Of a stretch of 64,000 nt of DNA, positions 1 to 64,000 are shown piece by piece. Positions within the stretch are counted from its first letter, which is position 1, and every line of letters starts with the position of its first letter. The notes under the pieces were generated by a model. That model did not search any database, was not told the origin of the DNA, and saw only the letters and a list, made by a program, of their open reading frames with translations. The stretch covers positions 124,001 through 188,000 of the forward strand of contig JAIQFC010000010.1 in the NCBI GenBank assembly GCA_020073465.1, given 5' to 3'. Both the position numbers and the translations under genes were made by a program. Source of the DNA: Terriglobia bacterium. GTDB lineage: Bacteria; Acidobacteriota; Terriglobia; Terriglobales; Acidobacteriaceae.

Positions 1-1053
1 GCGCAATAAGACCGTTCCACCCACGGGTGATGCGTCCACTGCGTTCAGCAGCAGATTCAGCAGCGCCTGCTGAAGCTGAGAGGCATCGGCTTTTGCCGTG
101 AGTTGTTCCGGGACATCCACTTCAAAGCGGACACCCTTGTGGCTGGCGTGCGCCCGCGAAGCGTCGGCAACATAGGCGACGGTATCCGCGACGGCGATTA
201 CAGAGACGTTCGGCGGGCGAGTGCTGGCGTAGTCGAGAAATTCAGTCGTGAGCTGGCTCAGCCGATTCGCTTCAAACGCAGCAATGTCGAACATCTCGTC
301 GCGTTCAGGGCCGGAGAGTTGTTTGGCGGTGGCAATGGAGCTGGCAATCATCGCGACCGGATTGCGGATCTCGTGGGCAATAGCGCTCGACAAACGTCCC
401 ATGGCGGCCAGTTTCTCCTCGCGCAGCAATTGTTCGCGCGCTCGCTCCAGTTCAAGCACGTTGTTGGCCAGACGGTTTTCCTTGCGCCTCAGATCGCCAA
501 CCAGCAGCCAGACCTGCACCGCCACGATGGCAAACAAGAGCGAGGCGATGCCCGCCTCGAAGTATTCGCCCACGTCAAGCGGAGGGTGGGCGCGGAAATA
601 CCACCAGACCTGCGCGAACATCGAGAGGCTGGTAAGCAGCACAACCCCAAGAATCGACAGCAGCTCAAAGCGGAAGGCTGCTTCCAGTACCGCGACAATC
701 ATCAGGACGAAGTAGGGAGTGTCCTCTTTGTCGGTGAGAAAGCTGAGGGTGGAGGCGAGGGCGATATTCAGAGTGATCGAGGCCCAGGTCAGAGTGGCTA
801 GCAGACCCGGTTTTAGCGGTTGCGACAGGCGTCGCAGCCACACAAATTCTGCCGCCTTCAGAAACATGCCCGTCCAGACTGCAATCACGAGTACGGCAGC
901 AGGTTTTCCCCAGAAGGATGCGAAGTACGAATGCAGGGACAGAAGAACCGCCAGAAGCAGGAGGTTCAAAACGATGAAGGTGGATTCCTGACGGCGAAAT
1001 GAAGCCAGATCCGACGCTAACAGCGACCGAGCAAGGAACAGTCTTCTGAGCAC
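1..1053 (-). CDS. Membrane sensor histidine kinase, truncated by the window edge
   Basis: The first 351 codons of a sensor kinase run off the left edge. The N-terminal ~190 residues are hydrophobic and form roughly six membrane segments with only short loops, so the input domain is probably membrane-embedded or senses within the membrane. A short coiled linker follows (about 190-212), then the dimerisation/phosphoacceptor helix with the H-box SSAIAHEIRNPVAMI (His at residue 227). The start of the ATPase domain is visible as an N-box QALLNLLLNAVDASP near the edge. The G boxes lie outside. The start is taken as the GTG at 1053 because an in-frame TAG lies upstream and a G-rich stretch precedes it; a different alternative start is possible. 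The H-box resembles NtrB/AtoS-like kinases. It is divergent from the cytochrome operon, with a CRP-like palindrome 73 bases upstream. A partner regulator is not in the window. Confidence 0.85.
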   Translation of the reverse strand, partial: MLRRLFLARSLLASDLASFRRQESTFIVLNLLLLAVLLSLHSYFASFWGKPAAVLVIAVWTGMFLKAAEFVWLRRLSQPLKPGLLATLTWASITLNIALASTLSFLTDKEDTPYFVLMIVAVLEAAFRFELLSILGVVLLTSLSMFAQVWWYFRAHPPLDVGEYFEAGIASLLFAIVAVQVWLLVGDLRRKENRLANNVLELERAREQLLREEKLAAMGRLSSAIAHEIRNPVAMIASSIATAKQLSGPERDEMFDIAAFEANRLSQLTTEFLDYASTRPPNVSVIAVADTVAYVADASRAHASHKGVRFEVDVPEQLTAKADASQLQQALLNLLLNAVDASPVGGTVLLR

Positions 1054-1434
1054 TCCGCGCCCCCAAGCCAGGTAAGAAGCAATACACGCCCAGTCCCAAA
1101 TCTAGCGAAGAACCCTGGCATTGCCTGTGATCAGAATCACAACTTGAGGCTCGTTGCGAAGGCAGATCACAGGCTGATTTGTCCAGAAATCCGTCCTGAG
1201 GTCAGAAATCTGAACGCTCGGACGTAGTGCAGGGGCGACTTTGTTGGAGCCGGCTATTGGACCATCGACGACTGTCGAATGTGCACCTCTGGTGACTAGT
1301 GCGTGGCAGGGATGGGTCTTAGACTGCAAGCGAATCAGTTGCCGCGAGGGACGCGAGTCCTTCGTTTGCCGAGGGGCGTGTTGCCAGGGAAGAGCGACTT
1401 AGAAGCTCGAGATCGACGAGCGCAAGGCAAGGCC
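1054..1434. other. Divergent intergenic region
   Basis: This 381-base stretch separates the minus-strand kinase from the plus-strand cytochrome operon. It contains the CRP-like palindrome at 1126-1141. The cytochrome frame stays open back to an ATG at 1303, but residues encoded by 1303-1434 are Arg/Gly-rich and not signal-peptide-like, so I treat them as non-coding. No RNA gene seen. Confidence 0.5.
1126..1141. promoter_or_regulatory. CRP/FNR-family palindrome TGTGA-N6-TCACA
   Basis: A perfect TGTGA-TCAGAA-TCACA palindrome matches the classical CRP consensus. It sits in the divergent promoter region between the histidine kinase (start 1053) and the multihaem cytochrome operon (start about 1435). 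A further inverted copy of its left arm (GATCACAGG, 1165-1173) lies about 40 bases away. The same motif recurs twice at 59237 and 59372. A CRP/FNR-type regulator is an inference; none is encoded here. Confidence 0.6.
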
Positions 1435-3411
1435 GTGGCTGGGTGGAGTTACACAGCCACGCGTTCGGCTCGGGGCTCAGTGCAGGCGGTTTGGTTGGTC
1501 TTTTCCCTGTGGTTGTTTCTGGCAGCGGCGGGCGCGCAGATCTCTCCCGGACCGTTGTCGAGGCCGCATCAATCACTCAATGGATCGACCAACTGCGCCA
1601 GTTGCCACAAGTTCGGCGGCGGGCAGGCGGCGCTGAAGTGCCTGGACTGCCATACGGAAATTGCCACGCGGCTCAGTGCCCGCAAGGGACTGCATGCGAC
1701 TTACAACATCCCTCCCGGTTCCAGCCAGGAGTGCGCGCGCTGCCACTCGGAACATAATGGCGAGGACTTCCCGCTGATTAAGTGGGACATCAAAACCTTC
1801 GACCACAAGCCGACTGGATATCCGCTTCTGGGCAAACACGCGGGCCTGACCTGCAATCGCTGTCACACGCCGGCGCGCATCAGTCCGCAAGAACGCTCCA
1901 CCATCAAGATCAAAGACCTGAACCGGACTTATCTGGGATTGGGGACGACTTGCGCGACCTGCCACCAGGATCCCCACAACGGACGACTGGGGCAGACCTG
2001 CCAGCAGTGCCACAACTTCGAAGACTGGAAGGCCATCAGCGTCGGCCAGTTCGATCACTCGAAGACGCGCTATCCGTTGACCGGACTGCACGCTCAGGTG
2101 GAGTGCGCGAAGTGCCATACGCCGGGCCCTGACAACAAGCCGCGATACACGGGAATTCCGTTCAACCAGTGCTCGGACTGCCACAGGGATCCGCATCGTG
2201 GAAGCTTCCCGCAGGGATGCCAATCCTGCCACAACACCTCGGGCTGGAAGAAGGTCTCACTCACCGCCGTGAATGAGCGCTTCGACCACTCGAAAACCAA
2301 GTTTCCCCTGCAAGGGAAGCACGTCAGCGTCGATTGCGCCAAGTGCCACGCCAATGGCGACTTCAAGAAGCCCCTGGTCTTCGCGAAGTGCATGGATTGT
2401 CACAAGCCCGATCCGCACAATGGGCAGTTTGCCAGGCGGCCGGATCACGGCGAGTGCGCTTCCTGCCACACAGTGAACGGGTGGAAGCCGTCGACGTTCA
2501 CTGTCAAGGAACATGCGACCAGTGCGTATCCGCTGCAGGGCGGGCATGCTCGGGTGGAGTGCATGCAGTGTCACATCCCGAAAGGGAAGGACACGCTATT
2601 CAAGATCAAGTTTGCGAGCTGCACGGACTGTCACAGCGACCGTCATGCGGGGCAGTTTGTTGCCGCGCCCTACTTCAACGCTTGTGACCTCTGCCACAAC
2701 CTTGAAGGGTACAAGCCGTCCACGTTTACCCTGGTGCGTCACAAGGAGACGCACTTCGTCCTGACCGGAGGCCACGTTGCCGTGCCGTGCGCCGACTGCC
2801 ACAAGGAGTCGGCGGAGTTTCAGCCGAAACCGGCGGTGGCCTATCACTGGAGAGATTTGACTTGTACCAGTTGCCATGCGGATCCCCACAAGGGGCAGTT
2901 CAAAGAACGCATGATGCAGGTGCGGGCGGACAAGACTGTTGCAGGGTGCGAGGCGTGCCACTCTACCAAGTCGTGGAAGGACTTGACCCGATTCGATCAC
3001 TCGAAGACTACGTTCCCGCTGCTGGGAGCGCACCGGGCAACGGCTTGCATGGACTGCCACAAGCCACCGAACCTCGAAACCAAGCTAATCAATGTTGATT
3101 TCAAGGCGGCGCCGACTCAGTGTGAAGATTGCCATGAAGACATCCACGGCAAGCAATTCTCCAAGGGAGAGGTTACGCGCTGCGTCGACTGCCACAACAC
3201 CATGAAGTGGAGACCCTCGCTCTTCGATCATGAGCAAAAGACGGCATTCCCGCTGCGGGGGGCGCACCAGAACGTGCGCTGCGCCGACTGCCACAAGCTG
3301 ACGAAGCTCGTCAACGGGAAGACGGTGCTCTTCTACAAGCCCACACCGAAAGAGTGCGCAGCTTGCCATGGGCCCACGAATCCAGTGCCCAGTCAAAAGC
3401 CGCGAGCGTAG
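1435..3411 (+). CDS. Secreted multihaem c-type cytochrome, 23 CxxCH motifs
   Basis: A signal peptide (hydrophobic WLVFSLWLFLAAAGA core preceded by two Arg) exports the protein. The mature part holds 23 CxxCH haem-attachment motifs, so it should be a periplasmic or outer-surface electron carrier with up to 23 c haems. The protein is built of about seven degenerate units of the form FDHSKTxFPLxGxH...CxxCH, followed by DPHxGxF and CxxCHxxxxW, in the style of cytochrome c3/doubled-CxxCH families. The start is uncertain: the frame is open from ATG 1303, but GTG 1435 gives a normal signal peptide with a positive n-region, while GTG 1480 would leave it without charge. It heads a co-directional gene set with a second, larger cytochrome, a beta-barrel protein, a b-type cytochrome and a flavoprotein, which suggests trans-envelope electron transfer. 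I do not assign a named family member. Confidence 0.9.
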   Translation: MAGWSYTATRSARGSVQAVWLVFSLWLFLAAAGAQISPGPLSRPHQSLNGSTNCASCHKFGGGQAALKCLDCHTEIATRLSARKGLHATYNIPPGSSQECARCHSEHNGEDFPLIKWDIKTFDHKPTGYPLLGKHAGLTCNRCHTPARISPQERSTIKIKDLNRTYLGLGTTCATCHQDPHNGRLGQTCQQCHNFEDWKAISVGQFDHSKTRYPLTGLHAQVECAKCHTPGPDNKPRYTGIPFNQCSDCHRDPHRGSFPQGCQSCHNTSGWKKVSLTAVNERFDHSKTKFPLQGKHVSVDCAKCHANGDFKKPLVFAKCMDCHKPDPHNGQFARRPDHGECASCHTVNGWKPSTFTVKEHATSAYPLQGGHARVECMQCHIPKGKDTLFKIKFASCTDCHSDRHAGQFVAAPYFNACDLCHNLEGYKPSTFTLVRHKETHFVLTGGHVAVPCADCHKESAEFQPKPAVAYHWRDLTCTSCHADPHKGQFKERMMQVRADKTVAGCEACHSTKSWKDLTRFDHSKTTFPLLGAHRATACMDCHKPPNLETKLINVDFKAAPTQCEDCHEDIHGKQFSKGEVTRCVDCHNTMKWRPSLFDHEQKTAFPLRGAHQNVRCADCHKLTKLVNGKTVLFYKPTPKECAACHGPTNPVPSQKPRA

Positions 3412-3818
3412 CGCTCCGGACGTCTTGCTCATTGCGCGTTGCACCGTTGTGCGCCTGCAGTTCTAAAACCTCTGGGAGAAGCCTGGAGCAAGTCCTGGCG
3501 TATATCTTGGAGTCAATCACCGATATCTCTCTGGGCAGGGGCAGTTGCCCACTTTCTGTACGTCGTCAAGATTTCTTAACGCCCTCCGTCCGAAGAAAAA
3601 AGTGCAGGCAACGCGCAGAACTTACCTTTGACTCCTAGTAATACTGAACTTGGTGGGAAATGGAACAATGCACGAGGCGGCGTTACTGGCAGGGCCTTGC
3701 GTAACTTTGTACGGGGCATGCGGCCGTCTACCCTGTGTGGACTGCTAATTGCATCACTCGTCTTAAATTTTCTTTACTGGTTTTCTAATGCTGTAGGGAC
3801 TGAGTAAGGGGCAGGTCA
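3412..3818. other. Intergenic region between the two giant cytochromes
   Basis: This 407-base gap contains no convincing ORF or tRNA. It is long enough to hold an independent promoter for the second cytochrome; a sigma-54-like element at 3738-3753 is the only candidate signal I saw. Confidence 0.4.
3738..3753 (+). promoter_or_regulatory. Candidate sigma-54 (-24/-12) promoter
   Basis: TGGACTGCTAATTGCA has GG-N10-GC spacing and an intact TTGCA -12 element, but the -24 half is only partly consensus (TGG then ACT instead of CAC). It ends 66 bases before the start of the 31-haem cytochrome. The neighbouring kinase has an NtrB-like H-box, which would fit a sigma-54 pathway, but no activator gene is visible. 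Confidence 0.25.
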
Positions 3819-6221
3819 ATGTTGGCGTCTGGGGGCGTACTCAATCTAGCTGCAGTACTGCTACTGACGTTGTCCGGATCTCCGGCACGGCCGCAGGCCT
3901 CCGGAGGTACACACAGTCCGCACGGCAATCTGAACATTCCCTGCCAGAACTGCCACACGGCAAGTGCGTGGAGGCCGATCCGCGCCGTTCCAGAGTTCGA
4001 TCACAATCAGACCCGATATCCCTTGCGCGGTATGCATCAGTCTGTCACCTGCGTGCAGTGCCACGTAAAGCCCGTGTTCACGAACGTCGGGCAGCGCTGC
4101 CAGGATTGCCACGCCGACATTCACAAGCGGCAACTGGGTGCGAACTGCGAGCAGTGCCACACAGTACGGGGATGGCAGGTCTCGATTCAGCAGGTGCAGC
4201 AGCACAATAACCGTTTTCCGCTGACCGGAGCCCACGCGGCAGTCGACTGCGATTCCTGCCACAAGGGGGCGGCCAACAGCAAGTTCCAGACCATGTCGAC
4301 GGACTGCTATTCGTGCCACTCGGCAGACTTCAAGAGTGCGAGCAATCCGAATCACATCTCGGGCAAGTTCTCGATCACTTGCGAGCAGTGTCACGGGACG
4401 GACAGCTGGCTGAACGCGAAGTTCGATCATTCCGCGACAGGCTTTCCCTTGACCGGAGGGCACGCGGTGCCGCCGGCACAGTGCACCGACTGTCACGTCA
4501 ACAATAACTACAACCTTACAAGCACGGCTTGCGTGTCGTGCCATTTGAAAGACTTTCAGGGCACGACGAACCCGAATCACGTCTCGGCAGCCTTCCCCCA
4601 AACTTGCGAGCAGTGCCATACCACAGCGGCGTGGTCTCCGGCCACGTTCGACCACAGCACGGTCAACTTTCCGCTGACTGGATCGCATTCCGTGCCGCCA
4701 CGGCAGTGCACGGAATGCCACGTCAACAACAACTACAACATCACGACGACAACGTGCGTTTCGTGCCACTTGAAAGACTTCCAGGGCGCGACCAACCCTA
4801 ACCACGTGCAGGGCGGGTTCGCGCAGACTTGCGAACTCTGCCACAACACGACCGCGTGGCAGCCTGCGACCTTCGATCACTCCAAGTCCGCATTTCCATT
4901 GACCGGATCGCACACGGTGCCGCCGCGGCAGTGTGCGGATTGCCACATCAACAACAACTACAACATCACCAGCACGACGTGCGTTTCGTGCCACCAGAAC
5001 GATTACAGCAATGCGGTCAGCCCGGTGCCACACGCAGGTTTCTCTACGGCGTGCCAAACCTGTCATGACACGGTGGCGTGGATCGACGCGAAATTCGACC
5101 ATTCCACTGTGGGCTTTACGTTAACCGGATCGCACATGGTGCCGCCGCGGCAGTGTGCGGATTGCCACATCAACAACAACTACAGCCTGAACAGCACGGC
5201 GTGCGTTTCGTGCCACCTGAAGGATTTTCAGGGTACGACCAACCCGAATCACGTTACATCGAATTTCCCGCAGACTTGCGAGCAGTGCCATAACACGACG
5301 TCGTGGCTCAATGCTGTCTTCGATCACAGCAGCACGGGATTCCCGCTGACCGGATCGCACACGGTGCCGCCACGGCAGTGTACGGATTGCCACGTCAACA
5401 ACAACTACAACCTCACCAGCACGGCGTGCGTTTCCTGCCACCAGACCGACTACAACAACGCAGTCAGCCCGGTCGCCCATGCCGCAGCTGGCTTTCCGAC
5501 CACTTGCGAGACCTGCCACGACACGGTGGCGTGGACTGACGGCAAGTTCGATCACAACACGACGGGCTTCTCCTTGACCGGGCAGCACACGGTGCCGCCG
5601 CGGCAGTGCATCGATTGCCACGTTGGGAACAACTACAGCCTGAACAGCAATGCCTGCGTCTCGTGCCACCTGAAGGATTTCAACGGCACGACGAACCCGA
5701 ATCACGTGACCTCGGGATTCCCGCAGCAATGCGAGCTGTGCCACGACACCATCACGTGGACGGATTCAACGTTCAACCATAACAACACGACATTCCCGCT
5801 GACCGGCTCGCATACCGTTCCGCCACGGCAGTGCGCGGACTGCCACGTCAACGGCAACTACACGACGCTCCCGACGGCGTGCATTGGCTGCCACCAGACG
5901 GACTACAACAACACCACCAATCCCGGACATAAGGCCCAGCCGCAGTTCTTCCCGACGACTTGTCAGAATTGCCACAGCACCACGAACTGGCTGAACGCGA
6001 CCTTCAATCACACGCAGTACACGCAGTTCCCGACCAGTCACGGGAACGCGAATAACGTGTGCTCCACGTGTCACACGAATTCGAATGACTACTCGATCTT
6101 CCAGTGCACGAACTGCCACTCGAAGTCCCAGGCGGACTCGAATCACCAGGGCGTGAAGGGGTATGTGTACAACAGCATTAACTGCTACCAATGCCATCCC
6201 AGTGGGAACGGTGGTGGTTAA
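3819..6221 (+). CDS. Secreted multihaem c-type cytochrome, 31 CxxCH motifs in tandem tri-haem modules
   Basis: The 800-residue protein starts with a hydrophobic signal sequence and carries 31 CxxCH motifs. The first ~210 residues resemble the upstream cytochrome. From about residue 217 the protein becomes a strikingly regular array: seven modules of 74-76 residues, each containing FPLTGxHxVPPRQCxxCHVNNNYN, a CVSCH, and a CxxCHxxxxW followed by FDHS, so three haems per module. Its C-terminus has three more haem motifs after a degraded unit (NVCSTCH, CTNCH, CYQCH). Such extended modular chains are known from haem wires that carry electrons across or outside the outer membrane. The very high module similarity suggests recent internal duplication and possibly variable length between strains. 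It lies directly upstream of the beta-barrel gene. Confidence 0.9.
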   Translation: MLASGGVLNLAAVLLLTLSGSPARPQASGGTHSPHGNLNIPCQNCHTASAWRPIRAVPEFDHNQTRYPLRGMHQSVTCVQCHVKPVFTNVGQRCQDCHADIHKRQLGANCEQCHTVRGWQVSIQQVQQHNNRFPLTGAHAAVDCDSCHKGAANSKFQTMSTDCYSCHSADFKSASNPNHISGKFSITCEQCHGTDSWLNAKFDHSATGFPLTGGHAVPPAQCTDCHVNNNYNLTSTACVSCHLKDFQGTTNPNHVSAAFPQTCEQCHTTAAWSPATFDHSTVNFPLTGSHSVPPRQCTECHVNNNYNITTTTCVSCHLKDFQGATNPNHVQGGFAQTCELCHNTTAWQPATFDHSKSAFPLTGSHTVPPRQCADCHINNNYNITSTTCVSCHQNDYSNAVSPVPHAGFSTACQTCHDTVAWIDAKFDHSTVGFTLTGSHMVPPRQCADCHINNNYSLNSTACVSCHLKDFQGTTNPNHVTSNFPQTCEQCHNTTSWLNAVFDHSSTGFPLTGSHTVPPRQCTDCHVNNNYNLTSTACVSCHQTDYNNAVSPVAHAAAGFPTTCETCHDTVAWTDGKFDHNTTGFSLTGQHTVPPRQCIDCHVGNNYSLNSNACVSCHLKDFNGTTNPNHVTSGFPQQCELCHDTITWTDSTFNHNNTTFPLTGSHTVPPRQCADCHVNGNYTTLPTACIGCHQTDYNNTTNPGHKAQPQFFPTTCQNCHSTTNWLNATFNHTQYTQFPTSHGNANNVCSTCHTNSNDYSIFQCTNCHSKSQADSNHQGVKGYVYNSINCYQCHPSGNGGG
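4467..5990 (+). repeat. Seven in-frame tandem repeats of about 225 bases inside the 31-haem cytochrome
   Basis: The GTGCCGCC core of the VPPRQC motif (GTTCCGCC in the last copy) occurs at 4467, 4692, 4917, 5139, 5364, 5592 and 5817, giving spacings of 225, 225, 222, 225, 228 and 225 bases, all multiples of three. Each unit encodes a 74-76 residue tri-haem module. The period creates a long spurious antisense ORF. Confidence 0.85.
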
Positions 6222-6311
6222 GGCCCTGAAGTGGGCACATACGTGCTCAATCAGGATCAGGTAGCAAATTTTCCGGCGGGCATGTGGAGCGCCAGCGAGT
6301 GATAACAGAGA

Positions 6312-8939
6312 ATGATGGCGGTTCAGAAACATGTTGCGACGTGGATGATCCTGTTGTCGTGTGCCGCGGCTCAGAACACGGCCGGGACAGCCACGGTTCA
6401 GGACGTCGCAGTGGCTCGAGTAGGAACAGATTTGCGGATCGAAGTGACGCTCAGTTCGGCGGTGAAGCCTTCGGTTGAGACTGCGATCCATCCTGACCGG
6501 ATTCTGCTCGATCTTCCAGACACCATCTGCACGGATAAGACCAGGAGAGTCGACGTTCACTTCAACGGCGTGCGCCGGGTGCGCACCGGGCAGCATTCGA
6601 CTAGCCCTCTTGTCACGCGCGTGGTCCTTGATCTGGACCAGTCCAATCCCTATAGCGTCAGAGTGGAGGGGAACCGCATCATTCTGGTCGTTAGTCCTGC
6701 GACGGACGCGCGGAGAGTTCGTTCCGGTGCGCCAGCGGCGGCGACGTCCGGAAGTCTGATCGGAATCTTCCGCCGCAGGCAGGAAACGCTGGCTCCGATT
6801 GCGGAGGACAATTCGCCTGCTCCTGCGGAGCCCGTTCCTCCGCCCGGCACGGCTGCAGCGCCTGCGGGTGTCGCGACAGGTTCGTCTGCAACAACGCTTC
6901 CTTCGGGGACAGAGACAGCCCCTACCCCGCCTGGGCCAGCGGCGACCGGTTCAACGGAAGGCTCTACCGCGCAGGGATCGTTCACCCAGAATCAGATTGC
7001 GGCGAACACCGGTGGGAGGAACTCCGCGCCGGTTGCGGCTGCGACTCTCCCATCGGCCGTTGCGTCTCCGGCCGCGACCCCGAAGCCGGCCGCGGAGGCA
7101 CCCGCGCCCGCGACTCCGGTTGCCAGTCCGGCGCCCGCTACTGCCGAAGCAACGGCAGACGTTTCTCCAACTGCTGCCCCGAAGCCGGCTGACGCCGACG
7201 AGGGTGGAGGCGCAGTGGTGTCGCCCGCGCCCTCGGCTCCGCCTGCCACTCCAGCACGCACAGCAGTTGAGGCGACCACCATGATTGCCCGAATGGATGA
7301 CCCGAGCCTGCACACCGTCTTCAAGGTAAAATATGTCGCGGAAGGCGTGGCGTACCTGGATGGAGGCAGGGCCCAGGGGCTGACCGAGGGCATGAAACTG
7401 GTGGTCCAGGACAGCAACCTGCCCGCAAAACAGGGCGACAGCGTCGATGCCGCTGATCCGAAAGTGGTAGCCGAGTTGGAGGTGAGTGCAGTTGCGGAGA
7501 CCTCCGCTGTGACGGACATCCACACGCCCAAGCGTCCGGTGAAGGTGGGAGATCTGGCATACCTGTCGAGCAGTGACGCCGCTGCACTGGTACAGCAGCG
7601 GGCATTGAGCGCAACCCGTCAGTACCCGGCGGTGATCTCGTTCACAGAAGGCGACACGCTGGATGAGGAAGCCCGCCAGGAAGTGCCCCGGCCGCCCTTG
7701 CCTTCGGTGAACCGCGCCCGTGGCCGTATCGGGCTCGACTACATGGACACCATCAGTCACGGCTCGACCAGCATGACGAGCTCCGATGTGGGCGTGGTGT
7801 TTCGTGGCGACATCACGCGCATTGGCGGTACCTACTGGAACTTGAGCGGTTACTGGCGCGGCCGGCTGACCAAGAGTTCTGCAGCCAGTCAACAGACACT
7901 GCAGAACCTCATCAACCGGACGTATCACCTGAGCATGACCTACGACAATCCGAACTCAAGCCTGGTCGCTGGTTTTGGCCGCCTGTATCTTCCGTGGGCG
8001 CCGAGTCTCGACACCATCGACGGAGGGTATTTCGGAAAAAGACTCAGCAAGGGGACCACGCTCGGAATGTTTGGCGGCTCTACGCCTGATCCTTCATCGT
8101 GGGACTACAGTCCTGATCGCGTCATTGGCGGCGCCTTTGTTAATTTTGATGGCGGTGCGTATGACGGCTTTCACTACAGCAGTACCTTCGGCGCCGGAGC
8201 CAGCCTGTTGAAGTGGCAGATGGACCGCCCTTTCGTCTTCTTTGAAGATTCGTTCTCATACGGACGGCGCTTTGCTGTGTACGAGTCCGCGCAACTCGAC
8301 GACCCCAAGGGAAATACCGTCGCCCTCTCACCGGGGCCGGGATTGGGGCGCAGCTTCTTTACTCTGCGCGTCCAGCCGCATCCCCGGGTGGAGATCGATT
8401 TCAACCACAACTACTTCCGCGATATTCCGACGTTTGACCCTACGCTGATCAGCGTGGCTCCCGGCCTCCTGGACAAGTTCCTGTTCCAGGGATTCAGCGC
8501 GGGAGGCCGGGTCGAGGTGATGAAGCAAGTTTTCGTCTCGACGAACCTGGGTCGAAGCAGCCGAACGGGAGATGCGACGTCGTCGCTGAACGAGATGTTC
8601 GGTCTCACATACGGACGGCTTCCCTGGGTGCACCTGCGGGCGGACGCGCACTATGCGCGGTTCAACAGTTCCTTCGGGAGCGGATCGTACGAGGCGTTCT
8701 CGCTCTCGAAACAGTTCTCCGACAACCTGCGGCTGGAAATGCTGGCGGGACAACAGAACTTCACCTCTGCGGTTACGACGAACAGCCGGGGGCGGTTTCT
8801 GACGGGAACGGTGGAGACCACACTCGGCCCCCATTACTACCTGCAAGGCAGCTTCACTACGAACCGCGGCCAGCTGAGTTATGACCAGTTCATGTTCTCG
8901 CTCGGCTACCGCTTCGATTCGAAGAAGCATAAAGAATGA
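6312..8939 (+). CDS. Outer-membrane beta-barrel protein with N-terminal AMIN domain
   Basis: After a signal peptide, residues about 22-130 form an AMIN-type domain (VARVGTDLRIEVTLSS ... PDRILLDLPDT ... VRRVRTGQH ... TRVVLDLD), a fold usually found in secretins and cell-wall amidases, where it binds envelope structures. A Pro/Ala-rich linker of nearly 180 residues follows (about 143-320). Next comes a small domain around 322-425 with a GVAYLDGGRAQGLTEGMKL stretch, as in SH3-like domains of envelope proteins. The last ~400 residues alternate in polarity with many aromatic strands and end in FSLGYRFDSKKHKE, which suggests a transmembrane beta-barrel. Its place directly behind two giant cytochromes suggests the role that MtrB/PioB-type porins play in porin-cytochrome conduits, though I see no sequence relation to MtrB. 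It overlaps the next gene by ATGA. Confidence 0.8.
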   Translation: MMAVQKHVATWMILLSCAAAQNTAGTATVQDVAVARVGTDLRIEVTLSSAVKPSVETAIHPDRILLDLPDTICTDKTRRVDVHFNGVRRVRTGQHSTSPLVTRVVLDLDQSNPYSVRVEGNRIILVVSPATDARRVRSGAPAAATSGSLIGIFRRRQETLAPIAEDNSPAPAEPVPPPGTAAAPAGVATGSSATTLPSGTETAPTPPGPAATGSTEGSTAQGSFTQNQIAANTGGRNSAPVAAATLPSAVASPAATPKPAAEAPAPATPVASPAPATAEATADVSPTAAPKPADADEGGGAVVSPAPSAPPATPARTAVEATTMIARMDDPSLHTVFKVKYVAEGVAYLDGGRAQGLTEGMKLVVQDSNLPAKQGDSVDAADPKVVAELEVSAVAETSAVTDIHTPKRPVKVGDLAYLSSSDAAALVQQRALSATRQYPAVISFTEGDTLDEEARQEVPRPPLPSVNRARGRIGLDYMDTISHGSTSMTSSDVGVVFRGDITRIGGTYWNLSGYWRGRLTKSSAASQQTLQNLINRTYHLSMTYDNPNSSLVAGFGRLYLPWAPSLDTIDGGYFGKRLSKGTTLGMFGGSTPDPSSWDYSPDRVIGGAFVNFDGGAYDGFHYSSTFGAGASLLKWQMDRPFVFFEDSFSYGRRFAVYESAQLDDPKGNTVALSPGPGLGRSFFTLRVQPHPRVEIDFNHNYFRDIPTFDPTLISVAPGLLDKFLFQGFSAGGRVEVMKQVFVSTNLGRSSRTGDATSSLNEMFGLTYGRLPWVHLRADAHYARFNSSFGSGSYEAFSLSKQFSDNLRLEMLAGQQNFTSAVTTNSRGRFLTGTVETTLGPHYYLQGSFTTNRGQLSYDQFMFSLGYRFDSKKHKE

Positions 8940-9757
8940 TGCGACGAATACAAATTGGAAACCTTCTGCGGGTCAGCACGTGGGCCGTGATTGCCACGGC
9001 CAGCCTGTGCTTTGCGGGAAATTCTCCTGCCTCATCCGATGCGCAGAAGTTAAATGACCTTCTACGTCGCACCGGCGACCAGACTTCCGCATTTCTCGAC
9101 CAGTTTTCAGACGTGAAGTGCACAGAACACGTGCGGCAGGAGAAGCTTGGCAAGGACGACAAGATCGAACTGAAAGAAGAATCCACATACGACTACCTGG
9201 TCATCTTGACGAACGCCGGGGGAGAACTGAACCTCTCTGAGTCCCGCTTGCCCGTGCACGAGGCGAAGCGGGACCGCAAGAACACGTCGATGCTGCTCAG
9301 CAACGGATTTGCCACGCTGTTCCTGGTGTTCCATCCTTACTACGCAGAGGCTTTCAAGTTCACGCTTGCCGGAGAGGAAGTAGTCGGCGGCCGCTTGTTG
9401 GATAAAGTCACGTTCCAGCACGTTCCCGGGATGAAGTCGCCTGCGGCTCTGGCTCTGCGCGGGCGCGAATATCCCCTGGAACTTACCGGGGCGGCATGGA
9501 TTGATCCGGAGAGCGGCACCATCGCAAGAATCGAGGCTGGTATTGAAGACACGTTGCAGGATGTTGGGCTAAAGTCTCTGCATTCGGAGATCGAGTTTGC
9601 CCCCCTGCCATTTGGGGACTCAAAACCGGTGTACTGGTTTCCAACGCAGGCCAGCGTAGAGGTCGAAACCCCCAGACAGCACTGGCGTAACTTGCACCAG
9701 TTCACGGAATACAAGAAGTTCTCAGTAAGTACAGAGGAGAAGGTGACCAGCCGATGA
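8936..9757 (+). CDS. Secreted protein of unknown function in the cytochrome operon
   Basis: The 273-residue product begins with an Arg-rich n-region and a hydrophobic segment ending near CFAGNSPASS, so it is probably exported (lipoprotein processing is possible but the box is weak). The rest is a soluble domain with many short beta-strands, including a WIDPESGTIARIEAG motif that resembles outer-membrane-lipoprotein-sorting (LolA/LolB-like) folds often seen in acidobacterial secreted proteins. No catalytic motif or haem site is visible. It is translationally coupled on both sides: its ATG overlaps the stop of the barrel gene and its stop overlaps the ATG of the b-cytochrome gene. It may therefore be an assembly or accessory factor for the conduit. 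An alternative start is the adjacent ATG at 8939. Confidence 0.75.
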   Translation: MMRRIQIGNLLRVSTWAVIATASLCFAGNSPASSDAQKLNDLLRRTGDQTSAFLDQFSDVKCTEHVRQEKLGKDDKIELKEESTYDYLVILTNAGGELNLSESRLPVHEAKRDRKNTSMLLSNGFATLFLVFHPYYAEAFKFTLAGEEVVGGRLLDKVTFQHVPGMKSPAALALRGREYPLELTGAAWIDPESGTIARIEAGIEDTLQDVGLKSLHSEIEFAPLPFGDSKPVYWFPTQASVEVETPRQHWRNLHQFTEYKKFSVSTEEKVTSR

Positions 9758-10710
9758 GCGCGAATGCCACAGCCACCGCCCGAATTGCCTCCACTGCATC
9801 CGCGGCTGTGCCGGATGCGGAGAGACGCCATCGTGTGCGGCTTTATGCCTTGTACGTTCTGGCGATCGCCATCAATTTGGCGATCTTCATCTACGGATTC
9901 GACTACTACAAGCTGTCGGCTATGGACCGGCCGTTTTCTCCAAAGCACCACCTTCTGCGCCCGAGCGGTCCGATAGGGCTGTATCTCGGATTCTTCGGCG
10001 TGGCTCTGTTTGTCGGCATCTTCCTTTATCCGATTCGCAAGCACTGGCCATGGCTGGCGACGATTGGAAACACCCGCCACTGGCTCGATATCCACATCGT
10101 GATGGGGCTGACAGCCCCGGCGATCATCGCCTTCCACTCCACCTTGAAGTTCAAGGGGCTCGCAGGCATGGCGTTCTGGATCATGTTTGCGGTTTCTGCC
10201 AGCGGAGTAGTCGGACGATATCTCTATGGGCAAATTCCACGCAAGGTAACCACCGCTGAATTATCGATGCGGGAGTTGCAGGACTTGCAGGCGCAGCTGT
10301 CGCAGCAACTGGCCGCGCAGAACCTGCTGCCGGAAGCCGACCTGCGGGCTCTGTTGCGGCTTCCCGACGCAAACCGCGTGGCGCGCCTGCCCATCGTAGT
10401 GGCGATCATCTACATGATGCTGCTCGATGTGGCCCGGAAGTTCCGCGTGGCTCGGCTCCGCCGCCATGCGCTGAGGGGCAGTGCATTCTTGACTACGCTG
10501 GCTGGGTTCCTGCCCACGAGGCACCGCGCGGTCGAGCGGGCGATTCATGCCGCTGCGGAAGAGGCCGCCCTTTCCAAGAGAGTCCTGTTCCTTTCACGGT
10601 CGCAAAAGGTCTTTCATCTGTGGCACGTCGTGCACAAGCCTTTCAGTTATGCCTTCGCTGTGCTGGCCTTGATTCACATCGGACTGCAGTTCGTTCTGGG
10701 ATACTTCTGA
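9754..10710 (+). CDS. Membrane b-type cytochrome-like subunit
   Basis: This 318-residue membrane protein has about five transmembrane helices (around residues 27-49, 70-90, 108-128, 137-157 and 290-315). Histidines fall in or at the edges of helices (WLDIHIVMG, AFHSTLKF, FHLWHVVHKPF, LIHIG), a pattern expected for two b haems in a cytochrome b561/FdnI-like bundle. A charged cytoplasmic loop rich in Gln and Leu (about 165-265) separates the last helix from the others. It overlaps the preceding gene by ATGA and is ten bases from the Fe-S flavoprotein, so the two probably form an inner-membrane module passing electrons between NAD(P)H or ferredoxin and the periplasmic cytochromes. The direction of flow cannot be read from the sequence. 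Confidence 0.75.
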   Translation: MSANATATARIASTASAAVPDAERRHRVRLYALYVLAIAINLAIFIYGFDYYKLSAMDRPFSPKHHLLRPSGPIGLYLGFFGVALFVGIFLYPIRKHWPWLATIGNTRHWLDIHIVMGLTAPAIIAFHSTLKFKGLAGMAFWIMFAVSASGVVGRYLYGQIPRKVTTAELSMRELQDLQAQLSQQLAAQNLLPEADLRALLRLPDANRVARLPIVVAIIYMMLLDVARKFRVARLRRHALRGSAFLTTLAGFLPTRHRAVERAIHAAAEEAALSKRVLFLSRSQKVFHLWHVVHKPFSYAFAVLALIHIGLQFVLGYF

Positions 10711-10720
10711 GCTCACAGCC

Positions 10721-12106
10721 ATGGACTCACTGATCACATTCGGGATTGCGGCGGCCATCACCCTCTTCTTCGTTGTCAGTTACCTGAGGAATCTGAAGAA
10801 GAGAGATACCCGTGCGCGCGAAGCGGCAGAGAAGGGAAAGCTGTTCTCTGACGGCCCCAGAGCCCAGCATCCGCATATCGACACCAATTACTGCATTGGC
10901 TGCGCGACCTGCACCACAGTTTGTCCGGAGGGTGATGTGCTGGCGATGATCGCGGGCAAAGCCGTGATCGTGAACGGGCACAAGTGCATCGGCCACAGCC
11001 TTTGTGCGGATGCGTGTCCAGTCGGTGCGATCACCATGGTCATGGCCAGCCCCAGCATGGGTGCGGACATGCCATTCCTCACACCGGAGCATGAAACCAC
11101 CATTCCTGGTCTGTTCATCGTCGGCGAATTAGGGGGCCTGGCGTTGATCAAGAACGCGGTGAACCAGGGACGCGATTGCATCGACACGATATCGCTCCGG
11201 CTGGGGAGAAATCCCGCTGCTCGGGCGACAGACGGGGTTTACGACGTCCTTATCGTCGGAGCCGGGCCGGCGGGGATCAGCGCTTCGTTGCGGGCCATTG
11301 AAAACAAGCTTAGCTACATCACCCTGGAGCGAGATGAAGTGGGCGGCACCGTGGCGAAATATCCGCGCCAGAAGTTGGTAATGACCAGCCCGGTGGAATT
11401 TCCCATGTACGGGAAGTTCAAGAAAATGCAGCTCTCGAAGGAGAATCTGCTCGCGTTTTGGGACATGGTGTTGAACCGGGCGGATTTCAACGTTTCCACC
11501 GGAGAGAAAGTCGAAGACATCAAGAAGGGTGAAGACAGCATCTTTACCATTCTAACGGTGAACAATGGATACCGCGCGCGACACGTGATCCTGGCCCTGG
11601 GACGCGCCGGCGAGCCGCGCAAACTCGGCGTCAAGGGTGAGGAACTGCCCAAGGTGATGTATCGCCTGATCGAAGCCGACCACTACATCAACAAGAAGAT
11701 TCTGGTGGTTGGCGGGGGCGACAGCGCAGTCGAGGCTGCCATGGGGCTCGCGCACCAGGCCGGCAACCAAGTCACGCTCTGTTATCGTGGAGAGCACTTC
11801 AGCCGCATTAAGGAGCGAAACTCGAAGCGGATGGAAGACTGCATGCGCACGGGCAAGGTCAAGGTGCTCCTTCAGACGAATCCGGTTGAGTTCAAGGCGA
11901 GTTCGGTTATTCTCGACGCAAAGGGTGCGCAGCAGGAGATTCCGAACGATTTCGTGTGGATTTTTGCGGGCGGGATACCTCCGAATGACTTCCTGAAGAA
12001 GGTCGGCGTGGGCTTCGGACAACGCGACGTGACGCTGGAGGCCAGCAAAGAAGCTAAACAGGCTGAGACTTCCCGCAAGCAGCTTGCTCAAGCTGCAGCG
12101 CGCTAG
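10721..12106 (+). CDS. Membrane-anchored ferredoxin-domain/FAD/NAD(P) oxidoreductase
   Basis: The 461-residue protein starts with one membrane helix (residues 4-22), then a two-cluster ferredoxin domain (about 50-110). Cluster one is canonical, with Cys58, Cys61, Cys64 and Cys68. Cluster two reads Cys89, His92, Cys95, Cys99, with His where the second Cys is expected. A thioredoxin-reductase-like flavoprotein follows: an FAD GxGxxG (VLIVGAGPAGIS, near 169-180), an ERDEVGGT segment, and a second Rossmann motif VVGGGDSAVEAA for NAD(P). The CxxC redox pair of thioredoxin reductases is absent, so electrons most likely pass between NAD(P)H, FAD and the Fe-S clusters. Sited ten bases after the b-type cytochrome gene, it looks like the cytoplasmic end of the conduit. 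It is the last gene of the set. Confidence 0.85.
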   Translation: MDSLITFGIAAAITLFFVVSYLRNLKKRDTRAREAAEKGKLFSDGPRAQHPHIDTNYCIGCATCTTVCPEGDVLAMIAGKAVIVNGHKCIGHSLCADACPVGAITMVMASPSMGADMPFLTPEHETTIPGLFIVGELGGLALIKNAVNQGRDCIDTISLRLGRNPAARATDGVYDVLIVGAGPAGISASLRAIENKLSYITLERDEVGGTVAKYPRQKLVMTSPVEFPMYGKFKKMQLSKENLLAFWDMVLNRADFNVSTGEKVEDIKKGEDSIFTILTVNNGYRARHVILALGRAGEPRKLGVKGEELPKVMYRLIEADHYINKKILVVGGGDSAVEAAMGLAHQAGNQVTLCYRGEHFSRIKERNSKRMEDCMRTGKVKVLLQTNPVEFKASSVILDAKGAQQEIPNDFVWIFAGGIPPNDFLKKVGVGFGQRDVTLEASKEAKQAETSRKQLAQAAAR

Positions 12107-12190
12107 AATCTGCTGTCTCGCCGAGCGATTCGAATCCAGCCTACTCACGTAATGGTGCGCCTTGGATTCCGACGAGAACCCTTGTAGGGC

Positions 12191-12240
12191 GTCATCCTGA
12201 GCACAGCCGCTTTTCAGGCGGGGCGAAGGATCTTGCGCGC
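12191..12240. repeat. Possible dispersed intergenic repeat (GTCATCCTGAGC ... GAAGGATCTTGCGCG)
   Basis: The stretch GTCATCCTGAGC, a GC-rich spacer, then GAAGGATCTTGCGCG resembles a short extragenic element that I recall as common in acidobacterial genomes. Only one copy is in the window, so repetition cannot be shown here. It overlaps the most upstream possible start of the following methyltransferase ORF, which argues for a later start there. Confidence 0.3.
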
Positions 12241-13057
12241 ATGCACCGCAACCTGCACTCACAGCTTCTTGACTCTCTGCGCCCCGTCGGCACCACCGAA
12301 TGAGTGTCGTAGAATTGAGCTCTTGCTTCCTCCTGCCGAATCAGACCGCCTGCGCGTTGTTCTGGTGAATGCGCGCAATCCTCTCAACATCGGCGCGGCC
12401 GCTCGTGCCGTGAGCAACTTTGGGTTTCACCGCTTGCGGGTGGTGAATCCGTTCGAAGCAGCGTTTCGCGAGGCTCGTTCTGCGGTAGGGGCAGCCCGTG
12501 TGCTCGCCGAGGCGGAGCAGTACGGTAGTGTGGCCGAAGCGGTAGCCGACTGTGCGTTCGTCGTAGGAACTACGGCGGTACGGCATCGCGAGTTGCTGCA
12601 TCCGTTGCGAAACCTTGATGGGGATGCCGGCAAGATCATCCGTGAACAGCTCCAATCTGCTCCGGTTGCGCTATTGTTTGGTTCCGAGAAGGTGGGGCTG
12701 TCGAATGAAGACCTCAGTCATTGTCACTGGCTGCTGCACATTCCTACCCGTGCAGAGCACATCTCGATGAACCTGGGGCAGGCCGTGGCGGTCTGTCTTT
12801 TTGAATTGACAAGGGCAACCACGCCTGACAAGACCGCAGAAGAGTCCACGTGGGCGACGGCGGGCGAGACCGAGCGCCTTACCGGAGCTCTGCTCCAAGC
12901 ATTGCACGCCAGCGGCTACATAACGCGGGAGACGGAGGTCTTCACTGAGGAAAGAGTACGCCGTTTGATCCGTAGGCTCAGTCTGCGGTCGGGGGACGCC
13001 GAGGCCTTGCTCGGCATGCTGCGGCAGATTCTGTGGAAGTTGAAATCGGAAGAATAG
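12233..13057 (+). CDS. TrmJ/TrmH-family (SpoU) RNA 2'-O-methyltransferase
   Basis: The protein shows the SpoU methyltransferase signature: motif 1 VVLVNARNPLNIGAAARAVSNFGF, which contains the catalytic Asn-Arg region, motif 2 VALLFGSEKVGLSNEDL, and motif 3 HIPTRAEHISMNLGQAVAV, the trefoil-knot SAM-binding part. About 90 C-terminal residues form a helical extension as in TrmJ, which methylates position 32 of tRNAs. The substrate cannot be fixed from sequence. The frame opens at TTG 12233, but conserved sequence begins only near codon 37, and the first codons overlap a repeat-like element; TTG 12269 or TTG 12323 are plausible real starts, none with a good ribosome-binding site. It stands alone and converges on the pseudokinase gene. 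Confidence 0.85.
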   Translation: MRACTATCTHSFLTLCAPSAPPNECRRIELLLPPAESDRLRVVLVNARNPLNIGAAARAVSNFGFHRLRVVNPFEAAFREARSAVGAARVLAEAEQYGSVAEAVADCAFVVGTTAVRHRELLHPLRNLDGDAGKIIREQLQSAPVALLFGSEKVGLSNEDLSHCHWLLHIPTRAEHISMNLGQAVAVCLFELTRATTPDKTAEESTWATAGETERLTGALLQALHASGYITRETEVFTEERVRRLIRRLSLRSGDAEALLGMLRQILWKLKSEE

Positions 13058-13089
13058 GTACGGTAAGGCAGTTTGGCTGAGCCGCCCGC

Positions 13090-14385
13090 TCAACGATTCG
13101 CGCGAACCGGGGAAACTTCGGTGGCGGTGCGTCCGAACCGGAATCGCAGAAGCCAGGAACTGGGAGTGGTCCGACCATCGGATTGGGGCGGTTTGAATTC
13201 CCATCGTCGCGCCGCCTGTTGTGCCAGATTGGCGAAATACGGGCTGGGCCCTGGAGACGTGACTGTGGCCGCCTTGACTTTGCCCGACGCGTCCACGTCA
13301 ACCCGCACAATGACCCTGATCTTGCCTTGGATCGTATTCCTCGCGCTGCGGGGAACCTCAGGCAAAACCTGCCGGGCGACTTCCCCCTGGGACGAGGTGG
13401 CCTTGCTCAACTTTTCAGGTGGCTTGGCACTGGGGGTGGGCGCTGATTTAGGAGGCGCCTCAGTTCGCTCGATTTTAGGAGCCGTGGTGGCCGGCCGGCT
13501 CCGGCGGGTGAGCATTGGGACAAGCAGCGCGACCAGTATGATCGCCGCTATCACCGGCACGAGGATGTGCCAATTTGGAGGTTTCCGCCCGGCGGGCAAG
13601 GGCGGTTCCACTGTTGCAGGAATGGAGCCTGGTTGCAGCCGCCCCCTGATGTCTGAGATTGAAGGCCGTTGTTTGGGATCTCGGCGCAAGCAGGCGCGGG
13701 CGATGTTGCGAAAGGGTTCGGGAACCGTTTCCGGTACCACGGGCTCGCGTGTTCCCAGGGGGACGGGTGGATGCTGGGTAAGAGCTTCGACCATCGTAAC
13801 CGCAAGCGACCACAGATCTGCGGCGGGCGTGAGCGCTTCGGTGGCGAGTTCGGGCGCGTCATAGACAGTCCGGGCCTGGACCTTGTCGCTCAGCTGTCCG
13901 GCCGGATACAGGCGGTCAACTGAAAGCTTTAACTGATCGTCGGCAGCCTGGATGTTCGAGGGCTTGATGGCGCCGTGGACAAATCCTTTTCCATGTAGAT
14001 ACAAAAGCGCGTCCAGAGCCGGCGAGAGAAGGTCCCCCAGTTCGGTCGTCGAGAGCGGGCGCTGCGGAAGAATCTGAGACAGATCCTCGTCGGCATATTC
14101 CATGACCACATAAAGAAGCTGCACGCCCTCGATTTCACAACGGCCCATGTCGAAGAGCCGGAGCAAATGGGGGTGAGAGAGTCTCAAGGCCGGCCGCCAC
14201 CGAGCGAGTTGATCGACATTGAGAGTGTTTGCGGGAATCAGTTTGATGGCAGCTTTCTGCGAAGACCCACCGCGTTCTGTCAGGAAGACCGTGCTGTGAT
14301 CGGAAGCTCCCAGCCACTGGCGCAGCGGGAATTTCCCGTCGACCACCTGACCTTCCCACGTTTTTCGGAAAGCAGGACTATGCAT
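13090..14385 (-). CDS. Membrane pseudokinase with C-terminal TonB domain
   Basis: Residues about 18-255 have a Ser/Thr protein kinase fold: the ATP Lys (AAIKLI, K48), MEYADEDL hinge, DAPE segment (residues 176-179) and LWSLAVTMVEAL helix are recognisable. The catalytic HRD is replaced by HGA (137-139, VHGAIKPSN) and the DFG metal site by VDR (about 156-158), so both key aspartates are missing and it should be inactive as a kinase. One transmembrane helix follows (about 273-292), then a Pro/Ala-rich periplasmic linker, then a TonB C-terminal domain (about 340-425, IQGKIRVIVRVDVDASGKV ... ARRWEFKPP). The layout suggests a sensor or scaffold that binds a ligand or partner in the cytoplasm and a receptor or envelope structure outside. 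It converges with the methyltransferase gene. Confidence 0.8.
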   Translation of the reverse strand: MHSPAFRKTWEGQVVDGKFPLRQWLGASDHSTVFLTERGGSSQKAAIKLIPANTLNVDQLARWRPALRLSHPHLLRLFDMGRCEIEGVQLLYVVMEYADEDLSQILPQRPLSTTELGDLLSPALDALLYLHGKGFVHGAIKPSNIQAADDQLKLSVDRLYPAGQLSDKVQARTVYDAPELATEALTPAADLWSLAVTMVEALTQHPPVPLGTREPVVPETVPEPFRNIARACLRRDPKQRPSISDIRGRLQPGSIPATVEPPLPAGRKPPNWHILVPVIAAIILVALLVPMLTRRSRPATTAPKIERTEAPPKSAPTPSAKPPEKLSKATSSQGEVARQVLPEVPRSARNTIQGKIRVIVRVDVDASGKVKAATVTSPGPSPYFANLAQQAARRWEFKPPQSDGRTTPSSWLLRFRFGRTATEVSPVRANR

Positions 14386-14483
14386 GCACGGTAACTCGCG
14401 AACAACATTCTATTCCAGTTGAGGAAATTGAGGCCGCGCGGAGGGACATCAACCTGCTTGAGGGCGCGGCGGCTCCCCATCAG

Positions 14484-15926
14484 CTAGCTGGCTCGCAGCG
14501 AGAAATAGAAGACAGAGCCCCGTCCGACCTGGCTGCGGACCCCGATCGTGCCCCCGTGCAATTCGATGATCGCCTTCGCGATGGCCAAGCCCATTCCGGT
14601 GCCCTGGATGGTCGTTCTCTGGTTCCTGCCCCGATAAAACTTCTCAAAGACCATGTCCTGTTCCATGTCGTCGATTCCCGGCCCGTGGTCAGCGACGCTA
14701 GTGACCACCTCGCCGCCGGGGCCGAGTTCCGCGACCACGTGAATGGGAGTGCCGGACGGAGAGTATTTGCCGGCATTCTCCAGCAAATGAACGAGGACCT
14801 CCGAAATCCGTTCAACGTCCATCTTGATACGGGGCAAATTGTCGGGCGCCTTGACCTCAACCGGGTGGTGTTGAAGCGCCTGCCGTGTGGCCTGCATTGC
14901 GGAATCGACGGCTTCGCGAATCGAGTGCGGCTCGAAATGGAATTCGAGCTGGTGAGAGTCCAGTTGCGCAACTTCAGCCGCTTCTCCGATGAGGCGATTC
15001 AGGCGGTCGCCTTCCTCGTTAATGACGGTGAGCAATTCGTGGGCTTGGGCTTTCTCAAGGTGAGCGTCTGAGAGCAGCGTTTCCGCAGAGGCTTTGATCG
15101 CCGTGAGAGGCGTGCGAAACTCGTGTGTCACCGAATCGAGCAGAACCGAACGAAGCCGGTCGCTTTCCCGCGCCGCCTCCGCGCGGGTTAACTTTTCGAC
15201 GGTGTGGGCACGCTCGATGGCGATTGCCGCCAGGCTGCCAATGGCTTCCAGCGTTTCGCGCGAAAGACCGCATCCGGCAAGCCCAACCGCGCCAACCGAA
15301 CGTACTCCCATTCTTAGCGGCATGAAACAGATGCGGTGCTCGCGATCCAGCACGGGTTCTCCACGGCTGCTGATTGCTTTTAGCTGTTCGGTGGGGAATA
15401 GGGACTGGCTTGCAGTATCGTAAAAGTACGTTTGCTTGCCGTCGACGAACATCGCTGCGCTGCTCACGTCGAAGGACTCAACAACGTATTTGGGGATGGA
15501 GTTCAGGAGTCCGTAAACATTGTCGCTTACCAGCAATTGCTGGCTGAAGGCGTAGAGACGCTCGACCTCGTTTCGGCGCTCGTCTGACTCTCGCGCTTCC
15601 CGGCGAGCACGGTCAGAAAGGTCGCTGGCAACAACCGCCGTGAACAGGAATGCGAACAGCGCCAACCAATTCTGCGGATCGTCAATCGTAAACTGATGCA
15701 GAGGAGGCAGAAAGAAGTAGTTGTATCCCAGAGTAGCCAGCACCGCGGTAAAGATCGCGTAACGGAGTCCCCAGACTGCCGAGATTGTGAGGATGACAAG
15801 CAGGAAAGAGAATCCCACGGTCGTAGGATTGACATGCAGCCAGCGAGAGTAGACAACGATCACGAGCGACACAATCGCGGCAGAGGCCGCGAAGCGTAAT
15901 ATCTGATACAGTGTCGCTCGTTTCAT
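14484..15926 (-). CDS. KdpD C-terminal half: DUF4118/GAF/histidine kinase as a separate protein
   Basis: This 480-residue sensor kinase corresponds to the C-terminal half of KdpD. The N-terminal ~100 residues hold the four short KdpD-type membrane helices (including the GYNYFFLPP stretch typical of DUF4118), followed by a GAF-like domain (about 125-245), an H-box SVTHEFRTPLTAIKAS (His268), and a full ATPase domain with N (HLLENAGKYS), G1 (DHGPGID), F and G2 (GTGMGLAIAKAI) boxes. The start is placed at the Met of MKRAT because upstream codons are not conserved-looking. It lacks the UspA and Walker parts of KdpD, which are encoded by the divergent gene starting 84 bases away. It probably phosphorylates the KdpE homologue at 17139. 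Confidence 0.85.
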   Translation of the reverse strand: MKRATLYQILRFAASAAIVSLVIVVYSRWLHVNPTTVGFSFLLVILTISAVWGLRYAIFTAVLATLGYNYFFLPPLHQFTIDDPQNWLALFAFLFTAVVASDLSDRARREARESDERRNEVERLYAFSQQLLVSDNVYGLLNSIPKYVVESFDVSSAAMFVDGKQTYFYDTASQSLFPTEQLKAISSRGEPVLDREHRICFMPLRMGVRSVGAVGLAGCGLSRETLEAIGSLAAIAIERAHTVEKLTRAEAARESDRLRSVLLDSVTHEFRTPLTAIKASAETLLSDAHLEKAQAHELLTVINEEGDRLNRLIGEAAEVAQLDSHQLEFHFEPHSIREAVDSAMQATRQALQHHPVEVKAPDNLPRIKMDVERISEVLVHLLENAGKYSPSGTPIHVVAELGPGGEVVTSVADHGPGIDDMEQDMVFEKFYRGRNQRTTIQGTGMGLAIAKAIIELHGGTIGVRSQVGRGSVFYFSLRAS

Positions 15927-16009
15927 AGTCCGTGCGTTGCGGAGCAGAATCTGGGTCAGGGCGATTCTAGCTGATTCGCAAAGCACCCCGTTAACAGGAA
16001 ATCCTTTGC

Positions 16010-17131
16010 ATGCCCAAAACCCCGGAACAGTGGCTGGAAGAAGCGGCCCCACAGAAGAAACAAGGCATATTCAAGCTCTTTCTCGGATACGCGCCCGGGG
16101 TAGGGAAGACCTACAACATGCTGAGTGAGGGTATTCGCCGCAACAGCCGCGGTGAAGATGTGGCGATCGGCGTGATTGAGACTCACGGACGAAAGGGAGT
16201 TGCCGATCTGGCTTCCAAGCTGGAAGCCGTACCAAAGCGCAGCATCGAATATAAGGGCACGTTGTTTGAAGAGATGGATGTGGATGCCATTCTTGCGCGC
16301 AAGCCGCAAGTAGTCCTCGTCGATGAACTCGCACACACCAATGTTGAAGGGAGCAGGCACAACAAGCGGTATGAAGACGTGATGGATCTGCTGGACGCTC
16401 AGATCGACGTGCTGTCGACGATGAACGTGCAGCATATCGAGAGCCTCATGCCGACGGTGCAGAGCATCACAGGCGTGCGTGTACGAGAGACGGTTCCTGA
16501 CTGGGTTATGCAGCGCGTCACTGAGATCGTTCTCGCTGACTTGACTCCGGAGGCGCTGCAGACTCGCATGCGCCGGGGCGATATCTACCCTGTGGAGCGG
16601 GCTGATCGGGCGCTGGGAAACTTTTTTCGTCCCGGTAATCTGATCGCCCTGCGCGAGTTGGCGCTGCAGCAGGTGACCCGGGCCGTCGACCGGAGCCTCG
16701 AATCGTATCTGGAAAAGGAGGGAGTGGGGCGCAGCGTTGGCGTCCGAGAGCGGATCGGGGTCGGCGTTAGTTCGAGCCCCGCGGCTCAGTACCTCATAGC
16801 GCGGGCAGGTCGGATGTCACAGAGGATCGACGCAGAACTATTCGTCATCTACGTCGATATTGGAGTCGATGATAATCCCCAAGATCAGCGATCTCTGGCC
16901 CAGAATATTCAGTTCGCCCAGAACCTGGGGGCGCAGATCGTGCGTACGAAAGGCAAGAGCGTCGCCGAAGAAGTAGCTAAGGTCGTGCGGGAGAAGCACA
17001 TCACACAGGTGGTCTTCGGCAGATCGGCGCAGACGGGCTGGCGCAGATATCTCTACCTCTCCGTGATCCACAAATTTCTGCGGGATGCCCCTCCCGTCGA
17101 CGTGCACATCGTGACCCAGGAAGTGAAGTGA
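16010..17131 (+). CDS. KdpD N-terminal half: Walker ATP-binding and UspA domains
   Basis: The 373-residue protein matches only the cytoplasmic N-terminal part of KdpD. It has the Walker A GYAPGVGKT (26-34), Walker B VVLVDELAHTN and the conserved NVQHIESL stretch, then a UspA-like domain (about 240-370). It ends where canonical KdpD would enter its membrane helices; no transmembrane segment or kinase domain is present. In E. coli these regions regulate the kinase in response to ATP, K+ and second messengers, so here the regulatory half would act in trans on the kinase half encoded divergently at 14484-15926. It is eight bases upstream of kdpE, suggesting co-expression with the regulator. Confidence 0.88.
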   Translation: MPKTPEQWLEEAAPQKKQGIFKLFLGYAPGVGKTYNMLSEGIRRNSRGEDVAIGVIETHGRKGVADLASKLEAVPKRSIEYKGTLFEEMDVDAILARKPQVVLVDELAHTNVEGSRHNKRYEDVMDLLDAQIDVLSTMNVQHIESLMPTVQSITGVRVRETVPDWVMQRVTEIVLADLTPEALQTRMRRGDIYPVERADRALGNFFRPGNLIALRELALQQVTRAVDRSLESYLEKEGVGRSVGVRERIGVGVSSSPAAQYLIARAGRMSQRIDAELFVIYVDIGVDDNPQDQRSLAQNIQFAQNLGAQIVRTKGKSVAEEVAKVVREKHITQVVFGRSAQTGWRRYLYLSVIHKFLRDAPPVDVHIVTQEVK

Positions 17132-17138
17132 TCTTGTC

Positions 17139-17843
17139 ATGAATGAGCTCTCTGCTCGAAGCAATATTCTGGTGGTCGATGACGAGCCGCAAATAACTCG
17201 CGTGTTGAAGACCACGCTTTCCAGCCAGGGCTATGGTGTCCGCACTGCTTCCGACGGGGACGAAGCCGTGCAAATCATGAAGGAATGGACGCCGGACCTG
17301 GTGATCACAGACCTGCGCATGCCGAACCTCGGTGGGTTGGAGCTTTGCCGGCATGTGCGGGCGAAGTCGCGGACTCCGATCATTGTGCTCTCCGTGAAGG
17401 GCGAGGAACGAACCAAGGTTGAGGCGCTCGATGCCGGAGCCGACGACTACGTCACGAAACCTTTCGGGGTTAACGAGCTTCTGGCGCGTGTGCGTGCCGC
17501 GCTGCGCAGAGCTTCGGCCCCCGATCAGGCTGAAAATTTGCTGATCGAAGCAGGAGACTTCCGCATTGACATTCCGACGCGGAGCGTTCGGGTAAAGAAC
17601 CGGGAAGTGCATTTGACGCCGAAGGAGTTTGATCTCCTGGTACACCTCGCGCGGCACGCCGGAAAAGTGCTGACTCACCGTGCCTTGCTGTCGGCGGTAT
17701 GGGGCGCAAACAGCGTGGAGCAACCCGAATATCTGCGCGTCTTCGTGGGCCACCTGCGCAAGAAACTCGAACCGGACGAGACCGCTCCCAGATACATCCT
17801 GACCGAGCCATGGGTGGGTTATCGGTTCGAGCCGGGGGAGTGA
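17139..17843 (+). CDS. kdpE: KdpE-like OmpR-family response regulator
   Basis: The 234-residue protein has a receiver domain with the acidic pair D14-D15, phosphoacceptor D58 (VITDLRMP) and K107 (VTKPFG), followed by an OmpR-type winged-helix domain (about 135-230, LTPKEFDLLVHLARHAGKVLTHRALLSAVWG ... VGYRFE). This is the KdpE architecture, and its place between the KdpD halves and kdpFABC supports the name. KdpE activates kdp transcription under K+ limitation. The likely targets are the two four-fold TTTA(T/C) arrays at 18006-18043 and 19149-19186. Confidence 0.92.
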   Translation: MNELSARSNILVVDDEPQITRVLKTTLSSQGYGVRTASDGDEAVQIMKEWTPDLVITDLRMPNLGGLELCRHVRAKSRTPIIVLSVKGEERTKVEALDAGADDYVTKPFGVNELLARVRAALRRASAPDQAENLLIEAGDFRIDIPTRSVRVKNREVHLTPKEFDLLVHLARHAGKVLTHRALLSAVWGANSVEQPEYLRVFVGHLRKKLEPDETAPRYILTEPWVGYRFEPGE

Positions 17844-18005
17844 GGCAGGTCGGCGCTGTCACTGGATTGCCTTAGTCTTTCGACGCGCCGCCGGACACCG
17901 TCCCTACTGCACTGTCCGCATGTCCAATCCTGACGTCCATGTGAATTGATCCCCGTCCCTAACTCTGATCTGGAGCCCTGGAGTCCTCAGCAGGCGTCCC
18001 CGGGT

Positions 18006-18043
18006 TTTACGATCTTTTTATGGACCTTTTATTCGGACTTTAT
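18006..18043 (+). promoter_or_regulatory. Candidate KdpE operator 1: four TTTA(T/C) elements at an 11-base period
   Basis: TTTAC at 18006 and TTTAT at 18017, 18028 and 18039 are spaced exactly 11 bases, about one helical turn, so all would face the same side of the DNA. The array ends 77 bases before the small membrane-protein gene at 18120. An equal array precedes the kdpF region. From memory, the E. coli KdpE site also has TTTAT/TTTAC direct repeats 11 bases apart. Confidence 0.7.
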
Positions 18044-18119
18044 GGTCGTTCGGGTCCAATGAGCATGGTGGCTGATGATGTGGCACCCAGTAGTCGGTCC
18101 CGAGAGAGGTGAATTGGCC

Positions 18120-18305
18120 ATGTGGGTAGTCTTCGCAACGGTTTGTGCGGTAGCGGTTCCGTTTTACGTGCGGTTTCTCGTCGCAATGTGCCGGGAATAC
18201 CGCTATGCCCGGATTTCCTATCTAGTCCGCATCGAGCCAACCGCTCATGAGGAATCGGTGGCGGTGCCGACGCGCAGGGAGACAATGTCAGAGCGTGCCG
18301 CCTGA
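18120..18305 (+). CDS. Small single-span membrane protein in the kdp locus
   Basis: A 61-codon ORF begins with ATG at 18120 preceded by GAGAGGTG, a good ribosome-binding site. The product has one N-terminal membrane helix (WVVFATVCAVAVPFYVRFLVAM) and a basic, then acidic, cytoplasmic tail without a known motif. A longer reading from 18075 is possible but lacks an equally good site. It is the first gene after operator 1 and precedes two other small genes. I do not recognise a family; its position suggests a role in K+ uptake or its control. Confidence 0.55.
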   Translation: MWVVFATVCAVAVPFYVRFLVAMCREYRYARISYLVRIEPTAHEESVAVPTRRETMSERAA

Positions 18306-18364
18306 ACTCAAGGCCACGTTCTTCGTCGAAGGTAGTTCAACAACGAGAAAGGGGTTTGGAGTCC

Positions 18365-18616
18365 ATGTCGTTTCAAGATATATCCGCTGAGCAGCTAGCG
18401 ATGCTTTTCCACCACTATCATCAGGCTTTGGGGCCGGACTTCGGATGTGCGCGTAAGCCGATTAGGGCGTCGTGGCAAGAAGTGCCGCAGCAAGAGAAGA
18501 GTCGCATGGTTGCGGCGGCGCGCTTAACGCTATTGGAGCTGGACTCGACGCACACCGCACACGAGAACTCCAGTAAGTATTTCGCCCCAGCTGGCGAAGC
18601 GGAATGGGGCTGCTGA
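18365..18616 (+). CDS. Small soluble protein of unknown function in the kdp locus
   Basis: An 83-codon ORF starts with ATG at 18365 after TTTGGAGTCC (GGAG site). The predicted product is mostly alpha-helical with two His-rich turns (LFHHYHQAL) and an acidic C-terminus ending EAEWGC. There is no signal peptide, membrane segment or recognised domain. It lies between the small membrane protein and the orphan winged-helix protein, all on the same strand with short gaps. Confidence 0.5.
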   Translation: MSFQDISAEQLAMLFHHYHQALGPDFGCARKPIRASWQEVPQQEKSRMVAAARLTLLELDSTHTAHENSSKYFAPAGEAEWGC

Positions 18617-18653
18617 GAACCGTTTTACAGCAACGATTGGACTCCTGGAGAGG

Positions 18654-19067
18654 ATGGAGCAGCAGGAACGGACGATGGCTGGTGTTTCCATAGCGGAGAG
18701 AGTCATTTCGAACCACAAGAATACGGTGGCCTCGACGCAAGCGAGGCCTGATGTGGTCGAGGTGGGAGACTTCCGTATCGACATTGCAGCACGCACGGCA
18801 ACTGTCCGTGGCCGGGAATTGAGATTGACTTCGGTGGAATTCGATGTACTCGTCTTCCTGGTAGGGCACCCAAAGAACTGCATAACTCCCCACACGATGC
18901 TCATGAGCAGCTCGACTGGGGGAAGTGTCCGGCAGACCGGCTTCTTGCGCGCGATGCTCTCGCTGACCAGGAAACTGGATGCAGAAGCTGGCGCGACACA
19001 TCACTACATTCGGACCGAACCAATGATTCTCTACCGCTTCGAGCCAGACGCATCCTCGGCGTCGTAG
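18654..19067 (+). CDS. Orphan KdpE-like winged-helix DNA-binding protein lacking a receiver domain
   Basis: This 137-residue protein consists of a short N-terminal tail and one OmpR-type winged-helix domain (about 36-133). The sequence VEVGDFRIDIAARTATVRGRELRLTSVEFDVLVFL closely parallels the corresponding part of the KdpE encoded at 17139, and it ends with IRTEPMILYRFEP, as in KdpE. The receiver domain is absent, so it cannot be controlled by phosphorylation in the usual way. It probably arose by partial duplication of kdpE. It may bind the same TTTA(T/C) arrays, as a constitutive activator, competitor or autoregulator; this is inference. The start is either ATG 18654 (GGAGAGG site) or ATG 18675 (AGGA site). 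Confidence 0.75.
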   Translation: MEQQERTMAGVSIAERVISNHKNTVASTQARPDVVEVGDFRIDIAARTATVRGRELRLTSVEFDVLVFLVGHPKNCITPHTMLMSSSTGGSVRQTGFLRAMLSLTRKLDAEAGATHHYIRTEPMILYRFEPDASSAS

Positions 19068-19148
19068 CCGGCTAGGCTGGTGAGTCACAGCATCAGAGGG
19101 CCCAGACTGATTCTTTTCAGCACCTTGGGGACGTCCAAGGAGAGAATC

Positions 19149-19186
19149 TTTACGACTTTTTTATGCACTCTTTATGCGCGGTTTAC
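19149..19186 (+). promoter_or_regulatory. Candidate KdpE operator 2: four TTTA(T/C) elements at an 11-base period
   Basis: TTTAC at 19149, TTTAT at 19160 and 19171, and TTTAC at 19182 are spaced exactly 11 bases. The array is 60 bases upstream of the 28-codon ORF and kdpFABC, the expected place for the KdpE operator. It is the same architecture as operator 1. Confidence 0.75.
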
Positions 19187-19245
19187 AGGATTTCGTATGA
19201 GATCAAAAAGACTCATACGCAACTGCGAAAAGGCGGCGAACTCTT

Positions 19246-19332
19246 ATGGAAGACGTGATTTGGATTGCAGTCACGATCGCATTCTTTGCCCTGTCCATCG
19301 GGTACGTGCATTTCTGCGATCGCGTGAAGTGA
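19246..19332 (+). CDS. 28-residue membrane peptide upstream of kdpF
   Basis: ATG at 19246 opens a 28-codon ORF whose product has one membrane helix (VIWIAVTIAFFALSIGYV) followed by HFCDRVK. The position immediately before kdpF, and the pattern of acidic start, one helix and a CDR-basic end, recall tiny conserved ORFs I have seen upstream of kdpF in other bacteria. It may be an accessory peptide of the Kdp complex. Confidence 0.55.
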   Translation: MEDVIWIAVTIAFFALSIGYVHFCDRVK

Positions 19333-19336
19333 GGGA

Positions 19337-19432
19337 ATGGCTATGAGCGGAGAATCGATCATCATGCTGGTAGTCAGTGGGTTAACCATGGTTTACCTGA
19401 TTTACGCGCTACTGCGGCCGGAGAAGTTCTGA
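19337..19432 (+). CDS. kdpF: KdpF, small subunit of the potassium-transporting ATPase
   Basis: This 31-codon ORF (ATG 19337, or in-frame ATG 19343 after GAGGGAATGG) encodes one hydrophobic helix followed by YALLRPEKF, the characteristic KdpF ending. KdpF stabilises the KdpABC complex in the inner membrane. Its stop is two bases from the kdpA start. Confidence 0.88.
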   Translation: MAMSGESIIMLVVSGLTMVYLIYALLRPEKF

Positions 19433-19433
19433 T

Positions 19434-21233
19434 ATGACGGCGAATGGGTGGTTCCAGATTCTGTTGTTCCTCGCGCTAATTTTCGCCGTGACGAAGCCGC
19501 TGGGTGTCTTTATGGCGCGCGTCTTCAGCCGTGAACGAACATTCATGGACCCGGTGCTGCGGCCGGTCGAGCGGCTGCTCTACCGGGTGACGGGGGTCGA
19601 CGAGAACCACGAGATGCGCTGGACGGAATATGCAACTTCCATGTTGCTATTCAGCGTGGTCTCGATGTTGCTGCTGTATCTGATCCAGCGGGTGCAGGGA
19701 TTTTTGCCTTTCAATCCGCAGAAGTTCGGAGCAGTGACACCTACTCACCTCGCGTTCAATACCGCAGCATCTTTCACGACGAACACAAACTGGCAGGCGT
19801 ATGCGGGTGAAACGACGATGAGTTACTTCACCCAGATGGCAGGCTTGGCATATCACAACTTCGCCTCAGCGGCGACCGGCATCGTGTTGGCAATCGCTTT
19901 TATTCGCGGCATTGCGCGCCGACAGATGGAAACCATCGGAAACTTCTGGGTCGATTTCGTTCGTTGCTGCCTGTGGGTGCTTCTCCCGTTTTGCGTGGTT
20001 GGAGCTCTATTCCTGGTTTCGCAGGGAGTTGTGCAGAACCTGAAGCCTTACGACAAAGCCACGCTGGTAGAGCCGCAGCAAGTTCAGAGAATGGGATCAG
20101 ACGGAAAGCCCGTCGTCGGTCCAGACGGCAAGCCGGTCATGGATACCGTCACCGAGCAAACTATCGCGCAAGGGCCTGTGGCGTCGCAGGAGATCATCAA
20201 GGAATTCGGCACCAATGGGGGCGGCTTTTTCAATGCCAACAGCGCCCACCCCTTCGAGAACCCTACGCCTCTCACCAATCTCGCCGAACTGTTCTGCATT
20301 TTCGCCATCGGTGGCGGTCTCACCTACACCCTGGGCCGAATGACAGGATCTCAACGCCACGGCTGGGCGGTGTGGTCAGCGATGGCGATTTTGTTCCTGA
20401 CGGGAGTGACGGTTGCGTACTGGGCGGAGGCTCGAGGCAACCCACTGCTTGCGGGTGTGGACCAGCATGCAAGCGCGCTGCAGTCGGGCGGGAACATGGA
20501 GGGCAAAGAGGTCCGCTTCGGCATCGCGAACTCTGCGTTGTTTGCAACGGTGACAACCGACGCGAGCTGCGGAGCAATCAACGGCTGGCATGATTCTTAC
20601 ACGCCGCTGGGCGGGATGGTTCCGCTGGTGAACATCATGCTGAGCGAGGTGATTTTCGGCGGGGTCGGTTCAGGCATGTACGGGATTCTGATTTACATTG
20701 TCCTAGCCGTATTTATTGCGGGGCTCATGGTGGGGCGCACGCCGGAATATCTCGGGAAGAAGATCGAAGCCTACGACGTGAAGATGGCGATGCTGGTGGC
20801 GCTGATATTTCCCTTGGTGATTCTGGTCTTCACCTCGATTTCAAGCGTCAAGGGATTCGGCACCTCGGCTATCACGAATGGGGGGCCGCACGGACTGACC
20901 CAGGTTTTGTATGCGTTTGTGTCGGGTGCGGGCAACAACGGGTCCGCGTTCGGCGGACTGAGTGCGAATACCCTCTGGTACAACACAACCATCGGAATCA
21001 CGATGCTGGCAGGTAGATTCCTGATGATCATCCCGATGTTGGGAATAGCCGGCAATCTTGCGCGTAAGAAATATGTGCCGCCTTCGCTGGGTACGTTCCC
21101 GGTGACCACGCCGCTTTTCACCATGCTTCTGATCAGCGTGATCATCATCGTTGGCGCGCTGACGTTTTTCCCCGCGTTGAGCCTGGGGCCGATTCTTGAA
21201 CACCTGCTGATGGGGGCGGGTAAGACCTTCTGA
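19434..21233 (+). CDS. kdpA: KdpA, potassium-binding channel-like subunit
   Basis: The 599-residue membrane protein shows KdpA hallmarks: the [15 protein letters not shown] selectivity-filter loop, the [19 protein letters not shown] loop, and [15 protein letters not shown], which correspond to the four-fold pseudo-repeated pore of the KtrB/TrkH-type fold. It is somewhat longer than the E. coli protein (557); part of the excess is a charged periplasmic loop around residues 210-250. It takes up K+ from the periplasm and delivers it to KdpB. The gene follows kdpF after one base and is followed by kdpB after eight bases. Confidence 0.97.
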
Positions 21234-21241
21234 AGGATTCT

Positions 21242-23269
<2,028 letters not shown>

Positions 23270-23279
23270 AGGGGCTGTT

Positions 23280-23858
23280 ATGAAAAAGAATCTGATCACG
23301 GCTGTACTGATGACATTGGCAACCACGGTTTTACTGGGGATCATCTACCCACTTGTTGTAACCGGACTGGCTCAGGTGTTATTTCCGCGGAAGGCCAATG
23401 GGCAGTTGCTTGAAGCCAACGGCAGAATCATCGGGTCGCGAATCATCGGACAAGCCTTTACCGGGCCGAACTATTTTCACTCACGTCCTTCGGTGGCCGG
23501 GTATGGATATCAGGCCGACAATTCGAATGGCTCACAGCTGGGACCGACGAATCATCAGTTAATCGAGCGTGTAAAGGCAGACACAGCAACGCTGCATGCG
23601 GAGAATCCGAGAGTTCCGGTGCCTATCGACCTCGTGACCACGTCGGCTTCGGGCCTTGATCCGGAAATCAGTCCCGCAGCTGCGGCGTTTCAGTTGCCCC
23701 GCGTCGCAAAGGCCCGCGGGATCAGCGAAGATGAACTCAAAGGTGTTGTGGCACGGCACACCCAAAGCAGACAGCTCGGGTTTCTGGGTGAGCCACGAGT
23801 CAATGTTCTGGAGCTGAATCTCGACCTCGATCGTATCTTTCCGGTGGTCAAGCGATAG
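23280..23858 (+). CDS. kdpC: KdpC, accessory subunit of the potassium-transporting ATPase
   Basis: The 192-residue protein has one N-terminal membrane helix and a periplasmic domain with KdpC motifs (IGSRIIGQAFTGPNYFHSRPS, TSASGLDPEISPAAA, GEPRVNVLELNLDLD). KdpC stabilises the complex and raises the ATP affinity of KdpB. It is the last gene of the operon, ending 40 bases before the 3' end of the convergent unknown gene. Confidence 0.96.
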   Translation: MKKNLITAVLMTLATTVLLGIIYPLVVTGLAQVLFPRKANGQLLEANGRIIGSRIIGQAFTGPNYFHSRPSVAGYGYQADNSNGSQLGPTNHQLIERVKADTATLHAENPRVPVPIDLVTTSASGLDPEISPAAAAFQLPRVAKARGISEDELKGVVARHTQSRQLGFLGEPRVNVLELNLDLDRIFPVVKR

Positions 23859-23898
23859 CCTCCCGTCCGTGCCGGCGCGGCCCCTTGTCATGTCCTGG

Positions 23899-26091
23899 CT
23901 ACCTGCTCTTGTAGCTGAACGTCACCTTCGTCTCTTCATTCAGGACCAGTGGCCGCACGAAGCTGAAGGAAGTGCCCGCGCGCGGAACATCGATCGCTAC
24001 CGGCAACACTCCAGCAACCCTGCGCTGAAGGTTCATCACGTTCGCAGAAGCAGCTTGTGGCACGTTTTTCAGCAAAGTTAGGTCCGAAGAGCTACGACCG
24101 TTGATCGAAACACCGACCGCCTCTGCTGATACCTCTATCGTCTCGTTGGCGGCACCGACTCCCAGGCTGAAGCTGTAAGTGGAAGGTGTGCCGGCATCGT
24201 AAATGATGTCTCGGACCATCGACTTGAATCCGCTGGCATCGGCCCTGACCTTCGAGCGTCCCGAAGGAACGTTGGAGACGACCCAGCGGCCTGACTGGTC
24301 GGTCACCGTTGACATTGAAAATCCTGTCTCAGGATGTGTCACGGTTACACGTGCGTTTGAGATCGCGGCGCCCGTCGGATCGGTGATAATTCCGCCCAAC
24401 TGCCCCGGAAGCATGGCCCCGAGATTGACGTAACCGCGACGATCGCCTTCCTCATAGTTGTAACTCAACATGCCCTCCCCTTCCTGAAATGCCGGTGGTA
24501 CGAGGTTTGCGGAAATGACATCTCCACCAAAATCCTTCACCTTGTACTGCTCTGGCAGGAATACCTCCCACTGAATCAGGCTGATCGGGATGTCCATGTT
24601 CGGCAAACTGAGCTCCGCGCCTCCCTTCTTTGCAAAAGGCGTGCCGGAGTGCATGAAGACAAAGGAGACGGTGTACGAACCCGTGGGATGAAATCCGGGC
24701 CGCAGCAGGGGTACGCGATTTCCATCTGTACCCTGGACAGGCTTGACTCGCTCTCCGGCCACGTCGGCTGAAAGAATGCTTGCTCCTGCCGGCAGCGCGA
24801 CTTTCAGGAAGGGTTGCGCCTGGTTCTTGAGAGTCAGCTTTACTTCGGTAAGGGATCTACCTTCCGAAGTCACGAGTGTAGTAACAACGGCATTTTCCGC
24901 CACCGCTGCGAGCACGCTGCTGTCGGGGAAGCGGACCCACTCCAAGGCAAGAGTCGACGTCTCATTCGGTTGTTTGTGGTAGCGAAAGGCCGCTTGCGGA
25001 GGGAAATGTGCCAGAGAACGCAGATAGGGATTGGTCTCCTTCACATCCATTCGCTTAAGGTTCCCGCCTTCTGTAGCTGTTATTTCCATGGTTCCAGCGC
25101 CCTCTATCAGAACTTCACCGGTTTCTCGTTGCGCTCCCCTGAAGGCAAGGAATGGCGCATCAATTTTCGCGCCGCTAATCGATTTCTCCAAAGAAATTAG
25201 GAATTCATGGCTGCGCTGGGTGGCTCCATTCACTTTCAAAGTCAGGGTGCCGGACTGTATGTCTGTCGAGTCCAGTGAGGCGCCGGTCACGCCAGTGACC
25301 TCGTATCCTGGCGGCAGTTCGAGTTGAAATTGCAGAGGCTCGCCTTGCACAACGGTGATGTCGGCGAGAGCAGCAACCCGAATGTCCGCTTCGCTCACCG
25401 AGATGAGCGTCTTCATGTCGGACAGGAAGCGAACTTCGCGAGGTGCGGTGGGTGCGACGGCCTCTCGCGTGGCCCACCAGATATTCGCAGGCTGGCCGGG
25501 AACCAGCGTGGCCTCAATCACCGTGTGGCCATTCTCCGATTTCCGGCTGGTGATCAGGCCCGGGCTGATGTTGGCGAAGGTGTGCTCGCCCGGAATCAGA
25601 AGAGCGAGTTGAACGGTTCCGGCGGAAGGCACCGGCAGGGCGAAGGAAGCGCGTCCGGCTTCAATTCTCAGCGGCAGTCCCGCATCGAAGGCCACTGAGA
25701 ATTCAGAGGCTCCGGGCAAGAGGGCGGTTTGCGTGCCGTTTTCTTGCTGCAGCGGGACAGGCTTGCCGGCCTGGTGAGCATCGAAAACTGTGATCCCAGC
25801 CGCGAGCGGAACCTTGCTTATGCCTTTGCGGAAAACTTCGCCATCCAATTGCACGGTGCCGAGGACAACATCATTCTCGACTCGCAATTTCAAGTCGGCG
25901 TGTTTGATCGCGTAGGGAAGTGGAGGAGCATCAATCTTCTTCGGAGGCTTCGCCCCCAGTTCCACCAGCTTGTTGTACTCGTCGAGCGTGAGTGTCACAT
26001 TGCCGGAATCCGGCAGGGGCAGCCTGGCTTTCTCTTGCGCCATTACGCTGCCCACCAGGATGCAGCCAAACAACAGGATGCTCGTCTTCAT
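23899..26091 (-). CDS. Secreted protein with carboxypeptidase-regulatory-like domain, unknown function
   Basis: The 730-residue product starts with a signal peptide (ILLFGCILVGSVMA). A long N-terminal part (about 20-540) is rich in beta-strands without catalytic motif. It contains the segment VKPVQGTDGNRVPLLRPGF, which parallels VRPGQSPDGSLLLPLEK in the upstream gene product, so the two are probably paralogues that diverged. A carboxypeptidase-regulatory-like (Ig-like) domain follows (about 555-650, GGIITDPTGAAISNARVTVTHPETGF), of the type found in front of acidobacterial TonB receptors, here without a barrel. The C-terminal part (INGRSSSDLTLLKNVPQ) resembles the start of a receptor plug. It overlaps its upstream neighbour by ATGA, so they are co-translated. 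Confidence 0.7.
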   Translation of the reverse strand: MKTSILLFGCILVGSVMAQEKARLPLPDSGNVTLTLDEYNKLVELGAKPPKKIDAPPLPYAIKHADLKLRVENDVVLGTVQLDGEVFRKGISKVPLAAGITVFDAHQAGKPVPLQQENGTQTALLPGASEFSVAFDAGLPLRIEAGRASFALPVPSAGTVQLALLIPGEHTFANISPGLITSRKSENGHTVIEATLVPGQPANIWWATREAVAPTAPREVRFLSDMKTLISVSEADIRVAALADITVVQGEPLQFQLELPPGYEVTGVTGASLDSTDIQSGTLTLKVNGATQRSHEFLISLEKSISGAKIDAPFLAFRGAQRETGEVLIEGAGTMEITATEGGNLKRMDVKETNPYLRSLAHFPPQAAFRYHKQPNETSTLALEWVRFPDSSVLAAVAENAVVTTLVTSEGRSLTEVKLTLKNQAQPFLKVALPAGASILSADVAGERVKPVQGTDGNRVPLLRPGFHPTGSYTVSFVFMHSGTPFAKKGGAELSLPNMDIPISLIQWEVFLPEQYKVKDFGGDVISANLVPPAFQEGEGMLSYNYEEGDRRGYVNLGAMLPGQLGGIITDPTGAAISNARVTVTHPETGFSMSTVTDQSGRWVVSNVPSGRSKVRADASGFKSMVRDIIYDAGTPSTYSFSLGVGAANETIEVSAEAVGVSINGRSSSDLTLLKNVPQAASANVMNLQRRVAGVLPVAIDVPRAGTSFSFVRPLVLNEETKVTFSYKSR

Positions 26092-28046
26092 CGCGCACCT
26101 CCCTTTTTCTCGCGTTGGAAGCTGATTTCAGCGGCAGGAGCCTGATTTTCTCCAGTAAGTTCGGAAACAAGAAACATCGATGGCCCAAACGCCGGGAACT
26201 GGACGTTCACCGGAAGAATGCCGGTCACTTTTCCACCGGCAGATTTCGCGCGGAAGGAATCAAGCAAGGCTTGTTTGGCATCTCGCTTGTCCTTTCGTTC
26301 CTCCTCAAGCATCTGCTTCGGGGCGGAAGTCGCTGAGGCGATTCCTCCCACAAAGCCTCCTGATACTAGACTGAGTACGGCTGAAGTCGGATTTTCGTAT
26401 GGTTGCATGCGAAAGGTGCCTAGGTCCGGGGTTACACGGAACAGGGGCGGATAGTACAGAAGCAATCCCGTGCGCGAGACCGGCAGGTCGAGTGCAGGCA
26501 ACAGGACTTTAGCCCGGCCTTTTTCTTCCCATGACGCTTCCTTGCCGAGGTAAAGAATCTCAACCTCGAAAGCGGGGGCATCCTCTCCACCCCGTGTCTT
26601 CTCCAGGGGAAGCAGGAGACTGCCGTCGGGCGACTGGCCTGGCCGAACGGGCTTGCCTGCTAAGGAGGCACTCCAGACTGTCGCGCCCATTGGCAGCGTG
26701 ATCTTCACAAAGTTCCGCTGGTTGTTGCGCACCGCGTAGCGAGCCCGCACCAGCATCTTGCCGTCAGCACTCATCAGCACCTGGTAGCGGGCCTCTTCGA
26801 TATTCGCCATCAAGACCGCCTGCTGGGCATAACGTGCGATGTTTACGCTTAGCATGCATGCAGCGCCTCCACCTCCGGGGCGGACTCGAAATGCCACCAG
26901 GGAAGGCGACTGGCGGCTTGCCACCATGTCGCCGAGGTCCGTAGCGTCAGCATCCTCGAGCCCCTGCGACTTCAGGTCCTTGATCTCACCAGCGCCGAGA
27001 ACTTCCACCGCCACTCCTCCGGATTCGCGCTCCGTATTGAGCAGGCGGAGGAGAGGAATCTCGATCGGTCCGTCGCGGGCAAGCCGGGCTTCGCCGTTGA
27101 TGACGAAGCGTGCGCTTTGCTCGAGAGGCTCGAGAAAAGTCACGGCCAGTTCGCCGCTTTTCATCTCCCAATCCGCCACCATCGCGCCCGAAACCTGATT
27201 GACGGTGATTTTGTCCGGCACCTGGAGCTTTACGGCGCGGGCTGCGCCCTGCACGATGTCGAGGTTCACTTCGGCATAGATCGAGGTTGAGTCTTCTCCG
27301 ATGCTGGTCAGTTGCGTGAGTGAGCCACGCAGGCGCAACGGTTGGTCGACGTGGTGATCCTCTGTCTTCTTTCGCCACGTCAGAGTGAGCAGCTCATTTC
27401 CACGTCCGTAGGCGAGCCACTTGGTCTCACCAGTTGTCTGTGATTTTTCCGACAGCAGCCCTCCACCAATTCTCAGATCCACGTCTTGCCGCGCTAGCTG
27501 CACCGAGGCGCGAGTCACGCCCGACTCCGTCGAGGGGAGTGAGATGCTCTCCTCGCCAGCCGTCGACACTACAGGTACGTTCACGTCCAGCAGTACCGTG
27601 GATCGACCGGCGTGCGAGAGCAGCACGGAAAGTAGCGAGCCGCCCTTTCCTGCGGCGCTGGGGACGAGTGAAACCGGCTTTCCATCAAGCCTGGCCTCAC
27701 GAACCAGCAAGCCCGAGGGTATGGGTACACGGACCCATCCGTCCTTGAGTACGTCCACGGTGAGGCTTGCACGGCCGGCTGCAAGGTCGCCGGCAATATG
27801 CAGGTCGTAGTCAACCCGCGTCAGTGTGGCGTCGACAGGAGGTGGTTCCGGATCGCGCTCCACGGGATAGGCTTTCGCGCGAAGAATGCGATACTCCCCG
27901 ACCGGGATCACTACCCAGCCCGAAGAGTGGGATGATTCCTGAGCGTGCGCCGAAACGGGTAACGTCGATAAAACAGCCACTGTGAGTGTGAATACTCCCA
28001 GCAACGACAACGCGTCGTGCCGCGGAGTGAACTTTGAGCATTTCAT
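26088..28046 (-). CDS. Secreted beta-rich protein of unknown function, first of a coupled pair
   Basis: The ATG at 28046 is preceded by AGGAG eight bases away, so this start is preferred to ATG 28121. The 652-residue product has a signal peptide (LSLLGVFTLTVAVLSTLPVSAHA) and a predominantly beta-stranded mature part resembling the product of the next gene in layout. No lipobox, enzyme motif or transmembrane helix is evident apart from a hydrophobic Gly/Ala stretch near residue 575 (VLSLVSGGFVGGIASATSA). The pair may form a surface or envelope complex. The divergent glycoside hydrolase-like gene lies 478 bases upstream. Confidence 0.7.
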   Translation of the reverse strand: MKCSKFTPRHDALSLLGVFTLTVAVLSTLPVSAHAQESSHSSGWVVIPVGEYRILRAKAYPVERDPEPPPVDATLTRVDYDLHIAGDLAAGRASLTVDVLKDGWVRVPIPSGLLVREARLDGKPVSLVPSAAGKGGSLLSVLLSHAGRSTVLLDVNVPVVSTAGEESISLPSTESGVTRASVQLARQDVDLRIGGGLLSEKSQTTGETKWLAYGRGNELLTLTWRKKTEDHHVDQPLRLRGSLTQLTSIGEDSTSIYAEVNLDIVQGAARAVKLQVPDKITVNQVSGAMVADWEMKSGELAVTFLEPLEQSARFVINGEARLARDGPIEIPLLRLLNTERESGGVAVEVLGAGEIKDLKSQGLEDADATDLGDMVASRQSPSLVAFRVRPGGGGAACMLSVNIARYAQQAVLMANIEEARYQVLMSADGKMLVRARYAVRNNQRNFVKITLPMGATVWSASLAGKPVRPGQSPDGSLLLPLEKTRGGEDAPAFEVEILYLGKEASWEEKGRAKVLLPALDLPVSRTGLLLYYPPLFRVTPDLGTFRMQPYENPTSAVLSLVSGGFVGGIASATSAPKQMLEEERKDKRDAKQALLDSFRAKSAGGKVTGILPVNVQFPAFGPSMFLVSELTGENQAPAAEISFQREKKGGAR

Positions 28047-28524
28047 AGGTGATGCTCCTGATTGTGTCTGGCAAGTGAGTGCCTGGTTCTTGTCGTTCAT
28101 GAGGCGGCGGGGAACCGCCAAGGTAAGAATGCTCGACGCGGGGAAAATTGCACTGAATTTCAGACTCCCAGTGCGCCACCGGATGGACCATCCAGGGCAG
28201 GTCGCACAGTGGAGATTGCCTGAGAATGCCCGATTGTAGGCAGGATTGGGCCGGCATGGCCCGCGGTAACAGTTACCTTCAGGGTGCGACCTTTACTCCG
28301 TGTAAGTGCGTCCGGCAAACACCGATTCATCAGCGGGAGCTTCCAGACAGCGCTCGAATGGCTTCACACTGTCTTGTGTGGAAAAGGCAAGTCGAGTGCT
28401 ATGATTCCCCGGCCACGGGGGATCCGGCGATGCGTTTGGGGCCTCTTACCCAGTGAAAATGCGCCGCGTGCTTTCTCAGTGTCTGTGGAATCATGGCGGA
28501 TGACAAGGCCAAGAACGGAGGCAC
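28047..28524. other. Divergent intergenic region with a 13-base palindrome
   Basis: The 478-base region between the secreted pair (minus) and the glycoside hydrolase-like gene (plus) has no convincing ORF. GGTAAC-A-GTTACC at 28265-28277 is a perfect palindrome and directly follows a GGGCC-N5-GGCCC inverted repeat (28248-28262). Either could be an operator; no regulator is identified. Confidence 0.4.
28265..28277. promoter_or_regulatory. Palindrome GGTAAC-A-GTTACC
   Basis: A perfect 6+1+6 inverted repeat in a divergent promoter region, 219 bases from the minus-strand start and 248 bases from the plus-strand start. It could be a binding site for a dimeric regulator; nothing ties it to a family. 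Confidence 0.3.
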
Positions 28525-30750
28525 ATGGCAACTGCATCGATGTGGATTGTTGAAGAAGTCACGAGCGGACTTCGCAGTCGAAAGCTTCTCCGACGGGCGA
28601 TTACGGCGGGCTTCGTAGTTGTGTGGCTATCGCAAAGCGGAGTTGCTTTTGCCCAATCGCAAGCGGGCTCGCCTGGGACACAGGTTGCAACGGTTCACGT
28701 CGATGCTACACCGGGACATGCAATCAATTCCTTTGATCCTGACAGTGCTCTCGGCAGTTCCATCGATGTGCTCTCCCGCTACGACATCAATAAGGTGTAC
28801 ACGCCCCATATTGTTCAGGAGTCTCTGTCGGCGGGTTGGGGGCCGATTACTTATCGGAACAATACCGAACTCCGCATGGCTGCATGGCACTGGACGGAGA
28901 ATGGAACCTGGAGTGATGCAGCGCATCGCAGCGGATACTTCACCGGGAGCACCGAACTGAAGCAACCGACGCGTTACATTTTTGCGTACGCTCTTCCGCA
29001 CCGCGGGTTTGCCACCAGCGGAGACCGTCCGATTCAAGGTCCGAACCTCAGTTATTGGAAAAGTAATCCATACCTCACCAGCAAGTTCACCGGCGAAAGC
29101 GATGCTCTCCATCCGCAGTGGGTGGTTGTGGACTTGAGAGCTGAAAAGACTGTGAACGCCATGCGCATCGCATGGGCGAGTCCTTACGCCACGACATATC
29201 AAGTGGAATACTGGGTAGGCACAGGCGCCCTGGATTTCGATGGCGGACCGAAAGGTGAATGGAAGGTCTTTCCCTCGGGACTTTTGAAGAATGCCCAAGG
29301 CGGCACTGTGACGCTGAAGCTTTCCGACAGGCCAGTATCTACACGCTATCTACGGGTACTCATGACCGCTTCTTCGAACACTTGCGACGAGCACGGATCC
29401 GGTGACGTCCGCAACTGTGTCGGCTACGCCATTCAGGAAATTGCTGCCGGTACGACGGATGCGAGCGGAGCGTTCGTAGAAGTACCCAAGAATGAAGGTG
29501 AGAGGCGAACGACCTATTGCGTGTCGTCCATCGATCCATGGCACTCCGAGGAGGACGTGGACGATGGTGGAGGGTACCAGCACAGCGGCTTCGACATCTT
29601 CTTTACCAGCGGCCTCACCAACAATCTGCCGGCGATGATCCCCGTGACCATGCTCTACGGCACTCCCGACGACGCGGCCGCCCAAATTGCATACATCGAG
29701 AAGCGTGGCTATTCCATCGGGTACATCGAAATGGGAGAGGAGCCAGACGGCAAGCACGCCATGCCGGAAGACTATGCCGCTCTGTATCTTCAATGGGCCA
29801 CGGCCATTCACAAGGTTGATCCCAAGTTGAAGCTGGGAGGGCCGATTTTTGAAGGCGTCAATGAAGACATCCGGGTATGGCCCGACGCACAAGGTCGAAC
29901 GTCGTGGATGGGGCGCTTCGTCGATTACCTGAAGGCGCACGGACGACTTTCCGATCTGGCGTTTGTTTCCTTCGAACACTATCCTTTTGAGCCTTGCGAC
30001 ATCACCTGGAAGACGCTTTACCGCGAGCCGCAGCTCATGAAGCACATTCTGCAGGTTTGGCGAGACGACGGGGTGCCCAAGGACGTGCCGCTGATGGTCA
30101 CGGAGAACCATCTCGCCGCCGCTCTCAGCGGGCCGATGACCACGATTTTCGCCGCACTCTGGCTTGCCGACAACGTTGGGTCTTTTTTTGAAGGAGGAGG
30201 CGCGGCCTTTTATCATTCGCCTATTCAGCCACAGGGTGTGCAGGAGACGTGCCTGGGATGGGCTTCATGGTCGAATTTTGTGTCCGACGAACGCTACGAG
30301 ATCAAGGGATACACTTCGCCGTATTACGCCGCGCACATGATCAATCTGGAGTGGGTGCAGCATCGTTCGGGATTGCATATCATGTTCCCCTCCTCGACCG
30401 ACATCAAGGATAGTGACGGGAATGTGCTGGTGACTTCTTATGTCGTACAGCGCCCTGACGGAAACTGGTCACTGATGCTGGTGAATCGCGATGAGACCAG
30501 TCCACACTCGGTGCGGGTTGTGTTTGAGAATTCCAAGAGCAAGGGAAACGCGATGTTCTCGGGGCCTGTCACGTTTGTCACTTTCGGCAGTGAACAATAT
30601 GTGTGGATAAACGACGGCCCCAATAGCCATCCCGATCCCGACAATCCACCCGTCGCCACTACCATTGTGGCAAACCCGCAAAGCGTGTTCACTCTGCCGA
30701 AAGCTTCGGTCTCGGTGCTACGCGGCAAAGTGCCCAGTCTCAAGGACTGA
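28525..30750 (+). CDS. Secreted glycoside hydrolase-like protein with discoidin-type domain
   Basis: The ATG at 28525 follows GGAGG. A signal peptide ends near GVAFAQSQAG. Residues about 190-310 look like an F5/8-type-C (discoidin/CBM32-like) beta-sandwich (PQWVVVDLRAEKTVNAMRIAWA ... STRYLRVLMT), often used for carbohydrate binding. A TIM-barrel-like domain follows with GYIEMGEEPDGKH (E405/E406, candidate acid-base) and PLMVTENHLAAA (E527, candidate nucleophile), an arrangement typical of clan A glycosidases such as GH39 or GH79. The C-terminal ~130 residues form a beta-domain (WSLMLVNRDETSPHSVRVVF) as in GH39/GH51 enzymes. The substrate is unknown. It stands alone and converges on the phosphoesterase gene. 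Confidence 0.7.
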   Translation: MATASMWIVEEVTSGLRSRKLLRRAITAGFVVVWLSQSGVAFAQSQAGSPGTQVATVHVDATPGHAINSFDPDSALGSSIDVLSRYDINKVYTPHIVQESLSAGWGPITYRNNTELRMAAWHWTENGTWSDAAHRSGYFTGSTELKQPTRYIFAYALPHRGFATSGDRPIQGPNLSYWKSNPYLTSKFTGESDALHPQWVVVDLRAEKTVNAMRIAWASPYATTYQVEYWVGTGALDFDGGPKGEWKVFPSGLLKNAQGGTVTLKLSDRPVSTRYLRVLMTASSNTCDEHGSGDVRNCVGYAIQEIAAGTTDASGAFVEVPKNEGERRTTYCVSSIDPWHSEEDVDDGGGYQHSGFDIFFTSGLTNNLPAMIPVTMLYGTPDDAAAQIAYIEKRGYSIGYIEMGEEPDGKHAMPEDYAALYLQWATAIHKVDPKLKLGGPIFEGVNEDIRVWPDAQGRTSWMGRFVDYLKAHGRLSDLAFVSFEHYPFEPCDITWKTLYREPQLMKHILQVWRDDGVPKDVPLMVTENHLAAALSGPMTTIFAALWLADNVGSFFEGGGAAFYHSPIQPQGVQETCLGWASWSNFVSDERYEIKGYTSPYYAAHMINLEWVQHRSGLHIMFPSSTDIKDSDGNVLVTSYVVQRPDGNWSLMLVNRDETSPHSVRVVFENSKSKGNAMFSGPVTFVTFGSEQYVWINDGPNSHPDPDNPPVATTIVANPQSVFTLPKASVSVLRGKVPSLKD

Positions 30751-30845
30751 ACGTGATCGCGTGTCTGTGCTACATCTGTAGATGGAGGGCCCTCTACCGT
30801 GTCATCCCACTAGAGATCCTCATGGAAGATCCGGTCTAATTCCGG

Positions 30846-33527
30846 CTAATTTACTTTCAGGGTCAAGCTTACGGAACGGCTCACACCCTGCTGGCTGCCG
30901 GTCACGGTCAATGTGTAGGTATTGGCCGGAGTACCGTTCGAAGATCCGCCTCCACCGCTGGCTCCGCCGCACGCCGTCAGGATCGTGCCGAAGCAAAGCG
31001 CAGCGGCGACACACATGCCGGCGCGCAATCGCTTCGACTCGCGAACTGACGGAATCGCTGCAAGGGTGAGCACAAAGAGCAGAACGCCAAGGAGAGGTCG
31101 CCACGGTGGCGCCAAGGGAGACGCCATGTCCGTCCCGGCAGCCGCAATCGTTCTTGCCGTTGTGGTCACATTGACCGCGAATGCCACGGCCGACGTGCCA
31201 CTGACCGCCAGGTTCGACGGAACCGTGCTGCAGTTCCCTTGCGGCAGTGAGCCGCTACATGCCACTGTCACGGTGCCCGCGAAGCCGTCCAGCGGGTTGA
31301 CTTGCAGATTATAGGTTGTCGATTGGCCTGCCGTGATCGTGGCTGAGGTCGAGCCACCGCTTGCGACGCCTAGCGAGTAGTCTGTTCCCGTGCCTGACGC
31401 GGTGACCGTCTGAGGACTGGTCAGATCGTTGTCGTTCAAAGTGATAGTGCCGGCGCTGGCGCCCGCCGCTGTCGGCGCGAAGCTGACGTTGATGGTGCAA
31501 CTGCCATTGGAAGGCACTCCCGCCAGGCAAGTATCGCTCTCAGAGTATCCTCCACTCGCGACAATACTGGCGAAGGTCATCTTTGCCGGGCTTGTGTTCG
31601 TCACGGTAATGGTCTGCGATACGCTGGTGGTTCCGACAAGTTGATTTGCGAAGGTGAGAGCCGAGGCTGACAGCGTGATACCGGTGCCGACAGAGCTCAG
31701 TCGAACCTGATGCGGATCGCCTGGGTCGCTATCGAAAATTACCAGATTGCCCACGCGTGGGCCGGAGGCAGTGGGGGAGAAGGTCACGGTAAACTTGCAC
31801 GTGGCGCCTGCCGCCACACTCGACCCGCAATTATTGGTCTGCGAGAAATCTCCCACAGCCGACACCTTGGTGATGGTGAGAGGGCTGCTTCCTTCATTGG
31901 TTAGAGTAACGGAGTTCGTGGTGGAGGTGCCGATGGCGTGGGTCCCGAACGTCAGTCCAGGATAGGTGGAGGATAGATTGACGAGAGTGCCTGTTCCAGT
32001 CAACGCGACGTGCTGAGGGCTGGTCGCGTCGCTGTCGGTGATGGTGAGCGTGCCAGTTCGCGCTCCCGTCGCCGTCGGAGTGAAAGTGACCCCAATATTG
32101 CACGTCGACCCAGCGGCGACCGACGGAGGGCAGAAATTTGTGGCCGCGAAGTCACCGGTGGCAGAGACCTGCGAGACGGCCAGAGGTACCGTCCCGAAGT
32201 TCGACACGATCACGAGGTTCGTCGCGCTGGCCACGCCGACCACTTGATTGCCGAATGGCACCACGGTCGTTGAGGCGACCGGGCAGGCTCGGGCGGGCAG
32301 AACGAGCGGCGGCCGGGGTGTTTGCGTGAAGTCAAAGCTGTCCGTCGTGTCGCTGGCTGCCCCGTCCCGTGCCGTGAGGGGAGTCAGGCCAAACCGCTGC
32401 TCGATGAACTTCAGTACGGACGCGAACTCATACTGGGTATGCGAAATGAAGCCTGCCTTCGCGAAGGGAGAGATGATCAACAGCGGTACCCGCGGTCCGA
32501 ATCCAAAGGTGTCAGTACTGGGTGGAGGAACGTGATCATAAAAGCCTCCAAAGTCGTCCCAGGTTAGAAAGATCGCGGTGGAATTCCAGTTCGGTCCTTG
32601 CATGATCGCGTTGATCTGGGCGACGGTCCAGTTCTCTCCCACGCAAGTGCTGTTCGGGGGATGTTCGCTCTCTGGTCCGGTAACAATCCAACTCACGGCG
32701 GGGAGATTTCCGCTTAAGGCATCTGTGACGAACTGGGTAGCGGGAATTACATGTTCCGACCACAGATTGGTGTTGCGAATATGGCGGATGGCGTTCAAAG
32801 CTGAGAACACGTATCCGCGTTCTCCCGGTGGAGGAGCATAGTACTTCCACGAGAGTCCCTGGGCCTCAAGGCTGTCGGCAATGGTGGGAATATCGAAACA
32901 TGGAAACTCGTTTGTGATGTCTCCTTCCTCGTCCATCACGGGCACGACGACGCTGGGATCGTTGTCACATCCCCAGCCTTGTGTTCCTAGCGCATGCAGA
33001 GGGGAGAAGGGAATATCGATGGTTCCGGCTCCCTGGGCGGCGACAGTGAATAGATGATTCGGAAAGCTAGGACCGTGTTCGGAAGAGAACATGCGGTCAG
33101 CCAGCACAAAATTCTGCGCGTAGGCAAAGTAGTTTGGTATGTCGGCCTGAGTCATCTGGGTATAGGCCAGCCAGTCCCCGTTCTTGTTGCCCCCCGAAAT
33201 CAGGTCGAAGCGGTCCATGGTGTCGCCATTCATGCCATTAAGAGCCCCGCTCCAGGTATGGTCGATGTCATGTGGGGTTTGATCCGGCGCGCGGCCCAAC
33301 AAGCGGACCAGGCCGCTGGAAGTAGTGCCGCTGGATGCCCCGTCAGCCCCCGGGAAGGTCCCAAAGTAGTGGTCAAAAGTGCGGTTTTCCTTAATGATGA
33401 AAACAATGTGCTGGATGTTCGTGAGGTCTGCCGGCCTGGTTTGGGCGAGAAGGACTGGCGCGCCGACGAGCACCAGCAAAGTCAGAGCGCCGTGGATCAG
33501 AGTTTTCCCGGAAGCAGGTCCATGCAT
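30846..33527 (-). CDS. Secreted phosphoesterase (phospholipase C/acid phosphatase family) with choice-of-anchor-D repeats
   Basis: After a signal peptide the first ~400 residues match the phosphoesterase family of bacterial phospholipases C and acid phosphatases: [19 protein letters not shown] near the N-terminus (nucleophile region), [17 protein letters not shown], and [17 protein letters not shown], the metal-binding His region. Three or more HYDIN/choice-of-anchor-D repeats follow ([20 protein letters not shown] ... [18 protein letters not shown]). The C-terminus holds an Ig-like segment, hydrophobic stretches at about 805-860 and a [21 protein letters not shown] tail common on acidobacterial secreted proteins, suggesting cell-surface anchoring. 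The start is taken at ATG 33527; the frame is open 14 codons further. Confidence 0.85.
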
Positions 33528-33764
33528 GAACACTTCAACCCCGAACCCCTGAAAACGACTCGGACCCATGTCAAAAAGTTGCTGGCCCGGTTAAGAGCTA
33601 CCCTCGCTTGTAGTAGACTCCGTAGCTGTCGGATTTTGTCATGTGGTCAGCGAGAGCAAATGCCGCCTCTCAACGCCTGGCCTCCTCTCCAGGTCGCCTC
33701 TACAGCGTAGCTGCAGCGAAACCAGGCTTTGTCCAGATCGATTTATCTCCATCGGGGTGAACTC

Positions 33765-34265
33765 ATGCCATTCGAATTTGCTATCAACGGCCGTCCCGCC
33801 AAGGTGGATGTACCGGCTAATATGCCCCTGCTGTGGGTGATCCGGGACGTTCTTAATCTACACGGCACCAAGTATGGGTGTGGGATGGCGCTGTGCGGTG
33901 CGTGTACGGTTCATATTGACGGTGAACCCACGCGATCCTGCGTTACCGATGTGTCGAGTGTTGCAGGGAAGAAGATTACGACTATTGAAGGCCTCTCGGC
34001 TGACGGAACCCACGCCGCACAGCTGGCATGGCAGGAACTCGATGTGCCGCAGTGCGGATACTGCCAAGCGGGACAGATCATGTCTACGGCCGCTCTGCTG
34101 GCCAAAACTCCACAGCCAACCGAAGCCCAGATCCACGAGGCGATGGACGGCAATCTATGCCGCTGTGGCACCTACCTCCGCATTCGTCAGGCGATCCACC
34201 GCGCCGCGGCGCTCTCGGCCGCCGGGGCAAAACACGAGGCGTACACCGCGAAGGGGAAGAAATAA
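33765..34265 (+). CDS. Isoquinoline 1-oxidoreductase-like alpha subunit (2Fe-2S)
   Basis: The 166-residue small subunit has two 2Fe-2S domains: a plant-type ferredoxin ([16 protein letters not shown] ... RSC) and a four-helix domain ([10 protein letters not shown] ... GNLCRCGTY). It passes electrons from the molybdopterin subunit encoded ten bases downstream. The start at ATG 33765 follows GGGGTGA and begins directly with the ferredoxin fold. Xanthine-oxidase-family enzymes hydroxylate aldehydes or N-heterocycles; the substrate cannot be told. A close paralogue lies at 50816. Confidence 0.92.
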
Positions 34266-34274
34266 GGAGGCGTC

Positions 34275-36482
34275 ATGGAAGCCGTTCTCATCGATCGTCG
34301 CTCATTTCTCCGTGTAGCTGCCGTGGCGGGAGGCGGGATGGTGCTGAGTTTCTATCTGGACCCGCTTCTGCCCGGACAGGCGCAATCCCCCAGCCGGCCC
34401 CTGATGCCCAACGCATTTGTTCGGATCGCGACCGATGGCACCGTAACCATCATGGCGAAGAACCCCGAGGTCGGCCAGGGCGTGAAGACGATGCTCCCGA
34501 TGCTGATCGCGGAAGAACTGGACGTGGACTGGAAGAATGTAAAGATCGAGCAGGCCGATGTGGATGAATCGAAGTACGGGGTGCAGTTTGCCGGCGGCAG
34601 CCGTGCGACTCCGCTCCACTGGGACTCGCTGCGACAGGTCGGAGCCGCGGCGCGGCAGATGCTTATCATGGCGGCGGCGCAGACTTGGGGGGTCAATGAG
34701 TCCCAATGCACCACGTCCTTGGGACGGGTCTACAACACCAAGCGCTCGCTAGGTTACGGCGAACTGGCCACGAAAGCCGCAGCGTTGACCCCGCCGGACT
34801 TGAAATCGGTTCGTCTGAAAGATCCGAAAGATTACAGGATCATTGGCCATCCCCTTCCGGGGGTCGACAACCACGCGATTGTCACGGGCCAACCGCTCTA
34901 CGGAATTGATTTCACCGTGCCCGGCATGTTGTGGGCGGTGTTCGAAAAGTGTCCCGTATTCGGTGGGAAGGTAGTGAGCGCGAATCTCGACGTGGTCAAG
35001 GGAATGCCAGGAGTGCGGCACGCCTTTGTCGTCGTTGGGGATAATGATCTGGCAAGTCTCAGCAGCGGCGTAGCAATCGTTGCCGACAACTGGTGGGCGG
35101 CGCAAACCGCACGCGAGAAGCTGGAGGTCAAGTGGGACGAAGGACCGACCGCCGCGCAGAGCAGCGAAGGCTTTGCGCGTCAGGCCGAGGGGTTGTCGAA
35201 ACAGGCTCCCGCACGCACGCTGCGAAACGACGGCGACGTGGATGCAGCGCTGAAAACTGCGGCCAAGGTCGTCGAGGCATCGTATTTCTATCCATTTCTC
35301 GCGCACGCGCCCATGGAGCCGCAGAACTGCACGGCGCACTACAAGAGCGGAAAGCTGGAGATGTGGGCTCCGTCCCAGACTCCGCAGCGTGGGCTGCCGA
35401 TGGTGGCGAAGGCGCTTGGTATAGCCCCAGGTGACATCACGATCCACTTGACGCGCATTGGGGGTGGATTCGGGCGACGTCTGAATGACGACTACATGGT
35501 GGAGGTCGCATGGATCGCCAAAGTTGTAGGTGTTCCGGTGAAGCTGCTGTGGACGCGCGAAGACGATATGCGCCACGACTTCTATCGTCCCGCCGGTTTT
35601 CATTTCTTCAAAGGTGGTGTCGATGCCTCGGGCAAGCTCACAGCATGGCGCAATCACTTCGTGAGCTTTGGTGAAGGCGAGCACTTTGCGCGCGCCGCAG
35701 GCATCGACGGTGACGAGTTCCCGGCACGTTTCATTCCGAACTACGCGCTGCATACGTCCGTGATGGCCTTGGGCGTTCCGACGGGCGCGCTGCGTGCCCC
35801 TGGCAGCAATGGGATCGCGTTCGTCATGCAGTCGTTCATCGATGAGCTCGCCCATGCTGCGGGCAAGGACCCGCTGCAGTTTCGGCTCGATCTTCTCCAA
35901 GCACCGACCCTGCCCCTGTCGGAGGAAGGCCAGAAAGAGCCTCCGGCGGCTCAATTCAATGCCCTGCGGATGCGCGGCGTGCTGGAGTTGGTGCGCGACA
36001 AGTCCGGATGGGGATCACGCAAACCGGGCACGGGAGCAGGGATGGGCGTGGCTTGTCACTTCAGCCATCTCGGATATTTTGCAGAAGTAGTCGAAGTACG
36101 CGTCGACGAGAAGAGCCAGTTGAGGGTCACTAAAGTATGGGTTGCCGCCGACATTGGTAGCCAAGTAATTAACCCCAGCAACGCCGTGAACCAAACCCAG
36201 GGCGCAGTGATCGATGGACTCAGCCATCTGATGGGATACGAGATCACCATCGACCGCGGACGCGTCCAGCAGAGCAACTTTGACGATTACCCTCCGGTGC
36301 GGATCTCCCAGGCACCGCCAGAAATTGAGGTCCATTTCCGCAAGACACAGTTTTCGCCAACCGGCCTCGGGGAGCCTGCGCTGCCGCCGGTTCTGCCGGC
36401 CGCGTGCAGCGCAATTTTCGCCGCAACCGGAAAGAGAATCCGCAAGCTGCCGTTGACGAAGAGCGGCTACAGTTGGGCCTGA
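34275..36482 (+). CDS. Isoquinoline 1-oxidoreductase-like beta subunit (molybdopterin), Tat-exported
   Basis: At 735 residues it has the layout of periplasmic aldehyde/isoquinoline oxidoreductase large subunits. A twin-arginine signal ([14 protein letters not shown]) at the N-terminus points to export folded with cofactor. The molybdopterin-binding segments [21 protein letters not shown] and [21 protein letters not shown] are visible, and the catalytic Glu of the family is in [14 protein letters not shown] near the C-terminus. It forms an operon with the 2Fe-2S subunit ten bases upstream (AAGGAGG precedes its start). No FAD subunit, cytochrome or XdhC/MoaD-like chaperone gene is next to it, so the electron acceptor is encoded elsewhere. 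Confidence 0.93.
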
Positions 36483-36543
36483 CCCGGCTCCGGGTCCCAG
36501 CTTCTGGCCGGTGAGGTTCTGTTCTGTCCGGTGTGTCGGCAGA

Positions 36544-37707
36544 TCAGCGAGTCGAGAACTCGCGTGACTCCGATGAAGCCAGAGTTGAGGGGGCCGGCTC
36601 AAGATGGTGCTGCGCCCTCCACGTCTGGGCTTTTTTATGCGCCTGGTTGAGTTGGTCCTCACTGATATCCGATTCCGCGATGTGAAGAGCATCTCTCACA
36701 TCCTCACCACCATCGGCTGCAATCTCAAGCCACATATAAGAAAGCGCCGGATCGGGTTTCACCCCAATGCCCAGGTGGAAAGTATTTGCCAGGTTGATGA
36801 CCGCCTTCATGTTCCCGTTCTCAGCCGCCAGCAGGAACAGTCTTAGCGCCCGGGCTGTGTCTTGCGGGACGCCGTGCCCGGACTGGTACATGGAAGCAAG
36901 GTTGTTCTGAGCGCCGGGGTGACCTTGTTGAGCTGCTTTCCGATACCACTCCGCGGCGACAGCAAAATCCTGCGAGACACCCTGACCCGCTTCATAGCAG
37001 GTGGCAAGATCAAATTGCGCAGTTTCCAGACCCGCGTCGGCTGCGATTCGGAACCAGCGCGTGGCACGAGCGGGATCGAGAGGGACGCCCATCCCATCCA
37101 GGTAGGCGACTCCAAGATTTGACTCGGCTGGAGCGTAGCCTTGCTTTGACGCTCTCTCCCACCAGCGAGCAGCACTTTCGTAGTCGCGCGTAACACCCAA
37201 TCCCTGAAAATAGAGCAACCCAACATCCGTCTGTGCGGGAGCGTACCCGTCCGCGGCGGCGCGGCGAAGCCATTCCAGCCCCTTCTGATAGTCCTGATGC
37301 ACCCCCATGCCGTGGACATAGATGCGGCCCACTTCAGTGATGGCAGCAGGTTCTGCCTGGTTCGCTGCTTTGAGATACCACGCAAGCGCCTGGGAGAGGT
37401 CCTGCGCCTGACCTAGTCCCATGCTGTAGGCGTATCCGATGAGGAACTGGTCCCGTGCGGAACCCGCTTCAGCGCGGGCGCGAATCTTTGATATCTGCTC
37501 CGGGTTGCGCAACTGGCCGTCCAGTTGACTCTGCCCGACCCGTCCGCTCGCTGATAACCGCATGGACGGTTCCATGGTTGGCGTCGTGGTTATCTGTGCC
37601 GAGGCTAGACCAAGCGCCACGCCAATTTGCACCAGCAGCAGGACCTCGCCAGCAAAGGAGGATACCCTCAGCCGGGTCAAGCCACACAAAAGGCAATAGG
37701 TGCGCAT
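36544..37707 (-). CDS. Secreted Sel1-repeat (TPR-like) protein
   Basis: The 387-residue product (ATG 37707, preceded by GGAGAC) has a signal peptide, then about eight Sel1-like repeats of 36 residues (for example AQTDVGLLYFQGLGVTRDYE and AQNNLASMYQSGHGVPQDTA). Such solenoids bind other proteins, often in envelope homeostasis or secretion control. The C-terminus is charged and short. It stands alone between the molybdopterin enzyme (convergent) and a 759-base non-coding stretch. Confidence 0.85.
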   Translation of the reverse strand: MRTYCLLCGLTRLRVSSFAGEVLLLVQIGVALGLASAQITTTPTMEPSMRLSASGRVGQSQLDGQLRNPEQISKIRARAEAGSARDQFLIGYAYSMGLGQAQDLSQALAWYLKAANQAEPAAITEVGRIYVHGMGVHQDYQKGLEWLRRAAADGYAPAQTDVGLLYFQGLGVTRDYESAARWWERASKQGYAPAESNLGVAYLDGMGVPLDPARATRWFRIAADAGLETAQFDLATCYEAGQGVSQDFAVAAEWYRKAAQQGHPGAQNNLASMYQSGHGVPQDTARALRLFLLAAENGNMKAVINLANTFHLGIGVKPDPALSYMWLEIAADGGEDVRDALHIAESDISEDQLNQAHKKAQTWRAQHHLEPAPSTLASSESREFSTR

Positions 37708-38466
37708 TCTTGTCTCCAGAATTCGCAAGGCCAATAAGGCCTGCAGAGTTCGAGAAAGGTTTGTGCTTTGCTGTGAAGGAACCCCACGTTTCCCTAACAG
37801 CCGGAAATGAGAACACAGTTTATGAAAAGCTTCGAAAGCCTCCGGCTCGCCGTCGGGACAGGGCCAGAACGTACGAAACCGCGTGCGATCTCAGCAGATT
37901 GCCCGGAACTATGCCGTTACCCAGCGCAGATGTCAAGATGGAACTTGGGTTGTTGAATACATCCCGCAGTGCCGTGCTACCCACTGTTGCGTTTTTCATC
38001 ACCTCCTCGCGCCGGTCGTTGAGATGGTCCCACCAGGAGGAGTTTCACAACCCCTTTTCGGCCTCGCAGCACTGCTAAGAGCCTGTGATTTCAGCACTAG
38101 CCCTGTGTGATCCCCCGCACGGAACGGCCAGAGTGAGGGGTAGAAACTCGTGCGTTGCACACTTTGCCGCAAAAGCATTCAACTCGCGGGGCCAGATCCG
38201 CAGACTGAGCTGCATCGGTGTCATCGTAACTCACTCCGTGGACGCCGGCCCTTAGAGGTTCTTGGCGCCCCTGATTTTGTTCTGGCAAAGCTCTAGTGAC
38301 CGCGCAATGGACAACTACGGCGAAGAAACGGCCTTCTGTACACGCACGAACGGCACCTGTGTGCGTGGCACATTTCATACTGAGTGGGCGCAAATGACTC
38401 CCGCTCATGTCTCACTGTCACGGTTTTTTTTGCGATCCCAGTGACGGTCCAAAAGTGGAGGTAATA
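37708..38466. other. Non-coding region upstream of the TonB receptor
   Basis: This 759-base region between the divergent Sel1 protein and TonB receptor genes contains no convincing gene. A 60-codon minus-strand frame (37820-38002) has a GAGGAGG next to its start but too close and no recognisable product. I see no tRNA or clear riboswitch. Its size leaves room for a regulatory leader of the receptor. Confidence 0.4.
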
Positions 38467-41400
38467 ATGAAACGATGGAGCAGCTGGGCAGTCTTAACTG
38501 CCTTCGCACTCGCACTCATAGTTACGCCGCTGTATGCACAGAAAATTACAGGCACCATCAGCGGTGTGATTAGTGATCCCACGGGAGCTGTGGTTCCGCA
38601 AGCCACGGTTACCATCACCAACACCGAGACAGGACTCACTCGCACCGTGACCAGCAACGACATGGGCGAGTACATTGCCCCCGACTTGCCGAACGGCAAC
38701 TATCGCGTCACCGTGAAGCAAGCCAACTTCAAGGAAGCTGTAACCAGCAACGTGGAGCTGCACGTTGCCAGTACTGCCCTAGTGAACGTCCAATTGCAAA
38801 TGGGCAACACTAGCGAGCAGGTTACGGTAGAAGCCAACACCATCCAGGTGCAGACCGACAGCGCTCAACTGGGCGAGGTCGTGCAGTCTGGCCAGGTTCG
38901 CGACTTGCCGCTCAACGGACGCAACTTCGTCGCGCTGACCCAGTTGCAGCCGGGCGTTGCCGCGGCTCGGAGCTACGACGCTGTGGGCAAGGGCCTGAAG
39001 GGCGGCGTCGATTTTGCCGTCAATGGCAACTCCATGGACAACAACTTGTTCCTGGTGGACGGTGCCAACAACAATGACGTGGGCTCGAATCGAACGATTC
39101 TTGTCTATCCCTCGATCGAATCCATTCAGGAATTCAAGATGCTGCGCAACTCCTATGGCCCGGAATACGGCCAGGCCTCGGGCGCAGTCATCAATATTGT
39201 GACCAAGGGCGGGACCAACGAGTGGCATGGCAGCGCGTTCTACTTTGGTCGCAATGACGTATTGAATGCTTATGACTGGTTTGCTGCGCGGCAAGCAGCT
39301 CAAGATCGGGCTGCCAACGTGATTCATCCCAGCACTGGCAGCATCTATTCCAACCCTAACCAGGACAAACCGATTCTTCGCCGCAACGATTTCGGTTATT
39401 CATTCGGCGGGCCCATCAAGAAGGACAAACTGTTCTTCTTCTGGAGCCAGGAGTGGAACCGGGAAGTGCGCGGCGTCGCGCGCTCTGGCTGCGTACCCAA
39501 CGCTGCGGAGCGCGGTGGCGATTTCTCCAACGTTACCTGTGGTGACACGATTACGACTCCTTTTTCGGAATATGGACTCCAAGGAGCGAACCAGTGGACT
39601 ATCGCCCAGCCTCTGCAGGCCATTACCGATCAGATGGGCCAGTTCCCGCTACCGAACTTCACCTGTCCGACAACGCCGGCTGGTGACAGTACACCTGCGA
39701 CGGGCGCCAGCGGATGCAACAATTGGCAGGCATTTCCGAGCACAAAGCTGAACTATCGCCAAGAGAATATCCGCGGCGATTACAACCTCACCAAGACGAA
39801 TGTGCTGACGTTCCGCTACACCCAGGACACGTGGGTGAACCCCGCTCCAAGCGCAGGCTATTGGGGTGACGATCCTTATCCAGAACTGGAGAGCGCCTGG
39901 GCACAACCGGCCAAGTCGATCATCGGCAAGGTGACATCGACCATCGGCTCCAGCCTGATCAACACAGCGCAGTTCTCCTACTCCAATAACCGCATCCTCA
40001 TCACGCCAGGAGGTACGACTCCAGCCCTGGCGGCGACGCTGAACGCGGATTTCCCAACAATATTTCCCGCAAACTTGAAGAGTCATCCGGTCGGAATCCC
40101 CGCTCTGAACTTGGGTCTCACGGGGGGCACGACCCAGATGCTGGCTCCTTGGAGCAACAAGCAGGATCTCTACAATGTACGGGACGACTTGTCATGGGTT
40201 CATGGCAGGCATACCTTCAAGTTCGGCGCGTTCTTGGGATTCAATCTCAAGAATGAGGACAACGGTGGAGCGACTTCGGAACGTGCGAATTTCGGCAATT
40301 TGGGAGATTCGTTCGTAAGCACGACCATAGGCGCGGGAGCGGTAACCGGCATGCCGTTTGCGAATGCGATGATTCCGGGCAACGTGTACACCGGCCTGTC
40401 GGAAACCTCGACGGATATTTACAACCAGATGCGGTGGCGCGACTACGAGTTCTATGCTGGCGACTCGTGGAGAGTGAATCGCAGGTTGACCGTCGACTTG
40501 GGCGTGCGTTACTCACTGCTGCTGACGCCGTACCAGGTAAATGGATTGATGACCAGCTTCAATCCCAACCTCTACGACCAGGGAGGCTCGCCGTTTGATG
40601 CTTGCAACGGGCTTTGGGTCGTTCCGGGCAAGAGTCCATGCCTAGATGCAAATACGAAATTCGGCCGGACCGATCAGTACGCGTTCAGCGCGGGTACTCC
40701 TGGGCCGAACAAGTACCTCAAGAACCAAAACTACCATCTGTTCGCGCCACGCCTGGGCGTCGCCTACGACGTGTTCGGTGACGGCAAAACCGCGCTGCGG
40801 GCCGGAATCGGACAGTTCTTCCAGCGGGATCGGTCGGCAATCTATACCATGTCGGCCAATGCACCGTTCGCGCTCAATGCGAGTGATTTTTCACGCGCTC
40901 TCGACGGCTCGTCTTTCACGGCGGCCGATTTTAGCCAGGCGGCAACGTCGGCCTTGGGAGGGGTTGATCCTTCCAGTACCACGCCAAACTCCTGGCAATG
41001 GAACGTAAGCGTCGAACGCAGCCTTGCCAGGGAGATGAGCTTGCAGATTGCCTATGTTGGAAACCGGGCGATTCACCAGCTCACCACTTCCGACATTAAC
41101 GAGGTTCCCCCAGACCAATGGGGTAACGCTGCTTTCACCAGACTCCCGGATCCTAGTAACCCGGGTCAATTCATACAAATCAACAGTTACCGTCCCTACG
41201 CGAATGATGGCTTCCTCACCTGGTGGGCGCATTATGGTGACGCGAACTACCACGCTCTGCAAATGCTGTACAAGGCAAAGGTCAGGGGAGCTCTGATTAA
41301 CGCTACCTACACCTATTCGCATTCGATCGGCAATGTGCCGCTGGATGAATCCAACGGCACTGCGGGCACCCAAACGCTGACCTGGGCCGGTAACCCGAGT

Positions 41401-42117
41401 CTGGATCGCGGCAACACGCAAATCAACCGACCGCACATCTTTGTCGCTAACTTGCTCGTGCCTCTGCCTGAACTGAAGGGCCAGAATGCATTTGTGAGAA
41501 ACACGGCGGGTGGCTGGATGGTTGGAGGTATCACGACAGCGTCGTCGGGTCCGTCAACCACGATCAACACCATCTCGTTGTCGGAGAACAAGGCGGCCTG
41601 GGTAACCGGAGCTACCGATCTCGGCCTGAGCTCGCTGTACGGGACCGGCAACCAGGGGCCACCGTGGAATCCGGGCTCGAACCGGCGTCCATCCATCACG
41701 GGAAGCAGCTGTACCGCTGGAACCAGCGGACCGAACATCTACAACCCCGCTGCCTTCACAGTAGTCGGCCAGACGATTGGAACCATCGGCAACGAACCTC
41801 TCGGTTATTGCCATGGACCCAAATTCGTCACCACCGACTTCACGCTGCAGAAGAACTGGAAGATTGGCGAGCGCGTCGGCCTGCAGTTCCGGCTCGACAC
41901 GTTCAATCTGTTCAATCATCCCAACTTCTCGCCCAATGCTAACGGATCGCCAATCGGCGCCGTCAATTGTGGCGCGGCTGTCGGCGGCCTCTATCAGCCG
42001 TGCAGCCCAACCAATAACCTGATCACCGCGATGCAGCCGGGAGCAAGCTTGGCCGCCAACGCAGTCGTCATTAACAGCGATCGAGAAATCCAGTACGGCT
42101 TCAGAATTACGTTCTAG
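38467..42117 (+). CDS. TonB-dependent receptor with carboxypeptidase-regulatory-like N-domain (acidobacterial type)
   Basis: The start is ATG 38467, five bases after GGAGG. The 1216-residue protein has a signal peptide ending at YAQ, a carboxypeptidase-regulatory-like Ig domain (about 25-110, GTISGVISDPTGAVVPQATVTI), a plug-like region (VRDLPLNGRNFVALTQLQPG, then FLVDGANNND and GPEYGQASGAVINIVTKGG), and a long beta-barrel ending in YGFRITF with a C-terminal aromatic residue. Such receptors import large or scarce nutrients using TonB energy. Followed after a strong terminator by a TPR gene and a CRTAC1-type gene, a recurrent acidobacterial grouping. The ligand is unknown. Confidence 0.93.
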   Translation: MKRWSSWAVLTAFALALIVTPLYAQKITGTISGVISDPTGAVVPQATVTITNTETGLTRTVTSNDMGEYIAPDLPNGNYRVTVKQANFKEAVTSNVELHVASTALVNVQLQMGNTSEQVTVEANTIQVQTDSAQLGEVVQSGQVRDLPLNGRNFVALTQLQPGVAAARSYDAVGKGLKGGVDFAVNGNSMDNNLFLVDGANNNDVGSNRTILVYPSIESIQEFKMLRNSYGPEYGQASGAVINIVTKGGTNEWHGSAFYFGRNDVLNAYDWFAARQAAQDRAANVIHPSTGSIYSNPNQDKPILRRNDFGYSFGGPIKKDKLFFFWSQEWNREVRGVARSGCVPNAAERGGDFSNVTCGDTITTPFSEYGLQGANQWTIAQPLQAITDQMGQFPLPNFTCPTTPAGDSTPATGASGCNNWQAFPSTKLNYRQENIRGDYNLTKTNVLTFRYTQDTWVNPAPSAGYWGDDPYPELESAWAQPAKSIIGKVTSTIGSSLINTAQFSYSNNRILITPGGTTPALAATLNADFPTIFPANLKSHPVGIPALNLGLTGGTTQMLAPWSNKQDLYNVRDDLSWVHGRHTFKFGAFLGFNLKNEDNGGATSERANFGNLGDSFVSTTIGAGAVTGMPFANAMIPGNVYTGLSETSTDIYNQMRWRDYEFYAGDSWRVNRRLTVDLGVRYSLLLTPYQVNGLMTSFNPNLYDQGGSPFDACNGLWVVPGKSPCLDANTKFGRTDQYAFSAGTPGPNKYLKNQNYHLFAPRLGVAYDVFGDGKTALRAGIGQFFQRDRSAIYTMSANAPFALNASDFSRALDGSSFTAADFSQAATSALGGVDPSSTTPNSWQWNVSVERSLAREMSLQIAYVGNRAIHQLTTSDINEVPPDQWGNAAFTRLPDPSNPGQFIQINSYRPYANDGFLTWWAHYGDANYHALQMLYKAKVRGALINATYTYSHSIGNVPLDESNGTAGTQTLTWAGNPSLDRGNTQINRPHIFVANLLVPLPELKGQNAFVRNTAGGWMVGGITTASSGPSTTINTISLSENKAAWVTGATDLGLSSLYGTGNQGPPWNPGSNRRPSITGSSCTAGTSGPNIYNPAAFTVVGQTIGTIGNEPLGYCHGPKFVTTDFTLQKNWKIGERVGLQFRLDTFNLFNHPNFSPNANGSPIGAVNCGAAVGGLYQPCSPTNNLITAMQPGASLAANAVVINSDREIQYGFRITF

Positions 42118-42143
42118 CCGGGCTGTGTGAGTAGAATGTAGGA

Positions 42144-42184
42144 AGCGGGCAGGGCTCGAGACTCGCGCCCTGCCCGCTTTGTTT
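42144..42184 (+). terminator. Rho-independent terminator after the TonB receptor gene
   Basis: A 12-base perfect stem (AGCGGGCAGGGC, 42144-42155, with GCCCTGCCCGCT, 42167-42178) with an 11-base loop is followed by TTGTTTTG. It ends the receptor transcript and may allow partial read-through into the TPR gene, whose start is 28 bases on. Confidence 0.8.
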
Positions 42185-42211
42185 TGTAACGCCCGATGCC
42201 AGGGAGTGATT

Positions 42212-44110
42212 GTGCAACAGCGACGTACTCAGTCCGTACTTGCGAGGCTGAGTGTGTTTGAGCTCTCCCGCAAATTTCCGCTGGCTCTAATCCTCCCGCT
42301 GATTTTCTGCAGCATTCTTCTCTGGCCTTCAGTTTTTGCTCAGCAGAACAAGTCAGCCGGTCCCACAAAAGATCGCAGCCGGGTCGCAAGACCTTTCAAT
42401 CTCACTGCGGAGCTGCAATCGCGCCTGCAAACGCTGGAGTCTGCCAAGCAGTCGGGAGACCCCACACTCATATCAACTGCCAGCCGGTCTGTGCTCGCAC
42501 TGGGCTTGCGCGAAATGGGCGGCATTGATCTCATGCAGGGATCCGCGCCGGCGGCGATTGATGCATATCGCCGGTCCAGCGATTTTGAGAACTCTCCAGC
42601 GACCCGCACTGACCTTGCAGTAGCTTACCTTCAGGCCGGGCGTCTCGCTGAATCCCTATCGGTGGTGACTGACGTCCTGGTCGCCGATCCCGACAATGGC
42701 CGCGCCTGGTACGTGCAGGGCAAGATCTGGATGACCAAGAAGCGATACGACGATGCAGTGACCTCGTTCAGTCGCGTCCTCAGCCTGCAAGAGGATCAGG
42801 CGGCGTCGTACTTGCTGGGCGCCGCACTTCTCCAACGCAAGGAGCGCGAGCAGGCGAAGACGGCCTTTCGCAAGGTACTTGAGGAAACCGGGAATCGCTC
42901 TAGCGTCCACTTGTGGCTGGCCGACGCCTATCGCGCAGCAAACTATATGGACGATTTTGCCCGCGAAATCCGGCAGGCCGGACCCGGCGCGAAAGCCACG
43001 GCACGCGGCTCCTCGCCGATGGACGCAGTCATGAGTCACGCCGCACGGTTCGGCTCCAGCTTCGAGACCGCGAAACCTACAAGACAGGAACGTCCGCGCA
43101 TTAGCCAACTGCAAGTCGAACTCCGCACGCTCCTGGCGAGTGCGCTCAACGACTTGGGGACCGCCGAGGCGCGCCAGCAACAGTATTCTCTCGCTCTGGC
43201 TCACTTCCACGAAGCGGCGAGCTGGAACGCTGATGTCCCCGGCTTGTTGCGAAACACCGGAATCGCCGCGGGCCGCGTCCCTGACTACCCGGAATGCATC
43301 CGCGCACTCCGGCCGGTCGTGGCGGAGAATCCCCAAGACAACGTCGCGCGGGCGATGCTCGGAACCGCGCTGTTCGCAACTCACTCTTATGCCGAGGCCG
43401 TGCAGGTGTTTACACCGCTCGGCGACACCGTGCTGCAACTCCACGAGTTGGCTTATTCCTGGGCGGCATCGCTTGTGCAGATGAACAAGTACGCCGAGGC
43501 TACTGCGCTCTTGAGCAAGTTGGAACAACAGAAACTCTCCGGCGAGACGTTGATGTTGGCTGTACAACTCTGGTCCCAGATGGGCAATTACGAACACACA
43601 GTCGATGCTTGCCACCGCACCCTGGAGCTCGACCCGAAGACGCTCCGGGCCCATTACCTTGCGGGCCTTGCACTGCTCCGGCTGAACCGCTCGGCAGAAG
43701 CAGCACAGGAATTCCGGGACGAGTTGCAACTCGACGAGGGCAATGTGGACGCACAATATCATCTCGCGTTCAGCCTCTCGCAGCAGTCCCAGAACGAACA
43801 AGCCGTGGAGCTTTGGAAGAAGGTGCTGGCCGCCAAACCGGATCATGCAGAGGCCAACTATGAGCTCGGCAAAGAGCTGCTGACGGAGGGCAAGGCTGAG
43901 GAGTCGCTCAACTACCTGGAAACGGCAGTACGGCTCAAGCCGCAATTCGAGCCTGCCCACTACCAGTTACAGTCGGCCTATCGCGCGCTTGGCCGCAAAG
44001 AAGATGCGGATCGCGAGGCTAGGACTTACCGGGCATTGAAGGCGAAAAACAGAAACATTACATTGCCGCCTCCGCCTCAACCAAGCCCCGGGGCCCCCTC
44101 TACCGACTGA
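42212..44110 (+). CDS. Membrane-anchored TPR protein
   Basis: The GTG at 42212 follows AGGGAG and gives a 632-residue product with a basic N-terminus and one membrane helix or signal (LALILPLIFCSILLWPSVFA). The rest is a tetratricopeptide solenoid with about ten repeats, clearest in the second half (GETLMLAVQLWSQMGNYEHT, VDAQYHLAFSLSQQSQNEQA, AEANYELGKELLTEGKAEES). The C-terminus is Pro-rich. TPR proteins of this kind commonly accompany TonB receptors and CRTAC1 proteins in Acidobacteriota and are thought to act as scaffolds. An ATG at 42179 is an alternative but lies within the terminator tail. Confidence 0.85.
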   Translation: MQQRRTQSVLARLSVFELSRKFPLALILPLIFCSILLWPSVFAQQNKSAGPTKDRSRVARPFNLTAELQSRLQTLESAKQSGDPTLISTASRSVLALGLREMGGIDLMQGSAPAAIDAYRRSSDFENSPATRTDLAVAYLQAGRLAESLSVVTDVLVADPDNGRAWYVQGKIWMTKKRYDDAVTSFSRVLSLQEDQAASYLLGAALLQRKEREQAKTAFRKVLEETGNRSSVHLWLADAYRAANYMDDFAREIRQAGPGAKATARGSSPMDAVMSHAARFGSSFETAKPTRQERPRISQLQVELRTLLASALNDLGTAEARQQQYSLALAHFHEAASWNADVPGLLRNTGIAAGRVPDYPECIRALRPVVAENPQDNVARAMLGTALFATHSYAEAVQVFTPLGDTVLQLHELAYSWAASLVQMNKYAEATALLSKLEQQKLSGETLMLAVQLWSQMGNYEHTVDACHRTLELDPKTLRAHYLAGLALLRLNRSAEAAQEFRDELQLDEGNVDAQYHLAFSLSQQSQNEQAVELWKKVLAAKPDHAEANYELGKELLTEGKAEESLNYLETAVRLKPQFEPAHYQLQSAYRALGRKEDADREARTYRALKAKNRNITLPPPPQPSPGAPSTD

Positions 44111-44116
44111 TCGATC

Positions 44117-45895
44117 ATGAGTGTTCTTGGCCGCAACCCGCTCCTCTGTTTCCTGTTCATCTCGCAGTGTCTGCTTCAGGGGCAGGGCCAGGCTGGGCAC
44201 GATGTGGCGCCACCACCTCCCGCTGGGCTTAAGACGGTGGCCTGCAATGGCCGTCCGGTGCCGCAACTCGAGGACATTGCGGAAAAGGCCGGGATTCATT
44301 TTCGGCACACCTATTCCCCCGAGAAAAAGTACATACCGGAATCGATGAGCGGTGGCGTAGTGCTCATCGACTATGACCGGGACGGCTGGCCCGATATTTA
44401 CTTTACGAACGCGCCCACGATCGAGATGGCGATGAAGCACGAGACGGCCCGGGGCGCTCTCTACCACAACAATCATGACGGCACCTTCACGGATGTGACC
44501 GACAAAGCCGGCGTCGGCACGCCCTGCTTCGCGAACGGCGGGGCGGTTGGCGACTATAACAATGATGGCTGGCCCGATCTTTACATCACCTGCCTGGGCG
44601 CGAATGTTCTCTACCGAAACAACGGCGACGGCACGTTCACGGATGTAACCGCCAAGGCCGGCGTAGGCGACCAGCGGAATTCAACAGGAGCATCATTCGG
44701 CGACTATGACAATGATGGCTTTCTGGACCTGATGGTCACCAACTACGTGGACTTCCACTTCGACAATCTGCCTGCATTTGGCAAGCTTCCCATCTGCACG
44801 TTCCGCGGATTAGACGTGCAGTGCGGGCCGCGCGGGCTGAAGGGCGCGGGCGATACCCTGTATCACAACAACGGTGACGGTACCTTTACCGACGTTTCAA
44901 AGAGCGCGGGCGTGGATGATCCCAGCGGATATTTCGGGCTTGGAGTTACGTGGGTTGACTTTAATAACACCGGCCGCTCCGACATCTTCATCGCCAATGA
45001 CGCGACGCCAAATTACCTCTACAAAAATGAGGGCAACGGAAAGTTCACGGAGATCGGGCTCGAGTCCGGCACCTCGGTCAGTCAGGATGGCGCCGAGCAG
45101 GCCTGCATGGGAGTGGCAATCGGGGATTACCTGCACGATGGACGGCCATCGATCTACATCACGAACTTCGAGAACGAGTACAACACTCTCTATCGCAATA
45201 ACGGCGACTGGCAATTCGATGACGTGTCCTACAAATCAGGCGTGGGATTGCCCTCGATGCCCTACGTGAAATGGGGAAATGCTTTCTTCGATGTGGACAA
45301 CGATGGCTGGCTGGATCTGATCTTCGTCAGCGGACACGTGTATCCGCAGGTCGCAACTCTGTCTTCAGGTGCGGGCTATCAACAGCCTGGAATGCTTCAA
45401 CTCAACCAGGGGGACGGAACATTCTGCAACGCCAGCGACCAGGCGGGGCCGGCACTGACGCAGCGGCGCACATCGCGCGGTCTGGCCGTCGGAGACTTGT
45501 TCAACGACGGGCAACTCGACGTCGTCGTGGAAGACATTGACGGAGCGCCGATGATCCTTCGCAATCACGGAGTGCCCGGACGTCATTGGGTCGGCCTGGA
45601 ACTGGGCGGGACCAAGAGCAACCGCCTGGCGATCGGGGCGCGGATCAAGCTCTCTGCCGGGGGTATGACGCAGACGGAGCAGATCCGGAGCGGGGGGAGC
45701 TACCTGTCACAGAGCGATCTTCACGTGCACTTTGGGGTGGGCACTACGACCAAGATTGACAGCATTGAAATCCGCTGGCCATCCGGCACAACCGACATTC
45801 TCAAGAACCTGGAAGCCGACAAGTTCTACGCCGTGCTGGAAGGTAAGGGCATCGTTCCAGCCGAGCAGGTTCGCCCCACTGCCCACGCTCACTAG
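44117..45895 (+). CDS. Secreted CRTAC1-type protein: FG-GAP repeats with ASPIC/UnbV domain
   Basis: After a signal sequence the 592-residue protein has at least six FG-GAP/VCBS repeats with calcium-loop motifs (DYDRDGWPDIYFTN, DYNNDGWPDLYIT, DYDNDGFLDLMVTN, DVDNDGWLDLIFVS), forming a beta-propeller, and ends with an ASPIC/UnbV domain (RSGGSYLSQSDLHVHFGVG ... IEIRWPSG). Such proteins are extracellular and may bind glycans or other surface ligands. It starts six bases after the TPR gene, so the two are one operon, probably assisting the receptor at 38467. Confidence 0.92.
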   Translation: MSVLGRNPLLCFLFISQCLLQGQGQAGHDVAPPPPAGLKTVACNGRPVPQLEDIAEKAGIHFRHTYSPEKKYIPESMSGGVVLIDYDRDGWPDIYFTNAPTIEMAMKHETARGALYHNNHDGTFTDVTDKAGVGTPCFANGGAVGDYNNDGWPDLYITCLGANVLYRNNGDGTFTDVTAKAGVGDQRNSTGASFGDYDNDGFLDLMVTNYVDFHFDNLPAFGKLPICTFRGLDVQCGPRGLKGAGDTLYHNNGDGTFTDVSKSAGVDDPSGYFGLGVTWVDFNNTGRSDIFIANDATPNYLYKNEGNGKFTEIGLESGTSVSQDGAEQACMGVAIGDYLHDGRPSIYITNFENEYNTLYRNNGDWQFDDVSYKSGVGLPSMPYVKWGNAFFDVDNDGWLDLIFVSGHVYPQVATLSSGAGYQQPGMLQLNQGDGTFCNASDQAGPALTQRRTSRGLAVGDLFNDGQLDVVVEDIDGAPMILRNHGVPGRHWVGLELGGTKSNRLAIGARIKLSAGGMTQTEQIRSGGSYLSQSDLHVHFGVGTTTKIDSIEIRWPSGTTDILKNLEADKFYAVLEGKGIVPAEQVRPTAHAH

Positions 45896-45913
45896 CTTCG
45901 GCGCTGGGCAGAA

Positions 45914-45940
45914 TACGGGAGCGGTGTGGGTTCTCCCGTA
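45914..45940. terminator. Possible bidirectional hairpin between convergent genes
   Basis: TACGGGAG (45914-45921) pairs with CTCCCGTA (45933-45940) over an 11-base loop, between the ends of the CRTAC1 gene and the RND pump gene. No T-run follows on either side, so termination is only suggested. Confidence 0.3.
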
Positions 45941-46023
45941 GAACCAATGGCCATCTAGGAAACGTGGCCTTCCAACCTCACCGCAGCCGGGATCACGGCG
46001 AAGATACTTGGTTGCACCTTCAC

Positions 46024-49000
46024 CTAGGCTGCGACGTCTGCCGGTTCGGAGAGCACACCCTCCGACTCCGCATCCTTTTCCGAAGCCGGTACACGCGTCT
46101 TAGCCACAAGCATGTAGATCGATGGCACAACGAACAGCGTAAAGGCTGTCCCGATGATCATGCCGCTCACCAGCATGATACCGATGCTGTTTCGAGCTCC
46201 AGCTCCCGGGCCCTTCGCGAGAACCAGTGGGAAGTGACCGATCACCGTGGCAGCTGTCGTCATCAGGATTGGCCGCAGGCGGGTGCCGGCGGCTTCGACG
46301 ATCGCGGCAAGCTTGTCCACTCCCTTCTCTTGCAACTCGTTGGCAAACTCCACAATCAGGATGCCGTTTTTCGACACCAGACCCACCAGCGTGATCAGCC
46401 CAACCTGGCTGTATATGTTGAGCGTCGTCAGCCCCAGGAACGAGAACAGCAACGCCCCCGAGATGGCCAACGGCACCGAGCCGGCGAGGATGATGAATGG
46501 ATCGCGGAAGCTCTCGAACTGGGCCGCCAGCACGAGGTAGATCAGGATCCCGGACAACAAGAAGGTGCCGAGAAACTTGCTGCCCTCGACGCGGAGCTGG
46601 CGCGATTCGCCCGCGTAATCGACCGTAAAGCCCTGGGGCAGAATTGTCTTGGCCTCGTCTTCAAGCATCCGCAGCGCCTTGTCGAGAGGCACTCCCGGCG
46701 GAATCACGCCCTGGATGCGCACCGCGTTGAGTTGCTGGAACTTCTTCAGTTCGCGCGGCTCGGTTGTAGTGCGCAGACTGGCAAAGGTGGACAGCGGCAC
46801 AAGCTTGTTCTGTGATCCCGTGATGTAGATCTGCGAGAGTTGTTCGGGCGTCAAGCGGTCCGCGCGTTTGACTTGCGGAATGACCTTGTAGCTGCGGCCC
46901 TGAATGCTGAAGCGATTGACGTAGTTTCCGCCGAGCAGAGTGGAAAGATCCTGGCCGGCCTGACTGAGTTCAACCCCTTGAGAGCGGAGCTTATCGCGGT
47001 CAAATACGACCTCGGCCTGCGGCTGGTCAAACTTCAAGTCCGAGTCCGCATAGATGAATAGACCACTGGCAAAAGCTTTCCCCACAAGTTGCTTGGCGAA
47101 TTCGACAAGCTGCTGCGGTTCGGCCGGTGAGGCAATTACGAAATCGACGGGAAAATTTCCGCCCCCGGGCAAGGCAGGCGGGGTCAACGGGATCACCCGG
47201 ATGCCAGCGATCTTCGAAAGCGGCCTGGTGGATTCGAGCAAGAGTTGTTGCGCGGTCTTTTTCCGCTCGCTCCAGGGTTTTGTCACCATGCCGCCAAAGC
47301 CGCCCGTGGGAGACGTGATCTGGAAGACACTCTGGCTCTCAGGGAACGCATGATAGACGTCGTACACCTGCTTCGTGTAGAGGTTCGTCTGATCGATGGT
47401 CGAGTTGGGCGAAGCCTGGATCACTCCGAAGACCACTCCTTGATCCTCAGCCGGCGCCAGTTCCCGCTGCGAGAACAGGTAGAACGGAATCATCAACAGC
47501 AGGACAATCGCCCACAGCGTGAGAACGACGGGCCGGTATTGGAGGGTCCCGGCGAGGTTTTGCGTGTACCACTGGCGCACGTGTTCGAAATGACGATTGA
47601 CCATGCCGGCGAAACCACGCTCGGTGGCTCCCGCACGCAGCAGCTTCGATCCCATCATGGGAGAAAGCGTCAATGCAACGATTCCGGATACGATGACAGC
47701 CCCCGCCAGAGTGAACGCGAACTCGCGGAACAGCGCCCCGGTTAAACCGCCCTGAATACCGATGGGCGCATACACCGCGGCGAGCGTGATGGTCATGGAG
47801 ATGATCGGGCCCACCAACTCGCGGGCGGCCTCGAGGGCAGCCCGTAGCGGAGGACTGCCCATATGAATGTGCCGCTCGACGTTTTCCACCATGACGATGG
47901 CGTCATCCACCACCAGGCCGACCGAGAGCACGATGGCCAGCAGGGTCAACAAGTTGATGGTGAAGCCGGCCACGAGCATCAGGAACACGGCGCCAATGAG
48001 GGAAATCGGGATGGCGACGACCGGGATCAGCACCGACCGGAACGAGCCGAGGAACAGAAAAATGACGACGATGACGATGAGCAGGGTTTCGCTGAGAGTC
48101 CTGAGCACCTCGTTAATCGCGTCCTGGATATAGGCCGTCGAGTCGTAGGGAATGCCTACCTTCATCCCGGTTGGTAGCTGAGCTTGAATGCCCGGGATCG
48201 CCGCGCGAACGTTCCTGATCACTTCCAGGGAGTTGGCGGTCGGAAGCACCCAGACTCCCATGAAGGTCGCCGTCTCGCCATTGAAGCGGACATCCTGATC
48301 GTAATTCTGGGCTCCCAATACGACGTCCGCGATTTCTCCCAGCCGGACCACCACGCCCTTGTCCTGCTTGACCACGAGCTGACGGAATTCTTCCGCGGTG
48401 GTCAGGTTGGTGTTGGCGACCAGGTTCACAGAAACCATCGAACCTTTGGTACTCCCAAGCGCCGAGAGGTAATTGTTCTTGGCCAACGCATCGTGCACTG
48501 CGGCGGGCGAGATGCCAAGCGCCGCCATCTTGTCGGGCTTCAGCCAGATCCGCATCGCGAAAGTCCGGTCGCCGAGAATGTCGGCGCGCTGGACTCCGCT
48601 GACCGCACTCAGCTTGGGCTGCACAACACGCGTCAGATAGTCGGTAATCTGGTTCTGGTCGAGATCGCTGGACGAGAAGCCAAGGTACATGGCGGCAAAC
48701 TGGTTGTCCGCCGTTTGCAGGTCGATTACCGGGGCCTCGGCCTCCGGCGGCAGATCGTTGCGGACCTGGGCCACTTTTGCCTGAATCTGCGTGAGCGCTG
48801 CGTTGGTGTCGTAGTTGAGCTTCAGGTGCACAGTGATGGTGCTGAGGCCCTGAGCGCTCGAGGATTCCATGTAGTCGATGCCGTCGGCGCTCGCAATCAC
48901 GCGCTCCAGCGGGGTGGTGATGAATCCGCGAACGAGATCCGCATTGGCGCCCACGTACGTTGTCGAGACCTGTACCACCGCGATGTCGCTGCGCGGGTAT

Positions 49001-49107
49001 TGACGCACGCTCAGCGAGCGGATCGCCTGCAGACCCGCGATCAGGATGACCAGGTTGACGACGATCGCGAGGACCGGCCGCTTGATAAAGAGGTCCGTGA
49101 ACTTCAT
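46024..49107 (-). CDS. RND efflux transporter, HAE1/AcrB type
   Basis: At 1027 residues it has the AcrB layout: an N-terminal helix (FIKRPVLAIVVNLVILIAGL), a periplasmic porter loop, helices 2-6 with the proton-relay pair in GLVVDDAIVMVENVERH, a second porter loop and helices 8-12 (second half LVGLVSKNGILIVEFANEL). It exports drugs, solvents or metabolites using proton motive force. It is two bases downstream of its membrane-fusion partner gene. No outer-membrane channel gene is nearby. Substrate unknown. Confidence 0.94.
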   Translation of the reverse strand: MKFTDLFIKRPVLAIVVNLVILIAGLQAIRSLSVRQYPRSDIAVVQVSTTYVGANADLVRGFITTPLERVIASADGIDYMESSSAQGLSTITVHLKLNYDTNAALTQIQAKVAQVRNDLPPEAEAPVIDLQTADNQFAAMYLGFSSSDLDQNQITDYLTRVVQPKLSAVSGVQRADILGDRTFAMRIWLKPDKMAALGISPAAVHDALAKNNYLSALGSTKGSMVSVNLVANTNLTTAEEFRQLVVKQDKGVVVRLGEIADVVLGAQNYDQDVRFNGETATFMGVWVLPTANSLEVIRNVRAAIPGIQAQLPTGMKVGIPYDSTAYIQDAINEVLRTLSETLLIVIVVIFLFLGSFRSVLIPVVAIPISLIGAVFLMLVAGFTINLLTLLAIVLSVGLVVDDAIVMVENVERHIHMGSPPLRAALEAARELVGPIISMTITLAAVYAPIGIQGGLTGALFREFAFTLAGAVIVSGIVALTLSPMMGSKLLRAGATERGFAGMVNRHFEHVRQWYTQNLAGTLQYRPVVLTLWAIVLLLMIPFYLFSQRELAPAEDQGVVFGVIQASPNSTIDQTNLYTKQVYDVYHAFPESQSVFQITSPTGGFGGMVTKPWSERKKTAQQLLLESTRPLSKIAGIRVIPLTPPALPGGGNFPVDFVIASPAEPQQLVEFAKQLVGKAFASGLFIYADSDLKFDQPQAEVVFDRDKLRSQGVELSQAGQDLSTLLGGNYVNRFSIQGRSYKVIPQVKRADRLTPEQLSQIYITGSQNKLVPLSTFASLRTTTEPRELKKFQQLNAVRIQGVIPPGVPLDKALRMLEDEAKTILPQGFTVDYAGESRQLRVEGSKFLGTFLLSGILIYLVLAAQFESFRDPFIILAGSVPLAISGALLFSFLGLTTLNIYSQVGLITLVGLVSKNGILIVEFANELQEKGVDKLAAIVEAAGTRLRPILMTTAATVIGHFPLVLAKGPGAGARNSIGIMLVSGMIIGTAFTLFVVPSIYMLVAKTRVPASEKDAESEGVLSEPADVAA

Positions 49108-49109
49108 TT

Positions 49110-50234
49110 TCAGTTGTCCTCAGGTTTGGGGGCCGGATTGTTCCCGGGCTGGACTTTGTTGTTCACCTGGACGGCGGCCCCGTTGCGCAGCTTGAACACA
49201 CCCGAGGTCACGACTTCATCGCCAGGGTTAATTCCGGAGACGACCGCCACCTGGTCGCCCCGCGACCCTTCAAGCTTGACGAACTGTTGCCGCACGCCGC
49301 GATAACTCTGGCCTTTGGGGTCCTTGAGATCGGTGATAACGAAGACTGAGTCGCCATAGGGGGCATAGCTGATGGCGGACGCCGGCAGCGTGATCACTGG
49401 GCGGCTGGCGCCAACTCCCACCTCTACCTGAACGAACATGCCGGGCCGTAATTTGCCTTCCGGATTGGAAAGGGTGGCCTGTACCTGGATATTTCGGGTT
49501 GCTTCGTCCACCACCGAGTCGAGGGCCGTGACGCGACCGTTGAACACCTGGCCCGTAAGATCTTCGGAGGTAACGCGCAGGTTGCCGCCGACTCGCACTT
49601 GTCCGACCGCCTGCTGGGGTACGCCGAAGTCCACATAGATCGGGCTGAGAGACTGCAGCGGAACCACCGGGCTGCCGGCGGGCAGATACTGCCCGAGGTT
49701 GACCTTGCGGATACCCAGGATTCCGGAAAACGGGGCCCGGATAGTCTTTCGCTCAATCGTGGCACGAATCTCCGCCACATTCGCCTCGGTGGCCTTTTGC
49801 TGGGCCGTGGCCTGGTCGTACTCCGCCCGGGAGATGACACCGGCATTCACCAACTGCTGCATCCGGCCATATTGCACACGCGCCAAGTCGCGCTGCGCCT
49901 CAAGTGACGCCAACTGGGCCCGCTCTTGGCGTGTGTCAAGCTCGACGAGCACGTCTCCTGCGCGTACCGACTGCCCCGACTCAAACGAGATTCGCTCGAC
50001 AACTCCGGGAAGGTCCGCACTGACCGTCACACCGTGGACCGCTTCCATGGTACCGATTACGCCCATCGTTGCCGGCCACTGTTGGCGCTCAGCGGTAATG
50101 CTCGTGACGGCTTCAGGAGGCGGCTGAAACGCAGCGGCATGCACCGCCGACTCAACCTGTTTGAACTTTACGAATCCCAGGGTCGTGAGCAGTAACGCCG
50201 TCACGCCCAGCATCAGGATCATTCTTTTCGCCAT
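49110..50234 (-). CDS. RND efflux membrane-fusion (periplasmic adaptor) protein
   Basis: The 374-residue adaptor has a membrane or signal anchor (MILMLGVTALLLTTLGFV), a lipoyl/barrel-sandwich half (GVVERISFESGQSVRAGDVLVELDT), a short alpha-hairpin (about 100-150), the second lipoyl half (IRAPFSGILGIRKVNLGQYLPAG), a beta-barrel and a membrane-proximal domain. It links the inner-membrane pump encoded directly downstream with an outer-membrane channel. It is divergent from the second molybdopterin operon across 581 bases. Confidence 0.93.
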   Translation of the reverse strand: MAKRMILMLGVTALLLTTLGFVKFKQVESAVHAAAFQPPPEAVTSITAERQQWPATMGVIGTMEAVHGVTVSADLPGVVERISFESGQSVRAGDVLVELDTRQERAQLASLEAQRDLARVQYGRMQQLVNAGVISRAEYDQATAQQKATEANVAEIRATIERKTIRAPFSGILGIRKVNLGQYLPAGSPVVPLQSLSPIYVDFGVPQQAVGQVRVGGNLRVTSEDLTGQVFNGRVTALDSVVDEATRNIQVQATLSNPEGKLRPGMFVQVEVGVGASRPVITLPASAISYAPYGDSVFVITDLKDPKGQSYRGVRQQFVKLEGSRGDQVAVVSGINPGDEVVTSGVFKLRNGAAVQVNNKVQPGNNPAPKPEDN

Positions 50235-50815
<581 letters not shown>

Positions 50816-51271
50816 ATGATTCGCTTCAAAGTGAATGGCACGGAAAGGACGTACGACGGCGACCCCCAAATGCCCCTGCTGTGGTATCTGCGCGATATCG
50901 CCGGCTTTACTGGCACCAAGTTTGGTTGCGGTATGGCTCTCTGCGGAGCATGCACCGTTCATCAGAATGGTGATGCCGTTCGTTCCTGCTCCGTCTCCAT
51001 GGGCGAGGTGGACGGTACCAGCATCACCACCATCGAAGGACTCTCCACGAAAGGATTGCACCCGGTACAAAAAGCTTGGATGGAGATCAAGGTCCCGCAG
51101 TGCGGGTATTGCCAGACCGGACAGATCATGCAGGCGGTTGCTCTTCTGAACCAGAATCACAATCCCAGCGATCAGGAGATTGACGCCGTGATGTCCGGCA
51201 ATCTCTGCCGCTGCGGCACCTACCAGCGCATTCGCGCGGCGATTCACCAGGCTGCGAAGGAGTTGGCATGA
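50816..51271 (+). CDS. Isoquinoline 1-oxidoreductase-like alpha subunit (2Fe-2S), second copy
   Basis: The ATG at 50816 is preceded by GGAGGAG. The 151-residue product has the two 2Fe-2S domains of the family ([16 protein letters not shown] ... RSC and [10 protein letters not shown] ... GNLCRCGTY). It is closely similar to the product at 33765 and overlaps the large-subunit gene by four bases (ATGA), so the pair is translationally coupled. Confidence 0.93.
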
Positions 51272-53505
51272 ACAACATCCAGAATGTCAGTCGTCGCAGA
51301 TTTCTAAAGGGTTCTTTCGTTGCCGGAACGTTCGTGCTCGGCGCGCGCCTCGTCCCCGAACCGCTTTGGGCCGCCGCTTCGAGTGCGGCTCCGGTCGTTT
51401 TTCAACCGGATATCTTTCTCGGTATCGCAAGTGACGGCACCGTCACCATCGTTGCTCATCGCTCCGAGATGGGTTGTGGCAGCCGAACCGCGCTGCCGCT
51501 GGTTGTCGCCGACGAACTCGATGCCGATTGGTCGAAGGTGAAGATTGACCAGGCCATCGGCGATCCCAGGTACGGCGACCAGGATACCGACGGCTCGCAC
51601 TCTGTACGGAGTTACTTCGACCAGATGCGCCAGATCGGCGCTACCGCTCGCGTCATGTTGATCACCGCTGCTGCCAAACAGTGGGGTGTCTCGGGCAAAG
51701 AGTGCACGACCGAACCGGGCTTCGTCGTACACAAGGCGAGCGCTCGCAAACTCAGCTACGGTGGGCTCGCCGCTGCTGCCGCCAAACTCCCGGTTCCGAA
51801 GAAGGAAGACGTCCTGCTCAAGAAAAGGTCTGAGTGGCGCTACATCGGCAAGGACAACGCCCTTTTCGATCTCCCGGACATCGTTACCGGCAAAGCTACT
51901 TTCGGGATGGATGCCAACATGCCCGGCATGGTGTACGCCTCGATCGAGCATCCGCCTGTCCTCGGACAGACGATCAAGTCCTACGACGACAAGGAAGCGC
52001 TCAAGATACCGGGCGTGAAGCAGACGCTTACCATCAGCCCCTTCAAACCACCACATCAGTTCCAACCGCTCGGCGGCGTAGCCGTCATTGCGGATCACAC
52101 CTGGGCTGCATTCCAGGGGCGCAAAGCTCTGAAGATCGACTGGGACGCCAGTCCCAATGCAGTCTACAACTCCGACCAATTCCGCAAGACCCTCGAATCT
52201 ACGGCCCGTCAGCCGGGGAAAGTTGTCCGCAACGTTGGCGATGTCGACGCGGCGTTTGCCAAGGGCGGCAAGATCATCGAGGCTGAGTACTACACTCCAC
52301 ATCTCGCGCATGCCTCGATGGAGCCACCGGTCGCCGTTGCGGAGTACCGTGACGGAAAGGTGCTCGCCTGGGCGCCCACTCAGAACCCGCAAGCCGTGCA
52401 GGAAACGATTGCGGGCGTAATGGGCATCAAGAAAGAGGATGTTACATGTCACGTCACTCTTCTCGGGGGCGGTTTCGGCCGGAAATCCAAACCCGACCAG
52501 GTCGCGGAAGCAGCGGTCCTCTCGAAACAGCTGGGCAAACCGGTGAAGGTTGTCTGGTCTCGCGAAGACGATATCAAATTCGACTTCTTCCATTCGGTCG
52601 CGGCTATGTATCTGAAGGCGGCGATTGGCCCGGACGGCAAGCCCACCGCATGGCTGCAGCGCACCGTTTATCCACCGATCGGTTCCACCTTCGATGTCAA
52701 TGCCAAGTATGCCGATGATGAAATGGGCCTCGGCTGGAACAACCTTCCATTCGACATTCCCAACCACCGGGCCGAGAATGGGCCCGCCGATGCCCATGTG
52801 CGCATCGGTTGGTTTCGCAGTGTTGCCAACATCTATCACGCGTTTGCCATTCACTCCTTCGCGGATGAACTTGCCAACGCCGCCAACAAGGACTCCGTGC
52901 AGTATTTGCTGGAGCTGATTGGACCGCCGCGCAGGGTCCCACTGGAATACAAGCCCGAGGAGCAGGATGAGGCAAAACGTTATCCGCTCGATACCGCTCG
53001 GCTTCGTCGCGTGGTGGAGATCGTGGCCGAGAAGTCAGGCTGGGGAAAGCGTCCCAGCGGGAAAGGACACGGCTTCGGCATTGCGGCACACCGCAGTTTC
53101 CTGACCTACGTCGCGACGGTGGTTGAAGTCGAGGTGGACGGCGACGGCCAGGTGCAAATCCCCAACGTCTGGACTGCTGTCGATGCCGGGACTGTAGTTG
53201 CGCCCGACAACGTCCGCAACCAGTTTGAAGGGGCCGCCAACTTCGCAGCAAGCCTCGCCCTTCTCAGCGAGATTACCGTCACTAACGGTGTCGTGAACCA
53301 GGGCAACTTCGGCGACTACAAACTCATACGTATGGATCGCGCTGCGAGACACACGCACGTGTACGTCGTCGAAAGCGACGCTCCACCTGCCGGCGTTGGG
53401 GAGCCTGGTGTTCCACCGTTTGCTCCGGCTCTTTACAACGCTGTCTATGCTGCAACCGGCAAACGCATCCGTGAGATGCCACTCTCGAAAACGAAGCTGG
53501 TCTAG
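51268..53505 (+). CDS. Isoquinoline 1-oxidoreductase-like beta subunit (molybdopterin), second copy, Tat-exported
   Basis: The 745-residue subunit starts with a clear twin-arginine signal ([19 protein letters not shown]). It carries the molybdopterin segments [21 protein letters not shown] and the catalytic Glu in [16 protein letters not shown]. In the second cofactor loop the first copy reads [11 protein letters not shown], whereas this protein reads [13 protein letters not shown], so the substrate pockets probably differ and the two enzymes are not simple duplicates. A strong terminator follows 21 bases after the stop. The electron acceptor is not encoded nearby. Confidence 0.93.
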
Positions 53506-53856
53506 GAGTAGTGAGAACAGCGTGAGGGACGGATCCAGGATCCGTCCCTTTTCTTCTTCTCTCCGCCGCGACGACGCCGAGTATCCGGTTGCTCTTTCGG
53601 CAGCTTGTAACCGGTAGGGAACCAGATTTCGTCGAGAGTCAAGCGGGTGCGCCCCTTCTAGACGGAGAGCATTCCTCGGCTAACGTCTGGATCATCCGAC
53701 CCCTAGTGTGCGCAGCATCACTGACACCAGCCTTTGCAGCTTGCAGACTCAGGGGGCATTCGACCGCGCAGTGTCTCGAAGGCAAATACTCTCTCGACCG
53801 CACGAGTGGAACAGTGTGAGCGGTAGAGAAGCAGTTGCTGACCAGGATGACCCGTT
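53506..53856 (+). other. Intergenic region before the dikinase-like gene
   Basis: The first part holds the terminator at 53526-53553. The rest has no convincing gene and presumably contains the promoter of the dikinase-like gene; no clear regulatory palindrome was seen. Confidence 0.4.
53526..53553 (+). terminator. Rho-independent terminator after the second molybdopterin operon
   Basis: A ten-base perfect stem GGGACGGATC/GATCCGTCCC with a three-base loop is followed by TTTTCTTCTTCT. It closes the operon ending at 53505. Confidence 0.85.
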
Positions 53857-56526
53857 ATGGGAACCGTTACGGCGACGGAAGTTTGCGACTTCAGAATCCG
53901 CGGAAACTACTTCAACTGGCGCAGCCTCCTGTCCCGGCGGGAGCTGCATTCTTCGAAGAAAGAAACCATAGTTGCGAACCATCCTGGATATTCTCCTCCC
54001 GTCGTGGACTTCGACCTTCACGGTGGCACAACCCGCAGCATCGTAGTGAGCGAGTCCGATATCCCTCTGCTGTGCGACGAGGACACTGAAAAGGCGAAAA
54101 GGCACCTCTCCCTGATTCTCGACGCCCGTCAGGGCGATGCCAGAGCTGCAAAGGAGTTGTCCTCCGCAGCGCAAGAGTATTCCTTGGGTGCAACGGTCCA
54201 GCCGTCTGAAAGTCCTTTTGTGGTTCCTTGCACAAGCTGCCAGCCCCATTCCGAGCAGGCCATTAGTCAAAAAGCGTTCGTACTTCTGAAACTGTGCCAG
54301 CTCGGCTATCCCGTGCCGGACTTTGTCGTGCTTACCGCGCAGGCTTACGCCGAGCGCGCTCAGGGTTTTGAGCAGCATCTCGTGGACGCCCTCAAGCAAC
54401 TCGAGATCGTAACCATGCAGAACCTGGGGGACTGTAAGAACCCTCTGGTGTTCGCCATCCGCTGCGCCACCGGCCACTACATTCCTGGAGTCATGGATAC
54501 CTACCTCAACGTAGGAGTGACGGAGAAGACGGTGCCCTGCTTGGAAAGGATGTATGGCCCCGTTGCCGCGCACAAGATGTTCCTGAATAATTTGAGGAAC
54601 CTCTGTCACTCGCTCGACCGCGACGAGCATACTGCCCTTGTGGGTGCCGTCAAGTCCGATCTCTCTCCCGATGAGGTCGACCGGTTAGTGGAGCAGTTGT
54701 CCGGCATCCTCAGGAGAACTGACAGGAGGCTCGTCGAAGATCCGTTTGTTCAAGCTGCCTTTTTCGTGAGACAGGCCTACAAGCATTTTGACGAGAACCT
54801 GGAACTGGTGCTGACGCTCTGCCGGGGAACGGAACACTATCCCAGCCTCATTCTGCAGAAAATGATCTGCACGGTCCGGCACGAAAATGCCTACGCCGGT
54901 GTGATCTCCAGCCGCAATACATACACGGGATCGGGTATCGAGCTCCAGACCGCCCACAATATCTTCGGCGAAGAAATGATGACGGGCACAGCGGAGATCG
55001 AATCCACCGTGTTTGAGGACAGAGAATCCATTAAGGGCGTCTTTCCTGCCGTCTATCATTTTGTCCCCCATCTTCGGGAACTTGAACGAGAGTTTGAGTC
55101 GCCTGTGACGATCGAGTTCGCCGTGGAAGCTACAGAACGATATCAGTGGTTTGGACTCCTGCAGCTCAATGAAACGGGCATGGCAGGTCGCGCCGCCCTC
55201 ACCTCGGTGGTGGACATGCACAAGTCGGGAACGATATCGCGCCGACGCGTAACCGAACTCATACGGCCCTACCACATCAGGCAGCTCACGAGTGACACGA
55301 TCGACCAGGAGGTTTTCGACACGCTCAACACCTTCTGCTCCGGTGTGTCTGTGCTGCCAAGGTCAGCAGTGTCGGCTCGCGTTTATTTCACGGGTGAGGG
55401 CGCTTTGCGAGCCAAGAGTCAGGGGGAGAAGGTGTGCCTTTGCAAGAAGACCTTTGTCCCCACTGACACGGTTGTGATGCGGGAAGTGGACGCAATCATA
55501 AGCCTGACCTCAGCCGCCATCCATGTCGTCACGATCTGCCAAAGCCTGGGTATCCCCGCTCTCCTGAACCTGGAGAGAAATGGAGTCTCGCTGCAACCGG
55601 ACGGGAGCCTTGTCAACTCCGCGGGAAGGGAAATCAAGGAGGGGGACTGGATCACTATTTCGTCGAGACGTCGATCGCTCTACGAGGGAAAAGCGAAGTT
55701 CACACCGGCGAGGCTCTTGCGCTACATGAGAGGAGAGCCTGTCGAGATGGACGAGGAAGAAAGAAAAGCCTTTGCTTCTATCGCCTACGCATACCGCTAC
55801 TACCAGCAGTTGACCAGAGGTCTCGAAGCGGACCAGATCTCGACTCTTAGTGAAGTCACCAGGCTTGTGAATTTCGAACTGAGGGGGGAATCTGAGGAGG
55901 CGAAGCAGCTTGTGAACGCCTGGTTCGACGACCGCGAAACCGCATACATGGAAGAGGTTCTAAAAAGCGATATTGGCGACCACCTGGGGCAAGGTAATGT
56001 TTTTGACATGCTCACACTGGACCGGAAGATCCGGTTCTTCAGGGGGGCTCTGGCAAAATGCTCCCGCGAACACATTTCCGGCTACGAGGCAGGCGCCTTT
56101 ATGCTGGGCCGGTTCTTGTCCGCGCGGTATCCCGTCGCCTTCTGGAAATGTTTTAGCCCTTCAGAAATCGGTCTTCTGGTGAACGAGTGGGTTCTCTTTG
56201 AGAAGTACATGCAGCTTCTCCACCACGTGGGCGAGAGGAAAGTTCTTCTGGCTCGCAAGCAGATTCTCAAGGACGGGCTTGGCCAGCTCTCGCTTCACCC
56301 GGGCAATGTGCAATGCTTCATCACGCTTAAACTAAGCGGCGCACGCCTGGAGGAAGCCAGAAATACCTTGCCCCCATGGAGCGATCCCCAATCCGTGAGA
56401 GTGCTGGAGCTTCTCCAGCAGCCCTATCGGGCTTTCTATGATTTCGACGCTGTCTGGTCCGTCAGGCAGCTTGAGAAGGTCTGTCGCGAGGAGAACCTTC
56501 CTCTTCCCCGGCCGGACGACGTCTAG
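53857..56526 (+). CDS. Pyruvate-phosphate-dikinase-like protein lacking the PEP/pyruvate-binding barrel, with a novel C-terminus
   Basis: Residues about 135-475 match the N-terminal nucleotide-binding region of PPDK: AFVLLKLCQLGYPVPDFVVLT, the IRCATGHYIPGVMDTYLNVG loop (Arg202, as in PPDK SMPGMMDT), the NTYTGSGIELQTAHNIFGEEMMTGT segment and TIEFAVE (Glu420). The PPDK LQTRNGKRT motif reads LQLNETGMAGR, so the Arg that contacts ATP phosphates is Asn438. Residues about 497-600 are the swivelling phosphohistidine domain; His556 (SAAIHVVTICQSLGIPALL) aligns with the catalytic His of SHAAVVARGLGIP. The C-terminal PEP/pyruvate TIM barrel (about 350 residues in PPDK) is missing; instead about 230 mostly helical, unrecognised residues follow. 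Arg codons AGA/AGG are frequent, unlike neighbouring genes, hinting at transfer. Its stop overlaps that of the convergent enolase fusion at CTAG 56523-56526. Confidence 0.85.
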   Translation: MGTVTATEVCDFRIRGNYFNWRSLLSRRELHSSKKETIVANHPGYSPPVVDFDLHGGTTRSIVVSESDIPLLCDEDTEKAKRHLSLILDARQGDARAAKELSSAAQEYSLGATVQPSESPFVVPCTSCQPHSEQAISQKAFVLLKLCQLGYPVPDFVVLTAQAYAERAQGFEQHLVDALKQLEIVTMQNLGDCKNPLVFAIRCATGHYIPGVMDTYLNVGVTEKTVPCLERMYGPVAAHKMFLNNLRNLCHSLDRDEHTALVGAVKSDLSPDEVDRLVEQLSGILRRTDRRLVEDPFVQAAFFVRQAYKHFDENLELVLTLCRGTEHYPSLILQKMICTVRHENAYAGVISSRNTYTGSGIELQTAHNIFGEEMMTGTAEIESTVFEDRESIKGVFPAVYHFVPHLRELEREFESPVTIEFAVEATERYQWFGLLQLNETGMAGRAALTSVVDMHKSGTISRRRVTELIRPYHIRQLTSDTIDQEVFDTLNTFCSGVSVLPRSAVSARVYFTGEGALRAKSQGEKVCLCKKTFVPTDTVVMREVDAIISLTSAAIHVVTICQSLGIPALLNLERNGVSLQPDGSLVNSAGREIKEGDWITISSRRRSLYEGKAKFTPARLLRYMRGEPVEMDEEERKAFASIAYAYRYYQQLTRGLEADQISTLSEVTRLVNFELRGESEEAKQLVNAWFDDRETAYMEEVLKSDIGDHLGQGNVFDMLTLDRKIRFFRGALAKCSREHISGYEAGAFMLGRFLSARYPVAFWKCFSPSEIGLLVNEWVLFEKYMQLLHHVGERKVLLARKQILKDGLGQLSLHPGNVQCFITLKLSGARLEEARNTLPPWSDPQSVRVLELLQQPYRAFYDFDAVWSVRQLEKVCREENLPLPRPDDV

Positions 56527-59069
56527 AACGCGTGAACAACCTCCGGGACCGGTATTGCTACTGCTGACTTGATCCCGTATAGATAATCGCGGTCAATCGT
56601 TGATTCCATCTCCCGGAGCACCTCGGGAAGCTCCTTTCCGTCTCTCGCCGCAACCAGACGTCCCAGCGCGAGCGAGAGGGAGAGCACCGCATTCATGCCG
56701 AGATTCGCCTTTCTCTGCATGATCTGGATCCTTTCCTCGGCGGAGGCGTCTGCGGAGATCTTGCCTCGCTTTATGGCGAGGTCCAGTTCGAGCAATAGCA
56801 TTTCCCGATCAAGGTCAACCAGCGATCCTAGCGACGAAATCCTTTGTCCCAGGAAGCGAGGAGCGAGCACTTCAGTTACGTTGGCCACGGCGTTCAGACA
56901 GCCCTTCCCGCCGTATCGCTTAGCCCGCATCCAGAGGTCCGCCAATTCACGATTTTCCTTGGCGATCGCATCGGCCTTCAAGTTGCCCAGGAAGCGATAG
57001 GTTTTCTCCTTCTCTTTGAAAACGAAGTAATTGGGGAACTTCCGGGTGAGCGGACCAGCCTCAATGATGCTGTCCACCAGGTGGATGGCCTCATCCGTGC
57101 CAGCCGAGACGCCCAGTGGGGTGGCAGCGGAGAACTTCATGCCGTTGTCGAGCATCACTACCACTCCAACGGTCGGTACGCCCGCGTTCGTCGGTTCCTC
57201 GTGAGCGGAGATGTCGGCAATGACGAGATCGGGATCGAGTCTCCGAGTGATCTTTGTACCCTTCTTCGCCATTTCCATGAGTTCGACGATTCTCCCGTAT
57301 TTGACCAGCCTCTCCGTGTTGGCTCCACCCCCGCACTTGAGGCCGAGCGCACCAACCGCGAAGCTGATGTCGGCTTCCATCACCTCGTTGGGAGACTTGG
57401 ACCGGTGAGAGACCACCAAGGCGAGCCCCAACTCCTTCGCCGTACGAGTCGCCAGCAGGGTCTCACTCAGGGTGCCGATCTGGTTGGCCTTGATTAAGGC
57501 AGTGTTGATGAGCCCCTCTTCGGCGCATTTTCGAATCGTGGAATCCTTGGTCGTAACCAGATCGTCCCCGATGATGAGGATTTCCTGGTCGAGCGCCTTC
57601 ATGAGTTTCTTCCAACCTTCGTAGTCGTCCTCGGCAAAAGGGTCCTCGAGCGAAACGATGGGATACTTCTTGACCCAGCGAATATACAGGTCGACCATTT
57701 CGTCGGTGCTCAGAACCTTCGGATCCTCGGCTCTCCAGAAGAGGTACTGGCCTACTGACTCCTTCTCCCCCGTCTTCTCCCGGTAAGCATTGCTGAGTTC
57801 GCTGGCGGCGGGATCGAGCGCGATGCAAACATCCCGGTCGGGAACAAAGCCGCATTCCTCGATGGCCTGGACAGCGACTCTTAGTGCCCTCTCTTCCGGG
57901 AGCGAGTCGCATTTTTCCCTGGCGTAGGAGGCCACGATGCCTCCTTCCAGGCCGATGCCCACGAAATTCAGACCTTCCGTGTCCTGGATGATCTGGATCG
58001 CCCTGGTTTGCAGCATATTGATGACCCGTTGTGCCTCAATGTAATCCTTGGCGGTAAGCGGCAGGAACATCAATTCCTGGAAGCTCAAGTTGCCGCCCAT
58101 CTCCTCGGTGTGACGCCCTCCCTGGATGGAATTCCTGAACTCCCAGGGGGCGAACACAATCTTTCCGTCCGGCAGTTCCAGTTCCTGGAGCCGGTGCAGC
58201 CGGAGCTTGCGCCTGAGTTCGGCCAACTTTACCGGGCGCTCTTCTTGCGTCGCGCGAGCCGGTTCCGCGGCCCTCACGTCCGCTGTTCTTGCCGCCGCCT
58301 CTCGCTGCCGTTCCCGGAACGCCTTGTATTTTCCTGCGTCCGAGAGCAGGAAGTCGAAGAGAGCGACAACGCCCACGGTGAACAGGAGTCTCCCCACGTA
58401 CACCGCTGTCGGAGAAGCGACGCGTAGGCCAAGCAAGATCAGGATGATTCCAGGCAGAAACGCCATCTGGCTGAGCACCTTGCTCGCCCTCGGGCCGGCC
58501 GCCGACACCGCCAGGTTCTGCGTCTTCACGGCCGGGTGGAAGCTCCCCGCCTCCTTGTGCACTCCCTGGAAAGTTCCGTACGGGATCTTGGCGAACATCT
58601 CGAGATACCAGAGCCACCTGCCAAGCAGGCCTTGATTCAGTTTTTGCTCCGCAGGACCGGCAAGCTCCGGTCTCAGATTGTTGGTTCTCACCGCCGTCAG
58701 GTAGTGCCCCATCTCGTGGATGGCGATGTTGGAATGCCATGCCACATACCACATCAGAGACGAGATCACGACCTCGATGCTCAGGAACATCTGCCGCAGC
58801 ACATCGAATCTTGATGCGACGTGGAGCGAAATGCTCAGCAATGAGGTCAGGAAGGCGGCGTGGAAGGAAACGAGCTTGTGATTGGCAATGATCCAACCAC
58901 GATCCAAGCGCGGGGTCTCGCTCGATTGCGCGACGAATGCGAAAACACGCTCGGGAAGGCCGAGAAGAAGCCGACCGACTCCTGTCGAGAGCTGCTTCCA
59001 ACGGCCGCCGGGATTTCGATAATTAGTGTTGATGAGGAGATCTTTGAATATGCCGGGGTGCTTCAGCAT
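56523..59069 (-). CDS. Membrane metalloprotease-like domain fused to a circularly permuted enolase
   Basis: Residues 1-250 are a membrane domain with about four helices and the zinc-protease motif HEMGH (118-122) inside a helix, followed by a later helix ending FLLSDAGKYK, reminiscent of site-2 proteases. A charged linker (250-300) leads to enolase in swapped order. First the catalytic barrel (about 310-600): GGRH320, QE332, LEGG E375, ALD419PAASE, LE475DPFAEDD, GD502D, IK527ANQIGT, SH555RS and LK578, matching yeast His159, Glu168, Glu211, Asp246, Glu295, Asp320, Lys345, His373 and Lys396. Then the enolase capping domain (about 615-845): AGVPTVGVVV, PLGVS655AGTDEA for the Ser39 loop, YGGKGCLNAVANVTEVLAP and KANLGMNAVLSLSLALGR. 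It should convert 2-phosphoglycerate to PEP at the membrane. ATG 59069 follows GGAG. Start, frame and permutation are seen; activity is inferred. Confidence 0.9.
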   Translation of the reverse strand: MLKHPGIFKDLLINTNYRNPGGRWKQLSTGVGRLLLGLPERVFAFVAQSSETPRLDRGWIIANHKLVSFHAAFLTSLLSISLHVASRFDVLRQMFLSIEVVISSLMWYVAWHSNIAIHEMGHYLTAVRTNNLRPELAGPAEQKLNQGLLGRWLWYLEMFAKIPYGTFQGVHKEAGSFHPAVKTQNLAVSAAGPRASKVLSQMAFLPGIILILLGLRVASPTAVYVGRLLFTVGVVALFDFLLSDAGKYKAFRERQREAAARTADVRAAEPARATQEERPVKLAELRRKLRLHRLQELELPDGKIVFAPWEFRNSIQGGRHTEEMGGNLSFQELMFLPLTAKDYIEAQRVINMLQTRAIQIIQDTEGLNFVGIGLEGGIVASYAREKCDSLPEERALRVAVQAIEECGFVPDRDVCIALDPAASELSNAYREKTGEKESVGQYLFWRAEDPKVLSTDEMVDLYIRWVKKYPIVSLEDPFAEDDYEGWKKLMKALDQEILIIGDDLVTTKDSTIRKCAEEGLINTALIKANQIGTLSETLLATRTAKELGLALVVSHRSKSPNEVMEADISFAVGALGLKCGGGANTERLVKYGRIVELMEMAKKGTKITRRLDPDLVIADISAHEEPTNAGVPTVGVVVMLDNGMKFSAATPLGVSAGTDEAIHLVDSIIEAGPLTRKFPNYFVFKEKEKTYRFLGNLKADAIAKENRELADLWMRAKRYGGKGCLNAVANVTEVLAPRFLGQRISSLGSLVDLDREMLLLELDLAIKRGKISADASAEERIQIMQRKANLGMNAVLSLSLALGRLVAARDGKELPEVLREMESTIDRDYLYGIKSAVAIPVPEVVHAF

Positions 59070-59236
59070 GGCGTGCTCCAGTGAGACGAGGTTTGTCGAG
59101 TTGCTATTCGGCGGTAGCGCTTCTTTTCGTCCGGAGTCTACAGACTCGCTGCTTTGATTCGAGAGTCAGTTCTGATGAAATCGGCTTGGAACCAATAGGC
59201 ATTGCTCAGATTCTCTATTGCAGGCGGCTGTCGGTC

Positions 59237-59252
59237 TGTGACTCCCATCACA
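59237..59252. promoter_or_regulatory. CRP/FNR-family palindrome TGTGA-N6-TCACA (second copy)
   Basis: TGTGA-CTCCCA-TCACA, 168 bases upstream of the enolase-fusion start. The arms extend by one more base pair (CTGTGA/TCACAG). It is the nearer of the two sites to that gene. Confidence 0.6.
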
Positions 59253-59371
59253 GCTAGGTGAGGCGCTAAGCGCAGGATGGCTGTGTGCGAGCTTCGCATC
59301 CCGCCGTGTTCCCGTTCCGCTGCCATTTCAAGAAGGGTCAACCCCCTGGAGTGCTCAGCTGCACGGTAGTA

Positions 59372-59387
59372 TGTGAGCCGGATCACA
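59372..59387. promoter_or_regulatory. CRP/FNR-family palindrome TGTGA-N6-TCACA (third copy)
   Basis: TGTGA-GCCGGA-TCACA, with arms extended to TATGTGA/TCACATA. It lies 103 bases upstream of the RND adaptor start, a distance usual for activation, and 303 bases from the enolase-fusion start. Confidence 0.6.
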
Positions 59388-59489
59388 TAGCCACTATCAA
59401 CAGTCGGTCCAGAATTATCGAAGCCCCCAGCGGCAGCGGGGGGATACTGTCACTGGCCTTCCATTCTGGTCGACTTGGGGGCGGCGTTT

Positions 59490-60707
59490 ATGATTGTGCA
59501 CCGTATCGGCAGAACTCGTGGAGCATCGCCCCATCGAGTGAGCCGGAAACTGGCGGCGTGGGCCGCACTTGCGGCTTGCGCCTGGCTGTCGGGATGTTCG
59601 CAGGAGAAGGGCGCTCCTCCGGCTGTCCCTGCGGTCCCGGTGCTGGCGGCTGACGTCGAGCAGAAGGACATGCCGGTGAACGTGCAGGCCATCGGAGCCG
59701 TGGAGGCCCTCTCCACCGTATCCGTGAAGACTCAGATCACAGGAGAACTCACCGGCGTCTTCTTCAAGGAAGGACAGGACGTCAAGAAAGGGGACCTGCT
59801 GTTCACACTGGACAAACGTCCCTTAGAAGCAGAGCTCAAGAAGCAGGAAGCCAACCTGCAACGCGATATCGCTCAGGCCAAGCTCGCCCATCTGGAGGCC
59901 GATCGTTATGCGGACCTGTTCAAGGCCGGCGTGGTGTCGAAGCAGCAGTTCGACCAGGCGCAGGCCAATGCCCAAGCGCTCGATGCCGCTGTCCAAGCGG
60001 ATAACGCCGCCGTAGAAAATGCGCGTGTGCAGTTGATCTACTGCTCGATCTACTCGCCCATCAATGGCCGTACGGGAACGCTGATGATTCACCAGGGCAA
60101 CATGATCAAGGCGAACGATACTCCCTTTCTGGTGAACATCAATCAGGTCGAGCCGATCTATGTCACCTTCACAGTGCCGGAACAGTATTTAGCGGACATC
60201 AAACGATTCGCCGGTGCGGGTATTTTGCCGGTGAAAGCCACGATCCAGGGGGATACCCGGCCAGTCCTCGGGGAGCTCAGTTTTATTGACAACACGGTGG
60301 ACCAAGCCACCGGAACGATCAAGTTGAAGGGGCAATTCGCAAACGCCGACCGTCGCCTGTGGCCGGGACAGTTTGTGAATGTCACTCTGACCCTGCACGC
60401 GCAGCCCAGTGCGGTCGTCGTACCCTCACAGGCCGTCCAGAACGGGCAGCAGGGGCAATTCGTTTTTGTAATCCATCCCGATCTGACGGTGGAAGCTCGT
60501 CCCGTGATGGTGAATCGCACCAGCAACGGGCAGTCCATCATCGACAAGGGCTTGACGGCCGGCGAGCGCGTGGTCACAGACGGTCAACTCCGCCTCGTGC
60601 CCGGATCGAAGGTCGACATTAGGCCGGCAATTGCTCCTCAGCCCACGTCCGAGCGGGACCAGTTCCGGGAGCCGCGACCAGATCCCGGCAGGGAAGCACG
60701 CTCATGA
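59490..60707 (+). CDS. RND efflux membrane-fusion lipoprotein
   Basis: The ATG at 59490 gives a 405-residue adaptor with an Arg-rich n-region and a lipobox (AWLSGC, Cys acylated), so it is anchored in the inner membrane by lipid. The lipoyl halves (GELTGVFFKEGQDVKKGDLLFTLD and IYSPINGRTGTLMIHQGN), an alpha-hairpin rich in Ala/Gln, the beta-barrel and the membrane-proximal domain follow in order, as in MdtA-type adaptors. The C-terminus is charged. It overlaps the pump gene by ATGA. A CRP-like palindrome lies about 100 bases upstream. An ATG at 59475 is an alternative start. Confidence 0.93.
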   Translation: MIVHRIGRTRGASPHRVSRKLAAWAALAACAWLSGCSQEKGAPPAVPAVPVLAADVEQKDMPVNVQAIGAVEALSTVSVKTQITGELTGVFFKEGQDVKKGDLLFTLDKRPLEAELKKQEANLQRDIAQAKLAHLEADRYADLFKAGVVSKQQFDQAQANAQALDAAVQADNAAVENARVQLIYCSIYSPINGRTGTLMIHQGNMIKANDTPFLVNINQVEPIYVTFTVPEQYLADIKRFAGAGILPVKATIQGDTRPVLGELSFIDNTVDQATGTIKLKGQFANADRRLWPGQFVNVTLTLHAQPSAVVVPSQAVQNGQQGQFVFVIHPDLTVEARPVMVNRTSNGQSIIDKGLTAGERVVTDGQLRLVPGSKVDIRPAIAPQPTSERDQFREPRPDPGREARS

Positions 60708-63700
60708 ACGTCGCGGAGCTGTTCATCAAGCGCCCGGTCATGACTGCGCTCGTCATGGGGGCCATCTTGCTTTTCGGCGTGATGGGCTACCGCCTGCTGC
60801 CGGTCAGCGATCTGCCCAACGTGGATTTCCCCACGATTCTGGTTTCCGCGAGCTTGCCGGGCGCGAACCCGGACACCATGGCGTCGGCAGTAGCTATGCC
60901 GCTGGAGAAGCAATTTTCCACCATCGCGGGTCTGGACTCGATGACCTCGACCAGCAGCCAGGGATCGACGCAGATCACGTTACAGTTCAGCTTGAGCCGC
61001 AGTCTGGACGCAGCGGCGCAAGATGTTCAGTCCATGATCGCCAAAGCGGGGCGCGATCTTCCGCAGAACATGCCGTATCCGCCGTCCTATCAGAAAGTGA
61101 ATCCCGCGGATTCTCCCATTTTGTACCTGTCGCTCAGTTCACCGACGATGCGCCTGTCCGACGTGGACGAGTATGCCGAGACCCTGATTGCGCAGCGGGT
61201 GTCGATGATCAATGGTGTGGCGCAGGTAAGCGTATACGGCTCGCAGAAATATGCCGTGCACGTGAAGCTCGATCCCAAGGCGCTGGCCAGCCGGCAGGTC
61301 GGGATGGATGATGTCGCCAACGCCATTGCGAACGGCAACGTCAATCAGCCCACAGGCATTCTGTATGGCAAACATCAGGCGTTCGTAGTCCAGGCCAACG
61401 GGCAGCTGCGGAGGGCCGCGGACTACGCACCTCTCATCGTCGCCTACCGCAATGGCGCCCCGGTGCGACTGGAGGACTTGGCGCAGGTCGTCGACGGCGT
61501 CGAGGTCGACAAGACCGCCAGCTGGTATTACGACCGACAAAGGGGCCTGCGCCGGGCCATCGTGCTGGCTATCCAACGCCAGCCCGGCACCAACACGGTG
61601 GAGGTCGTGGACTCCATCCGCAAATTGCTACCCGGCTTCCGCCAGCAGATGCCGCCCGCCGTTGATCTGCAGATTCTGTATGACCGTTCGGTGTCCATCC
61701 GCGATTCGGTCAGCGACGTTCGCTCCACCTTGTTTCTGGCTCTGTGCCTGGTGGTCCTGGTCATCTTCCTGTTCCTGCGGAACCTCTCCGCCACCCTGAT
61801 TCCGAGCATGGCGCTTCCCATGTCGATTGTGGGCACGTTCGCGGTGATGTATATGCAGGGATTCTCGCTGGATAACCTCTCGCTGATGGCCTTGACCCTT
61901 TCGGTGGGTTTCGTGGTGGACGATGCCATCGTCATGCTCGAGAACATAGTGCGCCACATGGAGATGGGTGAGCGGCCGATGGATGCAGCGTTCCGCGGCG
62001 CGAAAGAGATCGGCTTCACGATCATCTCCATGACCTTGTCGCTGGCGGCCGTGTTCATCCCGGTGCTGTTCATGAGCGGGATTCTGGGCCGGCTCTTGCA
62101 CGAGTTCGCCGTTACCATCACCGCGGCGATCCTGGTTTCCGGTTTCGTCTCCCTCAGCCTGACTCCCATGCTGTGCAGCCGTTTCCTGCGCCCCGCGCAG
62201 GAAGTCCATCACGGCCGCGTGTACAACGCTTCGGAACGGTTCTTCACGGGGATGCTGCGTCTTTACGACCGTACTTTGCGGATCACCTTGAAATATCGCG
62301 CTACCACGATGCTGGCCTCGGCAGCGGTCCTGGTCGCCACCGTCTACCTGTTCCTGATCACGCCCAAAGGTTTTCTGCCCGACGAGGATACAGGTCAGAT
62401 TTTCGTTTTCACCGAGGGCGCCCAGGGCATCTCCTTCAATGGGATGGTCCAGCATCAGCAAGCCCTGAACCAGATCATGGTCAAGATGCCTTGGGTGGAT
62501 TCGTTCACGTCCACGGCCTCGGGCGGAAACGCGGGGCGCATGTTCGTCCGCCTCACACCTCGCAACACGCGCAGGTCGGCCATGGAACTGGTGCAGCAAC
62601 TGCGGCCGGTGCTGAGTGAGGTGCCCGGCATCAACGCCTATCCACAGGTGTTGCCCCCGATTCGCATTGGCGGCATGCTGACCAAGAGCCAGTACCAGTT
62701 TACGCTGCAGACCCCCGACACCCGCGAACTGTACGAACACGCGCCCAAGCTAGAAAGCAGGCTGCGTACCGATCCCGCGTTCCGCAACTTGTTGCAGGAT
62801 GTTACCAGCGACCTGCAGATCAAGAATCCGCAGGTGAATGTGGATATTGACCGCGACAAGGCGTCCTCCCTGGGCATCACCGCGAACCAGGTCGAGGACG
62901 CGCTCAATACGGCGTACAGCCAGCGCCAGGTTTCCACCATTTACGCGCCCAACAATTCCTATCGCGTGATCACGGAGACGGAAGACCAGTATCAGCTGGA
63001 TCCTTCGCTGCTTTCGTTGCTCTATGTGCGCTCGACGACGGGGCAACTCGTGCCGCTGAATACGGTGGCCCGACTCACGTACGACGTTGGCCCGTTAAGC
63101 ATTAATCACCTCGGGCAACTGCCGGCGGTCACGATTTCCTTCAACCTGCGACCCGGGGTCTCTCTGGGCGACGCCGTTAAAGCCGTGAATGACGAGGCAC
63201 AGCGAATGTTGCCAGCGACCATCAGCACCAGTTTTCAGGGCACCGCGCAAGCTTTTCGCTCCTCGGTCACCGGTTTGGGCATGCTGCTGCTCATGGCTAT
63301 TCTGGTGATTTACATCGTGCTGGGAATTCTGTACGAGAGCTTCATTCATCCCCTCACGATTCTCTCAGGATTGCCGTCCGCAGGCTTCGGTGCTCTGCTC
63401 ACACTCCGATTGTTCCACGTGGATCTCAACCTCTACGCTTTTGTGGGGATCATCATGCTGGTGGGCATCGTAAAGAAAAACGCCATCATGATGATTGATG
63501 TTGCCCTGGAGAAACAGCGTGCGTCCGGCGAAAGCCCTCACCAAGCCATCTACCAGGGGGCGTTGCTCCGGTTCCGCCCCATCATGATGACTACCATGGC
63601 GGCTCTGATGGGGACTCTCCCCATCGCGCTCGGGTTCGGCGCCGGCGGAGAATCCCGGCGCCCGCTGGGCTTGGCGGTGGTCGGAGGCCTGGTCTTCTCG

Positions 63701-63871
63701 CAGTTGCTGACTTTGTACATCACTCCGGTTTTCTACATCTACATGGAATCCTTTCAGAGCTGGTTGTACAGGCTACGAAAGAGAAACCGAGGACTGACTC
63801 CCCCCCTGCCCGCAGTACAGCGTGCACCAGCGAGTGAGGAAGGCATTCTCGAGCCTGTCAATAAGCACTGA
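60704..63871 (+). CDS. RND efflux transporter, HAE1 type (MdtB/MdtC-like)
   Basis: The 1055-residue pump has the twelve-helix RND layout: FIKRPVMTALVMGAILLFGV at the N-terminus, porter loops, the proton-relay pair in GFVVDDAIVMLENIVRHMEMG, and the second half with GIVKKNAIMMIDVALE. The MFP partner with an MdtA-like sequence directly upstream suggests an MdtABC-like pump working as a single homotrimer rather than the two-pump MdtBC type, since only one pump gene is visible before the edge. It exports drugs, bile-salt-like compounds or metals by proton antiport; the substrate is unknown. The channel partner, if in the operon, would lie beyond the window. Confidence 0.95.
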   Translation: MNVAELFIKRPVMTALVMGAILLFGVMGYRLLPVSDLPNVDFPTILVSASLPGANPDTMASAVAMPLEKQFSTIAGLDSMTSTSSQGSTQITLQFSLSRSLDAAAQDVQSMIAKAGRDLPQNMPYPPSYQKVNPADSPILYLSLSSPTMRLSDVDEYAETLIAQRVSMINGVAQVSVYGSQKYAVHVKLDPKALASRQVGMDDVANAIANGNVNQPTGILYGKHQAFVVQANGQLRRAADYAPLIVAYRNGAPVRLEDLAQVVDGVEVDKTASWYYDRQRGLRRAIVLAIQRQPGTNTVEVVDSIRKLLPGFRQQMPPAVDLQILYDRSVSIRDSVSDVRSTLFLALCLVVLVIFLFLRNLSATLIPSMALPMSIVGTFAVMYMQGFSLDNLSLMALTLSVGFVVDDAIVMLENIVRHMEMGERPMDAAFRGAKEIGFTIISMTLSLAAVFIPVLFMSGILGRLLHEFAVTITAAILVSGFVSLSLTPMLCSRFLRPAQEVHHGRVYNASERFFTGMLRLYDRTLRITLKYRATTMLASAAVLVATVYLFLITPKGFLPDEDTGQIFVFTEGAQGISFNGMVQHQQALNQIMVKMPWVDSFTSTASGGNAGRMFVRLTPRNTRRSAMELVQQLRPVLSEVPGINAYPQVLPPIRIGGMLTKSQYQFTLQTPDTRELYEHAPKLESRLRTDPAFRNLLQDVTSDLQIKNPQVNVDIDRDKASSLGITANQVEDALNTAYSQRQVSTIYAPNNSYRVITETEDQYQLDPSLLSLLYVRSTTGQLVPLNTVARLTYDVGPLSINHLGQLPAVTISFNLRPGVSLGDAVKAVNDEAQRMLPATISTSFQGTAQAFRSSVTGLGMLLLMAILVIYIVLGILYESFIHPLTILSGLPSAGFGALLTLRLFHVDLNLYAFVGIIMLVGIVKKNAIMMIDVALEKQRASGESPHQAIYQGALLRFRPIMMTTMAALMGTLPIALGFGAGGESRRPLGLAVVGGLVFSQLLTLYITPVFYIYMESFQSWLYRLRKRNRGLTPPLPAVQRAPASEEGILEPVNKH

Positions 63872-64000
63872 TCCTGACCAGCGGTCGTACTCGACTCGGC
63901 GCACCTCGTTCCCGGTGCGGCTCTCGGGTTGCTAGGCCGGTTTCGCGGGGAATGTTGCGGATACTTTCAACGAGATCGTGGCCGCAAATCAGCAGATGGC

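Follow-up and report, generated by a model that had tools for sequence, protein, structure and literature searches.

A six-gene locus of a soil acidobacterium probably encodes an NAD(P)H-linked, PCC3-type porin-cytochrome conduit

Background

Extracellular electron transfer is known mainly from metal-respiring Proteobacteria, in which it is fed from quinols, and the Acidobacteriota of soils rank among the most numerous bacteria on land. Six neighbouring genes on the + strand of a soil acidobacterium (positions 1435-12106 of the window, the 64-kb stretch of DNA analysed here) raise the question of whether electrons may be carried between the cytoplasmic NAD(P)H pool and the cell surface, and if so by which route, in which direction and from which donor. 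No description of such a conduit in Acidobacteriota was found in the literature searched. The gene set is best read as an NAD(P)H-linked, six-gene acidobacterial form of the PCC3-type porin-cytochrome conduit, a reading we consider probable. The features that appear to be new are a conserved, membrane-anchored and permuted Fe-S/FAD/NAD(P) protein, a pair of multihaem cytochromes of which one is rigid and the other elastic in length, and a class of minimal loci.

Composition and conservation of the locus

The first-pass annotation had described six genes with 54 c-type haem sites, and this count was recovered, with 23 CXXCH motifs in gene 1 and 31 in gene 2. The other four genes likewise agree with the list: gene 3 is predicted to encode an outer-membrane barrel, gene 4 a secreted protein, gene 5 a b-type cytochrome and gene 6 an Fe-S/FAD/NAD(P) protein. 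The coupling claimed for the last four genes is borne out by ATGA overlaps at the gene 3/4 and gene 4/5 junctions and by a gap of 10 nt between genes 5 and 6; genes 2 and 3 are separated by 90 nt and genes 1 and 2 by 407 nt. Cytochrome c maturation genes are present in the genome.

Conservation of the gene order had been proposed as a check, and the six-gene order was observed in 37/80 acidobacterial loci, with many of the others ending at contig ends. A core lacking gene 4 (genes 1, 2, 3, 5 and 6) occurs in other acidobacterial classes, as well as on plasmid pEMTOL02 of the cultured strain Emticicia oligotrophica DSM 17448 (Bacteroidota), where it adjoins a CcsA-type haem lyase. At the genus level the presence of the gene set is patchy (9/37 genomes, the window's own included), as might be expected of dispensable or decaying genes that are neighbours by chance. 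However, the dN/dS values against orthologues lie between 0.04 and 0.14 for all six genes and the order is the same across large divergence, so that this highly improbable reading is refuted as far as sequence allows. The ratios point to purifying selection on all six genes, each of which is conserved.

The 407-nt gap between genes 1 and 2 holds conserved non-coding blocks (3592..3772, + strand; 13 loci, length 174-187 nt), including AGAASTTAC at 3617, CTTGCGTAACTTT near 3696 and AATTGCATNACT near 3755. These are probable promoter or regulator sites, and gene 1 may thus be transcribed apart from genes 2-6. An RNA element between the two genes was rejected, with no consensus structure predicted and no Rfam match, and scans for sigma-70 promoters and terminators gave matches no commoner than chance. 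Upstream of gene 1, a CRP/FNR-type perfect palindrome, TGTGATCAGAATCACA (1126..1141, no strand assigned), forms a candidate operator, a match reached in 0/100 shuffles. Similar sites with one or two mismatches precede gene 1 in about five near relatives and are absent in distant ones, and five other sites with at most one mismatch occur in the 64-kb window. As a conserved element the palindrome was rejected, since it is limited to the window and some near relatives.

The multihaem cytochromes, the predicted outer-membrane barrel and the secreted protein

Gene 1 (1435..3411, + strand; start uncertain, GTG 1303, 1435 or 1480) encodes a presumably periplasmic c-type cytochrome with 23 CXXCH motifs and Cytochrome_C7 stretches, and gene 2 (3819..6221, + strand) a putative extracellular c-type cytochrome with 31 CXXCH motifs, built of triheme repeat units of ~75 aa and scoring above the cut-off of the TIGR04257 triheme domain (45.7 bits vs 40). 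Every Cys of both proteins falls within a CXXCH motif, and the 26 and 32 further His residues, respectively, suffice to give every haem bis-His ligation. The mature proteins contain 27.5 and 24.9 aa per haem. Sequence searches against solved structures returned a weak NrfB match alone for gene 1 and no relatives for gene 2. The haem number of gene 1 is 23 in 43/44 countable loci, Emticicia/Bacteroidota included, with nearly the same haem spacing, whereas that of gene 2 ranges from 19 to 79 among relatives, mostly in steps of three, and equals 3n+1 in 34/41 complete relatives. On one tree, a single change in haem number was counted for cytochrome 1 and at least 32 for cytochrome 2. These counts suggest a rigid/elastic pair, with a fixed 23-haem and a variable 3n+1-haem member, and on this basis the distinction between a periplasm-spanning and a protruding cytochrome becomes testable by sequence and microscopy.

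The gene 3 product (6312..8939, + strand) comprises, in an AlphaFold2 model (pTM 0.61), an AMIN domain, a Pro/Ala linker, a small beta domain and a predicted 22-strand outer-membrane barrel (residues ~468-870), which aligns with 22-strand outer-membrane receptors (VIA Z ~17). The AMIN domain and linker are missing in two class-level relatives (L023 and L024), and no NCBIfam match was found for gene 3. Gene 4 (8936..9757, + strand) encodes a protein with a signal-type N-terminus that is predicted to be secreted and to resemble the LolA/LolB/RseB superfamily. Its model (pLDDT 88) matches LolA-superfamily proteins in Foldseek (prob 1.00, E 1e-6) with TM-scores of just 0.37-0.43, and no match to this superfamily was found at the sequence level. 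Judged by its modelled fold, it probably assists in delivering or stabilising an outer-membrane part. Neither gene 3 nor gene 4 has solved-structure relatives by sequence search.

Some loci are reduced to cytochrome 1, the b cytochrome and the flavoprotein, without the barrel and gene 2. Gene 1 is retained in the minimal loci L082, L096 and L099, and in the latter two it occurs, in the absence of gene 2, together with genes 5 and 6; the best co-variation in the set is likewise that of genes 1 and 5 (r 0.90). Such loci would suit a periplasm-confined system for electron storage or detoxification, in which the giant cytochromes serve as capacitors while the barrel, unrelated to them, is a transporter; in Geobacter, the GSU1996-like 12-haem triheme wires are indeed regarded as periplasmic capacitors. 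We consider this improbable, given that the barrel gene adjoins the haem genes not only across Terriglobia but also in other classes and in Emticicia, and that the length of gene 2 is unconstrained, unlike that of a part filling the periplasm.

The predicted inner-membrane cytochrome and permuted flavoprotein

Gene 5 (9754..10710, + strand) encodes a predicted inner-membrane di-haem b cytochrome of 318 aa, carrying W110-X3-H114-X13-H128, SG150VVG154 and W290-X3-H294-X13-H308. The haem-b His pairs are invariant, with two WX3HX13H motifs in 78/79 relatives and SGXXG in 79/79. Hydropathy analysis distinguished five helices and one doubtful stretch (206-232), and the Emticicia homologue has five helices; sequence search yielded no solved-structure relatives. 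On Alteromonas plasmids, a gene-5-related membrane protein adjoins a different FAD/NAD(P)/2Fe-2S reductase and a cytochrome c3, and thus two unrelated types of NAD(P)H flavoprotein go with the gene 5 family. When plasmids were searched for a proteobacterial PCC3, just two relatives of the membrane protein were recovered (hydrogenase-linked in Alteromonas; Ccm-neighbouring in Methylophaga), and alongside these no giant multihaem cytochrome (MHC) or porin is annotated.

The gene 6 product (10721..12106, + strand) is, by domain and fold matches, a membrane-anchored cytoplasmic Fe-S/FAD/NAD(P) oxidoreductase with a circularly permuted layout. The protein has an N-terminal membrane helix, a part resembling ferredoxin and another resembling YpdA/thioredoxin reductase. 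The motifs predict one 4-Cys cluster and one 3-Cys plus His cluster (invariant CxxHxxCxxxC). The flavoprotein fold matches 7a7b (E 2.5e-43), with scores far short of the curated cut-offs for YpdA (168 vs 339.9 bits) and thioredoxin reductase (81 vs 343.5 bits). The end of the FAD domain lies at the front, a permutation supported by in silico rejoining; this segment alone had no match in the PDB. Two divergent types of gene 6 were found (~0.4 vs 0.7-0.8 identity) in clusters that are otherwise similar. The conservation of gene 6 within the cluster points to NAD(P)H, and not the quinone pool, as the donor. In eight loci (L071, L074, L078, L080, L093, L097, L101 and L105) gene 6 is separated from gene 5 or was not detected, and another donor may thus serve there.

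Proposed route and direction of electron flow

The cofactor motifs, barrel, gene order and conservation, as read from sequence or models, suggest a complex in which electrons from NADPH or NADH would pass via FAD to the two Fe-S clusters of gene 6 at the inner face, and from there across the inner membrane by way of the stacked pair of b haems in gene 5. The rigid 23-haem wire of gene 1 would bridge the periplasm, the gene 3 barrel would provide passage through the outer membrane, and the gene 2 wire of variable length would deliver the electrons to an extracellular acceptor, which may be Fe(III), Mn(IV), humics or a partner's cytochrome. The link from NAD(P)H to the surface proposed in the first-pass annotation is supported by the conserved six-gene unit, the predicted barrel and the di-haem-b membrane protein, and its direction is inferred to be outward because electrons leaving NAD(P)H in this direction run downhill and follow the membrane potential. 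In the converse arrangement, electrons would be drawn into the membrane from a donor outside the cell (Fe(II), minerals or partner cells) and gene 5 would feed the quinone pool, with gene 6 as a side branch or as a source of NAD(P)H by reverse flow. This appears unlikely, as the NAD(P) flavoprotein is conserved in the majority of loci and recurs in a second phylum, and electrons passing from the periplasm to NAD(P)+ have to climb in potential and also work against the membrane voltage. It would accord with the absence of gene 6 beside gene 5 in some loci, with the reversibility of many MHC conduits in the literature, and with the description of PCC3 in Fe(II)-oxidising Proteobacteria, for which such inward flow has been proposed and a link to quinones is presumed (PMC5566968).

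Returning to the outward, NAD(P)H-linked conduit, a bolder version, which we regard as a real possibility without favouring it, is a self-contained machine common to Acidobacteriota and Bacteroidota that leads from NAD(P)H to the outside and bypasses the quinone pool. It would consist of the His-cluster permuted flavoprotein, a two-haem gate, a fixed 23-haem rod and a wire elastic by whole triheme units, and the PCC3 of iron oxidisers would be relatives in which the flavoprotein was lost or replaced. Should the conduit itself operate in the outward, NAD(P)H-linked manner, central NAD(P)H would be coupled to the reduction of Fe, Mn or humics in soil, and PCC3, for which we know of no inner-membrane partner, would gain a concrete and testable electron donor.

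Comparison with known systems

As in MtrCAB and MtoAB, a porin is envisaged to connect multihaem cytochromes of the periplasm electrically with those of the cell surface. The locus differs in that its cytochromes contain 23 and 31 haems, with scores for decahaem MtrA/MtrC far below the cut-offs, and membership of the Mtr/Mto group was rejected, as no match to the MtrB/PioB family (PF11854) was found in gene 3 or the whole genome. The NOX/FRE enzymes have in common with genes 5 and 6 the two HX13H pairs, the stacked b haems in the membrane and a cytoplasm-facing FAD/NAD(P) part; such pairs, present in the PCC3 membrane protein, are also known in ferric reductase and NAD(P)H oxidase (PMC5566968). 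Here, however, the parts are separate polypeptides with a YpdA-like flavoprotein in place of a fused FAD_binding_8/NAD_binding_6 domain, Fe-S clusters are placed between FAD and haem, and the acceptor would be the periplasmic 23-haem cytochrome. Similarly, GSU1996 of Geobacter ('nanowires of haems') chains triheme c7-type units on one polypeptide, but has 12 haems versus 31 (up to 79) here, with a partly different unit, and the wire described here belongs to a porin gene cluster. The flavoprotein fold of gene 6 is that of YpdA bacillithiol-disulfide reductase and the TrxR-like ferredoxin-NADP reductases, to which gene 6 adds the N-terminal membrane helix and Fe-S domain, with the FAD-domain end moved to the front.

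The closest resemblance is to the little-studied PCC3 (He et al. 2017, PMC5566968; Gallionellaceae survey, PMC10734462; Sideroxydans CL21, PMC12442390), whose hallmarks the gene set carries when matched to the published description rather than to protein sequences. The first-pass annotation was thus right that the gene order is unlike Mtr, but a wider claim that it resembles no known set is not supported. The likeness includes a porin, a large MHC of presumed periplasmic location (21-27 haems published; 23 here), a larger and variable MHC of presumed extracellular location (10-85 published; 19-79 here), and a membrane protein of ~300 aa with five TM, WX3HX13H on TM3/TM5 and SGXXG on TM4. Furthermore, the sequences are built of repeats and the number of aa per haem is very low, the values of 27.5 and 24.9 falling inside the published range of 22-39 (median 26; PMC5566968). 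No paper linking PCC3 with Acidobacteriota was found in the literature searched, and the host thus sets the present locus apart (Acidobacteriota, and Bacteroidota without gene 4), as do the periplasmic MHC fixed at 23 haems and a porin predicted to have 22 strands versus up to 42 published. Finally, the published PCC3 comprises four genes, and the two more found here (genes 4 and 6) are taken as marking a variant of this conduit rather than its exclusion.

Layout and conservation of the six-gene set

The proposed conduit, an electron path between cytoplasmic NAD(P)H and the cell outside, is encoded on the plus strand, and the 54 c-type haem sites counted in the first-pass annotation are borne out by CXXCH motifs in gene 1 (1435-3411; 23 motifs) and gene 2 (3819-6221; 31 motifs, in triheme units). 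Every cysteine of these cytochromes lies in such a motif, with 26 and 32 extra histidines, respectively. Gaps of 407 and 90 nt separate genes 1/2 and genes 2/3, and genes 3 (barrel; 6312-8939), 4 (secreted LolA-like protein; 8936-9757), 5 (membrane b-type cytochrome; 9754-10710) and 6 (Fe-S/FAD/NAD(P) protein; 10721-12106) are, as had been claimed, translationally coupled or 10 nt apart. All six genes are under purifying selection (dN/dS 0.04-0.14, rough figures since dS is near saturation). A perfect palindrome, TGTGATCAGAATCACA (1126-1141), ~300 nt before gene 1, is a candidate CRP/FNR-type site, and about five near relatives have near-matches 5' of their own gene 1. Non-coding blocks between genes 1 and 2 (3592-3772) are conserved with fixed spacing in at least 13 loci and, since no RNA structure was found in them, are probably tandem promoter or regulator sites.

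The source genome (5.9 Mb; 99.99 % complete, 0.5 % contaminated) carries the window on a 235-kb contig. The gene-5 scan, in which 80 loci were kept, all acidobacterial, placed MAGs labelled Candidatus Sulfotelmatobacter among the nearest relatives; the gene-5 region of Terriglobia bacterium MAG JAIQFG010000059.1 (isolate SRVP_21) shares 100 % protein identity with the window. Conserved order, proposed earlier as a check, was found in 37 of the 80 loci when six genes in order on one strand were required; many failing loci end at contig ends. In eight loci gene 6 is away from gene 5 or was not found in the locus. Gene 5 occurs in 9/37 genomes of the genus, the window's own included, and in 16/119 genomes of an even sample of the phylum. 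Other acidobacterial classes hold the core genes in different orders, several with a 23-haem protein. Plasmid pEMTOL02 of Emticicia oligotrophica (Bacteroidota) encodes CcsA, genes 5 and 6, 23-haem and 40-haem cytochromes, a barrel homologue (9e-16) and a GW-domain protein. A sister arrangement in three acidobacterial loci (L145, L146, L148) combines a long gene-6-like protein and a gene-5-like protein with two decahaem cytochromes.

A TrmH/SpoU rRNA methylase gene (12233-13057) lies immediately 3' of the conduit, as in related loci L015, L016, L018 and L019, and the conduit thus occupies a shared chromosomal place. Further downstream (14484-17843), KdpD is seemingly split into two divergent genes, judging by sequence only: a sensor kinase part (14484-16052, minus strand) and a KdpD/USP part (16010-17131, plus strand), the latter followed by a KdpE-like regulator (17139-17843).

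The two cytochromes

Across a gene-5 tree of 49 loci, haem number changed once in gene 1 (23; 21 in one locus) and at least 32 times in gene 2. Gene-1 frames truncated at a contig end or carrying a frameshift (L030, L043) were omitted from this count, and L063, with gene 1 split into 4 + 19 haems, was entered as 23. A 3n+1 haem number characterises 34/41 complete gene-2 frames, as expected if whole ~75-aa triheme units are gained or lost. Since the loci share ancestry and most are MAGs from short reads, all these figures are indicative. A Candidatus Solibacter MAG encodes a gene-2 version with 79 haems in 2015 residues (L100:1453-7500), and minimal loci L082, L096 and L099 have neither a 3n+1-haem cytochrome nor a barrel. 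Of these, L082 (AB60) may come from an isolate, as its record title lacks a MAG tag.

Haem spacing of the 23-haem cytochrome is nearly equal in Acidobacteriota and Bacteroidota. Triheme wires extend ~1 nm per haem, with the 12 haems of GSU1996 covering 12 nm; at roughly this rate the 23 haems of gene 1 would span about the width of the periplasm. Authors of the survey of PCC3, a porin-cytochrome complex, argued likewise for 21-27 haems. Gene 1 is probably the periplasmic cytochrome, because it is retained with genes 5 and 6 alone in L096 and L099 and with genes 4, 5 and 6 in L082, and because, in pairwise comparisons of loci uncorrected for relatedness, its closest co-variation is with gene 5 (r 0.90).

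The predicted barrel, gene 4 and the membrane cytochrome

In gene 3 a long Pro/Ala linker joins an AMIN domain (6e-12) to a small beta domain, which is followed by the C-terminal barrel; class-level relatives do without AMIN domain and linker, and therefore the barrel part is the core. Its AlphaFold2 model (57 sequences; pLDDT mostly 75-95, pTM 0.61) has 22 long strands, and the predicted barrel superposes on 22-strand receptor barrels (Z 16-17, ~350 residues) as well as on OprD-type porins and ushers. No separate receptor-type plug domain was seen in the model. The predicted LolA/LolB/RseB-type fold of gene 4 (pLDDT 88) suggests that it may bind lipid or lipoprotein and aid outer-membrane assembly. 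Gene 4 is confined to Terriglobia, being found neither in other acidobacterial classes nor in Emticicia.

Gene 5 carries W110-X3-H114-X13-H128, SGVVG (150-154) and W290-X3-H294-X13-H308. Six His (H26, H114, H128, H291, H294 and H308) show no variation across 54 sequences, and both WX3HX13H motifs are present in 78/79 relatives. On an Alteromonas plasmid, a gene-5 relative lies between an FAD/NAD/2Fe-2S reductase and cytochrome c3, with [NiFe]-hydrogenase genes alongside (L108:9974-15693).

The proposed electron donor and comparison with PCC3

Gene 6 begins with a membrane helix (residues 4-22), followed by C58/C61/C64/C68 and C89/H92/C95/C99, in which the invariant H92 (69/69) occupies the position of the second Cys in ferredoxins. 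The flavoprotein part most closely matches YpdA. Pfam matches to the native sequence order end short of the model end, and the segment ETTIPGLFIVGELGG... precedes the Rossmann fold; when it was moved to the C-terminus, both models were fully covered and scored higher, with 161 bits instead of 148 for Pyr_redox_3 and 104 bits instead of 90 for Pyr_redox_2. Gene 6 is therefore circularly permuted. An Arg after the second glycine motif, conserved in 68/69 sequences, goes with NADPH in TrxR-type enzymes and suggests NADPH as the cofactor.

PCC3 consists of a porin, an extracellular multihaem cytochrome (median 34 haems), a periplasmic one (median 21) and a membrane protein with five helices, SGXXG and two WX3HX13H motifs, for which a quinone link was proposed (He et al. 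2017, PMC5566968); later work describes an untested system of four genes. Members of the gene-5 family lie beside NAD(P)H flavoproteins of two unrelated kinds (gene 6, and a ferredoxin-reductase-like protein of Alteromonas plasmids), which argues for a gate fed by NAD(P)H, as in NOX/FRE, over a quinone site. NAD(P)H as the conduit donor is the main new inference. Set against the published description, the six genes show every PCC3 feature tested; what sets them apart is the presence of genes 4 and 6, the phylum and the size of the barrel. 'PCC3-type' is used here as a descriptive label rather than as a claim of proven kinship with the proteobacterial PCC3 proteins.

Follow-up and report, generated by a model that had tools for sequence, protein, structure and literature searches.

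The plus-strand reading frame at positions 3819-6221 of the window (the whole 64,000-nucleotide stretch analyzed here, C63:124001-188000) raises the question of what a cytochrome built from repeated tri-haem units does, and whether its length is set by gain and loss of these units. The frame, hereafter cytB, comes from a soil bacterium, opens with ATG and encodes 800 residues with 31 CxxCH motifs and no further cysteine. Analysis of the motif distribution reveals that the protein is modular over its full length, a first haem being followed by two, seven and one tri-haem units (1+3x10 = 31). The head (3900-4421) comprises haem 1 and two diverged tri-haem units (residues 60-201), that is seven haems with motif spacings of 36-16-16-34-19-25. 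The core (4422-6002, residues 202-728) consists of seven modules (4422-4646, 4647-4871, 4872-5093, 5094-5318, 5319-5546, 5547-5771 and 5772-6002), each with three CxxCH motifs spaced approximately 34-16-25 and the ligand order H-H-CxxCH-CxxCH-H-CxxCH. The cap (6003-6218, residues 729-800) is a diverged terminal three-haem unit that ends with GYVYNSINCYQCHPSGNGGG. The 31-haem cytochrome with seven modules of three CxxCH each, as described by the initial annotation, is thus found as stated; the module length of 74-76 residues given there holds except for the last module (75, 75, 74, 75, 76, 75 and 77 residues in order), whereas the description of the units as nearly identical does not stand, identities among the core modules being 53-80% at the amino acid level and about 56-81% at the DNA level. 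Tandem Repeats Finder reports a period of 225 bp (score 897; 6.3 copies with 68% matches), as well as one of 453 bp that spans two modules and has 77% matches. The Pfam family Cytochrome_C7 (PF14522) matches nine stretches of cytB with 139 bits against a gathering score of 24.8; TIGR04257 (nanowire_3heme) matches the head (residues 32-99, 45.7 bits for a cut-off of 40 bits), with no core module reported as a match to this profile.

Homologues of cytB were found in 11 of the 45 genomes of the same genus and at 71 loci of public genomes, mostly from acidobacteria, but also from Bacteroidota, Ignavibacteriales, Planctomycetota and one bin labelled Gemmatimonadetes. A constant, non-repetitive protein in these relatives had been named as the finding that would speak against the modular reading; the relatives are modular and variable. 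Indeed, the head spacings given above are nearly invariant across the homologues, as are those of the cap (about 33-15-27, three haems), which is also conserved in Bacteroidota and Planctomycetota, and the core is formed of n modules. With seven haems fixed in the head and three in the cap, a total of 10+3n haems is therefore expected. The haem number spans 16 to 79 in intact frames. The sequences compared come mostly from short-read metagenome-assembled genomes (MAGs), in which many contigs end inside the array and the numbers are then minima. Of the 39 intact frames, 29 total 1 mod 3 on CxxCH motifs alone; including CX3-4CH sites raises this to 35 and leaves four exceptions. In an independent test, clusters were retrieved with a profile of the neighbouring membrane protein and their cytB was counted afterwards: all 11 cytB with a canonical head are 1 mod 3 (22, 28, 28, 28, 31, 31, 34, 40, 40, 46 and 52 haems), counts that come from related sequences and are thus not independent draws, and the partner cytochrome has 23 haems in 11 of 11. 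Three more cytB-like frames (19, 23 and 27 haems) do not have the canonical head and fall outside the 10+3n test. The recurrence of period, motif spacing and ligand order across phyla suggests that this modularity is more than chance.

The histidines follow the same plan. The order H, H, CxxCH, CxxCH, H, CxxCH with exactly three spare histidines is found in 228 of the 253 core modules of the homologue set, and cytB of the window has 32 spare histidines for its 31 haems. Three spare histidines per three haems are what a chain of bis-histidine haems requires, which favours bis-histidine ligation throughout, and one spare histidine per haem argues for function over drifting low-complexity sequence. 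In Planctomycetota, most core modules are short of one CxxCH and one histidine together; these two-haem modules are about 48 residues long (L083 9800-11875, L101 6685-8616). In gp2 acidobacteria (L057, L058, L064 and L065), a CX4CH motif such as CGNSGCH replaces the second CxxCH in several core modules. Haem loss in these apparent two-haem modules was considered and rejected: they likely keep three haems because CX4CH occupies the second motif position. The polymer-like linear chain proposed by the initial annotation is plausible in view of the regular spacing and of the spare histidine that accompanies each haem; for PCC3 cytochromes, elongated and largely linear models have been published (PMC10734462).

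The genes surrounding cytB, all on the plus strand, give insight into its possible role. Upstream, cytA (1303-3411) is a 702-residue frame with 23 CxxCH, the true start of which is probably near 1483, ahead of the hydrophobic signal VQAVWLVFSLWLFLAAAGAQ. Downstream, the frame 6312-8939 encodes a predicted outer-membrane beta-barrel protein with an N-terminal AMIN domain (E 6e-12) and a Pro/Ala-rich linker; its C-terminal 551 residues are conserved in 27 homologues adjoining cytB, and a PDB profile search with this candidate gave no match and no recognised fold. We consider it probably to be the outer-membrane barrel. It is followed by an exported 273-residue protein of unknown family (8936-9757), restricted to acidobacterial clusters, and by an inner-membrane protein (IMP) of 318 residues (9754-10710), a predicted di-haem-b electron carrier that contains the motif WX3HX13H on TM3 and TM5 and SGVVG on TM4 (WLDIHIVMGLTAPAIIAFH, SGVVG, WHVVHKPFSYAFAVLALIH). 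Two WX3HX13H motifs are found in 34 of 42 IMP homologues and SGXXG in 41 of 42. Hydropathy indicates six segments in the window IMP, of which segment 209-227 is not evident in the Emticicia homologue. Across the phylum, roughly one in ten of 396 sampled genomes has a strong IMP homologue (E under 1e-40). The last gene (10721-12106) encodes a membrane-anchored 2x[4Fe-4S] and FAD/NAD(P) oxidoreductase, thioredoxin-reductase/YpdA-like, that accompanies IMP in about 40 loci. The cluster is conserved across phyla, and in almost all complete loci cytB is located between the 23-haem cytochrome and the putative outer-membrane protein. In Bacteroidota, the membrane protein and the reductase come first, followed by cytA and cytB, and the place of the barrel is taken by a protein that is unassigned or has weak similarity to it. 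Without the signal regions, there are 27.0 residues per haem in the 23-haem cytA and 24.9 in the 31-haem cytB; the net charges, haem propionates excluded, are +24 and -13, respectively, opposite values that would fit docking and prove nothing. In three acidobacterial loci, cytA-like and modular cytB-like parts are found in one frame with 37-44+ haems, open at contig ends (L127 8650-11649; L129 1-3051; L130 4641-8246, the same region as L079), which suggests that cytA and cytB may form one continuous chain. The whole cluster (23+40 haems) is also present, together with a ccsA cytochrome-maturation gene, on plasmid pEMTOL02 of the isolate Emticicia oligotrophica DSM 17448 (L102, 1109-12907); given this plasmid location, it may move between hosts.

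These features recall the porin-cytochrome clusters of type PCC3. For the inner-membrane proteins of PCC3 and PCC4, which are believed to bind two haems b, He et al. (2017, PMC5566968) gave a signature of two WX3HX13H motifs and SGXXG. The PCC3 protein has five transmembrane helices, compared with the six hydropathy segments of the window IMP. In the same paper, PCC3 has a larger cytochrome (median 34 haems, up to 85) with haem-bearing repeats and a smaller periplasmic one (median 21), and in the Gallionellaceae report, PCC3 cytochromes have 10-35 haems, the smaller one 21, 24 or 27 (PMC10734462). Compared with these descriptions, the window IMP matches the signature exactly, belongs to the same class of approximately 300 residues and places the motifs on TM3/TM5 and TM4; the two adjacent multihaem cytochromes (23 and 31 haems) fall within the 22-39 residues per haem, the larger one has haem-bearing sequence repeats, and a candidate barrel gene is in the cluster. 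On the other hand, the PCC3 of these sources is proteobacterial whereas the window type is found in Acidobacteriota, Bacteroidota and others; it adds a conserved 2x[4Fe-4S]/FAD reductase and an AMIN-tagged barrel, and the exact 10+3n head-core-cap rule is not among the PCC3 descriptions in the parts of the papers available. The careful wording is thus PCC3-like, a likeness by signature, gene set and description. A plasmid search for related clusters yielded, apart from Emticicia, an unrelated short Bradyrhizobium cytochrome; this BTAi1 plasmid match, a short cytochrome beside an iron reductase without porin or cytA, was rejected as a proteobacterial PCC3. In the OmbB-like PCC of Burkholderiales, with 24- and 49-haem cytochromes, a constant 24-haem protein likewise has a larger neighbour, in which CxxCH domains are inserted or deleted; this PCC differs by its phylum, by its OmbB-like porin family and in that no tri-haem unit rule is given (Arbour et al. 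2020, PMC7399161).

Variable haem wires in porin-cytochrome clusters are thus already known (PMC5566968, PMC7399161, PMC10734462). What is new within the literature searched is the head-core-cap 10+3n plan, the rule of one histidine per haem and the traces of recombination presented below. The same holds for the Fe-S/FAD reductase attached to the cluster, for the carriers among cultured isolates and for the spread over Acidobacteriota, Bacteroidota and further phyla. Within that literature, a search for PCC3 in Acidobacteriota or Bacteroidota found nothing, which does not by itself establish novelty. The initial annotation did not mention the PCC3 precedent, the conserved cluster of conduit genes or the invariant ends of the protein, head and cap.

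Taken with the gene content, these comparisons lead us to consider cytB as probably the variable-length outer part of a PCC3-type trans-envelope electron conduit, a type that has received little study. The Fe-S/FAD protein would be fed by NAD(P)H or ferredoxin at the inner face, electrons would cross the inner membrane via the di-haem-b protein and the 23-haem cytA would span the periplasm. The invariant head would anchor cytB at cytA and/or at the outer-membrane barrel, and cytB would conduct electrons across the outer membrane, or past it, to an acceptor outside the cell. Since each core module would itself supply the three distal histidines for its three haems, unequal recombination could add or remove whole modules in frame and leave the wire unbroken. 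A broader formulation, that of an NAD(P)H-fed, quinone-independent conduit present in at least four phyla, with an outer wire whose length evolution can adjust (the docking ends being fixed while the tri-haem core recombines and the reach of the wire is reset in three-haem steps from about 16 to about 79 haems), is put forward as tentative and is rather unlikely to hold in all its parts. Were the conduit reading true, PCC3-like conduits would not be a proteobacterial speciality but would also occur in acidobacteria dominant in soil and in Bacteroidota from the sea and fresh water, and the cultured isolates Yeosuana and Emticicia would make them testable. The homologues would then provide a natural length series, from 16 to 79 haems, for relating conduction to haem number within one covalent chain, and the head-core-cap plan a template for wires of chosen length made from one module.

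The same conduit could run inward, with Fe(II) or another donor outside the cell supplying the electrons, and this reading, which differs in direction only, is a real possibility that we nevertheless do not expect. PCC3 was described from Fe(II) oxidisers, in which it is thought to run inward, and its authors leave the direction open (PMC5566968). The co-conserved NAD(P)-type Fe-S/FAD reductase, however, points to a link with NAD(P)H or ferredoxin; the sequence itself gives no direction.

Alternatively, cytB might be a periplasmic haem wire or capacitor comparable to Geobacter GSU1996 and GSU2210, which would stay in the cell and store charge or bridge the periplasm, the module number tuning its capacity. 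The Cytochrome_C7 matches along the chain and the head match to TIGR04257 above cut-off are in line with this reading, as are cytB copies that stand without a barrel. Against it, the HHccHc order of the core modules, with three histidines, is different from the c7 motif order; nearly every complete locus has cytB between the 23-haem cytochrome and the conserved protein predicted for the outer membrane, and an extended 79-haem version would be far longer than the periplasm is wide. GSU1996 (12 haems, PDB 3OV0) and GSU2210 (27 haems) share with cytB the plan of successive tri-haem domains in one polypeptide, and GSU1996 is periplasmic; its domains, however, hold one His-Met haem each (PMC10138318), and these Geobacter c7 wires have a fixed copy number, are periplasmic and have no porin cluster. 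The profile of alignment A1 matched 3ov0 weakly (E 0.005). On balance we regard a periplasmic wire as unlikely. The best PDB profile match is 1z1n, at E 4e-8 for the module profile and 2e-10 for the whole, and the best matches of cytB are the high-molecular-weight (16-haem) and nine-haem class III cytochromes (1z1n, 1gws, 19hc). These are proteins of sulfate reducers with a fixed architecture, in contrast to the variable array found here in a conduit cluster. The likeness to OmcS, OmcE and OmcZ, long haem chains outside the cell, is a functional analogy only, since they are polymers of small separate subunits whereas cytB is one covalent chain from one gene. In cytB, no lipobox or other signal for the outer surface was identified. 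Two orphan 25-haem cytB copies (L047 9926-11959, L050 9956-11956) have no cytA, barrel or membrane protein nearby, so that cytB may also act outside the conduit complex; the assembly of the second (SRVP_4) also holds a full cluster with a 49-haem cytB (L038).

Returning to the length of cytB, the proposed change of copy number by recombination is well supported. In 30 intact pairs, cytA has 23 (24 cases) or 20 haems (6 cases) whereas cytB, which steps by three, ranges from 16 to 79, and on a tree of 31 partner proteins the haem number of cytB changes at least 22 times. L041 and L054 are sister loci that share about 90% identity across 20 kb; L041 has nine core modules and L054 three, and their last modules are 99% identical. 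One clean crossover between them was considered and rejected: about 170 nt of the middle module of L054 fit neither parent diagonal well, so that at least two events, or subsequent divergence, must be invoked. The cytA frame of L041 (7912-9615) has just 567 residues and 20 haems, compared with 23 in near relatives, and may have a truncated start or a frame error. Among cultured bacteria, cytB has 31 haems in one Yeosuana isolate and 22 in another. In the near relatives L037, L039 and L041 the modules pair up by position, whereas in arrays that are longer or less closely related (L053, L059, L070 and Emticicia) almost every module has its closest match within the same protein, which would point to lineage-specific expansion, a pattern that the sparser sampling there would also favour.

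More recent traces are visible in the DNA. In the window, an exact repeat of 47 bp is present in core module 3 (4916-4962) and, 222 bp downstream, in core module 4 (5138-5184). When codons were shuffled 300 times with the protein held fixed, the longest exact repeat never exceeded 37 bp; the 47-bp repeat is thus longer than in every shuffle and is taken as the footprint of a recent exchange between these adjacent modules. The same procedure revealed exact repeats above expectation in Emticicia (109), Y. marina (131) and L053 (89), which in the cultured isolates points to very recent duplications, and no excess in Y. aromativorans or L041. That the cytB repeat is an assembly or annotation artefact, or a neutral low-complexity expansion, is very improbable: although many short-read contigs in other MAGs break within the array, the window copies differ by 20-40% and share no longer exact repeat, on a contig of at least 188 kb, the spare histidines are retained, head and cap are nearly invariant across phyla, and the finished plasmid of the Emticicia isolate has the same plan. 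Inside a Bacteroidetes array (L066 9992-12952), a 360-bp exact direct repeat would represent either a very recent duplication or an assembly fault. Opposite the array of the window, long antisense frames are found on the minus strand (3861-5102, 413 residues, and 5121-5744, 207 residues), which most likely result from nothing more than the repetition of codons in the array.

Follow-up and report, generated by a model that had tools for sequence, protein, structure and literature searches.

The protein P0001, encoded in the window (the whole stretch of 64,000 nucleotides of Terriglobia DNA, from a soil acidobacterium, that was analysed), is likely the porin of a PCC3-type porin-cytochrome conduit, which we consider the best explanation of the evidence as a whole. 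Its operon encodes, in this order, cytochrome 1, cytochrome 2, the porin, a LolA/LolB-like protein, a di-haem cytochrome b and an NAD(P)H oxidoreductase (Table 1). The best reading of this operon is an electron conduit in which a periplasmic wire of fixed length would be joined to an outer wire of variable length, and from direction and topology as we infer them electrons would probably be exported from NAD(P)H through the outer-membrane pore. Acidobacteriota are abundant in soils, and their ways of electron disposal under anoxic conditions are poorly known.

Table 1. Features of the operon and of porin P0001, with positions in the window.
Feature	Position	Strand	Remarks or basis
Cytochrome 1 (MHC1), c7/c3-type, 23 CXXCH	1303..3411	+	proposed periplasmic wire
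Cytochrome 2 (MHC2), 31 CXXCH, tandem ~75-residue tri-haem units	3819..6221	+	proposed outer wire
Porin P0001, 875 aa	6312..8939	+	signal-like N-terminus, AMIN, Pro/Ala linker, FlgT_C-like domain, predicted barrel
AMIN domain, residues 34-126, clade-specific	6411..6689	+	Pfam and tree
Pro/Ala/Ser/Thr-rich linker, residues 131-322	6702..7277	+	composition
FlgT_C-like domain, residues 334-422, in 81/81 sequences	7311..7577	+	iterated profile
Predicted 22-strand outer-membrane barrel, residues 468-869	7713..8918	+	AlphaFold2 model and fold searches
Periplasmic protein with predicted LolA/LolB fold, 273 aa	8936..9757	+	predicted model; overlaps porin stop
Inner-membrane cytochrome b-like protein (PCC3 'IMP'), 318 residues	9754..10710	+	two WX3HX13H, SGXXG
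Membrane-anchored Fe-S/FAD oxidoreductase, 461 residues	10721..12106	+	domain and motif matches

Conservation and distribution of the operon

A barrel search of 297 genomes of the phylum gave a match in 22 of them, and a scan of genome contigs yielded 115 confirmed relatives, of which 80 were kept; among the matches listed these were acidobacterial throughout. One locus, L093, carries the operon of a cultured species, Occallatibacter savannae. The barrel gene is directly preceded by a multihaem ORF at every one of the 55 loci whose upstream sequence is long enough. The adjacency of P0001 and the cytochromes is therefore beyond chance, and the link that the first-pass annotation had drawn between an outer-membrane barrel and giant cytochromes is supported. 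Downstream on the same strand, where there was room, we found the LolA-like gene at 71/78 loci, cytochrome b at 69/76 and the oxidoreductase at 53/65. The oxidoreductase is missing or displaced at 12 of the 65 loci with room, which counts against our main reading, since coupling to NAD(P)H may not be universal. At some loci (L071, L046, L048-L050) genes for cytochrome b and/or the oxidoreductase precede cytochrome 1, so that the order of genes varies between families. Seven loci (L069, L074, L097, L101, L102, L121, L128) pair the barrel with a single cytochrome and have no inner-membrane genes, which likewise counts against the main reading. The complete cytochromes of such stand-alone pairs carry 7-46 CXXCH motifs, and some of the assemblies also have the full operon. 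Plasmid pEMTOL02 of Emticicia oligotrophica (Bacteroidota) encodes the oxidoreductase, a cytochrome b in which both motifs occur, a 23-motif and a 40-motif cytochrome and, at the porin's place, a 538-residue protein. We read the latter as a homologous porin from its sequence and position; the barrel search of plasmids gave no match, this protein included.

The genes for the 273- and 318-residue proteins downstream of the porin overlap at their ends and are followed by the oxidoreductase gene. The 273-residue protein had no match in Pfam or NCBIfam. Its AlphaFold2 model (pLDDT 88) aligned by VIA with a lipoprotein-sorting domain (3bk5, Z 11.4, rmsd 3.9, 184 aligned) and with LolA3 (Z 10.8), and a LolA/LolB fold is thereby predicted. 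In the membrane protein WX3HX13H occurs twice, at 110 and at 290, with SGVVG at 150 between them; two WX3HX13H together with SGXXG were present in all 69 full-length homologues. The membrane protein shows a weak match to DUF4405 in Pfam, and crude hydropathy gave six hydrophobic stretches, compared with five transmembrane helices in the PCC3 protein, with the motifs on the third, fourth and last. The oxidoreductase has a hydrophobic helix at its N-terminus, a pair of Fe-S motifs and an FAD/NAD(P)H domain of TrxR/YpdA-like type. Its second Fe-S motif reads C-x2-H-x2-C-x3-C, with His where Cys is usual; in the homologue from Emticicia the two places are taken by Ser and His.

Two further observations concern the window beyond the operon. 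A gene on the minus strand (13090-14385) encodes a Ser/Thr protein kinase domain fused to a TonB C-terminal domain. KdpD is apparently split into two opposite-strand genes (14484-17131; the DUF4118-kinase part on the minus strand, sensor plus Usp on the plus strand), adjoining a response regulator and kdpABC-like genes that reach 23858.

Haem counts of the two cytochromes

The start codon of cytochrome 1 is uncertain (GTG at 1303, followed by a signal-peptide-like stretch). With loci cut by contig ends excluded, cytochrome 1 could be scored in 46 and cytochrome 2 in 57 of the 80 loci. Cytochrome 1 has 23 CXXCH motifs in 44 of its 46 complete copies, the exceptions being L052 with 20 (possibly a broken ORF) and L118 with 21, and 23 motifs were also found in more distant acidobacteria (six loci, L045-L050). 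Counts were made at 22 further loci as well, several of which are apparently the same contigs as in the main set (e.g. L029 and L068) and hence not independent; one of them, L041, has 19 motifs in a split ORF. Each of the 23 haem sites falls into one alignment column occupied in 54 to 56 of 56 rows, in an alignment that used ORFs with exactly 23 motifs and so shows the alignment of sites and not the count, and in which two rows were taken for copies of cytochrome 2. The sites still align in sequences that are only 37-40% identical to that of the window, Emticicia (38%) included.

Cytochrome 2 of the window matches the triheme domain TIGR04257 (45.7 bits, cut-off 40). Motif numbers follow 3n+1 in 50 of the 57 complete counts, with other numbers in 7, and range from 18 to 79 with a median of 31 among the 51 complete copies whose locus also has cytochrome b. 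L052 and L091 have near-identical barrels, and the difference between their cytochromes 2 amounts to two blocks, of one and of five whole units (74 and 375 residues), with 94% identity elsewhere. Repeat units within the two proteins share no more than 81% and 67% DNA identity, which makes assembly collapse unlikely in this pair. Cytochrome 2 thus changes in length by whole tri-haem repeats. A copy at L123 (3684-9728) has 79 CXXCH motifs in 2015 residues, with 25 tri-haem units. The contrast of a fixed and a variable cytochrome, taken with the analogy to the system of He et al., suggests a periplasmic place for cytochrome 1 and an outer one for cytochrome 2.

Proposed electron flow

In the path that we propose, NAD(P)H would reduce the FAD and Fe-S centres of the oxidoreductase, and electrons would pass from there to the two b haems and so cross the inner membrane in the manner of NADPH oxidases. 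We draw this analogy because He et al. note that the HX13H pattern of the inner-membrane protein is common to the ferric reductase/NOX domain (PMC5566968), and because an NAD(P)H oxidoreductase is encoded next to it. Cytochrome 1 would serve as a wire of fixed length across the periplasm, the barrel would hold the wire junction in the outer membrane, and cytochrome 2 would form the outer wire, its reach tuned by gain or loss of repeats, with minerals, humics or other cells as possible final acceptors. In one clade only, AMIN on its long linker would tether the porin to peptidoglycan.

An inward conduit, in which Fe(II), Mn(II) or another cell would supply electrons that cytochrome b delivers to the quinone pool, appears unlikely to us. 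It would agree with the loci that have no oxidoreductase nearby and with the PCC3 of He et al., which comes from genomes of Fe(II) oxidisers and was modelled as electron uptake to quinone (PMC5566968). However, the NAD(P)H oxidoreductase of the operon suits outward flow, and a RuBisCO search of the operon's own genome gave no match, which we counted on the same side. A 2026 survey of cave MAGs likewise reads most PCC-bearing MAGs, few of them with carbon fixation, as likely electron exporters (PMC13264449).

Within the preferred outward reading, a more far-reaching version might be considered tentatively, and we would rather doubt than assert it: an unbroken haem path that bypasses quinone, from cytoplasmic NAD(P)H through a split NADPH-oxidase-like pair (oxidoreductase and di-haem cytochrome b) and the 23-haem wire to an outer wire of 18-79 haems. 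The length of cytochrome 1 would here be set by the width of the periplasm, the outer reach would evolve by whole tri-haem repeats, and the porin tethers, namely AMIN, a second FlgT_C-like domain or long Pro/Ala linkers, would be interchangeable.

Structure of the porin

The first-pass annotation had described P0001 as an AMIN domain separated by a Pro/Ala linker of about 180 residues from a barrel of about 400 residues beside giant cytochromes. This is confirmed in its parts: AMIN (PF11741) matched at E 6.3e-12, better than the Pfam cut-off, the linker has 192 residues of which 65% are Pro, Ala, Ser or Thr, the C-terminal part (residues 461-875) is the barrel, and the upstream ORFs hold 23 and 31 CXXCH motifs. 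Absent from that description was the FlgT_C-like domain between linker and barrel. It is sub-threshold in Pfam for P0001 (E 0.006-0.013), and at E 0.01 Pfam FlgT_C matches 16 of 81 porin sequences (best 6.5e-6), but it was recovered in all 81 by an iterated profile. FlgT_C-like domain and a barrel of ~410 residues are the conserved unit of the porin in 81/81 sequences.

An AlphaFold2 model of the barrel, based on an alignment of 81 cores (the window and the 80 kept loci), had a mean pLDDT of 75, with barrel blocks mostly at 80-90, and a pTM of 0.63. It shows 22 long strands, for which the standard geometry formula gives a C-alpha diameter of ~40 Å, compared with 47 Å for 26 strands. A barrel of ~40 Å could in principle admit a slim haem wire. 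VIA-align placed 22-strand TonB-dependent receptors at the top (Z 16.8, rmsd 5.2, 355 aligned) with Occ porins close behind, and Foldseek had usher pores in its first rows. We take these matches as those of a generic large barrel and not as signs of kinship. MtrB was not among the best 50 matches listed of either search. A sequence search of solved structures with P0001 returned nothing for the barrel, while the best matches of AMIN were to PilQ (E 0.0043). A secretin such as PilQ was rejected, as Pfam shows AMIN and a weak FlgT_C only and no secretin domain. A TonB-dependent receptor was rejected as well; 22 strands would fit, but Pfam gives no plug or receptor family.

It seems quite improbable that the barrel is an usher-like secretion or assembly pore that exports cytochrome 2, and not a sheath for electron transfer. 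Besides the usher pores at the head of the Foldseek results, the neighbour with the predicted LolA/LolB fold, which could be a chaperone, and the seven loci with cytochrome and barrel alone would agree with such a role; yet the structural scores to ushers are of the same generic-barrel kind as those to TonB-dependent receptors and Occ porins, and Pfam shows no usher domain.

Occurrence of the AMIN domain

AMIN domains bind peptidoglycan. The domain was found in 26 of 81 porin sequences, while 55 lack it in the ORF as read, some of these being truncated at a contig end or by a frameshift. A tree was built from the barrel columns, with 75 rows scored for AMIN, 49 of them without it, and six left unscored. 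On this tree its distribution requires two changes, compared with 21.8 in shuffles, and is most simply explained by one gain and one loss (L068). It is confined to one clade, where 26 of 27 scored members have it, and relatives without it keep the operon and the barrel size. Other homologues (e.g. L076, L078, L083, L087) have instead a second FlgT_C-like domain ahead of a long stretch, so that a long tether appears to be optional and built in more than one way. AMIN is therefore a later, lineage-specific addition to the porin and not its defining feature.

The first-pass annotation had proposed a distinct porin class marked by AMIN and linker. A part of this stands, since the barrel has no name in NCBIfam, PHROGs or Pfam, but the operon layout is that of the published PCC3, and AMIN and linker fail as a mark of the class. 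That AMIN is an essential working part is very improbable, for all that the domain is intact in the window and kept throughout most of its clade, given the many porins that do without it at unchanged operon and barrel size and the Emticicia protein, in which none was seen when the sequence was read by eye. Among open-licence papers we found none that joins an AMIN domain with multiheme cytochromes and the outer membrane.

The 22-strand barrel family and its LolA-like partner, both nameless in the libraries searched, could be useful as markers. A haem count that is near-constant across two phyla in one cytochrome, against change by whole repeats in the other, offers a testable rule for telling periplasmic from outer cytochromes.

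Comparison with known systems

MtrCAB consists of a porin sheath with periplasmic and surface cytochromes; the cytochromes are decahaem proteins and the barrel has 26 strands. The present system would work like it, but differs with 23 and 31 motifs and 22 strands. Membership in MtrCAB/MtoAB was rejected on these motif numbers and because models of the decahaem family scored far below cut-off. Polymers of the GSU1996 type are built of tandem tri-haem c7 units, as is cytochrome 2, and differ in having twelve haems and no porin operon.

The kind of system is already known, since He et al., work on Gallionellaceae and papers on acidobacterial PCCs describe such conduits. A PCC of MtrB and ExtB/E type was reported in a 2020 paper as the first likely one in Acidobacteriota (PMC7399161). 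The 2026 cave survey describes Acidobacteriota PCCs with porins of ~20 strands and, in its group 1, a large decahaem cytochrome at the centre with a ferredoxin-NADP reductase nearby in 7/11 (PMC13264449). Phylum, strand number and nearby reductase resemble our operon; the decahaem-centred group 1 does not, and neither a fixed 23-haem partner nor AMIN is described in the parts of the survey considered here.

The closest likeness is to PCC3, described in Proteobacteria as a porin, two very large multihaem cytochromes and an inner-membrane protein with two WX3HX13H, SGXXG and five transmembrane helices (He et al. 2017, PMC5566968). The outer cytochrome is rich in repeats, the periplasmic one, with a median of 21 haems, was suggested to be able to span the periplasm, and the porin has up to 42 predicted strands. 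The authors of a 2025 paper call PCC3 function untested (PMC12442390). The window operon has this gene set and layout and the inner-membrane motifs, the porins being likened by operon and not by sequence. It differs in its occurrence in Acidobacteriota and on one Bacteroidota plasmid, in the fixed 23 haems of cytochrome 1, in the additional NAD(P)H oxidoreductase and LolA-like genes, and in a porin with a FlgT_C-like domain and 22 predicted strands. In the portions of the papers compared we found no description of a haem number fixed at 23, a LolA-like partner, a porin with a FlgT_C-like domain or a tether made of AMIN, nor did any open-licence paper found join PCC3 with an acidobacterial cytochrome. 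In the PCC3 of Gallionellaceae the AlphaFold models of the cytochromes are long and mostly linear, spanning of the periplasm was proposed, and haem counts are 21, 24 and 27 for the periplasmic and 10-35 for the outer cytochrome (PMC10734462), compared with 23 and 18-79 here; in both systems the periplasmic cytochrome, as assigned, varies less than the outer one.
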